Made by a program: the position numbers and the translations under genes. Under the pieces are notes generated by a model. The model ran no database searches and was not told the DNA's origin. It worked only from the letters and a program-made list of their open reading frames with translations. From Butyrivibrio sp. (GTDB lineage Bacteria > Bacillota > Clostridia > Lachnospirales > Lachnospiraceae): 33,790 nucleotides of DNA. Positions 1 through 33,790 of this stretch are shown here, piece after piece (the stretch's first letter is position 1; every line of letters begins with the position of its first letter). The stretch spans positions 1 to 33,790 of the forward strand of contig NZ_JAGAYD010000062.1 in the NCBI RefSeq assembly GCF_017940685.1. The letters run 5' to 3'.

Positions 1-23
1 GGCTTCATACAAAAACCTATAAA

Positions 24-62
24 CCTCGAATCGTGAAAAATCACGGTTCGGGGTATTTTTTT
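24..62 (+). terminator. Rho-independent terminator upstream of the hybrid secretion operon
   Basis: A 12-bp stem (24-35 with 42-53, one G-T wobble at each of two positions) closes a six-base loop and is followed by an A and seven T residues. It ends a transcript coming from the left of the window and insulates the operon starting at 163. No convincing promoter is visible between it and 163; only an AT-rich stretch at 54-77. Confidence 0.85.
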
Positions 63-162
63 GCAAATTTTTAAAATCCTGTTTCGGATTAGCAAGGCTC
101 ATGTCCCACATAACTTACGAAGGGCGAAGGATGTCCTACCAAAACGAAAGGAGAAAACGGAT

Positions 163-372
163 ATGGGCTATACACATGCAATCGACTCACTTAAAGGAGT
201 CCTCATCACACTGGGTACCTCAATCGGCGCAGTTATGCTGGTTTACGGCGGCATCAAGTTTGCAATGGCTTTTCGTCAGATGGATCAGCAGGGCGAGCAC
301 CAGGCAGTTTACTCGGTGGTAGCAGGCGGCGTGCTTCTTGGGCTTGGAGCACTCGTGGCAGTTTTAACTTAA
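163..372 (+). CDS. VirB2/Maff2-like small two-TM membrane protein
   Basis: A 69-residue protein made of two hydrophobic segments (about residues 10-32 and 46-68) separated by a short polar loop containing QMDQQGEHQ. The pattern of an LG-x-x-IG segment, a polar Gln-rich turn and a GGG-containing second helix is that of the Maff2/VirB2-type proteins that precede the TrbL-like gene in Clostridial conjugative elements. The start at 163 is chosen because AAAGGAG lies nine bases upstream; an in-frame extension to 61 has no ribosome site. In T4SS the equivalent protein is the pilin or channel subunit. It opens an operon with VirB6-like and PrgI-like genes, which supports the call; the sequence alone is short and low in information. 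Confidence 0.6.
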   Translation: MGYTHAIDSLKGVLITLGTSIGAVMLVYGGIKFAMAFRQMDQQGEHQAVYSVVAGGVLLGLGALVAVLT

Positions 373-387
373 AAAGGGAGGTTTGTG

Positions 388-1263
388 ATGGAAACAGTTG
401 TAAAAGCACTCTATAACGCTTCCTTCACTATCTGGAACACCCTGATGGGTCTTGCCATGACGCTATTTTCCACAAGTCCGACGAGTGCGGCAGGTGGCTC
501 ACCTTACGGAACGGTGCATTCGCTTTATAACAGCATCTCAGCAGCTACCATTCCCATAGCCACCTGCTTTTTCGTTATAGCGATCTATAAATCGGTGGTA
601 ACTTCTCCGCCGGAACAGCAGGCGCAGCGGTTTTTAATGGATGCGGTCAGATACTGCATCATCCTGTTTGTCGCAGCGCATCTGTGGGAAATCCTTGGCT
701 ACATCATAGAGTTTTCAGATGGTATTACATCAAGCCTTGGAACGGCAAGCGGCTACACCCTTTCGATGGGAGGAGATTTGGAGAGGATTATCCATGACTC
801 ATTAGAGCTTCCGGAGTTTGAACTTTCGGGAGAGTGGATAGGAAAACTCTTTGAAGCGCTTGGCTGCGCAGCACTTCTTTTAATCGGCGGGGTAGTCCTT
901 GTACTTGTGATGGTTGCCAGTTGCCTTTCCATTATCAGTTCTGCATTTCAGAGAATCTTAAAGCCACTTATCATCATGCCTTTTGCTGGGATAGCGGTAG
1001 CTATGGGAGCAGGAGGTCATGAGATTGGAAGATCAATGCTTCAGTTTTTAAAGACCTTCTTTGGCTTTTGCATCTCTGGAGCAATGATGGTGGTCATCAT
1101 AAAGACAGGCTGTACCTTATGTACAGACCTTGTAAGTGCAGGGCTTTCCGGTGGAAGTGATATTGAAAACTGCATCATGATGACGGTTCAGGCATCTATC
1201 ACACCGATTGTGATCGCAGGCCTTGTAAGAGGAACAGATTCGATTATAGCAAGGATGCTGTAG
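388..1263 (+). CDS. VirB6/TrbL-like conjugal transfer membrane protein (CD1112-like)
   Basis: A polytopic membrane protein of 291 residues with about six hydrophobic segments, notably residues 52-68, 88-105, 157-185, 192-210, 222-240 and 265-282. The segment with RILKPLIIMPFAGIAVAMG followed by a phenylalanine-rich FLKTFFGFCISGAMMVV helix matches the arrangement in VirB6/TrbL-like proteins of the CD1112 family, the inner-membrane core of the T4SS channel. GGGAGG at 376-381 fits ATG 388 better than GTG 385. It lies 15 bases after the VirB2-like gene and 11 before the PrgI-like gene, the same order as in Clostridial ICEs. The assignment to the TrbL superfamily is fairly firm; function here is inferred, because the VirB4 motor gene that normally follows is absent. 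Confidence 0.7.
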   Translation: METVVKALYNASFTIWNTLMGLAMTLFSTSPTSAAGGSPYGTVHSLYNSISAATIPIATCFFVIAIYKSVVTSPPEQQAQRFLMDAVRYCIILFVAAHLWEILGYIIEFSDGITSSLGTASGYTLSMGGDLERIIHDSLELPEFELSGEWIGKLFEALGCAALLLIGGVVLVLVMVASCLSIISSAFQRILKPLIIMPFAGIAVAMGAGGHEIGRSMLQFLKTFFGFCISGAMMVVIIKTGCTLCTDLVSAGLSGGSDIENCIMMTVQASITPIVIAGLVRGTDSIIARML

Positions 1264-1274
1264 GAGGTTTAGTT

Positions 1275-1832
1275 ATGGCACAGATGGAAAGAAACGTAAA
1301 TTTAGAGGAAATAGACTCAGATGCGCTCTTTGGGATTGATGCATTAAAAGGTCAGAGCATCTTGCAGAAGATCATCTTCTTTACCTGCCTTGGAGCAGGG
1401 ATTGTAGCAAATGTATGCATGCCGATGTTTCTTGGAACACCAAGAGCGGTATGTATCTTCATATTTCTTGGGCTTATCCTTATCGGCATTGCCTTTGGAT
1501 GTAACTATACCCAGGACATGACATACGGAAAGTACATGTACTGCTACTTTTTTAAGCCGGTAAAGACCTTAAGGTATGAATCTACAGAAGATATCGGGCG
1601 CATCAAGAAAAAGGCAGAAGAGCTTAAAAAGGAAGAGGAGCTGCTTCTTAGAAAGGAAAGGGAGGCAGATCCGAAAGCACAAAGAAAGCTCCTTATTAAG
1701 CTTCTTGCATTTGTTCTTGTCCTGGTAATAGCAGTCGTATCAGCACTTATCTATGTAAAGGCTGTGCGTCCTGTAAGTTACCACCATGAAGTAATAGAGG
1801 AAACGGAGGTAAACAGTGAACAGGGAAACTGA
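1275..1832 (+). CDS. PrgI/VirB3-like membrane protein with extra C-terminal TM
   Basis: A 185-residue protein with a short acidic N-terminus, a hairpin of two membrane helices (about 31-50 and 57-76), then the cytoplasmic motif FFKPVKTLRYES. That topology and motif resemble PrgI-family (VirB3-like) proteins, where the hairpin is followed by a P-x-x-L-x-[FY] segment. Unlike ordinary PrgI (roughly 100-130 aa) it continues with a Lys/Glu-rich coiled region (110-140) and a third membrane helix (about 143-163) with an acidic tail. Start follows GGAGG with seven bases spacing. The last 17 bases overlap the ATPase gene, indicating translational coupling. PrgI normally precedes VirB4; here it precedes a CpaF-type ATPase. 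The family call is inference from layout. Confidence 0.45.
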   Translation: MAQMERNVNLEEIDSDALFGIDALKGQSILQKIIFFTCLGAGIVANVCMPMFLGTPRAVCIFIFLGLILIGIAFGCNYTQDMTYGKYMYCYFFKPVKTLRYESTEDIGRIKKKAEELKKEEELLLRKEREADPKAQRKLLIKLLAFVLVLVIAVVSALIYVKAVRPVSYHHEVIEETEVNSEQGN

Positions 1833-3072
1833 ACTTAGAACCCTTGCCCTAACCCTTGTAGAAGAGTTCTACGAAAACCAGGGGCAGGGAGTCTTAAATA
1901 ACTTAAACAAAAGAACATACGGAAACCTTTCATCCGATAAGGATAAGGTTTTGCAGAGCATAAGGGTGAGCCTTTCTGATTTTCAGGATGAAAACGGAAA
2001 TGAGATGACAGAGGAAGATAAAGATATGGTGCTTTCCTTTGTAAATAAGGAAATCTGGGGATACGGGCTTATTGATGAGCTTATCCACGATAAGACCATA
2101 TCTGATATCAAGATCCATGATGCGAACCATATCAGAATTAAGCGTGAAGGAAAAAGGGAGAGCAGCACTATAACATTTCCGTCAGAGGAAAGCTATGAGA
2201 GGTTCGTAACAAGACTTTTAGAGCGAAACAAGGTAAATCTTGGTACGGCAAATGCTATCCAGACCTTTACCGATGCAGATCAGGATGACTTTATCCTGCG
2301 TCTTGCAGTCATAAGCGGTCTTTTAATTGTCGGAGGAAGTCCCTGCGTAGTCATTAGAAAGATTCCGAAGGATAAGTATTCTCTTAAGGAACTTGATGAG
2401 ATGGGAATGTTTTCAGACCAGGTGGCAAAGAGCCTGTCGGAGGAAGAGATTACGGACTTTTATATCTCAGAGGATAAGTCAGAGTTTGATATCCTCTTAC
2501 ACCGCATGATCAGGGGCAGAGGCATCCTTTTTACTGGAAAAGGTGCATCCGGTAAGACAACGCTTATGAATGCCTGTCTTGAAAAGATCCCTGAAACAGA
2601 TTCTGTCATGATCTGTCAGGAGAATGCAGAGCTTTTTGACCTGCATCATCCGGATTTAATTGCCGCTCATGTCATGGTAAATGGCGGAGATAGTAAAGTC
2701 AGCTATAACCTTGGAGACCTTACAAGAGTAGCACTTCTTGTAGACCTTGACAGGGTAATCGTTGGAGAGGTTAAGGAAGGATCAGAAGCTGCCGGACTTT
2801 CAAAGGCTTCTATGACAGGACATAAGTGCTGGACATCTGTACACGGCGAAAGCTGTGAGATGGCAGTAGAAAAGATGGCAGATTATATCTCACAGGCAAC
2901 AGGCTATGGAAACAGGGAAGCATTAAAGCAGCTTCTTGGTTTTGAGTATGTGGTGCATCTTAGGAATTTCCGTGTGGATGAAATCGTAAGGATCATGGAC
3001 TTTGACCATGAAAAAGGAAAGCTCGTACTTGAAAAGGTTTATCCCTTCACGAAGGAGAAGGAGGCAGTATGA
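1816..3072 (+). CDS. CpaF/TadA/VirB11-type secretion ATPase
   Basis: A 418-residue traffic ATPase of the GspE/VirB11 superfamily, closest in layout to CpaF/TadA, which powers pilin assembly at the cytoplasmic face. It has the N-terminal helical region with VNKEIWGYGLIDELI and DISDIKIHD-like PAS/N2 features (about 77-105), Walker A GKGASGKTT (about 241-249), the Asp-box region near residue 265 (MICQENAELF), Walker B-type VDLDRVIVGEVKEGSEA and the His box TGHKCWTSVHG. Length fits CpaF (400-480). GTG 1816 is chosen because GGAGG lies seven bases upstream; it overlaps the previous gene. The stop overlaps the following lipoprotein start (ATGA). It is the only ATPase in the operon, so it must drive whatever machine this is. 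Confidence 0.9.
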   Translation: MNRETELRTLALTLVEEFYENQGQGVLNNLNKRTYGNLSSDKDKVLQSIRVSLSDFQDENGNEMTEEDKDMVLSFVNKEIWGYGLIDELIHDKTISDIKIHDANHIRIKREGKRESSTITFPSEESYERFVTRLLERNKVNLGTANAIQTFTDADQDDFILRLAVISGLLIVGGSPCVVIRKIPKDKYSLKELDEMGMFSDQVAKSLSEEEITDFYISEDKSEFDILLHRMIRGRGILFTGKGASGKTTLMNACLEKIPETDSVMICQENAELFDLHHPDLIAAHVMVNGGDSKVSYNLGDLTRVALLVDLDRVIVGEVKEGSEAAGLSKASMTGHKCWTSVHGESCEMAVEKMADYISQATGYGNREALKQLLGFEYVVHLRNFRVDEIVRIMDFDHEKGKLVLEKVYPFTKEKEAV

Positions 3073-4187
3073 AAAACATAGTAGCGGCAGTACTTGCAAG
3101 CGTGCTCTCTTTTTCCTTAACGGGCTGCAGCGTGTTTCAGACTTTAGAGGGACAGACTGAGGATAAGCCAAATGAGTACTCAAATGTCTATGAGCTTTCG
3201 AGCGGCAAAGCTTATGTCTGGGAGCATGAGGGAGAAACAGATATCAGAAATGATTTATCTCAGGACAGGGTAGGAGATCCGGTATTCTTTGCCTGTCCAT
3301 TAGGGGATATCAACTTTAAGGGAGATGAACTGTCAGACATTGACCAGTATCCAAGAAGTATCTGGATCCCGTCAGATATAGATGATCAGATCCCCACTGT
3401 AACCAGTAAGAATGCCCTTATCTATATCTCAGATACTACAGTTCCGGAGGAGATCATCTTTGAAAGGTTTGCTGATTACGGGTGTTCCATCGGAGTATCA
3501 AACATGGAAGCTGATGGAGGCGGACACTATTTCATAACTTACGCAGAGACGGATGAAGATGATTACAAATACTACGTGGATATGAAATCAGAGGCGGCTC
3601 AGGTAACAGAGTTTGATACTATAGCTCGTCTTTACCTTGATAAGGTAGGCGGCATGGAAGTAAATGAGGAAACCGTATCAGATGGTGGAACCGTAATGAA
3701 TCTTGAAAAAGATAAATCCTATATCTGCGAGTTTTACACAGGCACCTTTTATCAGGACTTTAAGTTAAAAGCCAACATCCATAGCTTTGGAAAGCTTGAG
3801 CGGTTTGTCTGTCATGATTATGAGTTCTTACATGCCAACTGTATAAAGATTGAGATCCCGGATTGGTTTAAGTCAGGGTACTACTTCGTACAGGGCGTGG
3901 GGCTCTTTCGATATGTGACGGATGAAGACCTTTTAGCCTATAACGGGAAGGCGTATGATCCGGACATTAACTGGAATGATCCTATAAAGCAGTATGACGA
4001 GTACGGAGTCTGCATCTTTGATCCAAGCCTTGACATTAATTATGAAGATATAGAAAAGAATTCCGATCCGGGGCTTGATGAGTCAGAGATTGTAATAGGG
4101 GCAAGTCCTGAAGAAGAGGAAGAAACAGAAGGGAGTGAGATAGATGAATCCAGTGAGGATAGCACTTTGGATAGTGATAGCAATTAG
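3069..4187 (+). CDS. Large lipoprotein in the secretion operon
   Basis: A 372-residue protein with a lipoprotein signal peptide: MKNIV start, hydrophobic core and a lipobox LTGC with the acylated Cys at residue 20. The mature part is acidic, rich in Tyr and Asp, with no family I can name, and ends in a long Glu/Asp/Ser tail (about 335-372). The gene is coupled to the ATPase by an ATGA overlap and its last 44 bases overlap tadB-like. Anchored on the outer face of the single membrane, it is placed to act as an extracellular platform or chaperone for the hybrid machine. The role is inferred from position only. Confidence 0.75.
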   Translation: MKNIVAAVLASVLSFSLTGCSVFQTLEGQTEDKPNEYSNVYELSSGKAYVWEHEGETDIRNDLSQDRVGDPVFFACPLGDINFKGDELSDIDQYPRSIWIPSDIDDQIPTVTSKNALIYISDTTVPEEIIFERFADYGCSIGVSNMEADGGGHYFITYAETDEDDYKYYVDMKSEAAQVTEFDTIARLYLDKVGGMEVNEETVSDGGTVMNLEKDKSYICEFYTGTFYQDFKLKANIHSFGKLERFVCHDYEFLHANCIKIEIPDWFKSGYYFVQGVGLFRYVTDEDLLAYNGKAYDPDINWNDPIKQYDEYGVCIFDPSLDINYEDIEKNSDPGLDESEIVIGASPEEEEETEGSEIDESSEDSTLDSDSN

Positions 4188-5091
4188 TGTTTTTATTGTA
4201 AGCCTCATTATCCATAAGGAGTTTTTAAAGCGCAGCATCTTTCAGGAAATCTACGGAAAGTATAAAGGAAACCTTGAAAAGAAGGTAAAGGAAGAGAACT
4301 GGTTTGTATCAAAGTATGGAGTGATCGAAAACAGGAGCTTTCTATATAAGATTGACAGGCTGATCACCATGAGCGGACTAAAGAAGACATTTCCGCACCT
4401 GTCGGGAGAGGTCTTTATAGGGATATTGTTTATAAGCCTTATTACTACAGCGATTTTGGTATCTAACCTCGCAGGTAATGTATTCCTTGGACTTTTCGTT
4501 GCTCTTGCAGTAGTTACGGCAGAGTTTCTGGTGGTGATCTTTTTATCTGGAAGAACCTACAACCAGATCGAAGAGGATACGAGCCTTTTTATTTCAATAC
4601 TAAGTAACCATGCAAAAGGAAGCTCAGATATCGTAACCATTATGACAAGGACTCTTCCAAGTATGGACGGTCCCATAAGAGAGCTAATAAAGAAGTTTTT
4701 ACTTGATGCAGAAAAGACCGGGGATATCGACATTGCCTTTGATGTAATGAAGGAATCTGTAGATAACAGAACATTTCAGACCATCATTGTGAATCTTAAG
4801 AACTGTATGCACTATCAGGCAAATTATGAAGAGGTGTTACAGCAGATGATGAATCAGGTGGCGGAAGCCATGAGCGCAAGGGAAGAGAGAAAGAACATCC
4901 TCTTTTCCATGAAGATCACTCTTGTGTCTATATCCATCATGAGTGTCATTATTGTAGCTCTTATCGGAAAGGGTATCGGAGTAGATGTAAAGGCGATACT
5001 TACAGGAAACATGGCAGGCCAGTTCATTTTGTTTATCACAGGTCTTTTGTATCTGTTTGTAACCACAAAGCTCTTCGGAGTGGATAAGTAA
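4144..5091 (+). CDS. TadB-like inner-membrane platform protein (T2SS F domain)
   Basis: A 315-residue membrane protein with an N-terminal helix (6-23), a central pair (about 91-134), a cytoplasmic helical T2SSF domain (about 145-250), and two C-terminal helices (254-274, 288-308). This is the standard TadB layout. TadB and TadC form the platform on which the CpaF ATPase works. The start lies inside the lipoprotein gene in another frame and has GGGAGTGAG upstream. The following gene, TadC-like, starts ten bases after the stop. Sequence motifs in T2SSF are weak, so identification rests on topology plus gene order ATPase-TadB-TadC. Confidence 0.8.
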   Translation: MNPVRIALWIVIAISVFIVSLIIHKEFLKRSIFQEIYGKYKGNLEKKVKEENWFVSKYGVIENRSFLYKIDRLITMSGLKKTFPHLSGEVFIGILFISLITTAILVSNLAGNVFLGLFVALAVVTAEFLVVIFLSGRTYNQIEEDTSLFISILSNHAKGSSDIVTIMTRTLPSMDGPIRELIKKFLLDAEKTGDIDIAFDVMKESVDNRTFQTIIVNLKNCMHYQANYEEVLQQMMNQVAEAMSAREERKNILFSMKITLVSISIMSVIIVALIGKGIGVDVKAILTGNMAGQFILFITGLLYLFVTTKLFGVDK

Positions 5092-5101
5092 GGAGGAGAA
5101 G

Positions 5102-5944
5102 ATGATAGTAGGACTTTTATTATTTTTAATCTTTGCACTTGTCTTTACTACGATACAGACCCTTCTTCTTAGAAAAGAGGGATCAGATAGTAAGACCTAT
5201 GCAAAAGAGCAGCTTGAAAATCTTAAGAAAGGCAGGCACTTTCAGGAATTTGTCCTCAGAAAGCAAATAAAGCTTAAAAAGTACGGGGCAGATATTTTTG
5301 TAAGAGACGGAATCCTAGTGTCCCAGTGGTATCTGTATAAAGCGCTTTTTGCTTCTGTAGCGGGAGTGATCACCTTTTTACTATCTGTAAAGGTCTTTCA
5401 TGCAGATGCAGGGTACATTATCACAGCGGCAGTTACGGCTTTTGCCTGGTTTTTCCTTGATCTGTATCTGTCTTTGGAAAACAAGCAGAGTAATGAAGCC
5501 ATGATGCCGGATATCTGCGAGATGAGTAGATCTGTTCTTTACGGAAAGCGTGGTGGTCAGTACATCATTGATGCCATAAAGGATGCCTGCATAGTTGTTG
5601 AGAACAAGCGCCTTAAGATGGGAATGATAAAGCTTCGAAGTAACCTCGATGCAGGACGCAGTCTTGAGGAATCCTTAAACGAGTTTGAGATGTGCTTTAC
5701 AACACCTGAGATTGCAAGCTTTTGTACAGTGATTAAGTCCCTGCAGACAACAGGGCATGTGGAGGAAGCTCTTAAGACTTTAGAGAATAACATCGAGCGT
5801 GGTCAGGCAGGTGTAAATAAACGAAAGTGCATCGTCCTTGAAAATAAAACGATGGTGTATGTGCTCCTTATAGCATTTGATCTTCTGATCATGATTTTAT
5901 ACTGCATCATCATGAAGCTACTTGATATGCAGATCGCATTTTAG
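5102..5944 (+). CDS. TadC-like inner-membrane platform protein (T2SS F domain)
   Basis: A 280-residue protein with an N-terminal membrane helix (1-18), two central helices (about 76-108), a cytoplasmic T2SSF helical bundle containing MPDICEMSRSVLYGKRGG (about 140-157) and LRSNLDAGRSLEESL (about 179-193), and a C-terminal helix (253-275). It is the usual partner of TadB in the Tad/type IVc platform. GGAGG lies five bases upstream of ATG 5102. Length is at the short end for TadC. Together with the ATPase and TadB homologue it completes a Tad-type motor and platform inside an operon that began with T4SS genes. Confidence 0.8.
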   Translation: MIVGLLLFLIFALVFTTIQTLLLRKEGSDSKTYAKEQLENLKKGRHFQEFVLRKQIKLKKYGADIFVRDGILVSQWYLYKALFASVAGVITFLLSVKVFHADAGYIITAAVTAFAWFFLDLYLSLENKQSNEAMMPDICEMSRSVLYGKRGGQYIIDAIKDACIVVENKRLKMGMIKLRSNLDAGRSLEESLNEFEMCFTTPEIASFCTVIKSLQTTGHVEEALKTLENNIERGQAGVNKRKCIVLENKTMVYVLLIAFDLLIMILYCIIMKLLDMQIAF

Positions 5945-5957
5945 GAAGGGAGGCTCT

Positions 5958-6377
5958 ATGAGAAATCTTTTATTAAAGAAGAAAAAGGCATCAGTTATTG
6001 AAAACGTGCTTGTAAGTCTTATCAGCATCGTTATGGTCTGTGCCTTTCTTGTGATCGTTTTTGGAGCCTTTTCTTCCATTAATGATAAGTGGTCTATGAG
6101 ACAGGCAGCAAGAGAGACGCTTCTTATCATGGAAACGGAAGGGTATCTAAAGCCGGAGGATGAACAGGCACTCATCCATGAGCTTGAAGGTTATGGGCTA
6201 TACAATATTAGTCTTTCCGGCACCACAACAAGTGAAGTGGACTATGGAGAGAGGATATACCTTAAGATCACGGGAACCTATGATGACAATATTCTCGCAT
6301 TTGCAGGTGGTATCTCGAAGGTGGCTCATCACCCGACAACCATAACGATCCATAGGCAGACCACGGCAAAGCAGTAA
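5958..6377 (+). CDS. TadE/DUF4320-like pseudopilin
   Basis: A 139-residue protein with a basic N-terminus (RNLLLKKKKAS), the sequence ASVIENVLVSLISIV in which a Glu follows the start of the hydrophobic helix, and a soluble C-terminal domain of about 100 residues. This is the organisation of TadE-type minor pilins and of the DUF4320 proteins found in Clostridial conjugative elements. The helix runs about residues 12-37. GGGAGG lies six bases before ATG 5958; a longer reading frame from 5922 would overlap tadC without a ribosome site. A prepilin peptidase would have to cut it; the only one in the window is encoded far away at 27195. Confidence 0.6.
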   Translation: MRNLLLKKKKASVIENVLVSLISIVMVCAFLVIVFGAFSSINDKWSMRQAARETLLIMETEGYLKPEDEQALIHELEGYGLYNISLSGTTTSEVDYGERIYLKITGTYDDNILAFAGGISKVAHHPTTITIHRQTTAKQ

Positions 6378-6386
6378 GGAGGGCGT

Positions 6387-6965
6387 ATGAAAAAGAAGAA
6401 GGAAGCGACCGGTGCAATCGGATATGTGATGCTCTTTACAATGGCAATTATCATGGTCATCATTACGCTCTTTATGCTGGCAAGCAGCAAATTACAGACC
6501 ATCCAGCATGATGTGGATGATGCACTGGCAGACTCAGTACTTGCAGCTCTTGTTGCAGATGATATTTACTACTTTGAGACCTGGGAAGGAACAGGTACGG
6601 CGGTAGTAAGATTCAGGGATCTTGATGAAAGTTATAGGCTCTACAGAGACTGCATGAAGGATGCCATTGAGTCTAAGAATGACTTTTACGGAAATATCCG
6701 CTATCCCACATTTATCTGTTATGAAGTAGAAGATGGGGAAGTAACCATCACAACCTTTAATGAGTCAGGCGGAAGGAGCCAGACGGTAGGGGCACTTGGA
6801 GATGTAAAAACCCCGACAGGCGAAACGGTAAAAGAAACAAGTGCCTATGGGAAGGTCACATTTGACTTACAGAGCCTTATCGGAGGCGAGCCCATAGGAA
6901 AGAGTAGAGACTTGTATTGTACTTTGGAAATCAATAGTGAAGAAAGTTACGAGGAGGCAAAATAA
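6387..6965 (+). CDS. Second pseudopilin-like protein
   Basis: A 192-residue protein starting with a Lys/Glu-rich patch (KKKKEATGAIGYVM), one hydrophobic helix (about 11-29), then a soluble, largely acidic domain. It looks like a TadE/TadF-type minor pilin, but I cannot place it in a named family. It begins ten bases after the previous gene with GGAGG in front, and its stop shares one base with the next start (TAATG), so it is translationally coupled to the SAF-domain gene. Clostridial ICEs carry comparable single-helix proteins beside DUF4320. Confidence 0.5.
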   Translation: MKKKKEATGAIGYVMLFTMAIIMVIITLFMLASSKLQTIQHDVDDALADSVLAALVADDIYYFETWEGTGTAVVRFRDLDESYRLYRDCMKDAIESKNDFYGNIRYPTFICYEVEDGEVTITTFNESGGRSQTVGALGDVKTPTGETVKETSAYGKVTFDLQSLIGGEPIGKSRDLYCTLEINSEESYEEAK

Positions 6966-7675
6966 TGTTTGAGAAAAAGGTTAATGTAAAGGAAGCCCCT
7001 AAGCAGGGTAAAAAGGAAAAGAAAGAAAAAAGGCAGGTAAAAGCACCGGGGATTGTAAAGATCGTACTTGTGCCGCTCCTTATTACAGTAGTACTTGTGG
7101 CAGCTATCTATCTTGTGATGGATAAGATGACAGAGCGTGAGACCCTTCTTAAGAATGTGGTTGTAGCCAGTCAGGATGTGAGGGTAAACGCCTATATCAC
7201 ACCGGATGAAGTTGATCAGTATTTTGATGTGATCCAGGTGGACGGGAACGCGGTAGCTGAGAATGCCTATACGTCTCTTAAGGACTTAAAAGAAAAGGGC
7301 TTTTATACCAATATCCCCATTGGAAGCGGTCAGATCCTTTACTCCGGTAATATCAAGCCCACAGATGCAAGGCTTGATAAATATAAGTCCGGGTATGAGG
7401 TGACAAGTATTGCAGTTTCAAACTTCGATAAGGGCGTAAACGGAAAGCTAAGAGAGGGAGCAATCATTGATGTATATGCAGTTGACCCTGCAACAGACGA
7501 ACTCACTCTATATGTGGAAGATGTATACGTGGCAGGAGCATTTGATTCCTCCGGCAATGAGCTTACCACAGAGGAAGGTGTAGCCCAGAGCTTTACCGTC
7601 TATGTAAAGGCTGCCGAGATCGAAAACATGAACCGTGCGATCAACTATGGCGAGATCCATATTTATCAAAAATAA
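6965..7675 (+). CDS. SAF-domain CpaB/RcpC-like pilus assembly protein
   Basis: A 236-residue protein with a Lys-rich cytoplasmic N-terminus (1-28), one membrane helix (about 31-52) and an extracytoplasmic domain. The domain starts with LLKNVVVASQDVRVNAYITPDEV (two pieces: NVVVASQDVRVNAYIT and the following Asp-Glu-Val), which is the SAF/CpaB signature, and continues with SVAVSNFDKGVNGKL-like and REGAIIDVYAVD segments (about 145-170) typical of the CpaB/RcpC C-terminal half. CpaB is the periplasmic or extracytoplasmic Tad subunit. In most Tad loci it comes first; here it is last in the operon. A hairpin follows about 50 bases after the stop. Confidence 0.75.
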   Translation: MFEKKVNVKEAPKQGKKEKKEKRQVKAPGIVKIVLVPLLITVVLVAAIYLVMDKMTERETLLKNVVVASQDVRVNAYITPDEVDQYFDVIQVDGNAVAENAYTSLKDLKEKGFYTNIPIGSGQILYSGNIKPTDARLDKYKSGYEVTSIAVSNFDKGVNGKLREGAIIDVYAVDPATDELTLYVEDVYVAGAFDSSGNELTTEEGVAQSFTVYVKAAEIENMNRAINYGEIHIYQK

Positions 7676-7684
7676 AATTGGTAT

Positions 7685-7711
7685 TAAGAAATAATAGGAT
7701 GTTGCCGATAT
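7685..7711 (+). promoter_or_regulatory. Sigma-28 (FliA/SigD) type promoter candidate
   Basis: TAAG at 7685-7688 and GCCGATAT at 7704-7711 are separated by 15 bases. The Gram-positive flagellar sigma factor consensus is TAAA-N15-GCCGATAT, so the -10 is a full match and the -35 matches three of four. It lies 107 bases before the first cargo-like gene (7818). Chance occurrence of a full eight-base -10 at the right spacing is low, but there is a hairpin between it and the gene. Confidence 0.55.
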
Positions 7712-7726
7712 ATCAAATAGCGATGG

Positions 7727-7776
7727 AAGCGTGTTTTTCAATGGATTGAAGTTCGTTGAAAAATGCGCTTTTCCTT
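7727..7776 (+). terminator. Long hairpin after the hybrid operon, terminator or leader structure
   Basis: A 15-bp stem (7727-7741 with 7756-7770, two G-T pairs) closes a 14-base loop and is followed by TTCCTTTT. The weak U-tract suggests a moderate terminator for the operon ending at 7675. If the sigma-28 promoter at 7685-7711 is used, the same hairpin would instead sit in the 5' leader of the 7818 gene and could attenuate it. Confidence 0.55.
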
Positions 7777-7817
7777 TTGAAGGAAACAAACGACGGCTCG
7801 TAATAAGGAGAAGCCCT

Positions 7818-8393
7818 ATGAATATATTTCTTAACCCGAATCATGAAGAGCAAAAAAGGATTACAACATCCAAAGAGCTTGCCCAATATATCTTAGAAAG
7901 CGGAAATGATATAGAAAAGATGTCAGAGGAAGACCGCACTAAGATGGATGCTAAGATAACTGCCAAGCTTCAATCTGGTAAAAAGCTGTCACAGAAAGAG
8001 ATGGACTATCTAAGAAAAACCAATCCCATCATGTACGCACATGCTTTGAGAGTACAGAGAATGGCAGAGGCTGTAGAGGAACAGCTAAAGCACGCAAAGA
8101 GCAAGGAAGAAGCTGACCAGATTATATCTTCTGCTCTAAGTGGCATATCAAAAAATGATCCTGATAGGGAGTATATCTTTGCTGCAGTCAATCGTATTTC
8201 GACAGAATTTCATAAATCAGGTGCTTATGAGAAACTCCCGAATACAGTTGAAGAGGGAGATAAAGAGGGAAAAGAAAGCGGAGACGTCTTTTCTGATGCG
8301 GAAGATGATGAGGGCGAAGGTTTTGACCTTAAGAACTGGAGCCCACTTAGAGAAGTATATGACAGCCTGCCCACATTTTCTGTAGGAGCGTAA
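7818..8393 (+). CDS. Soluble helical protein, cargo cluster member 1
   Basis: A 191-residue, highly charged and helical protein with no signal peptide or membrane helix. Residues about 55-90 contain LQSGKKLSQKEMDYLRKTNP followed by an Ala/Gln-rich helix; I recall related segments in uncharacterised Lachnospiraceae proteins but no assigned function. The same spacing of residues recurs in the protein encoded at 11545. The C-terminus is acidic (EDDEGEGFDLKNW). AAGGAG lies seven bases upstream of ATG 7818; the in-frame extension to 7731 runs through the hairpin. A sigma-28-type promoter lies upstream, suggesting co-regulation with motility genes. Confidence 0.75.
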   Translation: MNIFLNPNHEEQKRITTSKELAQYILESGNDIEKMSEEDRTKMDAKITAKLQSGKKLSQKEMDYLRKTNPIMYAHALRVQRMAEAVEEQLKHAKSKEEADQIISSALSGISKNDPDREYIFAAVNRISTEFHKSGAYEKLPNTVEEGDKEGKESGDVFSDAEDDEGEGFDLKNWSPLREVYDSLPTFSVGA

Positions 8394-8458
8394 ATGTAAG
8401 TAGAGTATCCGGGACGCGTTGCAGTAGTAACCAGGTTATTCGCTTGAAAGGATAGTTT

Positions 8459-9028
8459 ATGAATGTAATCGGAATAGGAAACTACGGATTAATTAACAGT
8501 AATTACGCTAAGAAAACAAGCACAGATGAAGTACAGGTTTCAACTTCGTTTGCTGATATTGTGCAGAATAAGTTTAATACAGCGGAAGGAACCATGAGCG
8601 TTGGAGAATCGCAGACTAAGGTGTATGCTGACAAGCCATTATGGCATTGGCACGATGGCCCGTTTGGATATAGTGCTGAGGTATACAAGAACGAAGGGGC
8701 CGCTTCAGAATATCTGGTAAAACTAAAATATGACAACGGAAAGGAAGAAGAACGGGTAGTTGATGCAGAAAAGGTAAACGCTTCTTCCTGTAATATGGTT
8801 GACCTGTCTGTAAGAATGTATCATTTGGAGGCGGAGGGTAAAATTGAGAATCCTGCGCCCGATTTGATAGTGGCACATTTATACTTGCAACACAGGATGC
8901 CTAATGCAAATGAGAATACCATTGTTGATTACAGAAGCTGGTTTGAGCAACAGCTTGAATTAGAACTGAATAATGATAGGAATTGGAAGAACATCAATAG
9001 ATGGACGAATCTTTTAGATTATCTGTAA
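8459..9028 (+). CDS. Soluble protein, cargo cluster member 2
   Basis: A 189-residue protein starting MNVIGIGNYGLINSNY with a Ser/Thr/Asn-rich, probably disordered N-terminus (1-45) and no cleavable signal. The middle contains YDNGKEEERVVDAEKVNA then a Met/Leu/Tyr helix, which resembles residues in the next protein (EVRVNDVDPKNATEIEMFAL). The C-terminal part is Trp-, Asn- and Leu-rich (NNDRNWKNINRWTNLLDYL). GAAAGGA lies six bases before ATG. No named family is recognised. It sits 65 bases after member 1 with no terminator between, so probably in the same transcript. Confidence 0.7.
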   Translation: MNVIGIGNYGLINSNYAKKTSTDEVQVSTSFADIVQNKFNTAEGTMSVGESQTKVYADKPLWHWHDGPFGYSAEVYKNEGAASEYLVKLKYDNGKEEERVVDAEKVNASSCNMVDLSVRMYHLEAEGKIENPAPDLIVAHLYLQHRMPNANENTIVDYRSWFEQQLELELNNDRNWKNINRWTNLLDYL

Positions 9029-9041
9029 AAAATGCTATTTA

Positions 9042-9093
9042 CCGCTCGGACCTTTCCGGGGAGCGGTGCAGCTCTGACTGACAGATGAGCTGC
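9042..9093 (+). other. Tandem hairpins between cargo genes 2 and 3
   Basis: CCGCTC (9042-9047) pairs with GAGCGG (9061-9066), and GCAGCTC (9068-9074) pairs with GAGCTGC (9087-9093). Neither is followed by a U-tract, so they look like RNA processing or stability elements between adjacent reading frames rather than terminators. The second ends just before the AAGGAGG ribosome site of the next gene and could shade it. Confidence 0.5.
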
Positions 9094-9108
9094 GGAAAGG
9101 AGGAGACT

Positions 9109-10497
9109 ATGCCATTTGCAGTACAAACAAGTTATAGTCAAACATATCAGTATGGAAGATACAATTCTAAACCAGGTTATACAGATACTGCTTTTGACAC
9201 AGAATTTATGGGGAAAGCGACTTCCCGAACCACTTCATCTAGTGATGGGAAGAATATCGGTATCATGACAATAGGAAGCAGAGGGTTCATTGCCGAATAT
9301 GCCGGTTCTTCGACGGAGCAGGATCCGATCATAAAGGTTGGAGATTATGAGGTTCGAGTGAATGATGTTGACCCGAAGAATGCTACCGAGATAGAGATGT
9401 TCGCATTGACATCTTATATGGATGATAAGGGTCTCACAGATAATACAGGCATGAAGACCTTTAATAAGATGAGAGCATATTCATCTCAGGCTGAATATAA
9501 CGGATTTTGTAATGGAATCGCTGATCCGATGGCAGCATGGTCACAAAATCGTGATTGGACTGCTATCTTACAGAATGCTAAAGAGACCTATCTTGCTATG
9601 CCCAAGGCTTATGAACATGGGTTGAAATGTCAGAATATCATAGACAGTCTGGTATCATGGAGTGATTTCAGAACATATTATAGTAATAGTACTTCAAAAA
9701 CCGTAGATCTGTCGGATGCTATAAAGATGTTTGAAGATGCCAATAAGATATCAGCTCAGGAACTGAAAGAAGAAAAAGACTGGCGCGATATGTCCGCTGA
9801 AGAATGGGATAAGATGCTTGAGGGTGTTGATAATTATATTGACGCTTTTAAGGAACGTTTGCGTGAAATGAAGGAAATGCAGGACGAGGCTGCTCAAAAG
9901 GCGGCTATGGAAGCTGATCCGGAGATGAGGACAATTGCAGCATCATCTGCAGCTTTAGCTGTAGCAACGGGTTTTGATGCCGGAGCATCTTCTGAAACTG
10001 AGGAATCCGGTGAAGTTTCTGCGAAAGACGGCGTTGACCATGAAAAGAACTGGACAAAGAAGCTTAAGACCGATGATCAGACTGTTCTTATGACCGCAAA
10101 GGAAGCGCAGAAGATGGAGAGCAATGCTCTGTCAAAGTATCAGGAGATTCAGCTTGTTGGTACTACATCTGTGGGAGTGTCTTACACAAGTGCCGCTACA
10201 GAGTGCGCATCTGTTGATGAGGACGATAAAAAGGAAAAGGTCTGGACAATCACCTGTATAGGAGCAGACGGGATCAGCAGTAAAAAATGCCAGAACGGTA
10301 AAGTCCTTTCAAGCTGGGAACTAAAATACGAGTCGCCCGAAGATGCGAAGCGAGTTGATGACTTAATTGCAAGCTTCAAGAACGATGAGAACCTCAGATT
10401 TGCTGGAATGAAAGACTTTTGGACTAAGTTTTTAGGCGGAAACATATCCAAGGATGACCTTACATTTACAGGCGACGCCTGGGCTTGGATAAGGTAA
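9109..10497 (+). CDS. Large soluble protein, cargo cluster member 3
   Basis: A 462-residue protein without signal peptide. The N-terminal 45 residues are rich in Tyr, Ser, Thr, Gln and Asn (MPFAVQTSYSQTYQYGRYNS). A first globular part (about 75-200) contains GDYEVRVNDVDPKNATEIEM; a charged helical middle (about 225-320) is rich in Glu, Lys, Met and Ala; a C-terminal domain (about 370-462) contains CIGADGIS, CQNGKV and DENLRFAGMKDFWTKFLGG. I recall this architecture from several unnamed Lachnospiraceae proteins. AAGGAGG is six bases before ATG 9109; the eight-codon upstream extension overlaps the hairpin. It ends in a strong terminator, closing a three-gene transcript. Function unknown. Confidence 0.75.
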   Translation: MPFAVQTSYSQTYQYGRYNSKPGYTDTAFDTEFMGKATSRTTSSSDGKNIGIMTIGSRGFIAEYAGSSTEQDPIIKVGDYEVRVNDVDPKNATEIEMFALTSYMDDKGLTDNTGMKTFNKMRAYSSQAEYNGFCNGIADPMAAWSQNRDWTAILQNAKETYLAMPKAYEHGLKCQNIIDSLVSWSDFRTYYSNSTSKTVDLSDAIKMFEDANKISAQELKEEKDWRDMSAEEWDKMLEGVDNYIDAFKERLREMKEMQDEAAQKAAMEADPEMRTIAASSAALAVATGFDAGASSETEESGEVSAKDGVDHEKNWTKKLKTDDQTVLMTAKEAQKMESNALSKYQEIQLVGTTSVGVSYTSAATECASVDEDDKKEKVWTITCIGADGISSKKCQNGKVLSSWELKYESPEDAKRVDDLIASFKNDENLRFAGMKDFWTKFLGGNISKDDLTFTGDAWAWIR

Positions 10498-10516
10498 AAT
10501 GATAATTCTTTTCAAA

Positions 10517-10551
10517 AAGCCCCGGAAATTTTGTTTTCGGGGTTAATTTTT
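10517..10551 (+). terminator. Rho-independent terminator after cargo gene 3
   Basis: CCCCG (10520-10524) plus GAAA pairs with TTTTCGGGG (10534-10542) around a short AT loop, with flanking A and T runs and TTAATTTTT downstream. It ends the transcript of the 7818-10497 group. Its tail overlaps the -35 region of the next promoter candidate. Confidence 0.85.
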
Positions 10552-10570
10552 GTAAAGCTCTCTCCGATAA
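10544..10570 (+). promoter_or_regulatory. Second sigma-28 type promoter candidate
   Basis: TAAT (10544-10547), 15 bases, then TCCGATAA (10563-10570). Against TAAA-N15-GCCGATAA this matches three of four and seven of eight. It lies 80 bases upstream of the 10650 gene and directly after a terminator, exactly where a promoter for the second cargo group is needed. Together with the similar site at 7685 it suggests both groups share a flagellar-type sigma factor. Confidence 0.5.
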
Positions 10571-10649
10571 ATAGATAGAAGATGACTATAACTGTCTTTT
10601 TGTGCATTGAAACGGATTTCAGTGTTTATCTACAAGGAGGTAGAGTGAT

Positions 10650-11531
10650 ATGGCAGGTATTAGTGGTGTTATTTCTGCATATAGGCAGCCAGATCAGATA
10701 AATAGAGGGTCGGAGCGTACATACGAATCGACTTCTTCTAAAGTTGCGTCAAGCAATTCTTCTAAGGAGAGCCAGACTTCTAAAGTTGAAACAAAAGGCT
10801 TTACTCCTATCGATACTAAAAGTTCCCTTGTACCCAAAGCAACCGAATATGGGAATACTATCGGTGATGTTAAGCTTTCCGATAAGGCAAAAGATTATTA
10901 CAACCAGCTAAAGGGAAAGTTTCATAACATGGAGTTTATTGCTGTCAGCAAGGATATGAAAGCCCAGGTTCAGGCTAATGCGGCGGCTTATGGTAACGCA
11001 AATAAGATGGTTGTTCTTATTGACGAGGAAAAGCTTGAACGCATGGCTACGGATGAGTCCTTCAGGAAGAAATTTGAAGGGATTATCGCTATGTCACAGA
11101 CGAAGATGGCTGAGGCAAAGAACAGTCTTACAAGTAGCGGAGCAAGTGTTAAGAACTTTGGTATGTCGGTAGATTCAAATGGTAAAGAGAACTTCTTTGC
11201 TACGGTAGAAAAATCTCAGGATCTACAGAAAAAACGCATAGAAAAGAAAGCGGCAGAAAAGAAGGCTGCAAAGCAGCAGGAAAAGAAGAAAGCAGAGAAG
11301 AAAGCCCAGGAAGAGCGGATTCAGAAAACAAAGGATAAAAAGGCAGAAAAGACAGACTCAGATAAAGAGGATGCTGAGGCTATTGATAACGAGGAATATA
11401 TTACATTTGAAGCTAATTCTGTGGATGAACTCCTCTTTAAAGTTCAGAATTACTCATACAATAGTGCTGCTGGCAGAGTTATGACGGAGTCGGAGCGCAT
11501 GGTTGGATCGAAGTTTGATATCAAGGGATAA
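10650..11531 (+). CDS. DUF6033-like protein, cargo cluster member 4
   Basis: A 293-residue soluble protein beginning MAGISGVISAYRQPDQ with a Ser/Thr/Lys-rich disordered N-terminus (1-70). Residues about 74-190 (LSDKAKDYYNQLKGKF, MVVLIDEEKLERMATDE, MSQTKMAEAKNSL) match what I remember of the DUF6033 family of Clostridia. A long Lys/Glu/Ala coiled-coil follows (about 190-235), then a short C-terminal domain with FEANSVDELLFKVQNYSYN. No signal peptide or membrane helix. ACAAGGAGG precedes ATG 10650. The downstream gene starts 13 bases after the stop. Function of the family is not established; the N-terminal SGV motif is shared with the next two genes. Confidence 0.75.
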   Translation: MAGISGVISAYRQPDQINRGSERTYESTSSKVASSNSSKESQTSKVETKGFTPIDTKSSLVPKATEYGNTIGDVKLSDKAKDYYNQLKGKFHNMEFIAVSKDMKAQVQANAAAYGNANKMVVLIDEEKLERMATDESFRKKFEGIIAMSQTKMAEAKNSLTSSGASVKNFGMSVDSNGKENFFATVEKSQDLQKKRIEKKAAEKKAAKQQEKKKAEKKAQEERIQKTKDKKAEKTDSDKEDAEAIDNEEYITFEANSVDELLFKVQNYSYNSAAGRVMTESERMVGSKFDIKG

Positions 11532-11544
11532 CGGAGGAATAAGA

Positions 11545-12189
11545 ATGAGTGTTTCAGGTGTTGATTATTCAAGCTTTTTACATACATACGAAGCATACCG
11601 CATTCCCAAGGGGACAAAGGTACAAAATCAGGCTGGAGAAGAGGTCGTTTTATCGAATGAAGAGGATACCTTGGTTCTTACAGAGAAGGCAAGCAGACAA
11701 CTTGTAAAGGATCGAAAAGATTATGTTGGAATGCTTCAGACTCAGGCTGAAATGGCTGCTGAAAAGACTCAGGAAGCTGCTACTGAAAGAATAGCAAAAG
11801 ATCAGGCAAAGGCTATGGCTGTATTTCGTAGTCTGGCAAATGGAGATAATGTTCCCTCGTCAGATGAGCGTAGATTAATGGATTATGACTCTAAGTTATA
11901 TCAAGCTGCAAAGGCTGCACAGGCTATGGCTCAGATGGCGAAGAAAAGAGCGGAATCAAAAGAGTCTGAATGGGATGAACGCGAGGAAGAGGAACAGAGG
12001 AAAAAAGAGAAAATACTTGGAGATGAGTCTAACGAAGCCGCTTTAGCAATAGGAAAAGGATGCCATGAGTTTAACGAGGCTATGAAAGAGAATATTGTAG
12101 AGGTAGATTCTTCAGATATTGACTTCTCATCGTTTAAAACCATGAGCCTTGGAGGCGTTACAGGCGCATATATTGATCTTTCGCTATAG
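11545..12189 (+). CDS. Soluble coiled-coil protein, cargo cluster member 5
   Basis: A 214-residue protein beginning MSVSGVDYSSFLHTYEAYR, mostly helical and charged, no signal peptide. Residues about 75-135 include Gln/Ala/Lys-rich helices and ANGDNVPSSDERRLMDYDSK followed by LYQAAKAAQAM, whose spacing parallels the 7818 protein. Residues 135-160 are almost entirely Glu, Lys and Arg. GGAGG lies seven bases upstream of ATG 11545, while a longer in-frame start at 11503 overlaps the previous gene without a ribosome site. Translationally close to the DUF6033-like gene, so likely one operon. I recall similar unnamed Clostridial proteins; function unknown. Confidence 0.7.
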   Translation: MSVSGVDYSSFLHTYEAYRIPKGTKVQNQAGEEVVLSNEEDTLVLTEKASRQLVKDRKDYVGMLQTQAEMAAEKTQEAATERIAKDQAKAMAVFRSLANGDNVPSSDERRLMDYDSKLYQAAKAAQAMAQMAKKRAESKESEWDEREEEEQRKKEKILGDESNEAALAIGKGCHEFNEAMKENIVEVDSSDIDFSSFKTMSLGGVTGAYIDLSL

Positions 12190-12314
12190 ACAAAAATAGA
12201 TGGAAGTCAGAAAGCAAGGGATGATTTCCTTGAAAGGATACTAAGAAAGTCACGTATGTTTATAGCAAATCTTTAATAGAAATATGTAATCATTTAGTAA
12301 AGGAGGCTGATTTC

Positions 12315-13163
12315 ATGTCAATAGGAATAAGTGGCGTATCACAGGTGGGAGCTAGCACGCAGTATGAGGCACCTGCTGTTAAATCAAGTGAAGACAAGCT
12401 TTCAAAGAAGGCACAGGATTATCTTGCAGATCTTAGAAGTAAGTATGGCGATTATGATTTTATTGTTGCCAACGACTCTGATGATAAGAAGGCGCTTGTA
12501 AAACAGAGCACAAAATCAACGTCTGTCGTATTCTCAACATCAGAGATGGAGAGAATGGCAAAGGATGAAAAATATGCAGCAGAGAAGCTAAAAAATGTAG
12601 ATACAGCGGTCCGTGTTGGCAATAAGATTGCAGAAGGACAGGGAGTTACCTATGAGAAAGGCGGCGCACAGAGTTCCGGATTATATTCAATAAACAAAAT
12701 GAGCAAAGCAGACAGAAGTGCTCTTGTGGATCAGCTTAAAGCAGATATGGAATCCAGAAAATCCCAGCTCATTGATCTCGTTCAGAAAACTTTATCTGGT
12801 CAGGTAGATAGTTTTGGTAAAGCATCCGATGAGAATAGCATTTGGAGAACTCTTGCAAGCGGTAAGTTTACTGTTGATGCAGCTACAAAGGCACAGGCTC
12901 AGAAGGATATTTCCGAAGACGGTTACTGGGGAGTAAAACAGACGTCTCAGAGACTGTTTGACTTTGCGAGTGCTCTTGCAGGTGATGATGTTGACAAGAT
13001 GAAAGAGATGCAGGCTGCTATGGAAAAAGGCTATAAAATGGCCACAAAAGCCTGGGGAAGAGAACTCCCTAGTATCAGTAAGGATACGCTTGATGCAGCT
13101 AACAAACTATTTGACGATTACTATAGATCAAAGGAAGCACCTAAATCAGCAATAGAAGAATAA
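12315..13163 (+). CDS. DUF6033-like protein with conserved C-terminal domain, cargo cluster member 6
   Basis: A 282-residue soluble protein starting MSIGISGVSQVGASTQYEAP. Residues about 30-110 (LSKKAQDYLADLRSKYGDYDFIVA, read as LSKKAQDYLADLRSKYG then DYDFIVA, and FSTSEMERMAKDEKYA) resemble the N-terminal half of the 10650 protein, i.e. a DUF6033-like module. The C-terminal half (about 135-275) contains IWRTLASGKFTVDAATK, DGYWGVKQTSQRLFDFAS and ATKAWGRELPSISKDTLDA, a segment I remember from many Clostridial proteins of unknown role, some near flagellar genes. AGGAGG precedes ATG 12315. A 125-base gap separates it from member 5, with no clear terminator. A terminator follows at 13192. Confidence 0.75.
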   Translation: MSIGISGVSQVGASTQYEAPAVKSSEDKLSKKAQDYLADLRSKYGDYDFIVANDSDDKKALVKQSTKSTSVVFSTSEMERMAKDEKYAAEKLKNVDTAVRVGNKIAEGQGVTYEKGGAQSSGLYSINKMSKADRSALVDQLKADMESRKSQLIDLVQKTLSGQVDSFGKASDENSIWRTLASGKFTVDAATKAQAQKDISEDGYWGVKQTSQRLFDFASALAGDDVDKMKEMQAAMEKGYKMATKAWGRELPSISKDTLDAANKLFDDYYRSKEAPKSAIEE

Positions 13164-13191
13164 GGATATAAGGTTATATTTATCTAGATAT

Positions 13192-13217
13192 AAAGAGCTC
13201 CGGAAACGGGGCTCTTT
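13192..13217 (+). terminator. Rho-independent terminator after cargo gene 6
   Basis: AAAGAGCTCCG (13192-13202 region) pairs with CGGGGCTCTTT around a GAAA-type loop and runs into TTTT. It closes the cargo-gene region. Confidence 0.8.
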
Positions 13218-13239
13218 TGATGCGTAAAAGAATATCGTT

Positions 13240-13281
13240 TGTTATAATAAACCTTAAGAAACGTGATGATTTAAATATAAT
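13240..13281 (+). promoter_or_regulatory. Sigma-A promoter region orphaned by IS66
   Basis: An extended -10 element TGTTATAAT (13240-13248) and a second TATAAT (13276-13281) lie between the terminator and the IS66 insertion point at 13292/13293. No good -35 is present for either. Before the insertion these would have driven the lipoprotein gene whose leader resumes at 16186; now a 2.9-kb element lies between. Confidence 0.4.
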
Positions 13282-13284
13282 GCT

Positions 13285-13292
13285 GAAACGGG
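13285..13292 (+). repeat. IS66 target site duplication, left copy
   Basis: GAAACGGG immediately left of the left inverted repeat; an identical copy lies at 16178-16185 immediately right of the right inverted repeat. Eight bases is the normal duplication length for IS66-family elements. Confidence 0.95.
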
Positions 13293-13425
13293 GTAAATGC
13301 TCCAACGTAGGTACCCTCCCACTCGCCTCGCTGATCTGAGATAATCTCCGTGGTATGTCCACACTCCGAAAACTATGGCCATAGTTTTCATAGTTCCCGG
13401 AGTATCAACTTTAGGAGGTTATCTT

Positions 13426-13830
13426 ATGAGCAAATCAGCAGATCTCACCAAGCAACTTCGATATCAATGCTGGATCGAAGAAGTCAGGGCCTGTAAGGCG
13501 CGGCCTGCAGGTATGTCGGTAAAACGATGGTGCCTAGAGAATGGCATCAAAGAGCAAACTTACTATGATCACTTGCACCGGATCAAAGAGTATGCTATCG
13601 GTGCCGTTGATGAAATAGTACCTGAAACAGCGTTATCTGTCGCCGATAACGGATTGTTATCCACCCCGGCCGAAAAACCACAGACCTTTGTTGAATTGCC
13701 ACTGCCGAAACCAGTAGCAAGGAACCAGCATTCCGTGAAGCTCACTTTAGGAAAAGCCACGATGGAAATCCCCGAGGACATTTCCGACGGATTTCTGATC
13801 CGATTATTCCGGGCTGCCAATCATGCTTAA
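13426..13830 (+). CDS. tnpA: IS66 accessory protein TnpA
   Basis: A 134-residue protein with the small N-terminal helix-turn-helix region typical of IS66 TnpA (YQCWIEEVRACKARPAG, MSVKRWCLENGIKEQTYYDH, about 13-50) and a short C-terminal conserved segment (VKLTLGKATMEIPEDISDGF). In IS66 elements TnpA is needed with TnpB for efficient transposition. TTAGGAGG lies upstream of ATG 13426; the in-frame extension to 13375 falls in an inverted-repeat hairpin region (13366-13394, CCATAGTTTTC-type). The last eight bases overlap tnpB, indicating coupling. Confidence 0.9.
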   Translation: MSKSADLTKQLRYQCWIEEVRACKARPAGMSVKRWCLENGIKEQTYYDHLHRIKEYAIGAVDEIVPETALSVADNGLLSTPAEKPQTFVELPLPKPVARNQHSVKLTLGKATMEIPEDISDGFLIRLFRAANHA

Positions 13831-14185
13831 GGATGCGGCCGGATTCAAGAAAGTGTATCTTGCAACGGGATACACCGACCTGCGGCGAGGAATCGAAGGG
13901 CTGGCTTCGATCGTCCGCTTTCAGTTCAACCTGGATCCGTATGACAAGGACACGATCTTCCTCTTTTGCGGCAAGCGGTGTGACAGGATAAAGGCTCTCA
14001 TCTGGGAGGGAGATGGTTTCCTCTTATGCTACAAGCGTTTGGAAATCGGTGCCTTCAACTGGCCTCGGTCAGCAAACGAGGCCGTTGAAATATCAGAGGA
14101 GCAATATCAAGCTCTGATGATGGGACTGGAAATCATTGCAAAGCACCCGATCACAGAGCTGACAGATCCTCCAAAAGCAATGTAA
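13823..14185 (+). CDS. tnpB: IS66 accessory protein TnpB (Orf2)
   Basis: A 120-residue protein with the IS66 Orf2 signatures: VYLATGYTDLRRGIEGLA near the N-terminus, DTIFLFCGKRCDRIKALIWE in the middle, and GFLLCYKRLEIGAFNWP. Length is normal for the family (about 115-120). Overlaps tnpA by eight bases, so translation is probably coupled. A 284-base gap with RNA hairpins separates it from tnpC. Confidence 0.95.
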   Translation: MLKDAAGFKKVYLATGYTDLRRGIEGLASIVRFQFNLDPYDKDTIFLFCGKRCDRIKALIWEGDGFLLCYKRLEIGAFNWPRSANEAVEISEEQYQALMMGLEIIAKHPITELTDPPKAM

Positions 14186-14248
14186 GTATTGTGCAAAACG
14201 TAGAAAATAATTTGCCACCAAATGGCTGAAATACTGAGCCAATGGGTA

Positions 14249-14395
14249 GTTATCCACCTTCTGCCGGAGAAATGAGGATTGCTTTCCTACTTTTTTCTCA
14301 AAGCGGAACGGATTGTGGATAACAACTCCAAAAAGTCAAAGATTGGAATCGTTTCCTTGGCTTTTTGGAACTGTTATCCACCGTCATTTTGACGG
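14249..14395 (+). promoter_or_regulatory. Competing RNA hairpins between tnpB and tnpC
   Basis: GTGGATAACA (14315-14324) plus TCCAAAAAG (14327-14335) pair with CTTTTTGGA (14361-14369) and TGTTATCCAC (14372-14381), forming a long hairpin. The upstream copy GTTATCCAC (14249-14257) can pair with the same GTGGATAAC, so two folds exclude each other. A further hairpin CCGTC-ATTTT-GACGG ends at 14395. This looks like a switch or attenuator controlling read-through into the transposase gene. Confidence 0.5.
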
Positions 14396-14434
14396 TAAGG
14401 CGAATGCCCGAAAGTCGCATAACAGCGCTGTATT

Positions 14435-14443
14435 TGCTATAAT
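14435..14443 (+). promoter_or_regulatory. Extended -10 promoter for tnpC
   Basis: TGCTATAAT, a TGn-extended perfect -10, 27 bases upstream of the tnpC start. No clear -35 is visible at 16-18 bases. It would give tnpC a transcript independent of tnpAB and downstream of the hairpins. Confidence 0.5.
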
Positions 14444-14469
14444 TAGAACCGTTAGGAAAGGTTCTTGTT

Positions 14470-16122
14470 ATGGCAATGATCTATACAGAAGAACAATTGA
14501 ATACGATTGACAAGTCGCTGATCATTCAGTTGTTTCTTGCCGAGCAGGAACTCGTCCAAAAGCTTTCTGCGCAGGTAGAGGAACAGAATACCCAGCTCGC
14601 TCAGATGGATGAAAAGATGCAGCGCATCCTGGAACAGGTCGTTCTTTCTAACAAGGCGCGGTTTGGACGTTCATCCGAAAAGATGGATGATCCCAATCAG
14701 CTATGTTTCGCCGAAGTGGATGGCAACATCATCCTTTTCAACGAGGCAGAAGCGATCGCCGATCTTGAAGCACCCGAAGAGGATGAACCGAAAGTAAGAT
14801 CCAGAGGCAAGAAGCAAGTCGGTAAAAAGGATCTGGATCTCAAGGGCATTCCGGAGATTCGCGTCGATCACTACATGACCGACGAAGAACTCACTGCTGA
14901 GTTCGGTGAAAAAGGCTGGAAACAACTCCCGGATGCGATCTCTAAACGGTATGCTTTTACACCGGCGAAAGTCGAAGTTGAGGTACATCACATCGGCGTG
15001 TATGCCGGTAAGAAGGATGAGACCCACATGGTAAAAGCAAAGCATCCCAAGGCATTGCTCCGTGGTAGCCTTGTCTCCCCAACTTTGGCAGCTGCCATCA
15101 TGAACGGCAAGTATGTCAACGCGGCTCCCCTTGCGCGTATCGAGCGGGAAATGGAGCGTTATGGTCTTCCCATCACCAGACAGCAGATGGCCAACTGGAT
15201 GATCCGGTTGGGCGAAGATTACATCGCCGTGATGTATGACTACCTTCATCAGCTTCTGTATGAATATCATGTCATACAGGCCGATGAAACACCGGTATTG
15301 GTAAACCGGGATGGCAGGCCGGCAGGATCGAAAAGCTGGATGTGGGTGTATCGATCGGGGTACATGCAGACAGATCATCAGATCGTTCTGTATGAATTCC
15401 AAAAGACGAGGAATACATCTCATCCCAGAGAATTCCTGCGGAATTACCAGGGAATCTGCGTTACGGATGGTTATCAGGTGTACCACACACTTGATAAGGA
15501 ACTCCGGGATCTCACCATAGCAGGGTGCTGGGTGCACTGTAGGCGTCGCTTCTCAGAAGCGCAGGAGGTGCTTCCGAAGAATGCACGAAAAGGCACCGTT
15601 TCCTATCTGGTGATGAAGCAGATCCAGGCAATCTACCGGGAAGAGGGTAAGCTAAAGGACCTAACCTCCGAGGATCGATTGACGCAGCGACAAGTCGTGA
15701 TCAAACCGCTTGTTGATGCTTTATTTGTGTACCTCAAACAACATGAGTCGGAAGTATCAAAATCTACCAAGCTTGGCGAAGCATTTACCTACGCGTTGAA
15801 CCAGGAACCGTACCTGAGAGTGTTCCTGACGGACGGCGAGGTTCCCATCGACAACAATGCCAGCGAACGCGCGATCAGAGGTTTCTGCATCGGAAAGAAG
15901 AACTGGCAGGTGATCGATACCATAAATGGTGCAAAGACATCGGCTATGATCTACAGTATCGCAGAAACCGCCAAGGCGAATAATCTGAAGCCTTACGAAT
16001 ACTTCCGCTATCTACTCGAAGTCATTCCGGAGCACATGGAAGATACAAACCGAGACTTCCTTGAAGATCTGTTGCCTTGGTCACCAAAGCTCCCCGAGAG
16101 TATCCGAAAGCCACTAAAATGA
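14470..16122 (+). CDS. tnpC: IS66 transposase TnpC
   Basis: A 550-residue DDE transposase. N-terminal coiled coil (about 20-60) with the LSNKARFGRSSEKM motif; zinc-finger-less linker; the central IS66 DDE core with catalytic Asp in QADETPVL (D272), Asp in CVTDGYQVYH (D333) and Glu in NNASERAIRGF (E466); C-terminal IS66 tail domain (KTSAMIYSIAETAKANNLKP then a helical end). Full length for the family and no internal stop, so presumably active. AGGAAAGG lies eight bases before ATG 14470. Confidence 0.95.
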   Translation: MAMIYTEEQLNTIDKSLIIQLFLAEQELVQKLSAQVEEQNTQLAQMDEKMQRILEQVVLSNKARFGRSSEKMDDPNQLCFAEVDGNIILFNEAEAIADLEAPEEDEPKVRSRGKKQVGKKDLDLKGIPEIRVDHYMTDEELTAEFGEKGWKQLPDAISKRYAFTPAKVEVEVHHIGVYAGKKDETHMVKAKHPKALLRGSLVSPTLAAAIMNGKYVNAAPLARIEREMERYGLPITRQQMANWMIRLGEDYIAVMYDYLHQLLYEYHVIQADETPVLVNRDGRPAGSKSWMWVYRSGYMQTDHQIVLYEFQKTRNTSHPREFLRNYQGICVTDGYQVYHTLDKELRDLTIAGCWVHCRRRFSEAQEVLPKNARKGTVSYLVMKQIQAIYREEGKLKDLTSEDRLTQRQVVIKPLVDALFVYLKQHESEVSKSTKLGEAFTYALNQEPYLRVFLTDGEVPIDNNASERAIRGFCIGKKNWQVIDTINGAKTSAMIYSIAETAKANNLKPYEYFRYLLEVIPEHMEDTNRDFLEDLLPWSPKLPESIRKPLK

Positions 16123-16177
16123 TACATGATATCACAGTGGCTTTAAAAAACGAAGGTACCGACTATGGAGCATTTAC

Positions 16178-16185
16178 GAAACGGG
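16178..16185 (+). repeat. IS66 target site duplication, right copy
   Basis: GAAACGGG immediately after the right inverted repeat, identical to 13285-13292. Confidence 0.95.
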
Positions 16186-16256
16186 AAATAGACAAATGAA
16201 GCTAATAGTGAGTAACAGCAAAGGAAAAATTAGGGAATAAGTTTAGAGGAGTCCGT

Positions 16257-17213
16257 ATGAAAAAGAAAAGTATGGCATTAAGTGCGTTTATAGTCTTTTC
16301 TCTACTGATGGCAGGATGTGGCAATCAGACTCTGCCGGTAGCAGAAGGAAATAATAATCCGGAAGCAGAAAGTACGGAAGTTGTATCTGAGCCTTCAAAA
16401 GAGGAATTTGAAGCAGATAGTGTATCGGCTACAGGCCCTTATGGAGAGATATCTGTCAGTCTGCCGGGAGACTGGGATTCAGAGGAAGCTCCTGTTGACA
16501 GTGATAAGATGATGTATGGACTTTACGGACTTATTTTAAAGCCGCAGAGTGCGTCAGGTGGACAGATTGAGTTGTTCTGCTCTGATAGTTTTGGTGTATG
16601 TGGGACGGGACTATCGGAAGAAGAAACTATTCTTGGCGGAGATACAGCTCATATAGGAACTTTTGACGATCACGAGCACTGGGACTTTATTACATTTAAC
16701 AATGGTAGTCCTCAGATAGTAGCACAACACACAGACTGCTCTTCGTGGACAGATGAAATGTGGGATGAGGCTATGGAAATTCTTGATACCATGAAGTTTG
16801 ATACATCTAAGATCGCAGGTGGTATTGGTCAGTATATTCCAGAGTCCGAAGAAGATGCGATTGCCGTTATGATGAGTGTAACTGATGTAACGCCTAGCGG
16901 CTTAACGGTTCATTTCAGACAGTATGATAAAAGGGATACAGAAGAACTTACCTATGGTCAGTCGTACACATTGCAGGTGCAAAACGGGGATTCATGGGAA
17001 AACGTACCTATGATTATCGACAACGGAGCTTTTACAGATGAAGGATATATTCTTCCTAACGAAGGAGAAGCAGAAATGGTAACGGACTGGGAGTGGCTCT
17101 ATGGAAAGCTTTCACCGGGGACATACAGGATTACAAAAACTATATCTGATAGCAGAGCCGTTGGAAATAATCCTTTGTATTTTCTTACTGCACAGTTTTA
17201 TATTGCTGGATAG
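16257..17213 (+). CDS. Lipoprotein with C-terminal bacterial Ig-like domain
   Basis: A 318-residue lipoprotein: basic start MKKKSM, hydrophobic core, lipobox LMAGC with the acylated Cys at residue 21, then a Glu/Ser-rich linker. Residues about 60-185 form an unassigned domain (YGEISVSLPGDWD). Residues about 205-318 (VTPSGLTVHFRQYD, TDWEWLYGKLSPGTYRI) match the Ig-like Big_14-type domain often found in Clostridial lipoproteins. AGAGGAG precedes the start. The original promoter is likely the TATAAT pair at 13240-13281, now separated by IS66; no obvious promoter lies between 16186 and 16256. Confidence 0.85.
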   Translation: MKKKSMALSAFIVFSLLMAGCGNQTLPVAEGNNNPEAESTEVVSEPSKEEFEADSVSATGPYGEISVSLPGDWDSEEAPVDSDKMMYGLYGLILKPQSASGGQIELFCSDSFGVCGTGLSEEETILGGDTAHIGTFDDHEHWDFITFNNGSPQIVAQHTDCSSWTDEMWDEAMEILDTMKFDTSKIAGGIGQYIPESEEDAIAVMMSVTDVTPSGLTVHFRQYDKRDTEELTYGQSYTLQVQNGDSWENVPMIIDNGAFTDEGYILPNEGEAEMVTDWEWLYGKLSPGTYRITKTISDSRAVGNNPLYFLTAQFYIAG

Positions 17214-17224
17214 GAGGTGGTTTG

Positions 17225-17500
17225 GTGAAAGTCTACATACCAGAAGGAGACAAAACGCACCTTGGTTTTAGGTTCCCTGGACCTTTATCTGTTGATAAAG
17301 AAACAGAGTTAGTTAAGAGATTTCTTTTAGAAAAAGGCGTTGAGATTGGGAAATCCGAGATGATGCCAGAATGTGATATTTATAAGTGCAAGCTTGGCGA
17401 GTATGGCTTTGAGTTATGCGTGGACCTTGATTATGGCTGCACCATCTTAGCAGATGAAGATACAGTTGCCACTCTTGAAAAATTACTGTCTGAAGCGTAG
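17225..17500 (+). CDS. Small hypothetical protein
   Basis: A 91-residue cytoplasmic protein with mixed alpha/beta character (VKVYIPEGDKTHLGFRFPGP) and two Cys near the middle. No family recognised. GTG 17225 is preferred because AGGAGG lies seven bases upstream; TTG 17222 is the alternative. It begins 11 bases after the lipoprotein stop, so is likely cotranscribed. Confidence 0.7.
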   Translation: MKVYIPEGDKTHLGFRFPGPLSVDKETELVKRFLLEKGVEIGKSEMMPECDIYKCKLGEYGFELCVDLDYGCTILADEDTVATLEKLLSEA

Positions 17501-17512
17501 GAGGAGCATGAC

Positions 17513-17668
17513 ATGGGATTATTTGGGCCGAAGAAGTACATATATCTTTCTGTATGCTTTGAGAGCGGCGGGAAGACATATTGCTATCTTACAAAGGATA
17601 AGTACATAAAGGTTAACGAAGTTGTAATGGTTCCGGTACCAAATGAGTCTGACAAGAATCATATGTAA
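17513..17668 (+). CDS. 51-residue hypothetical protein, possibly truncated
   Basis: A short frame starting MGLFGPKKYIYLSVCFESGG behind GGAGGAG (nine bases). It has the look of small beta-rich proteins in which a V-P-V segment (here VVMVPVPNES) continues for another 20-30 residues. Here it stops soon after, and coding-like sequence goes on for 12 residues in the -1 frame (KSVLTEICHDWG to 17703). This suggests either a natural short form or a frameshift. No function known. Confidence 0.5.
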   Translation: MGLFGPKKYIYLSVCFESGGKTYCYLTKDKYIKVNEVVMVPVPNESDKNHM

Positions 17669-17712
17669 AAAGTGTCCTTACAGAGATATGTCATGATTGG
17701 GGATGATGGTAG

Positions 17713-17928
17713 ATGTCAAATGAAAAGTTTTGGATAGCATATGAATATGACCATGAGAATATGACGGCTGAACATGTTTATAGGTACAATAGAGGGCTTA
17801 TGGAGAGAAAGAATCCTGACGGAACATGGCATGAAGAAAGAGAGGCTCTGTGTATATTCTGTGGTGAAGACTGGGATTATGAGGATATTACAGAGGAAGA
17901 GGCGAATCAGATAGTTGTGAAGTACTAG
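17713..17928 (+). CDS. Small acidic hypothetical protein
   Basis: A 71-residue acidic protein rich in Glu, Tyr and Trp (MSNEKFWIAYEYDHENMTAE), with a C-x-x-C pair (LCIFCGEDWD) near residue 47 and an EDITEEEANQI helix at the end. No family recognised. The ribosome site is weak (GATGATGG). It lies in a run of small genes reading the same way. Confidence 0.55.
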   Translation: MSNEKFWIAYEYDHENMTAEHVYRYNRGLMERKNPDGTWHEEREALCIFCGEDWDYEDITEEEANQIVVKY

Positions 17929-17938
17929 GGGTAATGCT

Positions 17939-18166
17939 ATGGCAAAACTGAAAGCAGGAGATACAGCTTATATTATTGAATCCAATAGGATTATTCGAGA
18001 AGTAGAGATAAAAAACTGTTCCGGAGGCATGTATCTTATACGGTTCAAGGATTCTGGTGGTGGTATAAAAGTGAAAGAGCACAGACTATTTGTCTCTAGG
18101 GATGAGGCAGAGGCATCTATATCAACAGGAGTAAAAGCAAAAAAATCACCATATGATTATATGTAG
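17939..18166 (+). CDS. Small hypothetical protein, KOW/SH3-like
   Basis: A 75-residue protein: MAKLKAGDTAYIIESNR then REVEIKNCSGGMYLIRF and a short basic tail. The pattern of a Lys-x-Gly-Asp start and beta-strands resembles small SH3/KOW-fold accessory proteins common on Lachnospiraceae mobile elements (from memory). The ribosome site is GGGGTAAT-like and poor. Starts ten bases after the previous stop. Confidence 0.6.
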   Translation: MAKLKAGDTAYIIESNRIIREVEIKNCSGGMYLIRFKDSGGGIKVKEHRLFVSRDEAEASISTGVKAKKSPYDYM

Positions 18167-18184
18167 TCGGAGGTTAAATAATGT

Positions 18185-20074
18185 ATGGCGGGACAGGGTT
18201 ATTTTGAAGACGTCATCAAAGATAGGTTTGATGACGAGATATTTAACGAATTGGCAAGCTATATTGAGGAGCATCCTCAGGAACTTGAAGGAGATTATCA
18301 GGAAATCGAAACTCCTGATGAGGCAGAACTGGATAGTTATTCTATCAAGGTTATTCATCCTACGATGGGGGACGGTGATAGGATTGACCTCGAAATATTA
18401 GTAGAGGCATCTATCTATGTTTATGAGACTATTAGAAATTACAGGCATGACGATGACACTTCTGAGTGGTATCGTCTGGAAGGCTATGTGGTTTTTGACG
18501 ATGAGCTAAAGGATTTTCATATTGAAAACATTGAAAAATACTGTGGAAAGAAGAATTTATCGCGAAACAAACTCGATAACAATCTTGTACCAGTGATTCC
18601 GAAAGCTGAATTTGATAAAGCTGCTACGGAAATTCTTTCAATGTATTATCCGGAAGCATTGGCGGAACCGATGCGCATAGATGTCAATGAACTTGCAAGA
18701 CGGATGGGTCTTAAGGTTGAGGAAGTTCAGATTACCCATAATGGTGGGGCGTTCGGAGAAGTATTTTTTGCTGATATGGAAACCACTTATTATGATGATG
18801 AAGTTGGAGATTATAAATCAAGACGGGTTAATAAGGGAACTATATTTTTGGATCCGAAAGTATATTTCATGCGTAATATCGGCTCCAAGAATAATACTGT
18901 TGCACACGAGTGTGTTCATTGGCATTATCATAAGAGGTTCCATGATTTCATAAGGCTTTACACTGAGAAGGGTAACTATCATTACTGCTGGACAAGAGAA
19001 AGCGCTAAAAAGAAAGACAAATGGGAACCCTTGGATTGGATGGAATGGCAGGCAAATGGAATAGCTCCAAGACTGCTTATGCCATACGAACCAGCTAAGA
19101 GGAAAGCAGAGGAACTGATTTCAGGATATAGGAATAATTCACCAGAAGCATCTGATACTGAAATCTTGCAGAGTGTGATATTTGATTTTGCAGCTTTCTT
19201 TGATGTATCAAATGTATCTGCAAAACTAAGACTTATCGACCTTGGATATGAAAAAGCCCAGGGAATTTATACATATGTCGATGACAGATTTATTGGTAAT
19301 TATTCATTTAAAGAAGGAAGTTTGAAGAAGGGACAGACCTTTGATGTAAGTTTCCTTGATTTTTCCATTGCATGTATATCTAATCCCAAGCTACAGGAGC
19401 AGGTAGCAAAGGGATATTACGTATTTGTGGATAACCATGTTTGTATCAGAGACCCCAAATATGTAATGAAAATGGGCGGTCAGCTTGTACTCACTCACTA
19501 CGCAAAAGAGCATATGGATGAGTGTTGTCTTGTCTTTGACAGGCAATTTGATCAAAGCCGCTATAGCACCTACGAGTATATGCAGGATGCTATGTATGCC
19601 AAGGCCGTTGCAGAATATTGTTCTATCGTATCATTTAATCAATGCCCGCTAAATGCAGAGATAGAGGATGCTGCAGAAAGACTTGCGGCTATGAAGGCAG
19701 ATGCCGAATGGGAAGATGACGCATTGGATTCTATGCCGGGAAGTTTCCCTAAATCCTTGAGTTTCCTTATGGACAAGAGAGGGATTGATTCAGAAGGACT
19801 TGCAGAAAGAGTGGGATTAGAAAAGAGCCAGATACAGAGGTGGTTGCGTGGCACTGTAAGTATTTCAGTAAAAAACCTTGTTGTACTGAGCATAGGGATG
19901 AATCTTCCGCCATCAGTGAGTGAGAAGTTTTTACAATCAGCAGGTGCTCCTCTTAGAATCTCAAATCCAAACGAAATGATTTACAGAAAGATTCTGGAGA
20001 CTATGTATGATTTTGATGTTGAATATTGTAATGCCCAGCTTATGGAAATGGGATTAGAAGCTCTTACAAAATAA
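18185..20074 (+). CDS. ImmA/IrrE-type metallopeptidase with C-terminal HTH
   Basis: A 629-residue protein. Residues about 1-120 are acidic and unassigned. Residues about 145-270 contain the IrrE/ImmA zinc peptidase core with HECVH at 241-245 inside NTVAHECVHWHYHKRF; IrrE/ImmA enzymes cut repressors in response to signals such as DNA damage. A following DWMEWQANGIAPRLLMP segment supplies the downstream Glu region. Residues about 520-580 form an Xre-like helix-turn-helix (LAERVGLEKSQIQRWLRGTV). In classic ImmA the HTH repressor is separate or N-terminal; here it is C-terminal on the same chain and the protein is unusually long. GGAGG is 11 bases before ATG 18185. Two operator-like repeats and a strong terminator follow. 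Confidence 0.85.
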   Translation: MAGQGYFEDVIKDRFDDEIFNELASYIEEHPQELEGDYQEIETPDEAELDSYSIKVIHPTMGDGDRIDLEILVEASIYVYETIRNYRHDDDTSEWYRLEGYVVFDDELKDFHIENIEKYCGKKNLSRNKLDNNLVPVIPKAEFDKAATEILSMYYPEALAEPMRIDVNELARRMGLKVEEVQITHNGGAFGEVFFADMETTYYDDEVGDYKSRRVNKGTIFLDPKVYFMRNIGSKNNTVAHECVHWHYHKRFHDFIRLYTEKGNYHYCWTRESAKKKDKWEPLDWMEWQANGIAPRLLMPYEPAKRKAEELISGYRNNSPEASDTEILQSVIFDFAAFFDVSNVSAKLRLIDLGYEKAQGIYTYVDDRFIGNYSFKEGSLKKGQTFDVSFLDFSIACISNPKLQEQVAKGYYVFVDNHVCIRDPKYVMKMGGQLVLTHYAKEHMDECCLVFDRQFDQSRYSTYEYMQDAMYAKAVAEYCSIVSFNQCPLNAEIEDAAERLAAMKADAEWEDDALDSMPGSFPKSLSFLMDKRGIDSEGLAERVGLEKSQIQRWLRGTVSISVKNLVVLSIGMNLPPSVSEKFLQSAGAPLRISNPNEMIYRKILETMYDFDVEYCNAQLMEMGLEALTK

Positions 20075-20089
20075 ATAAATTTTTTTAAA

Positions 20090-20105
20090 ACACGGCGTGT
20101 TTCGA
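20090..20105 (+). repeat. Operator-like repeat, copy 1
   Basis: ACACGGCGTGTTTCGA, containing the near-palindrome AACACG-G-CGTGTT. An identical 16-base copy lies 78 bases downstream at 20168-20183. They flank a terminator just after the ImmA-HTH gene and before the zinc-ribbon gene. Confidence 0.8.
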
Positions 20106-20120
20106 GAATATGATATTGAT

Positions 20121-20163
20121 AAAGCGGTTTATGGAGAAAAACATCTCTGTAAGCCGCTTTTTT
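20121..20163 (+). terminator. Strong Rho-independent terminator after the ImmA-HTH gene
   Basis: A 17-bp stem (20121-20137 with 20144-20160, three G-T pairs) around an AAAACA-type loop, ending in six T. It lies between the two operator-like repeats. Confidence 0.9.
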
Positions 20164-20167
20164 CGTG

Positions 20168-20183
20168 ACACGGCGTGTTTCGA
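20168..20183 (+). repeat. Operator-like repeat, copy 2
   Basis: Identical 16 bases to 20090-20105. It lies just upstream of AT-rich TATTTTATTATGCTATGC, where a promoter for the zinc-ribbon gene at 20287 would be expected, so a repressor bound here could block it. Confidence 0.8.
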
Positions 20184-20286
20184 AAAGGGTATTTTATTAT
20201 GCTATGCTCGTATCATCAAAAGAGAGATACAGCGCTGAACTCTTGATTATATGCAGTTTATAGAATTGTTTGCTGGAGGTGGTGGC

Positions 20287-20478
20287 ATGTTAAAAGAGTT
20301 TAATGATAACAAATTGGTAGTTACTTGTCCCAAGTGTGGGAAGGTTCTGCTTAGGGCGGATAATGGTGATATTGAAATTATCTGCACTAATACAAAGTGT
20401 TTAAAGAAGTGGAATGTTTTTATTAAGAGTGGACAGATTCGCTATGAAGCTGTAGAAAAGCAAGAGAACGCGTCTTAA
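20287..20478 (+). CDS. Small zinc-ribbon protein (Com-like)
   Basis: A 63-residue protein with two Cys pairs, CPKCGKV and CTNTKC, 20 residues apart, then a Lys/Trp beta region (LKKWNVFIKSGQIRYE). This is a small zinc ribbon resembling Com-type proteins; it may bind nucleic acid. GGAGGT lies six bases upstream of ATG 20287; the in-frame start at 20251 lacks a ribosome site. It is a paralogue of the protein at 23036 (same CPKCG start, ICxNxxC, Trp and terminal YE). Confidence 0.7.
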   Translation: MLKEFNDNKLVVTCPKCGKVLLRADNGDIEIICTNTKCLKKWNVFIKSGQIRYEAVEKQENAS

Positions 20479-20498
20479 TGTTTTTTTGAAAGTGTCGG

Positions 20499-20527
20499 TT
20501 GACTTACGCGAAGAACAATGATAATAT
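20499..20527 (+). promoter_or_regulatory. Sigma-A promoter of the RHH gene
   Basis: TTGACT (20499-20504), 17 bases, TAATAT (20522-20527). The spacer begins with one copy of the TTACGCGA-type repeat, so a protein bound to it would block RNA polymerase. The RHH gene starts 62 bases downstream. Confidence 0.75.
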
Positions 20528-20564
20528 AGTCTCATCAGATTTCGGGTAACTTACGCGATAAACA
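20501..20564 (+). repeat. Direct repeats overlapping the RHH gene promoter
   Basis: GACTTACGCGAAGAACA (20501-20517) and AACTTACGCGATAAACA (20548-20564) share 14 of 17 bases including ACTTACGCGA. The first sits in the promoter spacer and the second between promoter and ribosome site, an arrangement typical of an autoregulatory operator. The ribbon-helix-helix protein encoded next is the obvious candidate binder. Confidence 0.75.
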
Positions 20565-20588
20565 AGTCAAGAAGGAGGAATGGAACAC

Positions 20589-21044
20589 ATGGAAAGAATA
20601 CAAGTTTATCCGCCGGATGATATAAAAGAACTCTTAGAGAACGAGGCAAAATTAAAGAAATGTAGTGTCAGCGAGCTAACTGTGGAGATATTACAGAAAT
20701 ACTATGGTAAATATTCCGAAGAGGAAAAACCTCCAGTTCAAGCGTTTTATGATGACATATTCAAAGAGGTAGAGACCTTTATTGAATTAAAAATCAAGGA
20801 AAAGGATGCGGATCCTGATAGAGACATTGAATTTGATTTGCTTACAGCTTCTGAAACCTTTAGAAAAATACACATGGTAGCAGATGGCAAACCGGCGATG
20901 AATAGAGCGACTGTAGGAAGATTGTTTTCTTCTAATGTTAAGAATGGATGGGGGATTTATAGAAGAGTTGAAGCTATAAAAAAGCCAGACGGAGAGCCTA
21001 AAAGAAGCGTTAATAGAGCACAAATGTATAGGATAACAAAATAA
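20589..21044 (+). CDS. Ribbon-helix-helix regulator with unknown C-terminal domain
   Basis: A 151-residue protein. Residues 1-40 (RIQVYPPDDIKELLENEAK, SVSELTVEILQKYY) have the beta-strand plus two-helix pattern of an Arc/CopG ribbon-helix-helix domain. The C-terminal half contains TASETFRKIHM, MNRATVGRLFSSNVKNG and a basic end RSVNRAQMYRIT, which I do not recognise but which looks like a small DNA- or RNA-binding winged helix. AGGAGG is too close to ATG 20580 and fits ATG 20589 (ten bases). Preceded by a promoter with paired direct repeats, it probably represses itself. Confidence 0.7.
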   Translation: MERIQVYPPDDIKELLENEAKLKKCSVSELTVEILQKYYGKYSEEEKPPVQAFYDDIFKEVETFIELKIKEKDADPDRDIEFDLLTASETFRKIHMVADGKPAMNRATVGRLFSSNVKNGWGIYRRVEAIKKPDGEPKRSVNRAQMYRITK

Positions 21045-21092
21045 GAGGATGGATAAGGGATAAGATAAATCGAAAATATGTTCGTATTCATA

Positions 21093-21105
21093 TTGATGTT
21101 TTTAG
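21093..21105 (+). repeat. IS30 flanking direct repeat, left copy
   Basis: TTGATGTTTTTAG directly left of the element; an identical copy lies at 22817-22829. A 13-bp duplication is longer than the 2-3 bp of many IS30 members, though long duplications are known for some. Confidence 0.8.
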
Positions 21106-21178
21106 ACTTAAATGAAATAGTAAATTCCAGTTTCAAAAACTTTCGATAAAATGCGGATTTAAATTCCGATTTTGCACC

Positions 21179-21207
21179 TTAACAACTTCATATTTTTGCC
21201 ATATAAT
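21179..21207 (+). promoter_or_regulatory. Plus-strand promoter in the IS30 left end
   Basis: TTAACA (21179-21184), 17 bases, TATAAT (21202-21207). It points into the transposase gene in the antisense direction. A hairpin (CCCATaAGCA near 21211 with TGCTaATGGG ending near 21252) lies at the start of the transcript, so a regulatory antisense RNA is possible. Confidence 0.45.
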
Positions 21208-21347
21208 GAGCCCATAAGCACCCAGTTTCTTGTCTTTTTGCATGCTAATGGGGCACCTGGAAAATAGTGTGCGAGACTAAATTCCACATGCCTTTTGTGT
21301 AAGACTAAATTCTGGTGCAGTGAAATCTGCCTGTGCTTAAAACTATT

Positions 21348-22658
21348 TTATTTCAACAGGGCTGGACATAGCATTACTTCATCTGGGGCTATCAATTCTA
21401 GGCCCAATGCTTTATGAATCTTATTGTCCAGGAGTAAAAGAGATAGTTCATATGGGCTGTGCTCATTGAGACTGTCTCTTTTTTCGCTATTTATGTGATT
21501 CATCATAAGACGAACCTTATCTTGATCAAGGTCTGCAAATGAGCTTCCCTTTGGTCTTATATACCGTATGTACTCATGATTCTTCTCACAAGCTCCTTTC
21601 TGCCAAAAGCAGTAAGGATCACAGTAGAAAACAGTAGTTACCTGAGTACCATCGCTGAGGTTTTCCATGGCTTCACGAGCTGCAAATTCAGAGCCGCCAT
21701 CTGTAAGTATTACAGGAAACAGCTTCTTGAAGGAATCTACACCAAGAACACTTTTAAGCCAGTCAAACACAGCCACGACGCATTCCTGAGTCTGATGATC
21801 CATAAGGAACATAAGCATCAGATTACAGTTTCGAAATGTGAAGGTTAAAATGACCTTTTCTTCACCTTTCATTCCTTCTACGCAATCCATCTCAACTACA
21901 TTCATATTTGGGTTTTCTTTCATGAATTTAAGAAAATCTTCGTAGTTGTGTTCCTTGCGATAGGAACGATCTCTGGCGCTTGTCTGAGTAGCTTTCTTCC
22001 GCTTTTTGTATCTGACTGCACGCCTTAGATCTCCATTGCGTACTTCAAAAACGCTATCATTGATATAGGAGTATAGAGTTCTTCTTGAACAGCCTAATTC
22101 CTCTGCATGAGTTGCGTAAACATGTCCTATGGACTGATGTTTGTCTCTGATAAGAGGAACAAGTATATCATTCATTGCCTGTATGCTTTCAGGTGTCTGA
22201 TTGATTCCGGTTCTACAGTCAACAAGAACACTGCGGTATTCATCATGAGCATACTTTGAAGAATAGAATTTCCTTGGCATGAGGCAGCTTATCTTTTTGC
22301 CACAGCCATTGCAGACATATGGAGGCTTTTTAAGTTTCTCGCATTCAGCAGTTTCATAACCTGGGCAAACATCTATGCATCTGAAATCCGGGCGACGGCA
22401 TATCTTGCATTTGATACCGCACTGTTCGTCGCATAGACATACTATTTCACAGTTTTTTCTGTGAATGCATGGTGGATTGGTATATCCAGCATCAGGCCTC
22501 TCCTTGGTCTTAGAATGAAGCCTTACCTCCTTGGAAATGGTCGAAGGATCCTTTCCAATGGTTCTTGCTATTTCAGCAAAAGTTTTATTATTGGTAAGAC
22601 CTTTCTCTATTTCTACTCTTTGATCATAAGTTAAGTGTTTCTGATTGCCATTATTCAT
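21348..22658 (-). CDS. IS30-family transposase
   Basis: A 436-residue transposase starting MNNGNQKHLTYDQRVEIEKG with the N-terminal helix-turn-helix (FAEIARTIGKDPSTISKEV) typical of IS30. A Cys-rich region follows (about 65-125, pairs such as CDEQCGIKC and CNGCGKKISC), as in the larger Clostridial members. The DDE core shows VVEMDCVEG, ILTDGGSEF and KGACEKNHEYIR, supplying two Asp and one Glu. ATG at 22658 is preferred because GGAGA lies five bases upstream; the frame extends back to 22739. Full length with intact catalytic residues. Confidence 0.95.
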   Translation of the reverse strand: MNNGNQKHLTYDQRVEIEKGLTNNKTFAEIARTIGKDPSTISKEVRLHSKTKERPDAGYTNPPCIHRKNCEIVCLCDEQCGIKCKICRRPDFRCIDVCPGYETAECEKLKKPPYVCNGCGKKISCLMPRKFYSSKYAHDEYRSVLVDCRTGINQTPESIQAMNDILVPLIRDKHQSIGHVYATHAEELGCSRRTLYSYINDSVFEVRNGDLRRAVRYKKRKKATQTSARDRSYRKEHNYEDFLKFMKENPNMNVVEMDCVEGMKGEEKVILTFTFRNCNLMLMFLMDHQTQECVVAVFDWLKSVLGVDSFKKLFPVILTDGGSEFAAREAMENLSDGTQVTTVFYCDPYCFWQKGACEKNHEYIRYIRPKGSSFADLDQDKVRLMMNHINSEKRDSLNEHSPYELSLLLLDNKIHKALGLELIAPDEVMLCPALLK

Positions 22659-22701
22659 AATTATCTCCAATCTGCACAGGCAGGCAATCAGCTGCCCGAA
22701 C

Positions 22702-22731
22702 ATTATATAGAGATAAATATCATAAGAGCAA
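22702..22731 (-). promoter_or_regulatory. IS30 transposase promoter
   Basis: On the minus strand TTGCTC (22731-22726), 18 bases, TATAAT (22707-22702), about 45 bases before the transposase start. Confidence 0.55.
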
Positions 22732-22816
22732 TATGGCAAAAATATATGTGTAAGAGTTACTTCTAGACCTCTAGAATTTACTCTTGCAAACTGGAATTAA
22801 AATATACATTTAAGTT

Positions 22817-22829
22817 TTGATGTTTTTAG
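22817..22829 (+). repeat. IS30 flanking direct repeat, right copy
   Basis: TTGATGTTTTTAG, identical to 21093-21105. Its first six bases double as the -35 of the promoter below. Confidence 0.8.
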
Positions 22830-22864
22830 CATAAAGATGTATATTAATAGCAGAACAAATGTTC
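22817..22864 (+). promoter_or_regulatory. Sigma-A promoter with LexA (SOS) box
   Basis: TTGATG (22817-22822), 17 bases, TATATT (22840-22845), followed at the expected transcription start by AGAACAAATGTTCT, whose core GAAC-N4-GTTC (22853-22864) is the Gram-positive LexA/DinR consensus. This predicts DNA-damage induction of the downstream zinc-ribbon gene and what follows. Bases 22865-22956 hold no gene I can support. Confidence 0.7.
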
Positions 22865-22956
22865 TATATGTGATCAGCAGGAGCGTATAGCAGATAGTGC
22901 GGTTCCACATGGTTTTGTGCTATCCCACCCTCGATAGAGGAGTACAGAACATAGGC

Positions 22957-22965
22957 TGCTATAAT
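22957..22965 (+). promoter_or_regulatory. Extended -10 promoter for the second zinc-ribbon gene
   Basis: TGCTATAAT, a TGn-extended perfect -10, 71 bases before the 23036 start. No clear -35. It may be a second, constitutive promoter behind the LexA-controlled one. Confidence 0.45.
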
Positions 22966-23035
22966 TCATTGACGGATTTGTTTCCCTTTGCCGTCCATGT
23001 CATTGAAAAATAATGATGATGGAGGTGAGAAGTTG

Positions 23036-23278
23036 ATGAAAGTTGTTACCAGGGGTAAGTTTGTTTGTTGCCCTAAGTGCGGTACCCGTGCCACAGTAAC
23101 AGAAGTTGGTATGGATAGATTTATTTGTAAGAACAAGGATTGTAATGCAAGATTTGGAGGCTGGGTAGTAGATGGATTTGTCGTAACATATGAGGAAAAA
23201 AATAACGAAGACGAAGACATTCTCAGCAAGTTTGAAGCATGTAGAGGCAAGCTTCAGATACTGAATTCACTTATTTAA
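23036..23278 (+). CDS. Second small zinc-ribbon protein
   Basis: An 80-residue protein: MKVVTRGKFVCCPKCGTRAT, then ICKNKDCNARFGGW and an acidic C-terminal tail. The CPKCG and CKNKDC pairs form a zinc ribbon paralogous to the one at 20287. GGAGGTGAG lies nine bases upstream of ATG 23036. It lies behind a LexA-box promoter and an extended -10. Function unknown; nucleic-acid binding is likely from the fold. Confidence 0.7.
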   Translation: MKVVTRGKFVCCPKCGTRATVTEVGMDRFICKNKDCNARFGGWVVDGFVVTYEEKNNEDEDILSKFEACRGKLQILNSLI

Positions 23279-23294
23279 TTGAATACTGAAATGA

Positions 23295-23479
23295 GGATTA
23301 TCGTGACAGAACCGTAAGGTCGACGAGAAATCCAAGAGTTTGTTAAGAGCGAGATGCACTTAATCAGCTAACAAGGATGACCTTCATTAAGAAGGCATAC
23401 GGCTGTTAAGGATAGCACAGAGCCTGCAAAACGGAGTGAACACCTATATTAGGTGATCTGTTTTGCAGGCTCTTTTTTT
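23295..23479 (+). ncRNA. Candidate structured RNA ending in a strong terminator
   Basis: The stretch between the zinc-ribbon gene and the 23637 gene folds in several places. GGATT (23295-23299) pairs with AATCC (23329-23333), TCGT (23301-23304) with ACGA (23323-23326), and ACC-GTAA-GGT (23311-23320) gives a GNRA-capped tip. Downstream CCTTC-ATTAA-GAAGG is enclosed by CTTAA-CAG/CTG-TTAAG. The end is a 14-bp terminator stem (23419-23432 with 23460-23473) with an inner CACCT/AGGTG hairpin and eight T. This could be a small RNA, or a leader with an attenuator. No known class recognised. No gene fits in 23480-23636, which is AT-rich and must hold the promoter of the next gene. Confidence 0.5.
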
Positions 23480-23636
23480 GTTCCTCCGTTTTGCGGCTCT
23501 TCCGAGGAAATTGGAAGAGGCGTTGTACAGAGAATTTTATTTATAACTCATTTTTCCATATTTACCTCGGAAAAGTTTTTCCGGAGTTCCGGATTAGGGC
23601 GAATTGTGCCCCACAACCCAGTAGGAGGTAAAGAAA

Positions 23637-24665
23637 ATGAGAAAACAGTTTATTTTTGATCCACAGAAGGAGACAGCATCAGCTTATCTTACAAGGATGT
23701 CTCCGGTTCTTGGCGCTTTAAGAAATGACGGCGCTTCCGTTGCAAATCAGCAACTTGTATCTTCCATTGGCTCAGAGGAGCAGAAAGAAATCGAAAACGA
23801 AATGTGCAAAGCATTTGAAAAGACTATTTGCACTGAAACAAGACGTGTTATCAAAATGACACCCGGTAAACTGGATGATTATGAGGATGATTATAAGAAT
23901 GAGCTCAGAATAGACATTCTCAAAGAAATCCACAAGTTCAATAATCCTGCATACTTAGAGGGCACTCAGACATATTCTATTGACGCTTTTGTCAGGGCAA
24001 GAACCCGCGGCGTGACCAAAAAGATTATTGGAATGAAGCGTGAACGTAAGGAATATCAGATGAAGAGGGAAAGTCATGTGAAAAAGATTATGGCAGCTCT
24101 TCATATGGAAAATGGAAGTACTGTATTCAAGGTGGAAGACATTTTCAAGAACCAGCACTTGGCGAATGATTCTATGGAGCTTTCTATGGATCAGATTTGG
24201 GATGTAATGGCTGCTATGGAAGATGCTTCATACCTTGAAGACTTAACGGATTATGAAGCAAATTATAAAGAGAAGAAGTTCGACTCGGTTGAGCAGCAGG
24301 AGATCATTAAGGAATTTATGAAAGACATGTCAGCTTACCCTGAGTATGAGATGTATATTTACCGCCAGTCACTTCGCCTTAGACTGGATGAAACCACAAA
24401 CAAAGAGATTGCCTGCGATAGGAGATTGATCGATATGTGCAAGGCAGCCCCTGAGGCTTGTGACAAAGTTATCTACGAGAGAATTGTCATTGAAAGGCCT
24501 AAGAGTGGGATTGCTCCTAACTCTGAGTTTGAAGAATATGTTTCTACAACATATATAGAAACCACCTACAGAAGAATAGACAGGAATATCAGAAGTGCTT
24601 TTGTAAAAAAGAGCCTTGATGAAACAGATATGCTGGCAATTCTTAATCATTTAATCAATATGTAA
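23637..24665 (+). CDS. Divergent sigma-70-like protein (inferred)
   Basis: A 342-residue protein with no family I can name outright. Its layout resembles a sigma-70 factor. Residues about 60-140 (DDYEDDYKNELRIDILKEI, HKFNN, YSIDAFVRARTRGVTKKI) follow the region 2 pattern (D-x-x-N-E-x-x-I, K-F, [YF]-S-x-x-A/F, R). A region 3-like helical part follows (about 150-205), then a C-terminal part (about 225-342) with CDRRLIDMCKAAPE and YVSTTYIETTYRRIDRNIR that could be region 4. GTAGGAGG lies before ATG 23637. A terminator follows immediately. Other possibilities are an anti-sigma or a helical structural protein; I give sigma about even odds. Confidence 0.7.
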   Translation: MRKQFIFDPQKETASAYLTRMSPVLGALRNDGASVANQQLVSSIGSEEQKEIENEMCKAFEKTICTETRRVIKMTPGKLDDYEDDYKNELRIDILKEIHKFNNPAYLEGTQTYSIDAFVRARTRGVTKKIIGMKRERKEYQMKRESHVKKIMAALHMENGSTVFKVEDIFKNQHLANDSMELSMDQIWDVMAAMEDASYLEDLTDYEANYKEKKFDSVEQQEIIKEFMKDMSAYPEYEMYIYRQSLRLRLDETTNKEIACDRRLIDMCKAAPEACDKVIYERIVIERPKSGIAPNSEFEEYVSTTYIETTYRRIDRNIRSAFVKKSLDETDMLAILNHLINM

Positions 24666-24669
24666 ACTT

Positions 24670-24702
24670 GAAGCCCTGGCTGAAAATGCTAGGGCTTCTT
24701 TG
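24670..24702 (+). terminator. Rho-independent terminator after the sigma-like gene
   Basis: An 11-bp stem (24670-24680 with 24688-24698, one G-T pair) around TGAAAAT, followed by TTT. The short U-tract runs straight into the TGACGTCA array. Confidence 0.8.
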
Positions 24703-24750
24703 ACGTCAAAACGACGTCACAATGATAAGAGACCTGACGTCAGATTGACG
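24701..24750 (+). repeat. Array of TGACGTCA palindromes
   Basis: TGACGTCA at 24701-24708, CGACGTCA at 24712-24719, TGACGTCA at 24735-24742 and the half-site TTGACG at 24745-24750: four related sites within 50 bases, mostly spaced near one or two helical turns. They lie between the sigma-like gene and the junction with the truncated pilin. Possible roles are operators or recombinase arm-type sites at the end of an inserted element. Bases 24751-24836 show no other feature. Confidence 0.7.
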
Positions 24751-24836
24751 CTTTGACCCTATTTTGAGAACTGTAAACACACTGTGGATACTGTCAAAAG
24801 CATTGATTTTATTGGCTTTAATCCCCCTCGCCACAA

Positions 24837-24947
24837 ATGTTCGTTGTACTTATTGGACTGGTAATCGTATTTAAAGAACAGATCTCCGGTATCGTAGAGG
24901 ATGTGTTTAAGACCATCAGAGAGGACACACGTGTTATCACGAACTAA
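24837..24947 (+). pseudogene. 5'-truncated Flp (type IVb) pilin remnant
   Basis: The frame MFVVLIGLVIVFKEQISG continuing to IVEDVFKTIREDT and a stop at 24945-24947 matches the C-terminal half of a Lachnospiraceae Flp1-type pilin: end of the hydrophobic helix, F-K/R-x-Q/A, then an amphipathic helix of I-x-x-x-V-x-D-x-F type. The N-terminal half, which should hold the leader peptide and the Gly/Glu cleavage site, is missing; a stop precedes at 24816 and the upstream sequence is non-coding. Its position directly before the DUF5702-like and TadE genes, with a 17-base overlap with the next gene, is the normal place of flp in Clostridial Tad loci. The break is near 24840. Confidence 0.65.
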
Positions 24948-26370
24948 GGGGTACCTCACAGTTTATCTGTCTTTGACTATCATGATCATCATGTCTCTTA
25001 TCCTGGTGCTCTTTCAGGGCGCCAGGATCGGAGCAGTAAAGATGAAAACAGAGTGCACGGCGGACACTGCCATGAACTCGGCGCTTGCGGAGTACAACAG
25101 AAAGCTTTATGAGCAGTACGGACTTCTTTTTGTTGACACCTCCTATGGTACGGATTATCCATCCATCATAAATACTGAGGAACACCTTGCCTACTATGTG
25201 AAAAAGAATCTGGACAGGAAGCTTGGAGGCAAGTTCATAGGGGCCAGCAGTGTCTTTTCCATGTATCTTAAAGATCTTCATATTACCGGAAGCTCTTTTG
25301 CCATGGATAATAACGCAGCTGTACTAAAGCGCAATATTCTTGCCTATATGGCATCTGAGCCAATTGAGGGACTTTTGTCTGATGTGACAGGGAATGTGGA
25401 TATGATCGAAGAAAGCGCCCTTACTACCACTGACGTGGAAGAGATGGCCAGAGAAAATCAGGAGCTTATAGATTCCTTCGAGCTTCCTACCATTATCAAT
25501 GAAGAGGGTGAGGAAGAGGAGCTGTCGCTGGGAAATCCTGCAGATGCAGTGCACTCACTAAAGGGAATCGGAGCGCTGAACCTTGCAGTTAAGGATAAAA
25601 GCGCCATATCAAAACAGCGGGTGGATCTTGGCAGCTACTCCTCAAGAAGAAAGCTAAACAAAGGTACAGGACTCGATGATCAGGAGGATATTTCTTTTAC
25701 GGAGAATCTTCTTTTAGAGCAGTACTACTACGAAAAATGTTCAAGGTACCTTGAAGAGATGGATAAAGCTCTTTTGAAATATCAGCTTGAGTACCTTTGC
25801 TTTGGTTTTGACAGCGACTTTGACAATCTGGACAAGATGGCTTCAGAGCTTTTGTTTATCAGGGAAGCAGCCAATATGTTATATCTCTTTAGCTGCGAGC
25901 CAAAGGTTGCTGAGGCTGAGGCGGTAGCAAGCGCTCTTACGGCCATACTGTTTGTTCCTGAGCTGAAGGACCCTGTTAAATATTCGATCCTCTTTGCCTG
26001 GACTTTCGCTGAGAGTATATCGGATCTTAACATTTTGTTTTCTGGAGGGAGAGTTCCGCTTTTTAAGAGCGATTCCACCTGGAGGCTGAGCCTCATGAAC
26101 ATGCTGTCTTTTAGGGATCATCTTGGTGGAGGCGATCTTGGAGAAGGGCTCTATTACAAGGACTACCTCCGGGCAAGACTCTTTTTGGTTTCCCCAGACC
26201 TAAAGATAAAAAGGATGGCAGACATAATTGAAATGGATTTAAGAAGGACGGAAGGGAATGGGAATTTTAAGATCGACCACTGTCTTGATGTCTTTCGGGC
26301 AGAGATCCATGTGGGGACAAGATGGGGATATGACGTAAAGATAGAAAGGATATACGGTTATGAGGAGTAG
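24931..26370 (+). CDS. DUF5702-like Tad-associated membrane-anchored protein
   Basis: A 479-residue protein with a short basic N-terminus, a single membrane helix (about 8-30, GYLTVYLSLTIMIIMSLIL) and the segment AVKMKTECTADTAMNSALAE plus YEQYGLLFVDTSY, the hallmark of the DUF5702 proteins found in Clostridial Tad clusters. The rest is a large extracytoplasmic domain. GTG 24931 is preferred since GAGAGG lies six bases upstream; an upstream ATG at 24901 is possible. The start overlaps the pilin remnant, as expected for an originally coupled gene. It is probably a TadG-like pseudopilin-anchored component. Confidence 0.75.
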   Translation: MLSRTKGYLTVYLSLTIMIIMSLILVLFQGARIGAVKMKTECTADTAMNSALAEYNRKLYEQYGLLFVDTSYGTDYPSIINTEEHLAYYVKKNLDRKLGGKFIGASSVFSMYLKDLHITGSSFAMDNNAAVLKRNILAYMASEPIEGLLSDVTGNVDMIEESALTTTDVEEMARENQELIDSFELPTIINEEGEEEELSLGNPADAVHSLKGIGALNLAVKDKSAISKQRVDLGSYSSRRKLNKGTGLDDQEDISFTENLLLEQYYYEKCSRYLEEMDKALLKYQLEYLCFGFDSDFDNLDKMASELLFIREAANMLYLFSCEPKVAEAEAVASALTAILFVPELKDPVKYSILFAWTFAESISDLNILFSGGRVPLFKSDSTWRLSLMNMLSFRDHLGGGDLGEGLYYKDYLRARLFLVSPDLKIKRMADIIEMDLRRTEGNGNFKIDHCLDVFRAEIHVGTRWGYDVKIERIYGYEE

Positions 26371-27181
26371 GGAAAAGGGGCTTCGCGGATCTATGACAGT
26401 TGAAGCCTCCATGGCACTGCCGCTTTTCATATTTTTCTTTGTGAACATCATGACTCTTTTCAACATACTAAAGGTACAGGTGGATATCGAAGCTGCTCTG
26501 CACCAGACTGGGAGCGAGCTGACACTTAGGGCATTTGACCTTAGGTTTGGAAAAGAAAGGCTATCAGGAGATGATGATAGCGGATCTGTTGATGCTATCG
26601 CAGGAGCTGGGGGCATCGTCTACGCCAGAGAGAAAATACGGAAGTATCTTGGAGATGGGATAGATAAAAGCTGCATAAGTGGCGGATTTGACGGCATTAG
26701 TTTTTTGCAGTCCCAGGTTCTTCTGGGCAATGACATTGTTGACCTGGTCATGGACTACAAGGTTCATCCTATGATACCAGTGATCGGCTTTAAGGAAATT
26801 CCTGTGGAGGGCAGATTTTATGGCCACGCATGGACTGGATATGACATCAGTATGGGACTTGTCACTGAGGGCAGTGAAGAAGAAATGGTGTATGTCACAG
26901 AGAACGGTGAAGTTTACCACAAGGATGTGGACTGTATGCATCTGAAGATAAAGGTGGAGAGTGTGGACAAAAAAGACTTATCTCACCTAAGAAACAGGGA
27001 CGGAAAGATATACTACGCTTGCGAATACTGCGGCGGAAACGTCGGAGCAGGGAATGTGTTCATCACAGGTTTTGGCACCAGGTATCACACAAGCGTAAGC
27101 TGCCCTGGTCTTAAAAGAAAGATCTACACCATACCAATTTCTGAAGCAGTGGGAAAGCGCCCCTGCAGTTCCTGTGGCTAA
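26360..27181 (+). CDS. TadE-like pseudopilin with duplicated Cys motif domain
   Basis: A 273-residue TadE-type minor pilin: basic start, GSMTVEASMALPLFIFFF (Glu five residues into the hydrophobic helix as in prepilins), helix about 14-35. The extracytoplasmic part ends with two related segments: VYVTENGEVYHKDVDCMHLK with a CEYCGG end (about residues 174-232) and VFITGFGTRYHTSVSCPGLK with a CSSCG end (about 233-273). Each has V-[YF]-[VI]-T-x-x-G-x-x-YH, a single Cys and a CxxCG. Ordinary TadE lacks such repeats. The start overlaps the previous stop by 11 bases. Confidence 0.8.
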   Translation: MRSREKGLRGSMTVEASMALPLFIFFFVNIMTLFNILKVQVDIEAALHQTGSELTLRAFDLRFGKERLSGDDDSGSVDAIAGAGGIVYAREKIRKYLGDGIDKSCISGGFDGISFLQSQVLLGNDIVDLVMDYKVHPMIPVIGFKEIPVEGRFYGHAWTGYDISMGLVTEGSEEEMVYVTENGEVYHKDVDCMHLKIKVESVDKKDLSHLRNRDGKIYYACEYCGGNVGAGNVFITGFGTRYHTSVSCPGLKRKIYTIPISEAVGKRPCSSCG

Positions 27182-27194
27182 GAAAGGAGCAAGA

Positions 27195-27638
27195 ATGATT
27201 TTTAAGATAGGCATTTTGATAATTTTTGTCATTTCTTCTATAGAAGATATCAGAAAAAAAGAAATACTCCTATGGGAGATACTTGCCTGCGCCATTTTGT
27301 CAGTGGTGGCAGTGTTCATGTCATTTTACAAGGCAAGTCCAGATATTATAGATATTTTATTGTCACTACTGCCCGGGGCTTTATTGCTTTTATTATCCTT
27401 TATCTCAAGAGAGGGGATTGGATATGGAGATGGGCTTATTATCCTGGCAGCAGGACCTGCCCTTGGGTTTTATGATCTCTTGACCACGCTTATGACAGCA
27501 ATAATTCTGAGCGGACTCTTTTCCGGAATCCTGCTTATCTTTAAAAAGGCGAAAAGAAAGACGAGGATAGCCTTTGCACCCTTCCTTGTTGCAGGATGCG
27601 CCGTGGCAACAGCATTGGGCTATGGAATTGGGGGATGA
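27195..27638 (+). CDS. A24-family prepilin peptidase (CpaA/TadV-like)
   Basis: A 147-residue polytopic membrane protein with the two catalytic aspartates of type IV prepilin peptidases: Asp in SSIEDIRKKEI (D18) and the GxGD motif GIGYGDG (D79). It is the short form without the methylase domain, as in Tad loci, and has about four to five membrane helices. AAAGGAG lies five bases before ATG 27195; the earlier in-frame ATG overlaps the TadE gene. It should process Flp and TadE prepilins, and is the only such enzyme in the window, so it might also serve the pseudopilins of the hybrid operon. Confidence 0.9.
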   Translation: MIFKIGILIIFVISSIEDIRKKEILLWEILACAILSVVAVFMSFYKASPDIIDILLSLLPGALLLLLSFISREGIGYGDGLIILAAGPALGFYDLLTTLMTAIILSGLFSGILLIFKKAKRKTRIAFAPFLVAGCAVATALGYGIGG

Positions 27639-27640
27639 CA

Positions 27641-28105
27641 ATGAAAAGGTACAAAGGATACATGACGCTTGAAGCGTCGCTCTTAATGCCAATGGTGATC
27701 TGCATCCTTGCGCTTCTTATCTACTTTACATATTACCTGTACGGAAGGTGCATCATTTCTGAGGATTCATATATCCTTGCTTTCAGAGCCACAATTTCTG
27801 ATAAGGGCGGCTCACCTTATGATCCTGAAGGATATGTTTTTGAAAAAGCAAGTGACGTGGCAGGGAAAAAGTATTTTGGCAGCGAAAAGCCGCAATTTGT
27901 CCCTGAGACAAATGGAAAAGACGTTCGGGTAGTTGGAAAGAGCGGTACCCGGCACAGGGCAATGGGGAGATATTTCTTAAAGCCATCTGGCAGCTGGGGA
28001 TTTGAGGCAGCAGGAAGAGCTACAAAGAGGCAATACACCAGACACATCAGGATCCTTACAAGGCTTAGCGACCTTGGGAGAGAACTAACAGATTTAGGAG
28101 AGTAA
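27641..28105 (+). CDS. TadE-family pseudopilin
   Basis: A 154-residue protein: MKRYKGYMTLEASLLMPMVI has the TadE prepilin signature (hydrophobic helix with Glu five in), helix about 9-33, then a soluble domain with Tyr and Gly-rich segments and a basic C-terminus. ATG 27641 fits the GGGG ribosome site at 27630-27634 better than ATG 27635. It follows the peptidase gene directly and precedes the FHA gene by two bases. Confidence 0.8.
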   Translation: MKRYKGYMTLEASLLMPMVICILALLIYFTYYLYGRCIISEDSYILAFRATISDKGGSPYDPEGYVFEKASDVAGKKYFGSEKPQFVPETNGKDVRVVGKSGTRHRAMGRYFLKPSGSWGFEAAGRATKRQYTRHIRILTRLSDLGRELTDLGE

Positions 28106-28107
28106 CT

Positions 28108-29472
28108 ATGGAATACAGATATTACAGAGAGTTAAAGCATAATTATCTTGTCTTTGAAGACCAGGGAAAAGAGACTGAGGATGAGAGGTACCAGTACAAG
28201 ATACTTGAGAGTGGAAGGATTAAAAATCTTGTGCCCTGTGCCCAGAGAAATATCAATGGGGACAAGTTCTTTTACTATGAGATAAATTCCATGCAGAACT
28301 TAAGAGACAGGTTTGGCTCTAATAAGATGGGAAGTGAGCAGGTGAAAAGGCTTCTTTCTGATATAAAGAAACTCATGGATGGTCTTTCTGAGTTTTTGCT
28401 TGGGCAGGAAGGAATAGTCTTTAACATCCAAAGCGTTTATACAGACTTAGCAACTGGGGACTTTAGGTTCATATACTGTCCATTCTATGATGAGAAAAAG
28501 AGCTTTTCAGATTTTGCCCTTCAGCTCCTTGAGATAGTTGATGAGGGAGATACAGAGGCTACAGACCTTGTCTATAAACTTTGCGAGGAAAGCGCAAAGA
28601 GTGGGGACTTCATATATGAAGTTATAGAAAACGTCACAGAAGAGGCGCCTGATGAGGCTGCAGCTGAAGAGGTAGTGTATAAAGAACCCGTAAGGGAAGA
28701 GATTTCCTACGAGGAGGATCTATTTGAAGAGGAAGAAAAGGAAGTTTCAGCGGTTAAAGATTCAAGGCTTCAAAGAGCTAATAAGAGACTTTCCGGGAAA
28801 CTGCAGCTTTTCTTTTCCCTGATGTTTGCTCTGCTGGTGGGAGCCATGGTCTATATCAGGATGAACTATATCCTGTCCAGCGAGGAAAATGTACTGTCCA
28901 TAGTTGTAATGGTGATTTCTGCTATCACAGGTGCGGTAGCTTTGATAGGCGGTTTTAAGGACATGAAAAAGACAGCTCCTAAAACTGGTGTTGAAAGCCA
29001 GGATGAAGATGAGGATGATTATGCTGACGACTTTGATGAGGAGGATTCTTTTTACGAAGCTAAGGAGCCTGTTGTAGAAAATGTGCACAGCACCAGAAAA
29101 GTAAGTGAAGAAATAAGTTCTTTTGCCCCAAAATCAAAGCCTGAGGGCGCAACAGTTGTCCTTGATCATGATAGGAGCGGGGAGCTGGCGCTATTTAGCA
29201 GAAACCTTGATAAGACGGTAAGGATTCCGCTTGAGAGCCTTCCCATAACTATTGGAAAGATGGAAGAATGCGTTGATATGAAACTTAGCGACCCTTCTGT
29301 ATCCAGAATGCACTGCAGGATCGAGGAAAAATCAGGCAGGGCCTTTGTTCGCGATCTCGGCAGTACCAATGGCACGTTCAGAAACGGTCTTAAACTCAAA
29401 CCACAGGAGAGCGTCATGATCGAGGAAGGCGATGAAATAAGAATAGGCAGAGTCTGTTTTGATTGTAGATAG
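28108..29472 (+). CDS. DUF6382-like and FHA domain protein of the Tad locus
   Basis: A 454-residue protein. The N-terminal part (about 1-175) resembles the DUF6382 domain that accompanies FHA in Lachnospiraceae Tad clusters. An acidic linker follows, then two membrane helices (about 233-250 and 258-280), another acidic linker, and a C-terminal FHA domain (about 365-454) with the conserved GKMEECVD, SDPSVSRMHCRIE and DLGSTNGTFRNG elements. FHA domains bind phosphothreonine, so the protein probably links Tad assembly to Ser/Thr kinase signalling. AGGAGAG precedes ATG 28108. It is the last gene of the Tad half-locus. Confidence 0.8.
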   Translation: MEYRYYRELKHNYLVFEDQGKETEDERYQYKILESGRIKNLVPCAQRNINGDKFFYYEINSMQNLRDRFGSNKMGSEQVKRLLSDIKKLMDGLSEFLLGQEGIVFNIQSVYTDLATGDFRFIYCPFYDEKKSFSDFALQLLEIVDEGDTEATDLVYKLCEESAKSGDFIYEVIENVTEEAPDEAAAEEVVYKEPVREEISYEEDLFEEEEKEVSAVKDSRLQRANKRLSGKLQLFFSLMFALLVGAMVYIRMNYILSSEENVLSIVVMVISAITGAVALIGGFKDMKKTAPKTGVESQDEDEDDYADDFDEEDSFYEAKEPVVENVHSTRKVSEEISSFAPKSKPEGATVVLDHDRSGELALFSRNLDKTVRIPLESLPITIGKMEECVDMKLSDPSVSRMHCRIEEKSGRAFVRDLGSTNGTFRNGLKLKPQESVMIEEGDEIRIGRVCFDCR

Positions 29473-29494
29473 CCTCATGTGGTATTATAATACC
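29463..29494 (+). promoter_or_regulatory. Sigma-A promoter with palindromic -10
   Basis: TTGTAG (29463-29468), 17 bases, TATAAT (29486-29491). The -10 lies inside a perfect 14-base palindrome, GGTATTATAATACC (29481-29494). The -35 overlaps the end of the FHA gene. It drives the core-gene run from 29518. No terminator separates it from the Tad genes. Confidence 0.75.
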
Positions 29495-29517
29495 AGTATC
29501 AATGGGGAGGGGTTCTC

Positions 29518-30525
29518 ATGAAGGTTAATATCTATTACGGCGGCAGAGGGATCATCGATGACCCAACGCTCTTTGTAATCTCACAGATCACCACAGTTTT
29601 ACAGGAACTTAATGTAAAGGTACAGCAGTACAATCTCTATGAGCAGAGAAATGGCATCACTGCCCTTCCAAACACTTTAAAGGATGCGGATGGGATCATT
29701 TTGGCGTCCACAGTTGAGTGGTTTGGTATTGGCGGCTATATGATGCAGTTTTTGGATGCCTGCTGGCTCTATGGTGACAAGGACCGGATAAAAGAAATCT
29801 ATATGGCGCCGGTAGTAATGTCTACAACCCATGGAGAGCGCGAGGGAATGCTCAGCCTTGCCAGTGCCTGGGAGATGCTCGGCGGACTTCCCTGCGATGG
29901 CATGTGCGGATATATTGCAGATACCACCAAGCTTGAGAACAGCCCTGAATATATCAAGATAATTGATAAAAAGACTGAGAATATCTACAGGACTATCAAC
30001 CAGAAGATGCCAGTATTTCCTGCCAGCAACCAGGCAGTTATAAATAAGGTCGGCGTATCACAGAGCATGGACCTTACCCCTCAGGAGTCTGAGCAGTTAT
30101 CAGAATATGCATCAGACGACAAGTACGTTAAGAAACAGAAAGAGGACCTTCAGGAGCTGGCCAGCATCTTCAGGGACAAGATGGGACAGGAAGAGGCGTC
30201 TGGCAGTTCTGACGAATATGTAAAGACATTGAAAAAGAAATTTACCCCAGTGGCAGGTGTATCAGCCAGGTACAAGATTTCTTTTTCCGACAACGCAAAA
30301 CTAAAGCCGGTTGTTATTGACGTGGATAACAGCAAGTGTGACTGCCGCGTCGGCGATGAGGATGGATGCGATGTAATGCTGGGAGCAGACCAGAGGACCT
30401 TTGAGGATATCCTTGAAGGCAGGATGACATTCCAGAGGGCGTTTATGGCTGGAAGCATCAAACTAAAGGGCGACTTCAAGCTTCTTAGGAGTCTGGATCA
30501 GCTTTTTGACCTTATGGCAGAATGA
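29518..30525 (+). CDS. Flavodoxin-like/SCP2 sterol-binding fusion protein
   Basis: A 335-residue cytoplasmic protein. Residues 1-150 have the flavodoxin/NADPH-reductase layout (MKVNIYYGGRGIIDD start, ADGIILASTVEWFGIGGYM, TTHGEREGM). Residues about 225-335 resemble an SCP2-type lipid-binding domain (RYKISFSDN, VVIDVDNSKCDCRVG, FEDILEGRMTFQRAFMAGSI, LKGDFKLL). This two-domain combination is familiar in Lachnospiraceae but its role is unknown. GGGGAGG lies before ATG 29518 and a good promoter lies just upstream. Confidence 0.75.
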   Translation: MKVNIYYGGRGIIDDPTLFVISQITTVLQELNVKVQQYNLYEQRNGITALPNTLKDADGIILASTVEWFGIGGYMMQFLDACWLYGDKDRIKEIYMAPVVMSTTHGEREGMLSLASAWEMLGGLPCDGMCGYIADTTKLENSPEYIKIIDKKTENIYRTINQKMPVFPASNQAVINKVGVSQSMDLTPQESEQLSEYASDDKYVKKQKEDLQELASIFRDKMGQEEASGSSDEYVKTLKKKFTPVAGVSARYKISFSDNAKLKPVVIDVDNSKCDCRVGDEDGCDVMLGADQRTFEDILEGRMTFQRAFMAGSIKLKGDFKLLRSLDQLFDLMAE

Positions 30526-30542
30526 CAATTGGGGACAGAGAC

Positions 30543-31190
30543 ATGCAGGATAACAGTGCAGCACAGGTTACTTACTGGGAGAACCAGGAGAGGATCTATA
30601 AAAGATCCTATGTGAGTATTGCGCTACTTTGTATAAATGTGATTGCTTTTCTTCTTAGCAATACAGTGATGCTGTGGATGTATGAAAAAGGCGCAATGGT
30701 TACGGAGATAGTTCTAAGAGACGGGCAGTATTACCGGCTCTTTACAGCCATGTTCCTTCACGCAGATCCTCAGCATTTGTTCAATAATATGATGATGCTG
30801 TTTATTGTTGGAGCTATAGTAGAAAACTATACGGGACATGCATTCTTCATTTTCATGTATTTCCTTTCGGGTCTTTTTGGAAATATGATATCCATGGCTT
30901 ATGAGATAAATCATTCCCTGAGCTGGATATCTGTGGGAGCCAGTGGAGCTATCATGGGGCTTGTGGGTTTTGTGGTAGTCTGGATCATAGTCAATAGAAG
31001 GTCCTTTATCAGAAACAGAGGAATGCTTCTAAGACTTCTGTTTTTGGCAGCTTTTGTTATATATGCATGTTTTTTCCAGGCTGGAGCCAATACGGCAGCT
31101 CACCTTGGCGGTTTTGTAACCGGCTTCGTGCTTGGAGTGATAAATATAGTACTTCTTAAAAATCAAAAGGATATGGAGGGCTTGGCATAA
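30543..31190 (+). CDS. Rhomboid-family intramembrane serine protease
   Basis: A 215-residue polytopic protein with the rhomboid catalytic pair: GASGAIMG with nucleophile S134 and NTAAHLGGFVTG with H187, plus HADPQHLFNNMMML (the conserved H-x-x-x-H-x-x-x-N before the active site). About six membrane helices. GGGGA lies five bases upstream of ATG 30543; ATG 30522, overlapping the previous gene, has no ribosome site. The stop overlaps the HIT gene start by one base. Confidence 0.9.
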   Translation: MQDNSAAQVTYWENQERIYKRSYVSIALLCINVIAFLLSNTVMLWMYEKGAMVTEIVLRDGQYYRLFTAMFLHADPQHLFNNMMMLFIVGAIVENYTGHAFFIFMYFLSGLFGNMISMAYEINHSLSWISVGASGAIMGLVGFVVVWIIVNRRSFIRNRGMLLRLLFLAAFVIYACFFQAGANTAAHLGGFVTGFVLGVINIVLLKNQKDMEGLA

Positions 31191-31597
31191 TGGACAGCTG
31201 TATTTTCTGTAAGATCGCAAATGGAGAGATTCCATCTAACACAATATATGAGGATGATAAGTTCAGGGTTATCCTGGATAATGGCCCTGCTACAAAGGGA
31301 CATGCACTTGTGATTCCAAAGGAGCACTATGCCAATCTGTTTGAAATGCCACAGGACCTTCTTGCAGACGCAGCAGTAGTTGCCAAGAAGGTTGCTACAA
31401 ATATCAAGGAAAAGCTTTCCTGTGACGGCTTAAACCTGGTGCAGAACAATGGAGAAACTGCAGGACAGACAGTAATGCATTTCCATCTTCATATCATTCC
31501 AAGATATGAAAATGATGGTCAGCACATTTTGTGGAACCCCACAAGTCCTTCAGCAGAGGAGCTTGTAGAAGTTAAGAACACTATTGTTGGAGCCTGA
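31190..31597 (+). CDS. HIT-family nucleotide hydrolase
   Basis: A 135-residue protein of the Hint branch: N-terminal CIFCKIANGEIPS with the zinc Cys pair, a GHALVIPKEH segment, QNNGETAGQTVMHFHLHIIP giving the H-x-H-x-H nucleotide-binding triad. Such enzymes hydrolyse adenosine phosphoramidates or similar. Full length. It overlaps the rhomboid stop (TAATGG). Confidence 0.95.
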   Translation: MDSCIFCKIANGEIPSNTIYEDDKFRVILDNGPATKGHALVIPKEHYANLFEMPQDLLADAAVVAKKVATNIKEKLSCDGLNLVQNNGETAGQTVMHFHLHIIPRYENDGQHILWNPTSPSAEELVEVKNTIVGA

Positions 31598-31608
31598 CGG
31601 GAGAGTCT

Positions 31609-32451
31609 ATGCGTACCTTGGAAGTATCAGAAGTAACAAAAGCAGTAAAAGAGCTGTGCATAAAGGCAAACCACAAGCTGGCACCAGATATGGAGAAGGC
31701 CATCTTAGATGCTGGTAACAGGGAAGAGTCTGAGCTTGGAAAAAAGATCCTTGGTCAGCTGAAAGAGAACCTTGATATAGCTGAAAATGACATGATACCG
31801 ATCTGCCAGGACACTGGAATGGCGGTGTTTTTTGTAAAGGTTGGTCAGGATGTCCATGTTACTGGCGGAAATCTGACCGATGCCATAAATCAGGGCGTCA
31901 GGGAAGGCTATACAGAGGGCTTTTTAAGAAAGTCTGTTGTTGAAGACCCTATTATAAGAAAGAATACAGGAGATAATACACCTGCCATTATTCATTATGA
32001 CATCGTTCCAGGTGATAAGCTTACTATCACTATTGCGCCAAAGGGCTTTGGAAGTGAGAACATGAGCAGAGTGTTCATGCTAAAGCCAGCAGATGGTGAA
32101 GAGGGTGTCAAAGATGCTATTGTCCAGGCTGTAAAGGACGCAGGTCCTAATGCCTGCCCACCAATGGTAGTTGGTGTGGGCATTGGCGGAACATTCGAAA
32201 AGTGTACTCAAATGGCAAAGGAGGCTCTCACTCGAGAAGTGGGAAAAGAGTCAGACCTCCCTCATATAAGGGCTATGGAGCAGGAAGTTCTTGAAAGAAT
32301 AAATAAAACTGGAATAGGCCCAGGGGGACTTGGTGGAACGGTGACTGCTCTTGCGGTAAACATAAATACTTTCGCAACTCACATTGCCGGACTTCCAGTG
32401 GCAGTAAACATCTGTTGCCACGTAAACAGGCACGCATCTGTAACTCTTTAA
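31609..32451 (+). CDS. Class I fumarate hydratase alpha subunit
   Basis: A 280-residue alpha subunit of the oxygen-sensitive [4Fe-4S] fumarase (fumarate plus water to malate). Expected cluster cysteines are seen: C66 in PICQDTGM, C183 in GPNACPPM and the pair near residue 269 (NICCHVNRHAS). GVGIGGTFEKC and GPGGLGGTVTAL are further conserved segments. GGGAGAG precedes ATG 31609. The beta subunit gene follows 22 bases after the stop. Confidence 0.95.
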   Translation: MRTLEVSEVTKAVKELCIKANHKLAPDMEKAILDAGNREESELGKKILGQLKENLDIAENDMIPICQDTGMAVFFVKVGQDVHVTGGNLTDAINQGVREGYTEGFLRKSVVEDPIIRKNTGDNTPAIIHYDIVPGDKLTITIAPKGFGSENMSRVFMLKPADGEEGVKDAIVQAVKDAGPNACPPMVVGVGIGGTFEKCTQMAKEALTREVGKESDLPHIRAMEQEVLERINKTGIGPGGLGGTVTALAVNINTFATHIAGLPVAVNICCHVNRHASVTL

Positions 32452-32473
32452 ATAGATAGTAAAAGGACCAATA

Positions 32474-33028
32474 ATGGATAGAGAGATCAAAGCTCCAATA
32501 GATAAAGAAATCACCAAGACACTTAAGGCTGGTGATATGGTTTATATAACAGGTACAATCTACACTGCAAGGGATGCTGCCCACAAGAGAATGGCAGAGG
32601 CTCTTTCTGCTGGTAACAGCCTTCCAATAGATATGAAGAACAACGTCATATACTATATGGGACCGTCTCCTGCAAGGGAAGGCAGGCCCATAGGTTCAGC
32701 AGGTCCTACAACAGCAAGCCGTATGGATAAGTATGCTCCTGATCTTTTAGATCTTGGCCTTGGTGCCATGATAGGTAAGGGCAAAAGAAATCAAACCGTA
32801 ATAGATGCTATCGTCAGGAATGGCGCTGTGTATCTGGCTGCAATTGGCGGAGCGGGAGCTCTTTTGTCAAAAGCAATAGTAGCTTCTGAGGTAGTAGCCT
32901 ACGATGATCTTGGAACTGAGGCTATAAGAAAGCTTCAGGTAGAACGGTTCCCTGCTATAGTTGTAATTGATTCAGAGGGCAGCAACCTTTACGAGACAGC
33001 AATCTCTGAGTACAATAGAGAATCGTAA
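32474..33028 (+). CDS. Class I fumarate hydratase beta subunit
   Basis: A 184-residue beta subunit: the swivel-domain half of class I fumarase with TGTIYTARDAAHKRM, YMGPSPAREGRPIGSAGPTT and GKGKRNQ, all conserved in fumarase and tartrate dehydratase beta subunits. Together with the preceding alpha gene it forms the alpha2-beta2 enzyme found in many Clostridia. AAAGGA lies seven bases before ATG 32474. Confidence 0.95.
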   Translation: MDREIKAPIDKEITKTLKAGDMVYITGTIYTARDAAHKRMAEALSAGNSLPIDMKNNVIYYMGPSPAREGRPIGSAGPTTASRMDKYAPDLLDLGLGAMIGKGKRNQTVIDAIVRNGAVYLAAIGGAGALLSKAIVASEVVAYDDLGTEAIRKLQVERFPAIVVIDSEGSNLYETAISEYNRES

Positions 33029-33036
33029 TAAAGTAA

Positions 33037-33065
33037 TTGACAAAGGCCCGGGCCATTTGTATAAT
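33037..33065 (+). promoter_or_regulatory. Consensus promoter of the tRNA-Ser gene
   Basis: TTGACA (33037-33042), exactly 17 bases, TATAAT (33060-33065): a perfect sigma-A promoter. The spacer holds a perfect 10-base palindrome GGCCCGGGCC (33045-33054). Transcription should start near 33072, so the tRNA has a leader of about 65 bases including a GCGTC/GACGC hairpin. Confidence 0.9.
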
Positions 33066-33136
33066 TAACTTTGCGTCTGATGATTTTCAGGACGCATTTG
33101 AATTCAAACCACATATTGGTAGAGGGATTCAGGCAT

Positions 33137-33224
33137 GGAGAAATACTCAAGTGGCTGAAGAGGCGCCCCTGCTAAGGGTGTAGGCCGTTTACGCGGCGCG
33201 CGGGTTCAAATCCCGCTTTCTCCG
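33137..33224 (+). tRNA. tRNA-Ser (GCU)
   Basis: An 88-base cloverleaf with acceptor GGAGAAA/TTTCTCC and discriminator G, D-arm, anticodon stem CGCCC/GGGTG closing loop CTGCTAA (anticodon GCT at 33171-33173), a long variable arm (type II tRNA) and TTCAAAT T-loop. The long variable arm fits serine. CCA is not encoded. Confidence 0.95.
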
Positions 33225-33239
33225 TTTAGCTAAGAAGAT

Positions 33240-33274
33240 GGAAGTTCAGATATTTGCTGAACTTCCTTTTTTAT
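33240..33274 (+). terminator. Rho-independent terminator after tRNA-Ser
   Basis: A perfect 10-bp stem GGAAGTTCAG/CTGAACTTCC with a 7-base loop followed by TTTTTTATT. Confidence 0.95.
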
Positions 33275-33462
33275 TATCCGGACTCAGGTTGTTTTGTATA
33301 ATACCGCATTTCTATTGAGATGATCCGTTAGAAAACGTATCTCTTACTATAGTAAAGTAAAACAATAACTGCAGTGAGGTACAAATAATATGTGGTATTA
33401 GGACAGTAAAATACAACATTTTGTGGTTGAAAATCTTTCTGCAAAATTCATGAAAAAAGGTG

Positions 33463-33491
33463 TTGCATTTAAAATTCCTCTTTGCTATAAT
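33463..33491 (+). promoter_or_regulatory. rRNA operon promoter P1
   Basis: TTGCAT (33463-33468), 17 bases, TATAAT (33486-33491) with TGC extension. A GC-rich hairpin (TGCCCGC/GCGGGCA, 33498-33519) follows in the leader. A further TATAAT at 33297-33302 lacks a -35. Bases 33303-33462 contain only an AT-rich region and a palindrome TTACTATAGTAA (33344-33355). Confidence 0.75.
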
Positions 33492-33576
33492 AACTTTTGC
33501 CCGCTTGAAAGGGCGGGCAGAAACCGCGGAAACATGCGGCTTCCAAAAAACTTTTCTAAAAAGTTTAAAAAAGTTG

Positions 33577-33605
33577 TTGACATTGAGATCGCAACATGAT
33601 ATTCT
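33577..33605 (+). promoter_or_regulatory. rRNA operon promoter P2
   Basis: TTGACA (33577-33582), 17 bases, TATTCT (33600-33605), preceded by an A/T-run resembling an UP element (about 33545-33573). Tandem promoters upstream of 16S rRNA are normal. The leader from about 33612 to 33764 has no gene. Confidence 0.75.
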
Positions 33606-33764
33606 AAATGAGTTGCGGCAATCAAGAGCAACAACGAAGTACCTTGACAAATAAACAGTAATGCAACCCTGAAAAATTCCAAGAGAATTATTCAGAATTA
33701 ACAAACCAAAGTAATAACGGACAGACCGAAAGCTAGTTTTTGTTCTGGCTAGATTGAACTATTT

Positions 33765-33790
33765 AAACGTGAGAGTTCGATCCTGGCTCA
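33765..33790 (+). rRNA. 16S rRNA, 5' end only (runs off the window)
   Basis: The last 19 bases (AGAGTTCGATCCTGGCTCA, 33772-33790) are the universally conserved 5' segment of bacterial 16S rRNA used as the 27F priming site, with C for T at one position. The mature 5' end is placed by analogy about seven bases upstream. Confidence 0.95.

What the first reader, a model, noticed from the sequence alone, without database searches (positions are those of the whole stretch)
163..7675. Hybrid operon: T4SS channel genes joined to a Tad-type motor
Maff2/VirB2-like, VirB6/TrbL-like and PrgI/VirB3-like genes appear in the order they have in Clostridial ICEs. Instead of VirB4 the next gene is a CpaF/TadA ATPase, followed by a lipoprotein, TadB, TadC, two pseudopilins and a SAF/CpaB-like protein. 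Genes overlap or are spaced by about 15 bases or less, so they form one operon. A single machine combining a TrbL-type channel with a Tad platform would be new to me. It could be a pilus, a DNA-uptake or DNA-transfer device, or a protein exporter.
Basis: partly seen in the sequence, partly recalled or inferred. Interest (0 to 1): 0.85.

Follow-up and report, generated by a model that had tools for sequence, protein, structure and literature searches.

The report
Conjugative element with built-in Tad pilus
A mobile DNA element of rumen bacteria carries, in one run of genes, both parts of a DNA-transfer channel and the motor and filament parts of a Tad pilus, which suggests that some Gram-positive bacteria use such a pilus when they mate.

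Summary
In detail: ten tightly packed genes (163-7675) join a type IV secretion (T4SS) block (VirB2-, VirB6/TrbL-, PrgI/VirB3-like) to a Tad block (TadA, lipoprotein, TadB, TadC, two pilin-like proteins, CpaB). 9 of 15 related loci carry all ten. They end a ~66-74 kb integrative conjugative element. In the window's own genome, contig C280 carries VirB4, NlpC/P60 and VirD4 and ends in the window's first ~140 bases; C281 carries recombinases, relaxase, a second TadA-type ATPase and a prepilin peptidase. So VirB4 is not replaced: Tad is added to a complete T4SS. TadB and the peptidase, 17-32 kb apart, come and go together (both in 9 of 14 genomes, neither in 4, one discordant); the second ATPase stays with the T4SS (12 of 14). 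Similar pairings occur on Exiguobacterium, Vallitalea, Mycoplasmatota and Cutibacterium plasmids. Best reading: conjugation with an element-encoded Tad pilus, the second ATPase working like the VirB11 that a 2025 review says Gram-positive systems universally lack. In four of four examined contigs with the recombinase trio, the element's left end lies inside the host's own Tad pilin gene. Function is inferred, not shown.

The parts
19..165 (+). leader: terminator-like hairpin (23-54) and bipartite promoter-like motif (from 85); a second copy lies before the pil73-VirB4 operon of the same element
   Evidence: 87% over 150 bp to the pil73 leader in G051 and G123; hairpin scan; motif scan; both copies on contig C280
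163..372 (+). p1, VirB2/pilin-like protein (69 aa)
   Evidence: hhalign 95.0%, E 3.7e-8
388..1263 (+). p2, VirB6/TrbL-like membrane protein (291 aa)
   Evidence: hhalign 97.7%, E 1.4e-12; profile hits to conventional elements, best 4e-18
1275..1832 (+). p3, PrgI/VirB3-like (185 aa)
   Evidence: hhalign 90.7%, E 1.3e-6 with PrgI set
1816..3072 (+). p4, TadA/CpaF-type ATPase; Walker A GKGASGKT invariant in 5 of 5 rows
   Evidence: PF00437 1.1e-19; CpaF chains best in PDB, a type II secretion ATPase and VirB11 2gza next; alignment
3069..4187 (+). p5, lipoprotein, kept with the T4SS genes where Tad is missing
   Evidence: alignment; present without p4 in L005, L007, L010, L011 and L071
4144..5091 (+). 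p6, TadB-like platform protein
   Evidence: PF00482 1.1e-4; genome surveys
5102..5944 (+). p7, TadC-like platform protein
   Evidence: PF00482 5.8e-6
5958..6377 (+). p8, DUF4320 pilin-like protein
   Evidence: PF14208 5.1e-5; basic N-terminus then hydrophobic stretch
6387..6965 (+). p9, second pilin-like protein
   Evidence: position and N-terminal pattern; conserved
6965..7675 (+). p10, CpaB/RcpC-like protein
   Evidence: TIGR03177 1.5e-5, under cut-off
7676..23589 (.). cargo between p10 and p22: DUF6033 proteins, ImmA/IrrE-HTH protein, insertion-sequence genes (names IS66 and IS30 recalled, not from a call)
23590..23624 (+). bipartite promoter-like motif before p22
23637..24665 (+). p22, right-end gene, function unknown
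   Evidence: relatives in G051, G123, G120, G121; no family
24835..24847 (.). right end of the element (junction about 24840)
   Evidence: empty-site comparison L148/L149
24841..29472 (+). chromosomal flank: 3' half of the interrupted flp pilin gene, then host Tad genes (DUF5702, TadE, prepilin peptidase, TadE, DUF6382-FHA); not part of the element

Best explanation
The finding is the transfer region of an integrative conjugative element. Recombinases excise it, a MobA/VirD2-type relaxase nicks it, and VirD4 and VirB4 with VirB6-, VirB3- and VirB2-like proteins, an NlpC/P60 wall hydrolase and a lipoprotein form the DNA channel. A separable Tad module (TadA, TadB, TadC, two pilin-like proteins, CpaB and, in the other gene cluster, its own prepilin peptidase) builds a pilus or pseudopilus that brings donor and recipient together. 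A second TadA-type ATPase that stays with the T4SS core would do the job that VirB11 does in Gram-negative systems. Shown here: gene content, order, conservation, homology, modular gain and loss, the empty insertion site. Inferred: that the pilus is made, that it serves mating, and the role of the second ATPase.
For: Gene order of the element compared in four genomes, with Pfam support for relaxase, VirB4, VirD4, NlpC/P60. The window's genome has all these pieces. All ten genes in 9 of 15 related loci. In the order survey the 5 of 392 genomes with a strong TadB match (E < 1e-100) are the 5 with a strong p2 match (E < 1e-130), the two within 3 kb. TadB and prepilin peptidase: both in 9 of 14, neither in 4 of 14, one discordant fragmented MAG; the two aspartates expected to be catalytic are invariant in 5 of 5 rows. 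Second ATPase in 12 of 14, among them 3 of the 4 Tad-less genomes. A shared motif precedes eight transcription units of the G051 element, T4SS and Tad included. Conventional Lachnospiraceae elements: none of TadA, TadB, TadC, DUF4320, CpaB in 5 of 5 stretches, two of which are near-copies. Precedent: type IV pili of IncI plasmids aid, and that of PAPI-1 is essential for, transfer (PMC12857230, passages).
Against: No experiment. No certain major pilin: the candidate pil73 did not match Flp profiles and was not seen in the Tad-bearing G454. The prepilin peptidase scores below Pfam's cut-off, or not at all, in 5 of 5. L008, L009 and L017 share an in-frame stop in TadB, and G120 has one in NlpC too, so the module may decay. 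Four of 14 genomes keep T4SS genes without Tad, so Tad is not needed for every such element; one of them, G126, also has no relaxase match. The second ATPase does not group with VirB11 in the tree, so its VirB11-like role is analogy only; it was not found in two MAGs. The shared motif was not found in G120 or G121 beyond chance-like matches.
Confidence: 0.66

Rival explanations
1. One composite machine: the Tad motor and platform work inside the T4SS channel, a pseudopilus pushing or clearing the path through the thick wall, rather than a separate mating pilus.
For: p4 lies between the PrgI-like p3 and the T4SS-core lipoprotein p5, the other Tad genes follow p5; in L123 Tad genes lie between PrgI and VirB4; no Flp-like gene sits between TadC and DUF4320 as it does in three stand-alone loci; shared motif.
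Against: T4SS sets with p5 but without TadB exist in 4 of 14 genomes, so the channel does not need Tad; an Flp-like candidate pil73 exists in 7 genomes.
Confidence: 0.2
2. Hitch-hiking adhesin: the Tad module is cargo that helps the host stick to plant fibre or cells and has nothing to do with DNA transfer.
For: Tad is a common adhesion system (established knowledge; PMC5696575 passages); stand-alone Tad loci of the same TadA clade exist (L067, L068, L070, L078); the module is missing from some elements.
Against: Tad genes are inside the transfer operon, not in the variable cargo slots; the association is conserved at about 40-85% amino-acid identity and the T4SS label needs 6 gains or losses on the TadA tree, 5 forced, so the pairing arose or was lost repeatedly; motif shared with recombinase and second-ATPase operons.
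Confidence: 0.22
3. Protein exporter or DNA-uptake device without conjugation.
For: T2SS-family parts can export proteins or take up DNA; passages of PMC5696575 cite a Tad locus needed for transformation in Micrococcus.
Against: Relaxase, NikA-like protein, VirD4, recombinases and a defined insertion site are all present.
Confidence: 0.05

Closest known systems
IncI plasmids (R64) and PAPI-1: T4SS proteins plus type IV pilus
   Same: a conjugative element that carries both transfer ATPases/channel and a type IV filament system that aids or is needed for mating (PMC12857230, passages)
   Different: those are Gram-negative with a different pilus type in its own cluster; here the pilus is Tad-type, in Lachnospiraceae, and its genes run on from T4SS genes
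Cutibacterium acnes tad plasmids
   Same: Gram-positive plasmid with a tad locus next to VirB4, FtsK-like and TcpC-like genes; authors call it possibly conjugative (PMC5696575, passages); neighbourhood seen
   Different: T4SS-like and tad genes are divergent, tad was read mainly as an adhesin, its TadA lies elsewhere in the tree on a very long branch
Conventional Lachnospiraceae ICE T4SS (VirD4, VirB2/pilin-like, TrbL-like, PrgI, VirB4; the names Maff2 and CD1112 come from the finding)
   Same: homologous VirD4, VirB2-, VirB6-, PrgI- and VirB4-like genes
   Different: none of TadA, TadB, TadC, DUF4320 or CpaB in 5 of 5 stretches examined
Plasmids pEYLC1.2 (Exiguobacterium), pVpro (Vallitalea), pCY360 (Butyrivibrio proteoclasticus)
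   Same: T4SS genes next to Tad-type genes in one direction
   Different: TadZ-like genes and other orders in the first two; pCY360 has TadA-, SAF- and DUF4320-like genes but no TadB or TadC match
VirB11 ATPases
   Same: same T2SSE superfamily; VirB11 2gza is among the PDB matches of p4
   Different: p4 and the second ATPase form a clade with Tad-type ATPases apart from VirB11 and TrbB

Membership tests
integrative and conjugative element | site-specific recombinase and a defined empty site | tested here: met
   trio of Phage_integrase proteins at the left end; empty site in G006 and G022 with 4-6 bp overlap
integrative and conjugative element | relaxase, VirD4 and VirB4 | tested here: met
   PF03432 7.3e-22, PF02534 3e-42, PF19044 3.6e-17 in G123; in the window's genome on C281 and C280
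integrative and conjugative element | demonstrated excision and transfer | not testable with these tools
   sporadic presence (p2 in 3 of 117 genomes, the window's own and one weak match among them) and near-copies in different genera are only indirect
Gram-positive T4SS | VirB4, VirD4, VirB6, VirB3/PrgI, wall hydrolase | tested here: met
Gram-positive T4SS | no VirB11 homologue (as stated in PMC12857230) | tested here: inconclusive
   two TadA/VirB11-superfamily ATPases are present, but by the tree they are not VirB11 proper
Gram-positive T4SS | VirB8-like protein | not tested
Tad pilus system | TadA, TadB, TadC | tested here: met
   TadB match of the window protein is under Pfam's cut-off
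Tad pilus system | prepilin peptidase | tested here: met
   element protein with invariant D21 and D78 of a GxGD motif in 5 of 5 rows; hhalign to host peptidase 61.9%, E 7.6e-5; Pfam below cut-off
Tad pilus system | Flp-type major pilin | tested here: inconclusive
   pil73 candidate; hhalign against Flp sets 0.2-18.6%
Tad pilus system | TadZ/CpaE localisation ATPase | not tested
   the TadZ profile was not run on this element
VirB11 family | descent from VirB11 | tested here: not met
   IQ-TREE of 60 rows; VirB11 and TrbB rows are long branches, so their own place is unsure
Tn554/RIT-like recombinase trio | three adjacent tyrosine recombinases on one strand | tested here: met
   G051 #12-14, L090 #15-17; the family name is recalled, not from a call

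The most novel reading that the evidence does not exclude
A class of Gram-positive conjugation systems runs on two paralogous Tad-type ATPases: one energises the T4SS channel in the place of VirB11, the other drives a Tad filament that is physically coupled to that channel; and one branch of these elements integrates into the host's own flp pilin gene, switching off the host Tad pilus and replacing it with the element's.
Probability: 0.2. Interest if true: 0.92.

Novelty: new variant of a known kind. Interest (0 to 1): 0.77.

Why it matters
How Gram-positive donors make and hold contact with recipients is poorly known; a current review states that their T4SSs universally lack VirB11 homologues (PMC12857230, passage), and another paper that they lack major pilin genes and rely on adhesins (PMC12102498, passage). 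An element with a VirB11-superfamily ATPase in its T4SS core and a Tad filament module gives a concrete, testable exception, with natural Tad-minus relatives as controls. Pairings on plasmids of Bacilli, Clostridia, Mycoplasmatota and Actinomycetota suggest that it has arisen more than once. The insertion of one branch into the host's Tad pilin gene bears on competition between element and host pili.

Tried and rejected
Tad ATPase as replacement for VirB4: rejected, VirB4 is on C280, 99.8% identical to that of P. ruminis. Second ATPase as a true VirB11: not supported by the tree. pil73 as T4SS-core pilin: first noted so, corrected after the G830 match proved to be a 59-aa degenerate piece. p22 as a sigma factor: no support in PDB or Pfam. 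p2 structure: AlphaFold mean pLDDT 47.5, unusable. p5 structure: 68.3 for one of five models, the other four 31-35; its fold search never ran. pCY360 at first looked like an ATPase alone; a wider stretch showed T4SS genes and a second ATPase. Rfam on the leader: one chance-level U4 match, E 0.9. PHROGs: nothing useful. No base rate was computed for T4SS genes near random loci, so 7 of 45 DUF4320 neighbourhoods with T4SS genes is a count, not an enrichment.
Full report
OBSERVATION. The ten ORFs at 163-7675 are real, co-directional and packed with gaps of -44 to 15 bases. p4 is a TadA/CpaF ATPase, p6 and p7 T2SSF-like platform proteins, p8 DUF4320-like, p10 CpaB-like; p6, p8 and p10 score under the curated cut-offs. 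p1-p3 matched no T4SS family there, but profile-profile comparison ties them to VirB2-like, VirB6/TrbL-like and PrgI proteins of conventional elements (95.0, 97.7 and 90.7%; the four mismatched pairs run scored 0.2-6.5%). In 4 of 5 conventional Lachnospiraceae stretches the relatives of p1 and p2 sit between VirD4 and VirB4; in the fifth only the p2 relative, PrgI and VirB4 matched.

CONTEXT. The window is contig C172 from its first base. A genome scan gave 15 related loci: 9 carry all ten genes (three of them with TadB split by a stop), 4 carry p1, p2, p3 and p5 without p4, one contig ends soon after p3, one holds a fragment of about 37 residues. Relatives show what precedes p1: a ~73-aa pilin-like protein (pil73), a ~330-aa protein, VirB4, NlpC/P60, a 482-aa protein, VirD4. 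Further upstream are a relaxase, a second TadA-type ATPase (28% identical to p4), a GxGD prepilin peptidase, and 556-, 322- and 481-aa proteins. In the window's genome these are on C281 (relaxase 32183-34195, ATPase 34204-35478, peptidase 35475-35963) and on C280, a 9413-base contig with pil73, VirB4, NlpC, 482-aa and VirD4 at 94-99.8% to P. ruminis, whose last ~140 bases repeat the start of the window. The assembly probably broke at a leader that exists twice in the element.

SITE. Genomes G006 and G022 of the same genus lack the element: their sequence matches C281 up to 2523-2525 on one side and the window from 24841 on the other, with 4-6 bases of overlap. The interrupted gene encodes a Flp-type pilin inside the host's chromosomal Tad locus, split after the codons for VILIIV (MILILV in P. 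ruminis). The left junction lies there in G000, G051, G123 and G010, i.e. in 4 of 4 examined contigs that bear the recombinase trio; the right junction was seen in the first three. In G010, a 76% complete MAG, p2 was not found. Of 41 relatives searched, only G000 and G010 had the trio (G051 and G123 were not in that set). Elements in G120 and G121 have other integrases and none of the host Tad query proteins matched nearby, apart from the element's own ATPases. By these coordinates the element is about 66.1 kb in G051 and 73.9 kb in G123.

MODULARITY. Whole-genome searches of 14 carriers: TadB in 10 of 14, element prepilin peptidase in 9 of 14. Both absent in G126, G830, G831, G293; both present in nine; G832, a fragmented MAG, has TadB but no peptidase hit. 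Where both were placed on one contig they are 17-32 kb apart, so loss of one adjacent block does not explain the pattern. The carriers are related, so the 14 are not independent. The second ATPase is present in 12 of 14, among them 3 of the 4 Tad-less genomes, and was not found in the MAGs G126 and G832. In G293 it lies directly before the ~330-aa-type protein and VirB4. Distances between 7 elements (of 10 TadB carriers; two near-copies and one fragment left out) correlate between T4SS and Tad proteins at r 0.72-0.98, as expected of one inherited unit; this does not prove contact.

REGULATION. A bipartite motif, CGGATTA-N9/10-TGTCCCACA, is found at 8 places in the 80-kb G051 region (search allowing 3 changes; the 8 have 0-2), each on the coding strand within about 160 bases before a transcription unit: recombinases, NikA-like/458-aa, RadC/ArdC side, DUF5688, second ATPase, pil73-VirB4, p1-p10 and p22 (gene starts). 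Twenty single-base shuffles gave 0.75 on average. G123 shows the same eight plus two 3-change matches, one outside the element; C281 and C172 of G000 show seven of the eight plus two 3-change matches, one outside the element (C280 was not scanned). Matches with 1-2 changes also lie before the second ATPase in G118 and G830 and before p1 in L005. In G120, G121, L014, L165, L166 and the G454 stretches only chance-like matches were found, so the motif is not common to the whole family. The regulator is unknown.

RECURRENCE. p4-like ATPases occur in 1511 plasmid records. Of the six monoderm rows among the 30 listed I opened five. T4SS-type genes lie beside Tad genes on pEYLC1.2, pVpro, a Mycoplasmatota plasmid and a C. 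acnes plasmid; pCY360 has VirB4, PrgI, VirD4 beside TadA-, SAF- and DUF4320-like genes but gave no TadB or TadC match. G253, of the same genus label as pVpro's host, has the pVpro order. Among 391 Clostridia genomes 40 have DUF4320; 45 of 46 places (all but the window's) were fetched, and 7 of 45 had VirB4, VirD4, PrgI or relaxase within the stretch of up to 20 kb; L123 runs relaxase, VirD4, VirB2, PrgI, TadA, TadB, TadC, VirB4 with unnamed genes between. Some stretches were cut by contig ends, so 7 is a lower bound. In a 60-row TadA tree, p4, the second ATPase, stand-alone Tad loci of one Lachnospiraceae genus, pCY360 and Vallitalea form one clade (100/97) away from a host CpaF, VirB11 and TrbB; the T4SS label (22 rows, judged within the fetched stretches) needs 6 changes, at least 5 forced by well-supported branches. 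Several branches are very long.

MECHANISM. Proposed: recombinases excise the element; relaxase and VirD4 deliver the strand to a channel of VirB4, VirB6-, VirB3- and VirB2-like parts, opened by the NlpC/P60 hydrolase; the second ATPase assists as VirB11 does; a Tad filament, processed by the element's own peptidase and driven by p4, pulls or holds the recipient. Only the parts list, order, modularity and insertion site are shown. The composite-machine reading and the pure-adhesin reading remain open.

LITERATURE. [quoted passage not shown] 'Tad' does not occur as a whole word in its main text. PMC12102498 (passages) says Gram-positive T4SS classes lack major pilin genes. PMC5696575 (12 of 18 places) reports tad plus conjugation genes on C. 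acnes plasmids. PMC6668835 (12 of 15 places) covers Tad evolution; the passages seen mention no T4SS-Tad hybrid. Apart from the C. acnes paper, the listings of searches showed no title on a Tad module inside a Gram-positive T4SS operon, and one search found no paper with DUF4320. Searches listed only 25 of 273, 12 of 53 and 10 of 59 papers, and the library lacks most subscription papers and all bioRxiv preprints.

Noticed in passing
window 24841 and C281:2524 (L033); L148, L149, L168: The element is inserted inside the host's own Tad pilin gene flp; left junction there in 4 of 4 examined contigs with the recombinase trio.
   Followed up: yes
window 85 and 23590; eight places in G051 C49: Bipartite promoter-like motif CGGATTA-N9/10-TGTCCCACA before eight transcription units of the G051 element, p22 included; not found in the more distant elements.
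   Followed up: partly
window 19-165; G051 45387-45531; C280 ends (L171): 150-base leader with a terminator-like hairpin occurs twice in the element; one stem pair differs on both sides between the copies; the assembly probably broke there.
   Followed up: partly
L008, L009, L017; G120 C15: Elements of Lachnobacterium bovis, Eubacterium oxidoreducens and Lachnospira multipara LB2003 share the same in-frame stop in TadB; G120 has one in NlpC too. Suggests very recent transfer of a possibly decaying copy.
   Followed up: partly
L147, L092 (pCY360): The 361-kb Butyrivibrio proteoclasticus plasmid pCY360 has VirB4, PrgI, VirD4 beside DUF4320-, SAF- and TadA-like genes, and a second TadA-type ATPase about 18 kb away.
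   Followed up: partly
window 10650-13163; L165 15443-16724: DUF6033 proteins of unknown function are cargo on two of these elements.
   Followed up: no
L018 6098-6511: A piece of p2 of about 37 residues is fused into a DUF5702 gene in a MAG contig; perhaps an assembly chimera.
   Followed up: no
L067, L068, L070, L078: Stand-alone Tad loci of the same TadA clade; three of the four stretches show a very large neighbouring protein of 1347-1528 aa (L067, L068, L078).
   Followed up: no
G000:C281:8248-10224: The search row for the middle recombinase in the window's genome flags two stops within the matched stretch, although a 631-aa ORF is open; whether the gene is intact was not examined.
   Followed up: no
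window 13375-16122 and 21348-22739: Genes that look like IS66-type and IS30-type transposases (recalled, no family search run) lie in the cargo region of the window copy.
   Followed up: no
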